Below are positions 1 through 25,722 of a stretch of DNA of 25,722 bases, one piece after another. The position numbers and the translations under genes were made by a program. Source of the DNA: a virus. Positions within the stretch are counted from its first letter, which is position 1; each line of letters starts with the position of its first letter. Below the pieces are notes generated by a model. The model was not told the origin of the DNA. It ran no database searches and was given only the letters and a program-made list of their open reading frames with translations. The stretch lies in the IMG/VR virus record IMGVR_UViG_3300020184_000030, positions 1-25,722 of that record; one strand, given 5' to 3'.

Positions 1-2072
1 GCAGCAACTTGCGTATTCTGTGAATTAGCGTTTGCTTGTGCTTGAATATTACGTTGTTGAGATTCTTGATCTTGCTGTAGTTTCTTTCTTCTACGTACTT
101 TTAATAATTGATTAGCAAGCTTGATATTTTTTATTTCTCTAATATCAATTGCATCTTCAAGATATATTTGGTCTTTTGCGAGTGCTTGTTGTATATTGTT
201 TTCAAGCATTCCTTTTTCTTCTTCATCTGGTGACAATTCAATGTAAATACCAAAATCATGCAAATGCATATTTTTAATATCTTCTAATGTACCAACATTA
301 AATCTTCCAATGCTTGAAATAAATGCATCTCTTGTTGGTGAAAATTCTAATACATCTGATATTCTTAAGCTTATTGCTTCAGCTGTTTTAGCAGTTAGGT
401 ATAAGCTTGATTGTAATATATGACGTGTAGCAGTATTTGAATTTGCTGCTGCAAGCTTTTGTACACCGACCAGTGCGTTTTTATCTGGCATAGAACCATC
501 TCTTGCTTCATTTAAGCCTGTTACGTCACGGATCATTTGTAAATAATAATTATAAGTGCTTATAAGTGAACTTATTTTATTATTACCGCCATTAGATGTT
601 AATTCTTGGATTGGTACTTTACCTGGATTTAAATCGCCGTCCTGAGTCATTGATCTACCAATAACAGAACCCGTTTGGAAGAACATATTCAATGCTTCTT
701 GCGGATTATAATTTGTTCCATTACCTAAATCAATTTCAGCCAATCCATCAGCATCTAAATAAACTCCATCAGGTATCATTCTTGATAATACTTGTTGTAG
801 CTTTAAATGCGTTAATTGAATCATATCTGCAAAACCAGTTATACGGCTTACAAGAGATTCAATACGACCTTTATATATTCTAGGAGCAACAACATGGTAA
901 TTAAGCATTACTTTTGTAGTATCGCTTTTTGGTCTTACCATATTTTTTGCAATTTCCCATTTAAGCATTTTTTTAGTACCTAAAACAAATGCACCATCAT
1001 AAACCACTTCAATTGATCTTGATTCTTTTGCAAATCTTGATCTATCATCTTTTGGAGGATTAAACTGATCGTTTTTAGGAATTGCTTTATCAGCACCAGA
1101 AGCTGTTTTCTTTATTTTAAATACTTCATTATTGTAAGTCTTATAATTAAAATATAAAACTTGAATAGTATTTGCATCTAAAACACTATCTTCATTAATA
1201 AATCTATTATGAGAAGCTGGCGTCTGTACACCTTGTTTAGTTAGGTTTTCTAAATCTTCATTAGTTAATTCAGGAAACTGTTGCTTTAACTCATTGATTG
1301 TCACGCTTTTAACTTCACCTATATAATATATATCATCAAAATAAGGTGAATACGTATATGAATAAACAATATCCGCAGGATCAACATACTTAAGTTTAAT
1401 ACCTTCAGACTTATTAAATTCATTTTTAACACAACCAATACCAATAACAGTTAAATCATAATTTACTCTTCTTTGTAGTAAATCATAATTATTTGCATTC
1501 ATTACAGAATTAATAGCTTGTTCTTGAGCTATTTCAATTGCTTGTTTGTATTCAAGCTGCATATGTAATGATAGTTCCTCTTCAGACTCTGGTAATTTTT
1601 CAGGATCATTATTATAAACATTAATCCCAAGTTGTTCTTGTATTTGATCAGATATTGCCCTTGTTTGCATATCTGTCATAATAGACTCAACATATTTTGT
1701 TCTTTGCTCAACAGAAGATGGATCTTGTGAAAAAGCTTTAACATCATATAATCTATCTGACATACCGTTTACAACGATGTCTACAAATTTTGGTATGATA
1801 GGTACAGGTTTCCAATCTAAATTAAGATAAGACAAATCACCGTTAATAGATAATTCATCTTTATATTTTTTTACAGACTGCTCACCTCTTGCATATAGTC
1901 TGAGTCTATGGTATTCATCTCTATTAGAATAGAATCTAGTAGCGCCTGAGTCTCTTTTGAACCATTCATGTTCAATAGCACGAGCTACTTCTAATCCGTA
2001 ATCTAAACTAGCCTTTTCAGCATCGCTTGCTATTTGACTTGGAAATGAACTTTTTAAAATTGTTTCAGCCAT
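1..2072 (-). CDS. Phage portal protein (partial, C-terminus outside window)
   Basis: The frame is open from an ATG at 2072 to the window edge, giving at least 690 residues and no stop. The portal forms the dodecameric ring at the capsid vertex through which DNA is packaged and ejected. The assignment rests on its place directly after the large terminase gene (stop TAG, one base, then ATG), its length, and the sequence style. An N-terminal part contains LRLYARGEQSVKKY and LNLDWKPVPIIPKFVDIVV, and a central part contains a segment around VTGLNEARDGSMPDKNALVG. These resemble portals of marine and Bacteroidota podovirus-like phages as I remember them. The C-terminal part is Gln-rich and helical (KLQQDQESQQRNIQ), as expected for the crown or barrel end of a portal. 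The leader is AT-rich with no Shine-Dalgarno. A structural or injection protein is a less likely alternative. Confidence 0.8.
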   Translation of the reverse strand, partial: MAETILKSSFPSQIASDAEKASLDYGLEVARAIEHEWFKRDSGATRFYSNRDEYHRLRLYARGEQSVKKYKDELSINGDLSYLNLDWKPVPIIPKFVDIVVNGMSDRLYDVKAFSQDPSSVEQRTKYVESIMTDMQTRAISDQIQEQLGINVYNNDPEKLPESEEELSLHMQLEYKQAIEIAQEQAINSVMNANNYDLLQRRVNYDLTVIGIGCVKNEFNKSEGIKLKYVDPADIVYSYTYSPYFDDIYYIGEVKSVTINELKQQFPELTNEDLENLTKQGVQTPASHNRFINEDSVLDANTIQVLYFNYKTYNNEVFKIKKTASGADKAIPKNDQFNPPKDDRSRFAKESRSIEVVYDGAFVLGTKKMLKWEIAKNMVRPKSDTTKVMLNYHVVAPRIYKGRIESLVSRITGFADMIQLTHLKLQQVLSRMIPDGVYLDADGLAEIDLGNGTNYNPQEALNMFFQTGSVIGRSMTQDGDLNPGKVPIQELTSNGGNNKISSLISTYNYYLQMIRDVTGLNEARDGSMPDKNALVGVQKLAAANSNTATRHILQSSLYLTAKTAEAISLRISDVLEFSPTRDAFISSIGRFNVGTLEDIKNMHLHDFGIYIELSPDEEEKGMLENNIQQALAKDQIYLEDAIDIREIKNIKLANQLLKVRRRKKLQQDQESQQRNIQAQANANSQNTQVA

Positions 2073-2073
2073 G

Positions 2074-4281
2074 CTATTTAATTATTTGCGAATGCATTCC
2101 TTTATTGTTAAATCTTTTTATTTGTATTCCTAATGATTGTTTTTCATGCTTTGGTTTCGGATGATATAAATGCCTATTGCAAGCCATGATAGCGAGCCCA
2201 GAGCTAATAGTTGCGTCATACTTTGTTCTTTTATTTATATCAAACCTTGCCCAATCATTTAATGTTCTATTAAAATAAATATTACCACTACCCTCTTCAT
2301 TATAACCAACATATTTATCTATATATGTTTCAATAGCGGCAGCGTGAGCTTGTTTTATGTCTTCAGATGTATTGGGTATTCCGCCAATTTCTTTTTCAGT
2401 TACAGATAATTTATTCCAAATTTTGTCAGGTCTATTCATTGAAAATCCTCTATAACCTCTTCGTTTCAAATGATATAGCAATCTAGGTTTGTTATTTTCT
2501 GCTAATATCGGCATTCCGTAAAATACTAATGCCATAAGTACATCTTCAAAAAATATTTCCGCGGTTTGTGGCCTTGCTACATATTCTAAAAAAAATGTAT
2601 TAGGTGGTGCATCTTCCATGCTAAACTTAGTTAATCCGTGAAGTGAACCTTTAGACCCAACACCATCTGTTGTTCCAGATATATCATATGAGTCACAACC
2701 AAAAGCGCCAACGTGCTCATTACCCGGATACTTTGCGCCATTCTTTACTATTACATTGTTTTGCAGATTCTTAGACGGTACCCAGCTAACTAAAAACCTG
2801 CCATTAGGATTAGGTGAGAATATAACTTTTGTATCCTTTATTCCATTTTCCCACGAAAACGATCCCTTAGTGACCAAACCATCTCTTGTAGCACTTTCAT
2901 TAAAATCAATCTGTTCATATATTTTGCTTAAATTAAATATACTATTTTTAGCTTCATCCCTAAACGCATGCTCTTCAGTACGAGGGAATTGACGATAATA
3001 TTCATTTAAACCGTCACTGTCATGTTTTAAACCATCAACTTCATTTTCCCAAAAGTCTATGACTCCGGTATCGATATAGTCTTCATCATTTCCAAGGACG
3101 GGTTCTTCTGGAGTATCAAAGACAGGGTATCCAAAAGAATCAATGTATCCTTCGTAGTTCCATTCCATAGGTATGAACAAACTATATAATCCCGAGCTAG
3201 TCTGTCCATTTTTATTTCGTCTTGTAACGTCTGAGTCATAATAAAGCTTTTTGAAGTTATCACCACCTTTTTCTAATGCATTGGATGTTGATCCCATCAT
3301 ACACTTTCCTATAATTCTACTACCTAAACGTAGCGTAGTTTTTGTTACTCTCCAGTTATTTAATATGTTATCAGGTCTTTCCCATTTACCTGATTCATCA
3401 TGCACTAATAACTTGAGCTTTTCACCATCATAACTGTTATCACCTGTATTCTTCCAGTCTATTGTTGTATCGAGCCCCTCAAGTATTTGCTTTTCACTCG
3501 TTTCTGTAATCGACTTTTTAGTGAGTTTGGATGCTGGTACCCTGTATGCAAGCTCTGACTTTGGTCTGTCCATTCCGTCTTGTATTGGTTTGAAAAAGAA
3601 CGGATAATTGACTGATATTGGTACCACTTTATCTGTGAACATTTTCTTTGCATCGCTACCGGACTTAGATAATATTCCAAATCTGGCATCTGATGTAATT
3701 GTAGCCTGGTTAACAGTCTCTGATGAGGCCATAAAGCTAAATCCAGAACGTCTGTTCTTAAGGTAGCACATTCCATAGCATCTTTTATCTGCCTTGCATG
3801 CTTCCCAGAATATGAAGAATAATCTGTTTGCTTCCCTATAATCTGGCTTCCCAACATCAATTTTGGTGTGCTGCAAGTACATATAATGAGAACCAGTAAT
3901 AAAAGTAGGGATACCTTTGTTAATGAACCAATAACCTTCTTCGCGTTTGGTAAATTCTCTATCAATATATGCATACCATTTGTTTTTAAAAGAATCCGGA
4001 TATGTTTCCCAATCAAATATACTTTTTACGTTTTTAAGCTCCTTAGGAAACTCATGTGTAGTCCATCTGTTATTATTGTTTTCAACTTCTTTTGGCTGAG
4101 GCGGTAATGCTATACACAGCCCTTGAATTTCAATTATCTCGCCAATCTTACCATTCTTACTGATAACAATAATATCGTGTTCTTTATTATATCCGTATTC
4201 CCATTTGTTATATCTATTTAATCTTTTGATTACGTTAGACTTAACTGGTGTTACGGTTTTAACTAATGTCTGTTCGTACAT
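2074..4281 (-). CDS. terL: Terminase large subunit (packaging ATPase and nuclease)
   Basis: This 735-residue protein is the DNA-packaging motor, which pumps DNA into the prohead through the portal and cuts the concatemer. A deviant Walker A loop lies at residues 174-182 (LKNRRSGFS), Walker B with the catalytic acid at 288-296 (KLKLLVHDE, D295/E296), and a motif III-like GSTSN at 330-334. The RNase H-like nuclease domain follows. Likely metal ligands are D530 (FGCDSYD), an acidic residue near E580 or E595 (AENNKPR), and D689 in a KYDATISSGLA segment. The N-terminal 130 residues form an extension before the ATPase core, and the total length is at the long end for TerL. The start overlaps the stop of the preceding small gene as TAATG. 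The portal gene follows after one base, a classical packaging order. Confidence 0.92.
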   Translation of the reverse strand: MYEQTLVKTVTPVKSNVIKRLNRYNKWEYGYNKEHDIIVISKNGKIGEIIEIQGLCIALPPQPKEVENNNNRWTTHEFPKELKNVKSIFDWETYPDSFKNKWYAYIDREFTKREEGYWFINKGIPTFITGSHYMYLQHTKIDVGKPDYREANRLFFIFWEACKADKRCYGMCYLKNRRSGFSFMASSETVNQATITSDARFGILSKSGSDAKKMFTDKVVPISVNYPFFFKPIQDGMDRPKSELAYRVPASKLTKKSITETSEKQILEGLDTTIDWKNTGDNSYDGEKLKLLVHDESGKWERPDNILNNWRVTKTTLRLGSRIIGKCMMGSTSNALEKGGDNFKKLYYDSDVTRRNKNGQTSSGLYSLFIPMEWNYEGYIDSFGYPVFDTPEEPVLGNDEDYIDTGVIDFWENEVDGLKHDSDGLNEYYRQFPRTEEHAFRDEAKNSIFNLSKIYEQIDFNESATRDGLVTKGSFSWENGIKDTKVIFSPNPNGRFLVSWVPSKNLQNNVIVKNGAKYPGNEHVGAFGCDSYDISGTTDGVGSKGSLHGLTKFSMEDAPPNTFFLEYVARPQTAEIFFEDVLMALVFYGMPILAENNKPRLLYHLKRRGYRGFSMNRPDKIWNKLSVTEKEIGGIPNTSEDIKQAHAAAIETYIDKYVGYNEEGSGNIYFNRTLNDWARFDINKRTKYDATISSGLAIMACNRHLYHPKPKHEKQSLGIQIKRFNNKGMHSQIIK

Positions 4282-4556
4282 TACCTAGATCTTCTTTCAG
4301 CAAATCCACCAAACGCTTCTTTCTTTTCAATGGGTTTATCTTCCATTAAATTCTTTTCGGCTTCTATGCGTGTAAGAATTTCGAAAGCATCGAATATTGC
4401 AAGTTTTTTAGTAGCAGCAGCGTTCTTTAATCTATCAGCAGCAAGTTCATCATCACCACCTTCTACAATTATTTCTTCCTCTGCTACCCGTATAAGCTCG
4501 TGTACTGCTTTATACCCAGCTTGTATTATATTCGACTTCAGTTCCTTTGCGTTCAT
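4281..4556 (-). CDS. Probable terminase small subunit
   Basis: This is a 91-residue acidic, mostly helical protein (ELKSNIIQAGYKAVHELIRV, then AEEEIIVEGGDDELAADRLKN) ending in a basic tail FAERRSR. Small terminase subunits are short helical oligomers that recognise DNA and load the large subunit. The assignment comes mainly from position: it lies immediately before terL and is coupled to it by a TAATG overlap. I see no clear helix-turn-helix, so the function is inferred. The ATG at 4556 makes the gene overlap the end of the upstream gene by 47 bases. That is unusual in this window, but it is the only plausible start, because the next Met is near the C-terminus. Confidence 0.5.
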   Translation of the reverse strand: MNAKELKSNIIQAGYKAVHELIRVAEEEIIVEGGDDELAADRLKNAAATKKLAIFDAFEILTRIEAEKNLMEDKPIEKKEAFGGFAERRSR

Positions 4557-5109
4557 ATTTAATTGAAATTGAATTAAGCGGTACTCTATATAATCGTTCG
4601 CCTTCTATAACAAACTCATATTCACTATTTGGCGTAAACCCTATTAAATCATTGTTTTGTAAACCAAAGTCCTTTAAATCGCGTCCTATGTGCTTTAAAA
4701 CACCCGTAAGCGGTTCTTCTTTATCATCTGAAAGACTATTTAGACTTTTAATTGGCTTTACAAAGCAAAAACCTGGCGGCGTGTACCATTTGCCACTTCT
4801 TTTATATAAAAATATTTGATCAGTAAAACAAAAGTATTTGTTTTCTTCAAAATAATTTCTACTGTTTTTTTCGTTACCTCGAATATCGTAATATCTTCTA
4901 AATACATTATGATGAATGATTACTTCATCACCTATTTGTAAATCATATTCGTCTTTAATAACTGGTGTTTCAATTATAATACCAGATCTATTCACAAACT
5001 TATGATCTTCTATTGATGTATTTAATATTAATTCTTGGTTTTCAACATTTTTCTTATTATTGTATCTGCCGTTAATTGGTTCAACAATATAAGCATGTGT
5101 ATGTTTCAT
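4510..5109 (-). CDS. Tandem GroES-like (co-chaperonin fold) protein
   Basis: This 199-residue protein appears to hold two GroES-like beta-barrels. Residues about 5-105 read as barrel one: AYIVEPINGRYNN, a long loop, SGIIIETPVIKDEYDLQIGD, EVIIHHNVFRRYYD. Residues about 114-186 read as barrel two: FCFVKPIK, a loop with SLSDDKEEPLTGVLKHIG in the mobile-loop place, GLQNNDLIGFTPNSEYEF, then GERLYRVPLNSISI. The order of strands, the loop after the first strand and the G-x-x-x-x-D turn match the 86-residue GroES encoded at 17971-18231. This is my own alignment by eye, so the fold is inferred. It starts with a TAATG overlap with the gene before it and runs 47 bases into the probable small terminase gene. 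It could be a head-assembly co-chaperonin or a structural protein built on the same fold. Confidence 0.5.
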   Translation of the reverse strand: MKHTHAYIVEPINGRYNNKKNVENQELILNTSIEDHKFVNRSGIIIETPVIKDEYDLQIGDEVIIHHNVFRRYYDIRGNEKNSRNYFEENKYFCFTDQIFLYKRSGKWYTPPGFCFVKPIKSLNSLSDDKEEPLTGVLKHIGRDLKDFGLQNNDLIGFTPNSEYEFVIEGERLYRVPLNSISIKYERKGTEVEYNTSWV

Positions 5110-5327
5110 TAATATTCTAAATTAAATTCAATTGATACTGCCATATTCTTATTAAAATGTTTCCATGGCAATATTTCGTCTTTTTTCTTTATATATATTA
5201 CGTATCCTTCTTCTTCTTCAAGTATTTCAGATATTATATGGCCTCCAAATACTTCTTGTCCAATACTATAATGCATTGCGTCGTTTTTATAATCACGACC
5301 AATTGATATTTTTCGTATTAAATTCAT
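5109..5327 (-). CDS. Small protein of unknown function
   Basis: This 72-residue protein is not recognised. It has a predicted beta-rich pattern (HYSIGQEVFGGHIISEILEE, GYVIYIKKKDEILPW) with an acidic EEEE stretch in the middle, and the word IGQEVFG resembles a small SH3-like barrel. It has no signal peptide or membrane helix. The gene lies between the second LamG adhesin and the tandem GroES-like gene, to which it is coupled by a TAATG overlap. The start codon follows an A/T-only leader (AAATTAAATAAAATAAAATG) typical of this window. The context suggests a late, head-related or packaging-related role, but nothing in the sequence proves it. Confidence 0.6.
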   Translation of the reverse strand: MNLIRKISIGRDYKNDAMHYSIGQEVFGGHIISEILEEEEGYVIYIKKKDEILPWKHFNKNMAVSIEFNLEY

Positions 5328-5353
5328 TTTTATTTTATTTAATTTTCTATTGT

Positions 5354-8300
5354 TTATGCTATTGCTAAATAGATGTATGTATTTCCTGATGCATTTGTTC
5401 CTGTAAAGTTTGCAAAACTTCCTGTAGGCTCAAACCCTGTGCTTGAAACTGTAATAGTATAAGAATATGGACCTGATTCTGCATCAGAAATATGAGCTTG
5501 TAGATTTACGTCTATAACGTCTGAACCTGACCTTGTAGTATCAAACATAAACCATCCATCGCCATTTGTTCCGCTACTTGTATTTTTTAATAAAATAAAT
5601 CGTGGTTTAAATCCAACATTTATGACGTTTCCTGTCGCTCCTGTTCCTGTATAACTCCCCACCTTCTGATAGGAATCCACGCTGTGGAAGCAGTACCATA
5701 TATATTCATTTCCTGAAGTACCACTTCTTGTTTCAATGGTAGTACTTGTAGCAAAAGATGAAGCTGAGGTTGCAGCAGTACTACTATTTAAAAATAATTC
5801 ATAATAAGTTCCATTAATATCCACTAAAACTAACCATCCGCTTGTACCATCAAGTCGTTTTCTAATAATCATTTCAGGAGCAGAAGAAAGTCCGTGACCT
5901 ACTGTATCAGTATTAGAAGAGCTTGAATTTGCTTTCACAATACTAAACCCAGCAGCAGCATTCACACTAACAACACTATCTATAGTACCCTCTGTGTTTA
6001 TCTGTGGTAGGTTGTCATCGTGGTCGCCCGCTTTCCAACACCAAGCAACAAAATTTTCTGTATTATTATTATATCCGCCTGAACTTCCAAGTGAAAATCC
6101 ATTTGAATCAAAAGATGTTAATCCTGTTGATTCACTTTGTTCTGTTGCAGTTTGGTCGCTTATTAATGCTAATCCCACTCCTCTTACTGAATCTACAAGC
6201 CGATTATCTCTTGCTGCATCACGACATTTTATCCAAACCAAATCAGGCTTAAAGTCTGTATCAATACTTTGAGTACCACCATTCCCTGTATAAGTAACAA
6301 CGTCAAAGCTATTCTCTACAACTGGTTGTGTTACATCAGGGTCTGCTGCTATAGCAAGGTAGATGAATGTTTCACCACTTACATTTATATCATTATTCAG
6401 TCCTTTAATTTGAAACCCATTAGAAGTTACTTCAATATAAAGGTCAGGGCTTCTATCTGTTATACCATCTTGCTCTGCACTGCTTAAATTTGCATATAAA
6501 AGTTTTGTTGTTGGATTTACAGAATCTCTTTCAGTATCAAATATTATCCAATCAGATACGTTTTCTGTTGCCTTAATGATTACAAATTGTGGCTCAAATC
6601 CTGTTACAATATGATTTCCTGATTCATTTCCATCTCCTATATAAGACCCTACTTTAGAATATCCATCTACTGAATGGAAGCAGTAGGCAATCATATTATC
6701 TCCTGAACCATTATTTCTATTAGATGTAGTTAAATTCATAACAGTAGAACCAAATGTAACAAGATTATTTCCTTGATCAGCTTCTGTTGAATTTAGACCC
6801 ATTCTAATAGTACCAAATATTTGACCATCCCAATTTTCAGTATCAGTCCTATTTTTAAAAAATACCATTTCAGGAGCTGAAGATAATCCGTGACCTACTG
6901 TTGCCCCTGCACTTCCATTACCTGTATAACTAACAATACTAAACCCTGCATCTTGATTTGCGCTAACTTGGCTGTCTATACTTCCTTCTTCATTTAATAC
7001 ATCATCCCCTCCTGCTTTCCAACACCAAGCAACGTAATCTTCAGCATTGGTATTTACAGGAGCATAACTACCAACACTAAAACCATTTGAATCAAAAGAT
7101 GCTAATCCCGCTGTATTTGTTGCTTCAGCACTTGTATTTTCAGAATTAAGATGTTTAGTTGCGCCTCTTATTGAATCGTACAATCTATGTCCCTCAGCAG
7201 TTGTTCTTTCCTTTATCCAAACCAAATCAGGTTGGAATTTTGTAGCCTCTTGATAAGTTACGTTTGTAACAGTACCATCATAAGCATAAATTACGTTAGT
7301 AGCTGTTCCATCGTATAACTGTTGCTCATCTCTTGCATCTCCATCTAATTTATAATGGGCAACAAGATTAGCAGTTGGTACACTTGTTTCATTGTATAAG
7401 TTAGTTACATCTGAACTACTTAATGCTGTATCGTATATTCTTATTTGGTCTATTTTGCCTTTAAAATAACTCCAATACGGAGCTTTACCAATTTTCAAGT
7501 TACCGCTTGTTATAGCTGAAAACGTAAAAGAAACTGTAGCACCAAAACTTCCATCATAATAAAGAGTTGTAGTTCCTGAACCATCATAACTTAAAACAAC
7601 GTGCATCCAAGTGTTATTAGCAAGTGTAGCAAATGCTCCTGTTGTTGCTGTAGGTGTACTGCCATCGGTAGCTAATTGCACAGTACCTGATTGTAAAAAT
7701 AACCCCCACCCATTAATACCGCCCATTAATGATATAGGAGCACTTGTTATTGTGTTATCACTGTTGTTTATCCAACAACTTACAGCCCAAGCAGTATTAG
7801 TTGGTAAAGCAGCATAATTTAAAGAAGTTGATTCTATAACACTACTACTCCCATTAAATATAGCAGCACTTCCAAACTTACCACTTACTCCACCTGTATC
7901 ATTAGCATTACCATCTAATTGGTATAAAGCAACACCTGAATTATCGTCAAATATATCTGTTACAGATTTAGATGTACTTGCAGCAGTTTCCCCATATAGA
8001 GTAGTTACTTCATCAGAGGATAATGCTTTGTTAAATAAACGTATTTGGTCATAAGAACCTGCTGAGTAACCTTCATTAGCAGCACCTATAAAATCTGAAG
8101 TACCTATTCTTATAGTGTCTCTTTGCGTACCATTAGTACCATCTGTAATCCAATAAGAAGTATTAAAAGTGTTAGTTAATTGTGTACCATCAAGGTAAAT
8201 TTTACCATCACTTACAACTGCCAAATGATGCCAATCTGAATCTTCTGTTATCCCTGTCTGCTCATAATTATATTGGTCATTATTAACCTGTATTTTTATA

Positions 8301-8611
8301 CTTCCTGTTGTGGTATTGTCTATAAACCATCTTCTTCTATCTGAAGTACTCGCAGAACTTGGGTCATAAAAACCAAAAACAAACTTGCCTCTAAACCAAA
8401 AAGAAAACGATTCAATTTGATTTTGTATTAAATCTAAAGATTCTATATCTAAACTTGAACTACTCCCATTAAATACCGCACCTCTATTTATAAACCCACC
8501 TACAGATTGAGTACTACCATTCCCTGTATAGGTTACAGTTTCAAAATGTTGTGATGGAAGAAAAGCTGCTTCTGCTGCACCTCCTGTATTTATTAATTTT
8601 TTACCAATCAT
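5354..8611 (-). CDS. LamG-containing tail fibre or adhesin, 1085 aa
   Basis: This long beta-rich protein is probably a receptor-binding fibre or surface adhesin. Two LamG/concanavalin A-like jelly-roll domains are visible at residues about 44-207 and 228-407. Each begins near AxFNGSSS, has a DSDWHHLAV or NNTWMHVVL strand, and ends in YDQIRLFNKALSSDEVTTLY-type sequence. A linker with the short repeat YDGTxTNVxY follows at 433-453. Then come two copies of a block of about 300 residues (458-755 and 767-1085). Each copy is built of three related parts: PDLVWIK to AWCWKAG, SAPEM to YCFHSVD, and PxF to TYIYLAIA or TFIYLAIA. The C-terminal block also occurs once in the adhesin at 20456-24094. LamG domains bind glycans in many proteins, so host polysaccharide recognition is likely but inferred. 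The start at 8611 lies one base before the stop of the upstream gene. Confidence 0.82.
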   Translation of the reverse strand: MIGKKLINTGGAAEAAFLPSQHFETVTYTGNGSTQSVGGFINRGAVFNGSSSSLDIESLDLIQNQIESFSFWFRGKFVFGFYDPSSASTSDRRRWFIDNTTTGSIKIQVNNDQYNYEQTGITEDSDWHHLAVVSDGKIYLDGTQLTNTFNTSYWITDGTNGTQRDTIRIGTSDFIGAANEGYSAGSYDQIRLFNKALSSDEVTTLYGETAASTSKSVTDIFDDNSGVALYQLDGNANDTGGVSGKFGSAAIFNGSSSVIESTSLNYAALPTNTAWAVSCWINNSDNTITSAPISLMGGINGWGLFLQSGTVQLATDGSTPTATTGAFATLANNTWMHVVLSYDGSGTTTLYYDGSFGATVSFTFSAITSGNLKIGKAPYWSYFKGKIDQIRIYDTALSSSDVTNLYNETSVPTANLVAHYKLDGDARDEQQLYDGTATNVIYAYDGTVTNVTYQEATKFQPDLVWIKERTTAEGHRLYDSIRGATKHLNSENTSAEATNTAGLASFDSNGFSVGSYAPVNTNAEDYVAWCWKAGGDDVLNEEGSIDSQVSANQDAGFSIVSYTGNGSAGATVGHGLSSAPEMVFFKNRTDTENWDGQIFGTIRMGLNSTEADQGNNLVTFGSTVMNLTTSNRNNGSGDNMIAYCFHSVDGYSKVGSYIGDGNESGNHIVTGFEPQFVIIKATENVSDWIIFDTERDSVNPTTKLLYANLSSAEQDGITDRSPDLYIEVTSNGFQIKGLNNDINVSGETFIYLAIAADPDVTQPVVENSFDVVTYTGNGGTQSIDTDFKPDLVWIKCRDAARDNRLVDSVRGVGLALISDQTATEQSESTGLTSFDSNGFSLGSSGGYNNNTENFVAWCWKAGDHDDNLPQINTEGTIDSVVSVNAAAGFSIVKANSSSSNTDTVGHGLSSAPEMIIRKRLDGTSGWLVLVDINGTYYELFLNSSTAATSASSFATSTTIETRSGTSGNEYIWYCFHSVDSYQKVGSYTGTGATGNVINVGFKPRFILLKNTSSGTNGDGWFMFDTTRSGSDVIDVNLQAHISDAESGPYSYTITVSSTGFEPTGSFANFTGTNASGNTYIYLAIA
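5357..6313 (-). repeat. C-terminal copy of the three-part fibre module
   Basis: This is the second copy (residues 767-1085) of a block of about 300 residues in the adhesin at 5354-8611. Its three parts are headed by KPDLVWIK, SAPEMIIRK and KPRFILLK, with AWCWKAG, WYCFHSVD and TYIYLAIA closing them. It matches the block at 6347-7240 and the C-terminus of the adhesin at 20456-24094. Confidence 0.75.
6347..7240 (-). repeat. First copy of the three-part fibre module
   Basis: Residues 458-755 of the adhesin at 5354-8611. The parts are headed by QPDLVWIK, SAPEMVFFK and EPQFVIIK and closed by AWCWKAG, AYCFHSVD and TFIYLAIA. The parts resemble one another, so the block itself looks like an older triplication of a unit of about 100 residues. 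Confidence 0.72.
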
Positions 8612-8612
8612 A

Positions 8613-9095
8613 TTATAAGCTTATGTCGTAAGTTACAACTGATGCTTTTGTTGTTTTAGCGTTAATTTCAGCTTCTTTTGTAGATACAGTTTCAATTATT
8701 GCCGCTCTATCATCTATAATTTGTTGTGGAACTGCTGTGCCCAATGCTGTAAGTCTTATGTAATACCAATCAGTTTCGGCAAGTTTAGAATTAGCTGATG
8801 ATTTTAAGTTAGCTATTTTTTGCTCTTTAAGTTCATTTAAACTTTGCGACCAAGTTTTATTTGATTTGTCGTAAGTAAATCGTGTATTGGCGCTATCAAA
8901 ATATATTTGCCCTAAATCGTGGATTCTTGAATCATAACCATCAGGCATAACAACGTCAAACAATCCTGCCTCTCTTAATTGCCCTTCTGTCATTGCAGGG
9001 GCATTTAAATAAGTTCCTGTTGACGAATATAAAGTTTTAGGTACTCCTTCGTAAACTTTTATTATACCGTTTTTATTTATTGCTTTCTTTCCCAT
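8613..9095 (-). CDS. Probable tail fibre assembly or fibre-associated protein
   Basis: This 160-residue protein starts at an ATG at 9095. An in-frame upstream ATG at 9125 would add ten residues and overlap the previous gene by 28 bases. I prefer 9095 because it sits two bases after the TAA of that gene in the context TAATTATGG, the same A/T-rich context as the start at 9445. The C-terminal half has a helical segment followed by ETDWYYIRLTALGTAVPQQI and a helix with EAEINAK. This resembles the DUF4376-type or tail-fibre-assembly C-terminal domain (a Trp-Tyr motif, then a Pro-containing turn, then helices). The N-terminal half (VYEGVPKTLYSSTGTYLNAP) is beta-rich. It sits between fibre genes, which supports a role in fibre assembly. 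Function is inferred. Confidence 0.6.
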   Translation of the reverse strand: MGKKAINKNGIIKVYEGVPKTLYSSTGTYLNAPAMTEGQLREAGLFDVVMPDGYDSRIHDLGQIYFDSANTRFTYDKSNKTWSQSLNELKEQKIANLKSSANSKLAETDWYYIRLTALGTAVPQQIIDDRAAIIETVSTKEAEINAKTTKASVVTYDISL

Positions 9096-9097
9096 AA

Positions 9098-9445
9098 TTA
9101 TGCTTCTTGAGATATTGATGCCCATTGTTCTGTTGCACCATTAGTTGATACTATTTGAATTAGGTTTGATACTGTCCCATCATACGTTCCTGTGATTGTC
9201 TTAACTGAAACAGGAAGTTGTAGAGGAAAGTTTCCTGTTATTACTAAATCCTTTACCATCCCTGTTTCTACGTTTGAAAAGGTTAAATTAGTATTATCTG
9301 ATAATGTTTTAGTGAATACCGCAGCAGAACTAAAGTCTACATCACTTGCAGAGATAACCGCAGCAGTTGTAAACTCAGCCCCAAGTTTATCATATGATAC
9401 AGCATCGTCATTTAATACTGCTGATGTTACTTTAGTTAAAGCCAT
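9098..9445 (-). CDS. Small structural, fibre-type protein
   Basis: This is a 115-residue beta-rich protein. Its N-terminus, MALTKVTSAVLNDDAVSYDK, resembles N-termini of many phage fibre proteins and the start of the Gly-rich adhesin at 9881-11173 (MALTKLITDLIDGSLGTD). The rest (DLVITGNFPLQLPVSVKTIT and following) looks like one beta-sandwich, and it ends ATEQWASISQEA. The shared start suggests a common docking element on the tail or baseplate. The gene lies inside the fibre cluster. It has an A/T-only leader (AATAAATAATTATGG) and ends two bases before the preferred start of the next gene. No enzymatic motif is seen. It may be a truncated fibre or a short appendage protein. Confidence 0.6.
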   Translation of the reverse strand: MALTKVTSAVLNDDAVSYDKLGAEFTTAAVISASDVDFSSAAVFTKTLSDNTNLTFSNVETGMVKDLVITGNFPLQLPVSVKTITGTYDGTVSNLIQIVSTNGATEQWASISQEA

Positions 9446-9455
9446 AATTATTTAT

Positions 9456-9854
9456 TTATTCTGTTATTAAATCCCAACTTGTTGTTTCTTCATTCCAAGA
9501 GTATTGCTGTCCATCATCTGGCATAGCTACAGGAGCTTCCCATAAACAGCTGTCTTCATTTAGTATCCAGCTATCAAATGGTTTTGGAGGGATAAAAGCA
9601 TCACGAGATTCATCGTATGTATATCCTATTCCTGCATAGTTTTTTCTAAATGCTTTTGACTGGTCAGCACTTGGCTCATTTGTTACAGGATCATAATGTA
9701 CTCCGCCTCTGGTATTATAAGAGGTGCGCTTACATAATTGTCCAAACATATTTTGATAGACTATTTCGATATTAGTATCGGTTTCATCCTCATTTTTGCC
9801 TGTGCAAACTTTAGTAACTATGTTTTGATAGTTTAGTAATGCGTAGTGTGCCAT
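9456..9854 (-). CDS. Marine-phage family structural or attachment-like protein
   Basis: This 132-residue protein belongs, as far as I recognise it, to a family common in marine T4-like cyanophages. It begins MAHYALLNYQNIVTKVCTGK and has a hallmark segment around KRTSYNTRGGVHYDPVTNEP, followed by KNYAGIGYTYDESRDAFIPP and a Trp-rich C-terminus. Its function is not established to my knowledge. The fibre-cluster location and the aromatic-rich C-terminus suggest a small structural or host-contact part of the tail. It has no signal peptide or membrane segment. The start follows TAATAAATAAAATGG with no Shine-Dalgarno. The central part looks strikingly conserved compared with cyanophage proteins I remember, which would fit horizontal exchange between phages of unrelated hosts. 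That is memory-based. Confidence 0.65.
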   Translation of the reverse strand: MAHYALLNYQNIVTKVCTGKNEDETDTNIEIVYQNMFGQLCKRTSYNTRGGVHYDPVTNEPSADQSKAFRKNYAGIGYTYDESRDAFIPPKPFDSWILNEDSCLWEAPVAMPDDGQQYSWNEETTSWDLITE

Positions 9855-9880
9855 TTTATTTATTATTAATTTTTACCATA

Positions 9881-11173
9881 TTAGCTAAATTGTATAGTTC
9901 CATCTCCAGCTGTGAATACTGTTACTTTATCACTACCCTCTGTATAGGTATTAAATGTTAGTACAGTTGGCGAGGTTGTTTCTGTTATCGTATAAGCACT
10001 TGGATAACGTAAAATCACAACTCCAGAGCCTCCATTACCTCCAACTCTTGTTGAATCAGCGTTACTGCCGCCACCACCGCCACCGCCGCCTCCAGTATTT
10101 CCTGTGGCATTGAAACCAACCCCTGTGTTTTCTCCATCAGCGCCACCACCTAAACCTCCAGTGCCTACGGCTACTGATCCATAGCTACCACCCCCACCAC
10201 CACCAGCAAAGTAAACATCAGAACCAGATACCTCACCTACTGATGCAGTTGTAGCATTTGATGCACTCAAAATATTAACAGCTAATCCGACTCCGCCGTT
10301 TGTACCTCCAGTAGTGCTTCCAGTTTGATCAACACCAGCGCCACCTGCTCCACCTCCTCCTCCAGATGAATCACCATTAGTAGGAGCAGAAAATCCACCT
10401 CTATAACCTTGAACAACTGGGGTTGTAACCGCTTGTCCAGTCGCAGTTGCAAGTCCACGAGATTCTCCACCCCCAGAACCTCCGTCATTACCAGTTTTGA
10501 GGTATGGTGATGAAATTCCAGTTCCTCCACCTCCACCACCACTTGATGTTATTGTTGAAAATACAGAATTAGAACCATTATATCCTTTTGTCCAAGGACT
10601 ATAATCATTACCATTCCCCCCAGGTCCAACTGTTACAGTATAATTTGTAGATAATAATAAAGATAAAGATGTTTCAGCACTACCTCCTCCACCAGTTATT
10701 GAGCCATACGATGTTCTTAAACCTCCAGCACCTCCCCCTGCACCTTCATTTCCTCCACCACCTCCGCCTCCAGCGACTACTAAATAATCAACTGTTATTG
10801 TACTTGGTACTAAAGCAGTAGCAGTTTCATTAGTGGCATTATAAGCTATCCAGCCTTGAGTAGCATCTACATAAACCATAGATACTCCGCCTCTTTGGTA
10901 AGCTATTGAAACATCATCAGATACACCATTAATATTATCACTCGATGTTATTGTGATATTGTTAGTATCAGCAGTACCAGCGTAATCAACTATAGAAACC
11001 TCATCCCCAGCAGTTGGACTGCTTGGAAGCGTAACTGTAATTGCAGTACTTGTAGTATCAACAAAATAACCTTCCCCAGCAACGGCCGTAAAGTCTGCTG
11101 TTTTTGGAGTAGCTTGCCAGTCTGTTCCTAAAGAACCGTCAATTAAATCTGTTATAAGTTTTGTTAATGCCAT
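9881..11173 (-). CDS. Gly-rich tail fibre or adhesin, 430 aa
   Basis: After a short fibre-like N-terminus (MALTKLITDLIDGSLGTDWQ) this protein has a beta-sandwich at residues about 21-127 (ATPKTADFTA, ITVTLPSSP, NNITITSSDN). A glycine-rich domain follows at 128-388 with many runs of five to nine Gly, including nine in a row at 361-369. A short C-terminal beta module ends GDGTIQFS. Residues 21-430 align almost end to end with residues 568-966 of the protein encoded just upstream (11176-14076), so the two are paralogues by duplication. Gly-rich domains of this kind occur at the tips of phage adhesins, where polyglycine helices carry variable receptor-binding loops. That role is inferred here. 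It starts two bases after the stop of the paralogue. Confidence 0.75.
   Translation of the reverse strand: MALTKLITDLIDGSLGTDWQATPKTADFTAVAGEGYFVDTTSTAITVTLPSSPTAGDEVSIVDYAGTADTNNITITSSDNINGVSDDVSIAYQRGGVSMVYVDATQGWIAYNATNETATALVPSTITVDYLVVAGGGGGGGNEGAGGGAGGLRTSYGSITGGGGSAETSLSLLLSTNYTVTVGPGGNGNDYSPWTKGYNGSNSVFSTITSSGGGGGGTGISSPYLKTGNDGGSGGGESRGLATATGQAVTTPVVQGYRGGFSAPTNGDSSGGGGGAGGAGVDQTGSTTGGTNGGVGLAVNILSASNATTASVGEVSGSDVYFAGGGGGGSYGSVAVGTGGLGGGADGENTGVGFNATGNTGGGGGGGGGSNADSTRVGGNGGSGVVILRYPSAYTITETTSPTVLTFNTYTEGSDKVTVFTAGDGTIQFS
9884..11113 (-). repeat. Duplicated Gly-rich adhesin end (copy in the 430-aa gene)
   Basis: Residues 21-430 of the 430-residue protein correspond to residues 568-966 of its upstream neighbour (11179-12375). 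The order of elements is the same: ATPKTADFTA, ITVTLPSSP, ITVDYLVVAGG, GGGAGGLRTSYG, TNYTVTVG, VVQGY, YTITETTSP and a GTIQFS end. The final coding bases share a 17-base identity (9885-9901 with 11180-11196). The Gly tracts differ in length and position. Confidence 0.8.
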
Positions 11174-11175
11174 AG

Positions 11176-14076
11176 TTAACTAAATTGTATAGTTCCGTTT
11201 GTTCCAGCCGTGAATGTTGTTACTTTGTCGCTACCATCTGTAGCAGTTGTAAATGTTAGTACATTTGGTGATGTAGTTTCTGTTATTGTGTAGGCATTTG
11301 GATAGCGGATTATTACAACTCCAGAGCCGCCATCTCCGCCAGCGCTTGTGTTTGTAGGCGAGTTATTCCAGCCACCTCCACCGCCGCCGCCACCAGTATT
11401 TGGTGATCCATCAGTTGATTGTATAGAAGTGTTACTACTACCAGCAGCACCATTACCACCACCACCAGAACCACCACTACCAGCAAAAACAGTTGTAGAT
11501 GCAAAAATTGCTTTACCACCAGCTCCACCACCAGCGTAAGTTACTGATGATCCTGTTATACTATTAGCTAATCCATCTCCACCGCTTGCTCCAGTTGTAG
11601 AAGAGGATGCATTTGCTCCTACAGCACCAGCTCCTCCGCCTCCTCCACCATCATTATCTCCACCACCATCTCCCCCAGCGTATCCTTGCACTACAGGTGA
11701 AGTTACAGCAGCTGCACCTTGGTTAGAAGTTGACCTTGAACCTCCACCACCAGAGCCACCAGATACAGCATTATCAATATTATCAAAACCTCCGCCACCA
11801 CCACCAGTTGATGTTATAGTTGCAAATGTAGAATCACTCCCCTCTGTTGGATTCCAATTACTTGTATTGCCTCCAGTACCTCCAGATCCAACTGTAACTG
11901 TGTAATTTGTTTCACTTTCTAATAATAAAGATGTTTCAGAACTTCCGCCCCCACCAGTAGTACCACCATAAGATGTTCGTAAACCACCAGCTCCTCCACC
12001 ACCTCCAAAAATACCACCTCCACCAGCTCCACCAGCAACTACCAGATAATCAACTGTTATTGCACCTGGATTTAAAGCTGAAGCAGTTTCATTAGCTGCT
12101 GACTTTACAAGCCAACCTTTTGTAGCTCCTGTGTACATAAGATTTACAGCACCATTATCGTAATTAATAACTTTATCATCAGCAGAGTTTTGAATATCAT
12201 CATTTGATGTAACTGTAATATTATTTGTTCCTGCATTAGAACTATAATCAATAATTCCAACTTCATCTCCTTCACTTGGAGAAGACGGTAATGTAACTGT
12301 AATTTCCGCAGAGGTTGTATCTACTAAATGTATTTTGTTTGTGGCAGCAGTAAAATCTGCTGTTTTAGGTGTTGCATCTAATGTTACCGATGCCCCTGAA
12401 GAAACAACATTATTTAATCCTCCTGTTGATTTAACCTCTATAGTTGAACCGTTTGGAGGAGCTGCAGAAAATGTTAATGTACTTCCAGATAAACTGAATG
12501 TATCTTTTTGCTGATACAATCCATTAATGTAAACATCAATAGCATTTTCACTAGCAGGACTTGTTGAAAGTGTATAATCAACTTGTGATCCTGTTCCGTT
12601 AAAGTTGTCTACATAAAGAGTGTCATTAAATATAGATACTGAACCTACTGTAATAACTTCAATACTATAACCACTAAGTGGTGCTGAAGTGAAAGTTAAT
12701 GTTGTTCCACTTATAGAGTATGTATCTTTTTCTTGATACACCCCTTGAATAAACACAAAAGAATTATCAACCGTAACGCCTTGTGTTAAAGTGAAATCTG
12801 TTTGTGATCCTGTCCCAGTAAACTGATTACTATTCAATGTTGAATATTCAGCTGCTGTAAAATGTACGACCTCTATTGCACTACCACTTGGAGGTGCGGT
12901 GGAAAAAGTGATAGTTGTCCCAGAAGTCGTATAGTTGTCTTTAGACTGATAAACTCCGTCTATGTATACTTGTGTAACGTTTTCGTCTGTAACGTCCTTA
13001 GAAGCCGTGAAATTGACTGTAGAAGCGTCCCCAGTAAACGTATCTGTATAAACTTTTGATAATACGGAAATAAAATGTACAACTTCAACTTCAGCTCCTG
13101 CTGGAACCCCTGTTGAAAATGTTATTGTTGATCCGCTTGTTGTGTAATTGCTTTTAGCTTGGTACACCCCATCAATATACACTTGTGTATTACTCGATGC
13201 AGTTATTTCAGATGATATTGTAAATGCTGTTTGGTTTGCAGTAGCAGTAAATACGTCTCTTTCTATTAAGAGCTCTCCTCCACTACCACCACCTGATCCT
13301 GCGATAGCACCCCACTGTGTTCCGTCATATCCTTCAAACTGTGAGTCATCTGAATTGAATCTGAACATACCAGCAACACCTGTTGGTCTTTCTGCTGTAG
13401 TTCCTGAAGGTAATTGAGCTGCTGTAGTATTATCGCCACTATTTTCCCAAACCTGTAGCGTTGTATCATATATAAGTAAATCCCCTGTACCTAATGTACC
13501 TAGTTTTACATCATGCAGATCATGAACCCCTTCATTAGCTTGTACACGAACTTGTATTTTACCGTTTGTTGCCGCATTTAAAACTATTGCAGCAGCTATT
13601 TTGTAATTAGGACCATTAGGCTCTGTTAAAGTATAATCACCTGGATTTGATGGGTCAAGCCATAGTACATCCCCATCACTCCAAGTTTCACCATTCTGCC
13701 CTAATGTATTGAACTGGTCAATTTCACCTAAATGAATAACTCTACCAATATCTCCATTGTCAAGGTCTGTTTCTAATACTCCAATAAAGTATTTTGACTC
13801 TACAGAACCATCAGCAACCATTTCATCAATAAGAATGTGCCCAGAATTTCCATCTGTACCAACAGCTCTTACTGCTTTTCCTTTAATGATTGTAGATCCA
13901 GAAGAGTTTTTTACATTGTAATATACAAGATTAGAGTCCGCAGTAGCAACAGCAGCATCAACAAAGCTTAAATTACCAGCACCATCTGTTGCTATTACCT
14001 GATCAGCAGTACCGTCCTGTGCGGGCAGTGTATACTCATCGTTTATTCTTATATTATTTAAGAAACGATTAGCCAT
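11176..14076 (-). CDS. Modular tail fibre with four beta repeats and Gly-rich tip, 966 aa
   Basis: Domains in order: an N-terminal docking segment MANRFLNNIRINDEYTLPA (compare MALNFLNNIDLNKNQVQN in the next protein upstream) with DGAGNLSFVD at 31-40. A beta-rich domain of unknown type follows at about 45-260. Four tandem repeats of about 70 residues lie at 273-549, each with a core like VYIDGVYQxKDNYTTSGTTI then FS-x-PP-x-G-x-x-IEV. A beta-sandwich at 568-673 and a Gly-rich domain at 674-925 come next, then a short C-terminal module ending NGTIQFS. The last 400 residues are duplicated in the gene that follows (9881-11173). The architecture is that of a trimeric phage fibre or adhesin: attachment end, repeated shaft, receptor-binding tip. 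No catalytic motif is visible. It lies eight bases after the upstream fibre gene. Confidence 0.78.
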   Translation of the reverse strand: MANRFLNNIRINDEYTLPAQDGTADQVIATDGAGNLSFVDAAVATADSNLVYYNVKNSSGSTIIKGKAVRAVGTDGNSGHILIDEMVADGSVESKYFIGVLETDLDNGDIGRVIHLGEIDQFNTLGQNGETWSDGDVLWLDPSNPGDYTLTEPNGPNYKIAAAIVLNAATNGKIQVRVQANEGVHDLHDVKLGTLGTGDLLIYDTTLQVWENSGDNTTAAQLPSGTTAERPTGVAGMFRFNSDDSQFEGYDGTQWGAIAGSGGGSGGELLIERDVFTATANQTAFTISSEITASSNTQVYIDGVYQAKSNYTTSGSTITFSTGVPAGAEVEVVHFISVLSKVYTDTFTGDASTVNFTASKDVTDENVTQVYIDGVYQSKDNYTTSGTTITFSTAPPSGSAIEVVHFTAAEYSTLNSNQFTGTGSQTDFTLTQGVTVDNSFVFIQGVYQEKDTYSISGTTLTFTSAPLSGYSIEVITVGSVSIFNDTLYVDNFNGTGSQVDYTLSTSPASENAIDVYINGLYQQKDTFSLSGSTLTFSAAPPNGSTIEVKSTGGLNNVVSSGASVTLDATPKTADFTAATNKIHLVDTTSAEITVTLPSSPSEGDEVGIIDYSSNAGTNNITVTSNDDIQNSADDKVINYDNGAVNLMYTGATKGWLVKSAANETASALNPGAITVDYLVVAGGAGGGGIFGGGGGAGGLRTSYGGTTGGGGSSETSLLLESETNYTVTVGSGGTGGNTSNWNPTEGSDSTFATITSTGGGGGGFDNIDNAVSGGSGGGGSRSTSNQGAAAVTSPVVQGYAGGDGGGDNDGGGGGGAGAVGANASSSTTGASGGDGLANSITGSSVTYAGGGAGGKAIFASTTVFAGSGGSGGGGNGAAGSSNTSIQSTDGSPNTGGGGGGGGWNNSPTNTSAGGDGGSGVVIIRYPNAYTITETTSPNVLTFTTATDGSDKVTTFTAGTNGTIQFS
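12430..13260 (-). repeat. Four tandem coding repeats of about 70 codons
   Basis: Residues 273-549 of the fibre encoded at 11176-14076 contain four copies of a beta module. Copies lie at about 273-335, 344-406, 416-477 and 489-549. The core of each is VYIDGVYQ (or a variant such as VFIQGVYQ or VYINGLYQ), then KD, then SGTTITF, then a Pro-Gly turn and IEV. Sequence differences between copies are clear, so the duplication is not recent. Such repeats normally make up a fibre shaft. Confidence 0.8.
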
Positions 14077-14084
14077 AATTTATA

Positions 14085-15200
14085 TTATAGTTTTGTAATA
14101 AGCACTCTAATATCGTTTGTAGTAGGTGCAGTAGCAAATGTGATAGTTACTTTTGTTGTGTCTGTTCTAACTACATCCGCATAAACAGTATCGTATGATG
14201 ATGTATCATAAAGTTGTACAATAACGTCTCTAGTACCAAAGTTGTGTGTAACATCATAACTTAAACTAGATCCATCACCAATCGATGCTTTATGAGTAAA
14301 GTTTGTTATGTCTAATTCAAGATCATATGTTTTAATTCTATTATCTGTACCAGATAGTGTTTCTGTTACCGTCACACCGCCTCCCGTACCTTCTTGTACA
14401 GTTACATCTTCAACAGAATCTGCATATGTTGCAATTCTTTCGTAATTACCTGATGATTGCTGAATAGTCCATTCCCCAGCACTTTCATCCCATATTAGGC
14501 TTCTATTTGCTGCAGTACCCCTTTCAATTTCAATTCCACCGTCTTGTGATGGCGAACCAGTCTCATCTGAGTTTAAAGTAATAATACTATCGCCAATGTT
14601 AACTGTATTGGAATTTACAGTAGTGGTTGTACCTTGTACTGTTAAATCACCACCAATTACTGTACTACCAGCAATATTAACTGTATCAGCTGTTGTTGTA
14701 CCAAGTGTAACGCTACCATCAACATCTAAATCATTTGTTACAGTAAGGTCATTACCAATAGTAATATCATTAGGTAATCCAATTGTTACAGTATCGCCAT
14801 CACCTACAGTTCCATTTGTTACTTCAATTTCATTTGTAGTACCTTGGACAGTGAATGAAATATTACCAATACCATTTGTAACGTAAGTCGCAATTTGATC
14901 GCCAGTTGCAAGTGCGGTTCCGCCTGCTGTTACTGCTGCAGTTACAATAGCTAATGATGGATTTGGACCTGTTGGATCAGTTATTGTTACTTGATTAGAA
15001 GTTGTTGTAGTAACACTTTTAATATCTCCAGATGCGTCAATCCAGTTGGTTGCATCGTAAAAGTATAATCTTTTATCTGTGGAGTTATAATAAATTTGTC
15101 CTTCAACAGGATTTAAAGGAGCAGCAGCCAATACGTGGATTACTCCGTTTTGAACTTGATTTTTATTTAAATCAATGTTATTTAAAAAATTCAATGCCAT
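14085..15200 (-). CDS. Tail fibre or structural protein with beta-helix-like repeats, 371 aa
   Basis: The N-terminus MALNFLNNIDLNKNQVQN, then GQIYYNSTDKRLYFYDATNW, is a typical phage fibre attachment region. The middle (about 130-230) is rich in short regular strands (IGNDLTVTNDLDVDGSVTLG, GGDLTVQGTTTTVNSNTVNI), a repeat type common in marine phage structural proteins. The C-terminal domain from about residue 298 (THKASIGDGSSLSYDVTHNF and on to the end) resembles the C-terminal half of the 111-residue protein encoded just upstream. There is no enzyme motif. It probably forms part of the distal tail or a fibre shaft. The start follows CTAAACTAACAAAAAATGG, an A-rich leader six bases after the previous stop. 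Confidence 0.7.
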   Translation of the reverse strand: MALNFLNNIDLNKNQVQNGVIHVLAAAPLNPVEGQIYYNSTDKRLYFYDATNWIDASGDIKSVTTTTSNQVTITDPTGPNPSLAIVTAAVTAGGTALATGDQIATYVTNGIGNISFTVQGTTNEIEVTNGTVGDGDTVTIGLPNDITIGNDLTVTNDLDVDGSVTLGTTTADTVNIAGSTVIGGDLTVQGTTTTVNSNTVNIGDSIITLNSDETGSPSQDGGIEIERGTAANRSLIWDESAGEWTIQQSSGNYERIATYADSVEDVTVQEGTGGGVTVTETLSGTDNRIKTYDLELDITNFTHKASIGDGSSLSYDVTHNFGTRDVIVQLYDTSSYDTVYADVVRTDTTKVTITFATAPTTNDIRVLITKL

Positions 15201-15206
15201 TTTTTG

Positions 15207-15542
15207 TTAGTTTAGATATGCTACTCCTGCAAATGGTGCAGAAAATGTTAGTGTTATATTGTTTGAATCGTTGTAAAATGTTTCACCCATTATATGATTA
15301 CCTGAAGAATCTACTATTGTAACCGATGGATGCCTTTCTAAAGCATGGTTAATAGACCAAGTTATACTAGGTGTATCTTGGTTAAATGTATAGGTTAGTC
15401 CACCTAAATAAGTACGAACAAACTCACCTATAGCATTTAAAGGAAAGTTTGCCGTTGCATTATCGTTATCATAATCAGTACCGATTACTTTATCCTGAGC
15501 AGATAAGTTACTGTCTTTTATATACGTGGATATTCTTGCCAT
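15207..15542 (-). CDS. Small tail structural protein, 111 aa
   Basis: The N-terminal part (MARISTYIKDSNLSAQDKVI, GTDYDNDNATANFPLNAI) is a type often found at the start of phage appendage proteins. The C-terminal half is a small beta domain (SITWSINHALERHPSVTIVD, ITLTFSAPFAGVAYLN) that resembles the C-terminus of the next protein downstream (14085-15200): a histidine-containing strand, an SVTIVD or DVIVQLYD strand, and a final TITFATAP or TLTFSAPF strand. The pair therefore shares a module. It may be a baseplate or fibre connector. Its start overlaps the stop of the holin gene as TAATG, which links the lysis genes with the fibre cluster in one transcript. Confidence 0.65.
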   Translation of the reverse strand: MARISTYIKDSNLSAQDKVIGTDYDNDNATANFPLNAIGEFVRTYLGGLTYTFNQDTPSITWSINHALERHPSVTIVDSSGNHIMGETFYNDSNNITLTFSAPFAGVAYLN

Positions 15543-15958
15543 TATTTATGCATTTTATTACCAAATATTTTTTCCGCACCACGAGACCCAAAATAGCCTC
15601 CAATTACGATTGTCAATAATGATGTTATATTATCTAATGAATAATTCATATACCATCCAATGACATATGAAATAGTTAGAAATACAAGAATAAGTGGGCG
15701 AACATTAGAAGCTAACCAATTTCCAGAACGAGCATCAGCAACCCATCTGCGGGTTACACCATCTATTTCAGCTCTTTCAATTTCAAGCTTTTTTAAAGCA
15801 ATAGCTTTGTCTTCATCTGACATATCACTACCGCCAATGATGGCCTGTATTACTGAACCAACAGGCGTATCACCAGCTATAGCACCAACAACATCTGGAA
15901 TTTTTTCTAAAAGAAACTTTCCGACACCTGTGTCTTTGAATTTCTTTTTTTCTGCCAT
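15542..15958 (-). CDS. Holin, 3TM gene-transfer-agent type
   Basis: This 138-residue membrane protein resembles the holin family described for gene transfer agents (GTA_holin_3TM). The hallmark region is a charged helix ending in TRRWVADARSGNWLASNVRP (residues 69-88). Two hydrophobic helices follow, about 88-104 (PLILVFLTISYVIGWYM) and 109-124 (DNITSLLTIVIGGYFG), and then a short basic tail. A more amphipathic stretch at 22-43 could be the third segment. Holins permeabilise the inner membrane at a set time so that the endolysin reaches the cell wall. The M15 peptidase gene lies about 620 bases upstream in the same transcript. The starts and stops on both sides are TAATG overlaps. Confidence 0.75.
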   Translation of the reverse strand: MAEKKKFKDTGVGKFLLEKIPDVVGAIAGDTPVGSVIQAIIGGSDMSDEDKAIALKKLEIERAEIDGVTRRWVADARSGNWLASNVRPLILVFLTISYVIGWYMNYSLDNITSLLTIVIGGYFGSRGAEKIFGNKMHK

Positions 15959-16239
15959 TATGATTTAGGCTTTCTACCAGTTCTTGGTTTACCGGCTACT
16001 GCTTTAGGAATATCTCCTAATTGATTCCCAACTTCTTTTACCGCAGCTCCTACGTCTTGCATTTCCTGCACAACTCTTTGTGCTCTTTCTTTAATTTCAG
16101 CTGCTGCTTCTTCTGCAGAGTCTGCAATTAAATCTCTGTCACTATCTTTAATTTTACCTGTATACAGATAAATTAAATAAAAATTAAGTAAAATTGATAA
16201 AACCGCAATAACAGTTAAGATAATAGTAATAGTGTTCAT
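15958..16239 (-). CDS. Single-pass membrane protein of the lysis region
   Basis: This 93-residue protein has an N-terminal hydrophobic helix at residues 4-27 (IIILTVIAVLSILLNFYLIY). A charged, likely coiled-coil segment follows at about 32-75 (DSDRDLIADSAEEAAAEIKE), and then a basic tail AGKPRTGRKPKS. This layout, one membrane anchor followed by an extended helical domain, would fit an inner-membrane spanin-like protein, an antiholin or a holin partner. No lipobox partner is visible nearby. I do not recognise the family. The gene is directly before the holin and coupled to it by a TAATG overlap, so a lysis role is the best guess. The leader is A/T-only (AATTTAAATTTTATATTATG). Confidence 0.55.
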   Translation of the reverse strand: MNTITIILTVIAVLSILLNFYLIYLYTGKIKDSDRDLIADSAEEAAAEIKERAQRVVQEMQDVGAAVKEVGNQLGDIPKAVAGKPRTGRKPKS

Positions 16240-16254
16240 AATATAAAATTTAAA

Positions 16255-16587
16255 TTAACAATTCCATCTTCTACGCGCAGCTCTACCTCTTTCTGAAGTC
16301 CAGCTTTTAGATCGTGCACAAAATGATTTTCTTCTTTTAGCAGCTTTACTTCCTGGTTTTAATTTACTAGGCGGAGTTGTTACTGCTGTTTTTAGTTTAC
16401 TCCCTGGATTATCTTTTCGGTATTTTGCAACACCTTTTTTAGACATACCGCCACCTGCAGCCGCACCTGTACCTGTTGGGTTGGCTTCGTTATAATAACC
16501 TAAACTCTTCTTTTTAGAAGGAGCTGGTGGTTTTGCTTTTTTAAATAAAGGTGCTTTCTGCACTCTTGAAGTAATTGGATCACTCAT
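16255..16587 (-). CDS. Small Lys/Arg-rich protein (DUF6321-like)
   Basis: This 110-residue, strongly basic, low-complexity protein contains PPAPSKKKSLGYYNEANPTG, a GAAAGGGMSKKGVAKYRKDN segment and a C-terminal KAAKRRKSFCARSKSWTSER region. I recognise this as a family of unknown function common in marine phages (close to what has been called DUF6321), from memory. The charge suggests nucleic acid binding or packing of DNA in the capsid, but this is inference. It has two Cys residues (FCAR and the last residue). The start at 16587 overlaps the end of the endolysin gene by eight bases. Two other very basic small proteins are encoded at 24094-24830. Confidence 0.6.
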   Translation of the reverse strand: MSDPITSRVQKAPLFKKAKPPAPSKKKSLGYYNEANPTGTGAAAGGGMSKKGVAKYRKDNPGSKLKTAVTTPPSKLKPGSKAAKRRKSFCARSKSWTSERGRAARRRWNC

Positions 16588-17044
16588 TTGTAATGTCTAT
16601 GTATTTTGTTCTACCGTTTTCTTTTATAGCCTTAAGTATACGCATTCTGTTTTTACCTAAGTTATAACTAACGTGAACCCAAGCAGGATTTTCATCATCA
16701 CCAAATTCCCATATAAGCTGATCAAATTCTAACTTGTCTTTAATATAATTAAAAAAGTCTGCGTTTGAAGCTTTGCTATACACATCATCAATATCAATCG
16801 CTTCACCTTTACAGTGTTGCGAGTTTGTAGATCCACCAATTGCTTTATTAAGTTCTGGTGAACGATAAAATGATGATATATAAATAGGTTCGTTAAAGTG
16901 ATTTCTTAAAGGTTCAAAAATATGCTGAGCAGTTACCTGCATTGTAACAAGTGTTTCATTGTCTGGCATATTGTTAATACCTAAACGCTGTGCTGTATTA
17001 GAACGCAGCGCTTCTTTCATACTTATGTGGTCACTTATTTTCAT
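16580..17044 (-). CDS. Peptidase M15 family endolysin (zinc D-Ala-D-Ala type)
   Basis: This 154-residue protein is a zinc peptidase of the M15_3/VanY-like group, which cleaves peptide crosslinks in peptidoglycan. The zinc signature SQHCKGEAIDID lies at 75-86 (ligands H77 and D84), and a third ligand H124 lies in AWVHVSY. E113 in LIWEFG is a likely catalytic base. The N-terminus MKISDHISMKEALRSNTAQR and the SSFYRSPELNKAIGG segment (57-71) are also typical of phage M15 proteins. It has no signal peptide, so it would need the holin encoded downstream. The total length is that of the bare catalytic domain, with no separate wall-binding domain. The start follows an A/T-only leader, TTTAATTTAATATAATG. 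Confidence 0.87.
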   Translation of the reverse strand: MKISDHISMKEALRSNTAQRLGINNMPDNETLVTMQVTAQHIFEPLRNHFNEPIYISSFYRSPELNKAIGGSTNSQHCKGEAIDIDDVYSKASNADFFNYIKDKLEFDQLIWEFGDDENPAWVHVSYNLGKNRMRILKAIKENGRTKYIDITNE

Positions 17045-17070
17045 TATATTAAATTAAATTGTTGATTAGC

Positions 17071-17205
17071 TTAATTGCTTCTCTGTATTTTTTTATTGCC
17101 ACGCATTGCACATCCACAGCTTCCGATTGGTTTCATACAACTTGGGCATACGGGTGTTGCAGCTTTTTTTTGAGCGTGTACTTTTTTAGTGATAGGTAAA
17201 TCCAT
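17071..17205 (-). CDS. 44-aa zinc-ribbon-like protein
   Basis: A short reading frame runs from ATG at 17205 to TAA at 17071 in the gap between the M15 and HExxH genes. It reads MDLPITKKVHAQKKAATPVC, then PSCMKPIGSCGCAMRGNKKI, then QRSN. The four cysteines form C20-x2-C23 and C30-x-C32, compatible with one small zinc site, and the protein is otherwise basic. It fills the gap with five bases to the previous stop and 26 to the next start, which supports a real gene in this dense genome. I do not recognise the family. Nucleic-acid or protein binding is possible, but nothing in the sequence decides it. Confidence 0.6.
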   Translation of the reverse strand: MDLPITKKVHAQKKAATPVCPSCMKPIGSCGCAMRGNKKIQRSN

Positions 17206-17210
17206 TGTGT

Positions 17211-17534
17211 TTATTTTTTTGTTTGTCTTCTATATGCTTCAGCTTCCCATTCTAATTTAGGAAACCCTTCTTTCATTCCTTTTCTAGGATACTTTCTTCC
17301 TTTCCAATATACATAGTCATCATCATAACTTAAATCTTTACGAAGTATTTGTTCTCTGTGAATACGTTCGTGTGATTCAGCTACTTTTTGTTGTACAGGT
17401 GAAAGTTTTTTATTAATAACGATAGTGCCATCATCTAATGTTACACCGTGCACACCAGGTGCTAAATTCTCTTTTAGTGAAGGTTTGCTTTCGTGTATTA
17501 GCGACATCATATCGCTTTTCATTTTATAACCCAT
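17211..17534 (-). CDS. Small HExxH metallopeptidase-like protein
   Basis: This 107-residue protein contains HERIH at residues 55-59 (in KVAESHERIHREQILRKD) and a downstream acidic segment LEWEAEAY at 94-101. Together these give the layout of a minimal gluzincin-type zinc site (two His, one Glu ligand, catalytic E56). A beta hairpin with LDDGTIVINKKLSP precedes it at about 33-46. I recall similar small proteins from marine phages, but their substrate is unknown to me. It is much shorter than typical secreted proteases and has no signal peptide, so a cytoplasmic or virion role is more likely. The start overlaps the stop of the winged-helix gene as TAATG, so the two are probably translated together. 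Confidence 0.65.
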   Translation of the reverse strand: MGYKMKSDMMSLIHESKPSLKENLAPGVHGVTLDDGTIVINKKLSPVQQKVAESHERIHREQILRKDLSYDDDYVYWKGRKYPRKGMKEGFPKLEWEAEAYRRQTKK

Positions 17535-17974
17535 TATCGTTCTTTGTCTTTGTGCATATCTTCTATAGCGGCATTAAATACTTTATCGCTATAGCTTCTG
17601 TTTTTATTAAACACATTTCTATGTGTTGTAGGTAAGTCTTCTTGGCCTAATAATATTCTGTAGATTCTTGATATTAGATGCTTACACTTTGTTGAAACCT
17701 TATATACGTTATATTTAACAGTAGTATGATTTCTTTTAATATATATATCTATCCAACCATTTTTACGTAATCGTTCCCAGCGATGTTTATCCCAAGAATG
17801 TATATATGTACCTTTTATGTAATCATCACGTGTAAAACGACCAAGACAATCAAAATGTATTAATAATTCAAGATCACCATCAGTTAGCTTATATGTTTTA
17901 CAAGCCCACTTCCTAACTAATCTATAATATTTAAAAAGACCAAGTCTTCTAATATCATCAGACTCTAGCCTCAT
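17534..17974 (-). CDS. Winged helix-turn-helix (MarR-like) protein
   Basis: This 146-residue basic protein has an N-terminal helix (LGLFKYYRLVRKWACKTYKL). A likely winged-helix domain follows at about 30-95: helix TDGDLELLIHFDCLG, helix RDDYIKG, recognition helix SWDKHRWERLRKNGW, then a wing with IDIYIKRNHTTVKYNVYKVS. The C-terminal helix SRIYRILLGQEDLP could dimerise. The order resembles MarR-type DNA-binding proteins, and I remember this family from many marine phages without a known function. DNA binding is inferred. The ATG overlaps the groES stop (ATGA), and its own stop overlaps the HExxH gene start (TAATG). It is therefore tied both to the chaperonin pair and to a putative peptidase. 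Confidence 0.68.
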   Translation of the reverse strand: MRLESDDIRRLGLFKYYRLVRKWACKTYKLTDGDLELLIHFDCLGRFTRDDYIKGTYIHSWDKHRWERLRKNGWIDIYIKRNHTTVKYNVYKVSTKCKHLISRIYRILLGQEDLPTTHRNVFNKNRSYSDKVFNAAIEDMHKDKER

Positions 17975-18231
17975 AATACTACAACAACATCTTGTTCTTT
18001 TATGACTTGTAGGTATTCACCATCAAAGTCTATACCGTAACCAGCATGTCTGTCGTAATATATGTTATCCCCTGGAGCAATTCCTTCAACATAATTACCA
18101 ACAGAACGTACTTCAGCTTTTCTATATCGTATGTCATCTTGATGTTTTTCTGTAAGGATTAAACCTGATTCGTTTGGTTTAACTTCTTCCTTAATTGATT
18201 TAATTATAATAAATTTATTTACAGCCCGCAT
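17971..18231 (-). CDS. groES: Phage GroES co-chaperonin
   Basis: This 86-residue protein matches the GroES fold from start to end: FIIIKSIKEE strand, mobile loop with ESGLILTEKH (the SGLIL anchor corresponds to GGIVL of E. coli GroES), YRKAEVRSVGN, PGDNIYYDRHAGYGIDFDG, then EYLQVIKEQDVVVVL. GroES caps the GroEL ring and closes the folding chamber. From the VGN to the PGD turn there are about nine fewer residues than in E. coli GroES, so the roof beta-hairpin is missing or very short, a feature also known from T4 gp31. The gene overlaps the end of groEL by 13 bases and overlaps the next gene by four (ATGA). It is most likely the partner of the adjacent GroEL. Confidence 0.9.
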   Translation of the reverse strand: MRAVNKFIIIKSIKEEVKPNESGLILTEKHQDDIRYRKAEVRSVGNYVEGIAPGDNIYYDRHAGYGIDFDGEYLQVIKEQDVVVVL

Positions 18232-19784
18232 GATCCTTCTCTTACATTAGAAATTATACAGTCCGCTGACATAATTGTTGTTGCTACAGATACTGCATTT
18301 CTTAAAGCAGTTTTTGTAACCAGCACAGGATCAATTATACCTTCTTTTACAAGATTAACAGTTTTCCCGCTAATTACATTAATTCCTCTACCTTTTTTTA
18401 CAACAGTTTCATAAGGAATTCCAGCATTATCAAGAATTTTCTTATAAGGTGCTTTAATAGCGTTAAACAGTATGTTATAACCATCACTGTTGTTTGTAGC
18501 TATGTTATCAGCCGCATTGTGCAAAGCCACACCAGCACCAGGTACAATACCATCTTTTAATGCTGCTTTTACAGCATAAATAGCATCTTCAACCCTATCT
18601 TTTTTTTCTTTAAGTGCTATTTTAGAATCAGCGCCTACATATAACATTCCGACTGAACCAGAAAGCATTGCTTTACGCTGTTCAAGCTTTTTAAGCAAAT
18701 AAGGATTTTTTTCTTCCTTTAATTGCTTTTCAATAACATCTATTCTATCTTTAACTTCTTTAGTTAACTCTTCAATAGTTATAACAGTGTTATTATCATC
18801 CGTAACGGACTTTTGTGCTTCACCTAGTACTGATTCATTAATTAAATCTAAATCGTCTCCTAACTCCTCTGAAATGACTGTAGCACCCGTAAGTGCGGCT
18901 AAGTCATCTAGCATATCTCTTCTTAAGTTAGAAAAACCAGGTGGATCAATAAAGTTTACTTTAATATTACCTTTAACCTTATTCATTATAAGTGCAGATT
19001 GCACTTGAGGTGAAAGATTACCAATAATAAGTATTGATCTTTTATTTTTTATAGCATATTCCAATACCGCTTGTATCTTTCTAATAGTTGAAATTTCAGA
19101 ATCAACTAATAATATTAACGGTTTTTCAAGTTCTGCTTTATTTTTTTCTTTATCTGTAATTAAATGCTGTGATTTTAAACCACTGTCAAACTGAACACCA
19201 TCTATAATATCTATAAACGTTTCATCAGTATCAGACTCTTCCATAAGGACCACGCCATCTTTACCCACTTTGTTATACGCATCAGCAATTAATTTACCTA
19301 ATATTACATCATTGTTTGTAGAAATATTAGCTACATGCTCTAGCATCGAGTCCTTAACCGGGATTGAGCTACTTTCTAAATATTTAATTACTTTAGAACT
19401 TGCTTCAATTATATCTTCTTTAATTTTTCTTAAATCAGATTTTTTAGAAGCTACATATTCTTTTAAAATGGAGTGTGCGAGGACGGTACTAGTTGTAGTA
19501 CCATCACCCGCTTCCTTTACTGTTTTTTGTGCTGCCTCTTTAACGAGGGTCGCGCCTATGTTCTCAACTGGATCCATAAGCACCACACTATTCGCAACAG
19601 TCACTCCGTCTTTTGTTACAATCGGTTTACCAAGTGCGTCTTCATATATAACACATTTACCCGATGCTCCTAGAGTTGATGAAACAGCTTCAGCGAGCTT
19701 TTCAACTCCAGCCATTATTTTGTTTTGAGCGTCATCGCCAAAGTTTAAATCTTTAACAATTTCACTCGGATTATTAAATTCCAT
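18219..19784 (-). CDS. groEL: Phage GroEL chaperonin
   Basis: This 521-residue type I chaperonin aligns along the full length of E. coli GroEL. ATP-site elements are kept: TLGASGK (37-43), TKDGVTVA with D59 (57-64), AGDGTTTSTVLA with D94 (92-103), the catalytic Asp equivalent D400 in DRVEDA (397-401), and GAGVAL (416-421). The apical domain is more divergent: the E. coli segment GYLSPYF is GLKSQHL here, and two helix positions that bind substrate and GroES are Gln. The C-terminus ends SCGL with no Gly-Gly-Met tail. GroEL folds proteins inside an ATP-driven double ring with GroES. A phage copy probably serves virion proteins, as in phages EL and OBP, but its clients are unknown. The leader is ACTAAATTTAATTTAATGG. 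Confidence 0.96.
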   Translation of the reverse strand: MEFNNPSEIVKDLNFGDDAQNKIMAGVEKLAEAVSSTLGASGKCVIYEDALGKPIVTKDGVTVANSVVLMDPVENIGATLVKEAAQKTVKEAGDGTTTSTVLAHSILKEYVASKKSDLRKIKEDIIEASSKVIKYLESSSIPVKDSMLEHVANISTNNDVILGKLIADAYNKVGKDGVVLMEESDTDETFIDIIDGVQFDSGLKSQHLITDKEKNKAELEKPLILLVDSEISTIRKIQAVLEYAIKNKRSILIIGNLSPQVQSALIMNKVKGNIKVNFIDPPGFSNLRRDMLDDLAALTGATVISEELGDDLDLINESVLGEAQKSVTDDNNTVITIEELTKEVKDRIDVIEKQLKEEKNPYLLKKLEQRKAMLSGSVGMLYVGADSKIALKEKKDRVEDAIYAVKAALKDGIVPGAGVALHNAADNIATNNSDGYNILFNAIKAPYKKILDNAGIPYETVVKKGRGINVISGKTVNLVKEGIIDPVLVTKTALRNAVSVATTIMSADCIISNVREGSCGL

Positions 19785-19804
19785 TAAATTAAATTTAGTA
19801 TATT

Positions 19805-20098
19805 TTATTCAAAAGTTTTTACGACCACAGGTCCTTCAGCTAATTTCAGCTTTTGTGTATAATGTTCAATAGATGCATCAATAGCTTTTTCAGCTCCTTT
19901 GATAGATTCTCTACGTGTTATACCTTTCCATTCGCCGTTTAAATCTTTTAATTCTGCTTGGTAATAACCGTTATGTAACTGCGTTATTCTCCAATTCTTT
20001 TTTTCAATGCAGCTTTTCCATACGTCTAAGGTTTCTTTTGGAATCTGGTTGTTTTCATCGTTTGTCCATGTATTAGACTTGTAATAAAAATAAGTCAT
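19805..20098 (-). CDS. Hypothetical protein upstream of groEL
   Basis: This 97-residue protein is not recognised with confidence. It opens MTYFYYKSNTWTNDENNQIP with several aromatic residues. It then has a beta-strand pair (WRITQLHNGYYQAELKDLNG) and a charged helix (ESIKGAEKAIDASIEHYTQK), and ends GPVVVKTFE. The pattern suggests a small globular alpha/beta protein, without Cys clusters, membrane segments or a known catalytic motif. It lies 20 bases before groEL and 62 bases after the Cys-rich gene. The 62-base gap is one of the few places in this window where a promoter could sit. Similar proteins may exist in other marine phages, but I cannot confirm it. Confidence 0.55.
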   Translation of the reverse strand: MTYFYYKSNTWTNDENNQIPKETLDVWKSCIEKKNWRITQLHNGYYQAELKDLNGEWKGITRRESIKGAEKAIDASIEHYTQKLKLAEGPVVVKTFE

Positions 20099-20160
20099 AG
20101 GTTTTTGGTTTTTAGGTTAATAAATAATTAATTGGTTATATGTTATATTACATATTTTGG

Positions 20161-20418
20161 TTACCATTTACCGGCTGGGCATTGCGCTTGCATAGCTAAT
20201 GTTTTGGCTGCTATATTACACCCGCAGCCTTTAACTGGTTTTTTAGTTGTTATATGAGTGATCGTACTGTTTGGATCACATATATTGTTTTTTCTTATAG
20301 GGCATTTATGACAATGCTGCAACCGCATTTCAGCAACTGCTTTAATAGGTGGGTGTAAAAGATTTAATTTGTCTTTAACTAAATTACCCCACCCCTCTAA
20401 TATTTGATTTATTTCCAT
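20161..20418 (-). CDS. Cys-rich zinc-binding-like protein
   Basis: This 85-residue protein has a helical N-terminus (MEINQILEGWGNLVKDKLNL) and six cysteines in a compact C-terminal part: C36 and C39 in QHCHKCP, C47 in NNICDPN, C65 and C67 in GCGCN, and C80 in QCPAGKW. The spacing suggests one or two metal sites, zinc or iron-sulphur. I remember this family from other marine phages without a function. It has no signal peptide, so binding of metal in the cytoplasm is likely. The gene stands between the large LamG adhesin and the gene before groEL. Its leader is A/T-only (AATTAAATAAAATGG). A role in regulation or nucleic-acid binding is possible but unsupported. Confidence 0.65.
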   Translation of the reverse strand: MEINQILEGWGNLVKDKLNLLHPPIKAVAEMRLQHCHKCPIRKNNICDPNSTITHITTKKPVKGCGCNIAAKTLAMQAQCPAGKW

Positions 20419-20455
20419 TTTATTTAATTATATATATCTTCAATTGTTCCATTGT

Positions 20456-23400
20456 TTATGCTATTGCTAAATATATGTAAGTTCCTCCTGATGCGTTTAC
20501 TCCTGAGCCTGATGCAGCAATAGTAAAACCATCTGAATTGTATGTAATTACATCACTTGTTGTACTTTCTTGGTCTGATAAATTTGCATATAATTGCCTA
20601 TCGTTTGTACCATCTCTAAGTTGGTCATATATATACCAATCCCCTGTTGAATCTGTTCTTTTAATCATTATCCATCTTGGTTCAAATGTTGTATATACAG
20701 TTTTAGCACTTGAACCATTCCCTGTATAACTCCCCACCTTCTGATACCCATCAATGTCTGCAAAAGAATACATTACATAACTTCCCCCTGAAGCGTTGTA
20801 TTGTGCTGATTGGGATGAACTTGTAAATTTAAAAACATCAGACGTTTGAGTATATTGATATTGACTATCGGTTGTAGCAGCAGCCGTTGTATTAAGTTCC
20901 ATAAATTTATTAGAACCTAATATTGGTAAAGGTACCCACCACGAATTAGCAGCATCTGTTCTTTTAATAATTACCATTTTTTGTTCAATTCCAAGTCCGT
21001 GTCCGACAGTAGCATTTTGCGTATTATTACCTGTGTAAGTAGCAATACTAAACCCCGCATCAGTATTTGCACTAACTGTTGACGTTATACTACCATCAGT
21101 ATTGTTGTTAGCGGAAACAGTTCCCCCTGCTTTCCAACACCAAGCGACTAATGGGTCACCACTTTCATTGTGAGAAAAATCGAATCTTTGAGTATCGACT
21201 CTTACCGTAAAACCATTAGAATCAAAAGATTGTATATAATCTGTATCTGCTATTTCAGCGGATGTACCACTTGGCATAAGTGGATTTGTGCCACCTCTTA
21301 TTGAATCTAAAAGAACGTGATGGTCTGAATCACTTCTTGACTTTATCCAAACCAAATCCGGTTGGAATGAAGTTCCTACAAAACTTACATTTGTAGGTGT
21401 TCCGTCATAAGCGTAGGATACATTTGTTGCTGTGCCGTCATATGTTGGGTATTCTGCAGGATCTGAATATGTTATTGATGTTGCAGTTCCGTTGTAGCTT
21501 CCTGTTTCATCATTAGCGTTACCATCTAATTTGTAATGAGCAACAAGGTTTGTTGTTGGTACGCTTGATTCGTTGTATAGGTTAGTTACATCTGAACTAC
21601 TTAATGCTGAAGAGTATATTCTTACTTGGTCTACCGCCCCTATTATACTTGCACCTGAACCTGTATTACCATATCTATTCCCAATATACGTAGCGTGAGT
21701 AGGGGTTTGATTATTTATAAAATCAGGCGAAGTACCATTTAATATAGATGCTCCGTTTAAATAAACAACATAAGCGCCATTATTATAAGTTAAACATAAA
21801 TGATACCAACTACCATCTTTTATGCTTGAAGAAGAAGTGTAAAATACTTGAGATTGGTCTGTATCTCTAAAAGACAAAGCTATATTGCCTGAACTATAAT
21901 CTGTAAAAAGAGCATAACCTGTATTACCTCCAACTGTTGCTCCGTTACCAAAATAAATATCCTCTCTATTATTCGCAGTTGATGTATGTTTAAACCACCC
22001 TGAAACTGTAAAAACAGTTGTTGAGGCTCCATAAGCAGTATTAGGAAAATTAAAAATTGAAGTGGTCCCATTAAAAACAGCACTCTGTCCGCTGTCTATC
22101 GCTCTAACTGTATCATTAGCATTCCCCTCTAATTCATACAACGCAACACCACTACCATCATCAAATATATCTTTAGTTGATTTTGTAGCTGATGCTGATG
22201 TTTCTCCGTATAAGGTTGTTACTTCACTTGATGATAGGGCTTTATTAAATATTCTTACTTGGTCTATTTTACCTTCATAAGAAGATGCACCAAGACTACC
22301 TGCATTTGTACCAAATCTATTATTTGATAAATTATGAGTGTCTCCACTTGTCCAATACGTTCTTGTTCCTGATAAATGAGATACACCATCTAAATAACAA
22401 ATAAAGGTATTGTCAGACTCCATAACTAAAGATATATGATGCCAAGTACCATCACAAATATCAGTTGTCCCTGTAAATGCTTGATTCTGACCTGGTGTTC
22501 CGTGTGTAAAATTAACTGATAAATAACCATTTGTAGGTGTTCTTACAATAGAAAAACCTGTATTTGCTGAACTTCCTCCGCCTGCATCAAGCATAGTGCC
22601 AGTATTAGAATCTTTTATAGTGGTGTTCATCCAAAAAGAAACAGTTGAGGTAGTAGAAGTGGTTGAAGAAGATATATCTACATAAGAAGCAGAAGATGTT
22701 TGTAACCCATTAAATGTACCACCATTTCCAATATATCCAGATATACCCCCAGTGTCTTTTGCTCCTTCTTCAAATTCATATAAAGCAACCCCAGAGCCGT
22801 CACCAAAAATATCAGTTGTAGATGCAGTAGATAGATTACTTGGTTCACCGTATAGTGTTGTTACTTCATTTAATGATAATGCTTTGTCAAAGATTCTTAC
22901 TTGGTCTATTTTACCATTGAAACTATTAGAAGATAAATCTTGTGCAATTCCAAGAAGAGCGCCATTAGTTAAAGAAAAAGAACCACTTTGTGTTGAGCCA
23001 TAATCTGTGGTAGCCTCTAAACTTCCATCAACATACATTTTAACAGTATGGCTTGTATTGTCTAATACCCAAGCAAAATGATGCCAATTTCCATCATTTA
23101 GACCTGTTGTAGTTCCGTTTCCATAATAATCAGTTCCGCCAACTCTTGTGTTGTTATTTACAGCTCCTGTTCCAAGCAATCCCGCATTTCCTAAATAATT
23201 AGAGGAATTGAATGCTGTTATAAATCTTTGATAATTTGTATTGGTTGTATTAAACCAAAGAGAATATGATAAATCGCCCCAAGTATTAAAGTAACTATCT
23301 AAATCTAAAGATATATAACTACTACTCCCATTAAAAGCAGCAGCAGTACCAATCTTACCTTCTATGCTTTGTGTTGAACCATTACCTGTATAGGTATTTA

Positions 23401-24094
23401 TTGTAAAGTTTTCAGATGGAGTTAATTCAGAAGCATTAACTGTAATAGAGAAGTTTCTTGGAGTAGATTGATTTTCATCATCAATAGCTTCAATAGTAAA
23501 GCTGTATAATGTTGTAGATGATTCAGCAGTTGTAGTACCGTCAATATTTGCACCTGTCAAGGACAGCCCCGTTGGCAATGCTCCATTGGTTATATTAAAA
23601 GTAATTGTCCCACCATCAGGTTCTGTAGCCTGTAGTGTTATAGTTGATATAGTTGTTTCAGATTCAAATATACCTAAAGAACCAGCAGGAGTTGTCCATG
23701 TTGGAATACCGTTATATGATATACCATTTACAAATGTACCAGATGCACCAGTTACAGTATTAGTTACAACAATATCATAATCACCAGCAGCTTTAGCAGG
23801 GGTTGTAATTGTAAGTTGCGTACTAGAGTCGTGTGCAACAGAAGGTGCGGTTGTACCACCAATACTAACCGTCATACTGCTTCCAAAGTTTGTACCAGTT
23901 AATACTACTGTTTGTCCTCCTGCAGGATCTGCAGCGGTGTCATCTCCTGGATAATCAACAGATGTAACTGATGGTCCTGTAGATGCCTGTGACCATGACA
24001 TACTGCCATCTGCATTTGTCATTAGGAAATAACCATCTGTTCCGTGACCTACTACGCCAAAGAACTGCCCTGCTTTTATTTTAGTGTCAGCCAT
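20456..24094 (-). CDS. Large LamG-containing adhesin or tail fibre, 1212 aa
   Basis: Domains in order: an N-terminal attachment-like segment (1-40, MADTKIKAGQFFGVVGHG, ADGSMSWSQA), an IPT/TIG Ig-like domain (about 42-128, with GGQTVVLTGTNFG), and a cadherin/putative-Ig-like domain (about 129-221). Three LamG jelly-rolls follow (about 250-416, 458-628, 671-842), each ending with DQVRIF or DQVRIY and the LYGE or LYNE motif. A C-terminal three-part module lies at 907-1212 (QPDLVWIK to AWCWKAG; a VIIKRTDAA part; a WIMIKRTDST part to TYIYLAIA). The C-terminal module and LamG repeats are shared with the adhesin at 5354-8611, so the two are paralogous mosaics. A role in binding host surface glycans is likely but inferred. 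The start overlaps the stop of the previous gene as TAATG. Confidence 0.82.
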   Translation of the reverse strand: MADTKIKAGQFFGVVGHGTDGYFLMTNADGSMSWSQASTGPSVTSVDYPGDDTAADPAGGQTVVLTGTNFGSSMTVSIGGTTAPSVAHDSSTQLTITTPAKAAGDYDIVVTNTVTGASGTFVNGISYNGIPTWTTPAGSLGIFESETTISTITLQATEPDGGTITFNITNGALPTGLSLTGANIDGTTTAESSTTLYSFTIEAIDDENQSTPRNFSITVNASELTPSENFTINTYTGNGSTQSIEGKIGTAAAFNGSSSYISLDLDSYFNTWGDLSYSLWFNTTNTNYQRFITAFNSSNYLGNAGLLGTGAVNNNTRVGGTDYYGNGTTTGLNDGNWHHFAWVLDNTSHTVKMYVDGSLEATTDYGSTQSGSFSLTNGALLGIAQDLSSNSFNGKIDQVRIFDKALSLNEVTTLYGEPSNLSTASTTDIFGDGSGVALYEFEEGAKDTGGISGYIGNGGTFNGLQTSSASYVDISSSTTSTTSTVSFWMNTTIKDSNTGTMLDAGGGSSANTGFSIVRTPTNGYLSVNFTHGTPGQNQAFTGTTDICDGTWHHISLVMESDNTFICYLDGVSHLSGTRTYWTSGDTHNLSNNRFGTNAGSLGASSYEGKIDQVRIFNKALSSSEVTTLYGETSASATKSTKDIFDDGSGVALYELEGNANDTVRAIDSGQSAVFNGTTSIFNFPNTAYGASTTVFTVSGWFKHTSTANNREDIYFGNGATVGGNTGYALFTDYSSGNIALSFRDTDQSQVFYTSSSSIKDGSWYHLCLTYNNGAYVVYLNGASILNGTSPDFINNQTPTHATYIGNRYGNTGSGASIIGAVDQVRIYSSALSSSDVTNLYNESSVPTTNLVAHYKLDGNANDETGSYNGTATSITYSDPAEYPTYDGTATNVSYAYDGTPTNVSFVGTSFQPDLVWIKSRSDSDHHVLLDSIRGGTNPLMPSGTSAEIADTDYIQSFDSNGFTVRVDTQRFDFSHNESGDPLVAWCWKAGGTVSANNNTDGSITSTVSANTDAGFSIATYTGNNTQNATVGHGLGIEQKMVIIKRTDAANSWWVPLPILGSNKFMELNTTAAATTDSQYQYTQTSDVFKFTSSSQSAQYNASGGSYVMYSFADIDGYQKVGSYTGNGSSAKTVYTTFEPRWIMIKRTDSTGDWYIYDQLRDGTNDRQLYANLSDQESTTSDVITYNSDGFTIAASGSGVNASGGTYIYLAIA
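20459..21376 (-). repeat. Copy of the three-part fibre module in the second adhesin
   Basis: Residues 907-1212 of the adhesin at 20456-24094 repeat the block found twice in the other LamG adhesin. At the DNA level it shares perfect stretches, for example 20721-20746 with 5646-5671 (26 bases), showing that the copies were exchanged or duplicated fairly recently. Confidence 0.75.
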
Positions 24095-24330
24095 TATTTA
24101 GTATTGTTGATTTTAGTGCCCTTGCCGAAACCAGAGCGGTTTCTTTTTGCAGATACAAAGGACGATGTGGTATGATCGTAGTCCATACCGTCTATATTCT
24201 TACCATTCTTTTTAGCGGCTCTACGCTTACGTTGGTTTTCCGCTTTCATGGCACGGCGCCGAGGGCTCATTGCAACGGCCTTGTCTCGGACCTTCTTACG
24301 ACGCCGCGCTTCAGGAGAAAGCTTTTGCAT
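24094..24330 (-). CDS. Small Arg/Lys-rich protein
   Basis: This 78-residue, extremely basic protein has the N-terminal half MQKLSPEARRRKKVRDKAVA and then a helix with ENQRKRRAAKKNGKN. Its second half, GMDYDHTTSSFVSAKRNRSG, is less charged. Such composition suggests nucleic-acid binding, perhaps DNA condensation in the head or a small virion protein. I recall similar short proteins from marine phages but know no function. It is coupled by TAATG overlaps on both sides, to the other basic protein before it and to the large adhesin after it, so its production is tied to late structural genes. Confidence 0.6.
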   Translation of the reverse strand: MQKLSPEARRRKKVRDKAVAMSPRRRAMKAENQRKRRAAKKNGKNIDGMDYDHTTSSFVSAKRNRSGFGKGTKINNTK

Positions 24331-24830
24331 TATTTTTTAAGACCTTTAACGCCTTTCATTTTAGCAGGTGACTTACCATACATTTTAGCAGGTGATTTAC
24401 CTGCACCGGTTTTCTTTTTAGTTTTCTTACCGGTAGAAAATCTAATATCACCTTTTTTAACCTCCACAGTTACTTTACCTGTTTCACCAGCTTTCTTTCT
24501 ACCCGATGCATCGCGTCCAGTGTCAACTACTTTCTTTGGTGTTTGGAACCCGCCTCTTTCGTAGGTATCACCTTTTTTCATAGTTTTACCACCTTTCTTA
24601 TACTCAGTGACTCTTTCAGTACCTGCTTTTCTATATGCAGTACCAATTACTTCTGGCATATCAGACTCATAGCGGAAGTCATCTTTTTTAGTACCTTTCT
24701 TTTTACCTTTATCCATTTTAGCAGGTGCATCTAGTATTGCCTGCTTTAGGTGCTCAGGTAAGTTCTTTTGTTTTCCAACCAACGCCTTCATTAAAGGTGT
24801 CTTTGGATTCATTTTAAATGGTGATCCCAT
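24330..24830 (-). CDS. Lys-rich low-complexity protein, 166 aa
   Basis: This basic protein begins MGSPFKMNPKTPLMKALVGK with an amphipathic N-terminal region (QKNLPEHLKQAILDAPAKMD). Much of the rest is Lys/Gly/Thr-rich and probably disordered, including KKGTKKDDFRYESDMPEVIG and a beta-like KKGDTYERGGFQ stretch. The C-terminus carries short repeats: two copies of GKSPAKM and a related PAKMKG. No catalytic motif is seen. Basic phage proteins of this type may bind DNA or be part of the virion, but the role is unknown. It is the first gene after the 134-base gap, so a promoter could lie directly before it. The start ATTATGGGA follows an A-rich leader. Confidence 0.6.
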   Translation of the reverse strand: MGSPFKMNPKTPLMKALVGKQKNLPEHLKQAILDAPAKMDKGKKKGTKKDDFRYESDMPEVIGTAYRKAGTERVTEYKKGGKTMKKGDTYERGGFQTPKKVVDTGRDASGRKKAGETGKVTVEVKKGDIRFSTGKKTKKKTGAGKSPAKMYGKSPAKMKGVKGLKK

Positions 24831-24964
24831 AATAGTTTTTTTAATGATTAATCAATATGTTTAACATGCATGTGTTATAATCTGTTATATCACGTTTTAT
24901 CTATTATATTTAAGTTCCTGCATTTTATTATATAGATGCTGTGCCAAAAGTACTTCGTTTTTAA
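24831..24964 (-). promoter_or_regulatory. Non-coding gap with palindromes, candidate regulatory region
   Basis: This is the largest non-coding stretch in the window (134 bases) and it lies before the long gene series from 24830 to the left. It contains two perfect 10-base palindromes, TGATTAATCA at 24845-24854 and ACATGCATGT at 24864-24873. On the minus strand there is an AT-rich TATATAATAA stretch about 10 bases after TTTTGGCAC. The palindromes could be operators, and the AT-rich stretch could be a promoter element. TTGGCAC also resembles a sigma-54 -24 element, but the -12 part is poor. I see no hairpin with a T-run that would be a clear terminator for the radical SAM gene. Confidence 0.3.
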
Positions 24965-25722
24965 TTATTCATATATAGCAGAAGTACAAGAATTGCATAT
25001 TGTACCCCAAGCATGTTGTAATACTTCTTTATGTTTTATACTGCCCCAAGCATTTTTTAATGTTGTTTCTTTAAGATTAGCATATTTATGTTCCATATGA
25101 TAATCATTGCAGCATAGGAATAATTCAGAGTTTGCATTTACATGTATCCATTCCGTATCTCTTTTGCCCATACACCCAACAACTTTTTTATCTTTATGCA
25201 CAAAAGGCGATGAACTTATATAATCGTCTATAAGGCCGGCCCTATCTATAAGGTGCGGTTGTTTAAATACATTAGTATTTGGAAACATTTCTTTAGCAAT
25301 AGCTACCTGTTCATCTAATTCTGTATCTGATATGTCTGGAAACTTAGGACCTTTAAGTGCCCCTGACTCATGATCATGCCCATTAATCTGTATAGATAAT
25401 AAATTTTTATTTTTAAGATTGGTATAAGCATACGACACATTCATTTTTAAACGTTCAAATATGCTTTGGTTCATATTAGTGCGTTTTGCAAATAACTCTG
25501 CATCTGACCATATTGGCGCATTTACACATACTCCCCATATTACATCTGGATATTTATTTATTATATCCACTTTATCCGGCGTTAATGTTGTACCATTAGT
25601 TAATACAACCATCCCTAGACTAAATTCACGCAATGTTTCTAGCATTTCTTCAAAATACCTATATAACAATGCTTCATTATAATGGGATGTATATATACCA
25701 TTAAATTCAGGGGAAACAATAT
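24965..25722 (-). CDS. Radical SAM/SPASM protein (N-terminus outside window)
   Basis: The frame is open to the right edge, so the N-terminal part with the expected CxxxCxxC cluster is not in view. A TTG at 25669 is not needed as a start, because the frame continues upstream with SPEFNGIYTSHYNEALLYRY. The visible part has a VVLTNGTTLT strand and loop typical of radical SAM barrels. Its C-terminus has a SPASM-like cysteine set: VVGCMGKRDTEW, LFLCCNDYH and TICNSC, followed by AIYE. SPASM proteins bind extra iron-sulphur clusters and often modify peptides or proteins. The substrate here is unknown, and no obvious small precursor peptide is seen next to it. It is followed by a 134-base gap. Confidence 0.8.
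   Translation of the reverse strand, partial: IVSPEFNGIYTSHYNEALLYRYFEEMLETLREFSLGMVVLTNGTTLTPDKVDIINKYPDVIWGVCVNAPIWSDAELFAKRTNMNQSIFERLKMNVSYAYTNLKNKNLLSIQINGHDHESGALKGPKFPDISDTELDEQVAIAKEMFPNTNVFKQPHLIDRAGLIDDYISSSPFVHKDKKVVGCMGKRDTEWIHVNANSELFLCCNDYHMEHKYANLKETTLKNAWGSIKHKEVLQHAWGTICNSCTSAIYE

Follow-up and report, generated by a model that had tools for sequence, protein, structure and literature searches.

Components of chaperonin systems have been described from several phages. The T4 co-chaperonin Gp31, which has no roof loops, acts on the large capsid protein of that phage (PMC6318259). The phages EL and OBP encode GroEL homologues with known single-ring states (PMC5934643) and no known co-chaperonin (PMC5934643, PMC7185714), and the EL protein is 22% identical to GroEL (PMC7185714). 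Marine-virus GroEL has been reported from genomes that include 36 phi38:1-like ones (Nishimura et al. 2017, PMC5332604), the core genes of the Pervagoviridae include a cpn10 (PMC8776804), and the phi38:1 GroEL has been detected in infected cells (PMC13288928). Outside phages, the chloroplast co-chaperonins Cpn10 and Cpn20 combine, and seven GroES domains make up each mixed lid (PMC5780408).

The stretch of DNA analysed here, hereafter the window, is an IMG/VR virus record of 25,722 bases. It belongs to a lineage of marine podoviruses that is akin to Pervagoviridae, Pachyviridae and Elemovirus; cultured relatives of this lineage have Flavobacteriaceae as hosts. The GroEL-groES pair that it carries is of a kind already known in such phages, and the GroEL of the group was published in 2017. 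The window also carries a tandem GroES-like gene. A tandem co-chaperonin in phages was nowhere described in the literature searched, and public records label the gene merely cpn10 or GroES. The set of three genes, in which the second lid protein is Cpn20-like, seems to be undescribed.

Like the window, the phages elemo (NC_055853, Elemovirus) and ctfjg026 (MW202828) have groEL followed by groES with a short overlap, as well as a tandem GroES gene before the large terminase subunit (TerL) and portal genes. Their GroELs are sister to that of the window on the tree, although they share just 35–36% identity with it, and the elemo pair lies on the strand opposite its neighbours. The Cellulophaga phages phi38:1 and Calle (Pervagoviridae) likewise encode both a GroEL and a single GroES and have a tandem GroES gene ahead of TerL, but differ in that groES comes first and one ORF intervenes before groEL. 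T4 Gp31 and the window GroES are both phage co-chaperonins without the roof hairpin; the partner of Gp31 is the host GroEL, whereas the window phage encodes an adjoining GroEL, which is 38% identical to GroEL. The phages EL and OBP, which an earlier note on this DNA had named as comparators, are poor ones given their want of a known co-chaperonin; the closely related phages are podoviruses that infect Flavobacteriaceae.

The groEL-groES pair and its ancestry

The main genes of the window are all on the minus strand and encode portal, terminase, tail-fibre-like proteins, endolysin and holin. The groEL-groES stretch had 0 base differences from an independent 66,302-base contig, other parts of which carry genes for virion structural proteins, a ribonucleotide reductase, a thymidylate synthase and a primase/helicase. 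Both the window and this contig are phage. The chaperonin genes and their immediate neighbours are as follows.

17534..17974, minus strand: conserved 146-aa ORF, overlapping groES by 4 bases
17971..18231, minus strand: groES, co-chaperonin of 86 aa with a single domain and no roof hairpin
18127..18174, minus strand: groES mobile loop, residues 20-35 (..SGLILTEK..), from alignment
18219..18231, minus strand: groEL/groES overlap, 13 bases
18219..19784, minus strand: groEL, 521 aa, group I chaperonin, full length
19805..20098, minus strand: clade-conserved 97-aa ORF immediately upstream of groEL

The complete pair that had been proposed at 17971-19784 was recovered as two overlapping minus-strand ORFs at those coordinates. 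GroEL matched Pfam Cpn60 over residues 30-513 (E 8.5e-52) and PHROG 5725 (E 7e-132), and it aligned end to end with a GroEL of solved structure, as a three-domain Cpn60 does. Matches to Pfam and PHROG ruled out chance ORFs for groEL and groES.

The aspartates that the earlier note had read as ATP-site residues (D59, D94 and D400) correspond to D52, D87 and D398 of E. coli, and these three, together with D495 and the GDGTTT loop (E. coli numbering), were invariant in all 31 clade members compared. The apical face is altered. L234Q was found in 31/31 members and both Y199L and Y203H in 28/31, while in the apical groove L237 is retained and V263 and V264 show conservative substitutions. Both the D83-K327 and the R197-E386 salt bridges are substituted, the former being charge-swapped in many members. 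Positions 105, 109, 461, 463 and 464 join both rings in E. coli GroEL. In the clade they fell in the 96th–99th percentile of variability, but they were not so variable in the bacterial sample. The protein is also without the GGM tail. Taken at the level of sequence, the altered apical face, salt bridges and ring contacts and the missing tail point to a client and lid of the phage's own, and perhaps to a single ring, a state known from the chaperonins of phages EL and OBP. In one relative (locus L106, record G036) GroEL is interrupted by stops and TerL is split; sequencing errors are likelier than decay here because both genes are affected.

GroES scored 35.4 bits against Pfam Cpn10 (cut-off 21.1). 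Its predicted structure (pLDDT 84.8) matched the fold of solved Cpn10s (E 3.4e-6) and of Gp31, with low model confidence at residues 21-30, within the mobile loop. The hydrophobic tripeptide of the loop was found throughout the clade as GLIL and variants of it. When the loop variants were listed against the GroEL apical residues, no clear coupling rule was seen. In alignment, the residues between VG and GD that form the roof hairpin are absent. This absence is not decisive for membership of the GroES/Cpn10 family, because Gp31 is also without the hairpin.

The order of the two genes was determined in a survey of viral contigs such as had been proposed earlier. It was found that groEL precedes groES in all 41 assessable members, the window included, with an overlap of 1–31 bases in 40 of them. 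A second scan, which had a few contigs in common with the first set, gave the same order in 80/80 contigs, 77 of them overlapping. The 13-base overlap in the window points to probable translational coupling. The order is also annotated in cultured phages, namely the Flavobacterium elemo phages, and in podovirus MW202828; Panino has it with a gap instead of an overlap. The overlapping pair is therefore not the rarity that it had been taken for. The bacterial order was found in immuto, SJC03 and MW202566. Among the bacterial GroELs sampled that have a neighbouring groES, 75 showed the bacterial order and two planctomycete copies were reversed. The planctomycetes (L152 and L199, Blastopirellula marina and Phycisphaeraceae) have two nearby groEL genes, one of them then followed by groES. 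Gene order in virioplankton chaperonins is reportedly linked to GroEL phylogeny, in work attributed to Marine et al. (ISME J, 2017).

The 4-base overlap of the 146-aa ORF with groES was seen in 41 placements. In elemo, Panino and MW202828 the pair is adjoined by homologues of this ORF (there named 'repressor protein') on the opposite strand. By eye, the 146-aa protein appears winged-helix-like, and its gene may belong to the cassette as a third member.

In the tree of GroELs, the window clade forms one branch (SH-aLRT 100), which joins the elemo, Panino and MW202828 GroELs (SH-aLRT 92) and is placed outside the bacteria sampled (SH-aLRT 97), in a quick search that has several long phage branches and bacteria picked by similarity to the query. 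The tree omits 'phage' records in which host genes flank groEL. One such record, CAKLQH020000021 (L206), is labelled Acinetobacter phage and carries groS-groL amid apparently chromosomal genes (lipid kinase, diacylglycerol kinase); public counts of GroEL-bearing phages are inflated because of such records. Gene order changes twice on the tree, once in this phage group and once in the planctomycete pair. The independent assembly of the pair, which the earlier note had offered as one reading of its order, does not follow, since a once-captured operon that was later rearranged would give the same single change.

Divergence of GroEL was paralleled by that of TerL (Mantel r 0.882, 21 loci) and of the tandem gene (Mantel r 0.885, 24 loci). 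The placement outside the bacteria and the parallel divergence of GroEL and TerL therefore support the long residence in phages that had been suggested. It is highly improbable that a groES-groEL operon was recently captured from a host, or that the contig is bacterial or chimeric. The top-scoring bacterial GroELs are from Flavobacteriaceae, the likely host family, as would be expected under capture, but the closest is 42% identical and the clade lies outside the sampled bacteria. Phage genes stand on both sides of the pair, and the reversed order is present in all assessable members of the window clade. A chimera of a single assembly is ruled out because the identical stretch occurs in the independent 66,302-base contig.

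A tandem GroES-like gene before the terminase

A second GroES-family gene at 4510-5109 was overlooked in the first reading of the window. It lies in the packaging neighbourhood, which comprises the following features.

3..2072, minus strand: portal protein (PHROG 6547, E 5.6e-138), truncated by the window end
2074..4281, minus strand: TerL (PHROG 6681, E 3.6e-164)
4281..4556, minus strand: 91-aa ORF between the tandem gene and TerL; its position alone makes it a small-terminase candidate
4510..5109, minus strand: tandem GroES-like (Cpn20-type) gene, 199 aa (PHROG 13932, E 7.9e-19)
4795..5109 (approximate limits), minus strand: tandem domain 1, with (E)LILN mobile-loop-like motif
4540..4794 (approximate limits), minus strand: tandem domain 2, without mobile-loop motif
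5109..5327, minus strand: 72-aa ORF adjoining the tandem gene on its upstream side

PHROG 13932 bears the name 'co-chaperonin GroES'. An AF2 model of the tandem protein, built from 25 relatives, has two beta domains (pLDDT 84.8). Its top PDB fold match was 7ekq_R, a Cpn20, over the whole length (E 3.8e-4), with Cpn10 and GroES chains next in rank, and its best named viral match was 'Chaperonin cpn10' of Cellulophaga phage phi18:3. In profile comparisons, domain 2 matched bacterial Cpn10 (E 4.6e-6) and domain 1 matched phage GroES (E 1.5e-4); controls gave E values of 0.01 to 0.6. The unsplit profile showed weak similarity to the GroES profile, and the split halves with their controls gave a clearer result. 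Counterparts of the gene exceed the Pfam Cpn10 cut-off in phi18:3, phi19:3, phi46:3, phi38:1 and Calle. No match of the two halves to each other was found by profile comparison, so the case for a tandem duplication depends on the fold and on the separate matches of the halves.

The (E)LILN motif sits in domain 1 at the position of the GroES mobile loop. The protein also has a strongly conserved HHNVFRR motif without GroES counterpart. In Cpn20 a mobile loop is present in both domains. Cpn20 of chloroplasts and apicoplasts shares with the window protein the head-to-tail arrangement of two GroES-like domains and the company of a single-domain co-chaperonin, but the window protein is phage-encoded, has the loop in domain 1 only and shows no detectable sequence kinship to plastid Cpn20 by single-sequence or profile search. 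Searches of PDB sequences returned nothing meaningful with the single sequence and one weak, unrelated match with the profile. On the predicted model, the protein appears Cpn20-like in build and is not assigned as a member of Cpn20.

The tandem gene was present in 73/73 contigs that were selected via the terminase and had sufficient upstream sequence, and its position is conserved in elemo, MW202828, Panino, phi38:1, phi18:3, phi19:3 and phi46:3. Together with the 72-aa ORF it is conserved in ~100 loci, including elemo, MW202828 and Panino. In Gundel_1 the tandem gene was not seen, and Pfam matched neither GroES nor GroEL there. A single GroES was found in every complete relative checked that bears the tandem gene. 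Three Pachyviridae (phi18:3, phi19:3 and phi46:3) have the tandem gene along with one single GroES, and lack GroEL; the tandem gene is hence not tied to a phage GroEL. GroEL-less fragments of 19-52 kb with the tandem gene were disregarded as incomplete.

Probable roles of GroEL and the two putative lid proteins

From the sequences, gene order, conservation and predicted folds observed above, we infer the ring state, clients and lid combination. The locus is likely to encode a phage-owned, vertically inherited group I chaperonin with an altered client and lid face and two types of lid protein. To judge from its sequence, the phage GroEL would hydrolyse ATP and enclose a client beneath a lid of its own GroES, which would be produced by translation coupled to groEL. 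It may work as a single ring, because the ring-contact residues are not conserved. By analogy with T4 Gp31, the short GroES without its hairpin may leave space for large clients. Several observations weigh against this explanation: the apical residues that normally bind GroES and client are partly replaced (L234Q, Y199L and Y203H), domain 2 of the tandem protein is without a mobile loop, sequence searches matched the window's tandem protein to no solved co-chaperonin, and in three Pachyviridae the tandem gene is present though a phage GroEL is not.

The tandem protein would probably supply a second or mixed lid for the folding of head or tail proteins, such clients being suggested because the gene lies beside terminase and portal. 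On the chloroplast model, three tandem proteins and one GroES would give seven domains, and such a mixed lid would grip GroEL by four loops because domain 2 has none. Alternatively, each lid might act alone, or the tandem protein might have lost GroEL binding and serve as an assembly factor. The full combination, in which a mixed seven-domain lid of three tandem proteins and one GroES caps a single-ring GroEL dedicated to head or tail proteins, is doubtful as it stands. If it were true, tandem co-chaperonins would have arisen separately in phages and plastids.

A role of the tandem protein in the virion, in packaging or in assembly, with GroES folds retained and GroEL binding lost, is possible but on the unlikely side. 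Its fixed position before TerL and portal, the domain without mobile loop and the conserved HHNVFRR motif would all be consistent with such a role. The retained (E)LILN motif in domain 1 and the accompanying single GroES in every complete tandem-bearing relative argue against it, as does, weakly, the record of phi18:3, in which neighbours such as the portal carry MS/MS proteomics notes and the tandem protein is annotated by similarity only. It is unlikely, too, that GroES and the tandem protein act chiefly on the host GroEL, as Gp31 does in T4, with the phage GroEL optional. The three Pachyviridae with both lid genes and no GroEL point in that direction, but within the window clade groEL and groES always adjoin and mostly overlap, and the changed apical face of GroEL suggests a private partner.

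There is little likelihood that the phage GroEL forms part of the virion or serves some other non-folding role. A dimethylated phi38:1 GroEL peptide was reported from free-virion samples (PMC13288928), but a chaperonin present in abundance can be carried along when virions are purified after lysis, and both the intact ATP site and the retained groES speak for folding. The explanation of a phage-owned chaperonin with two types of lid protein is the one followed here. It would provide a compact system with cultured relatives (elemo phages, phi38:1 and phi18:3) for asking why a phage keeps its own GroEL, and relatives having both lid genes, with or without a phage GroEL, offer natural comparisons. 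A Cpn20-like co-chaperonin outside plastids would be a second, apparently unrelated setting for even-numbered lids capping seven-membered rings.

Other genes of the window

At the far end of the window, 24965-25720 on the minus strand encodes a SPASM-domain phage protein truncated at the window end. A full copy is present at L002:3894-4820, with the radical-SAM-type cysteine motif CNAGCWFC at its N-terminus, and no further copy was found among the loci fetched. Two large tail-fibre-like paralogues with laminin-G-like and DUF7483 domains (20456-24094 and 5354-8611, minus strand) flank the structural and lysis genes, one on each side. The adjoining minus-strand genes at 9881-11173 and 11176-14076 encode glycine-rich proteins whose C-terminal glycine-rich parts are alike, and the two are apparently a local duplication.
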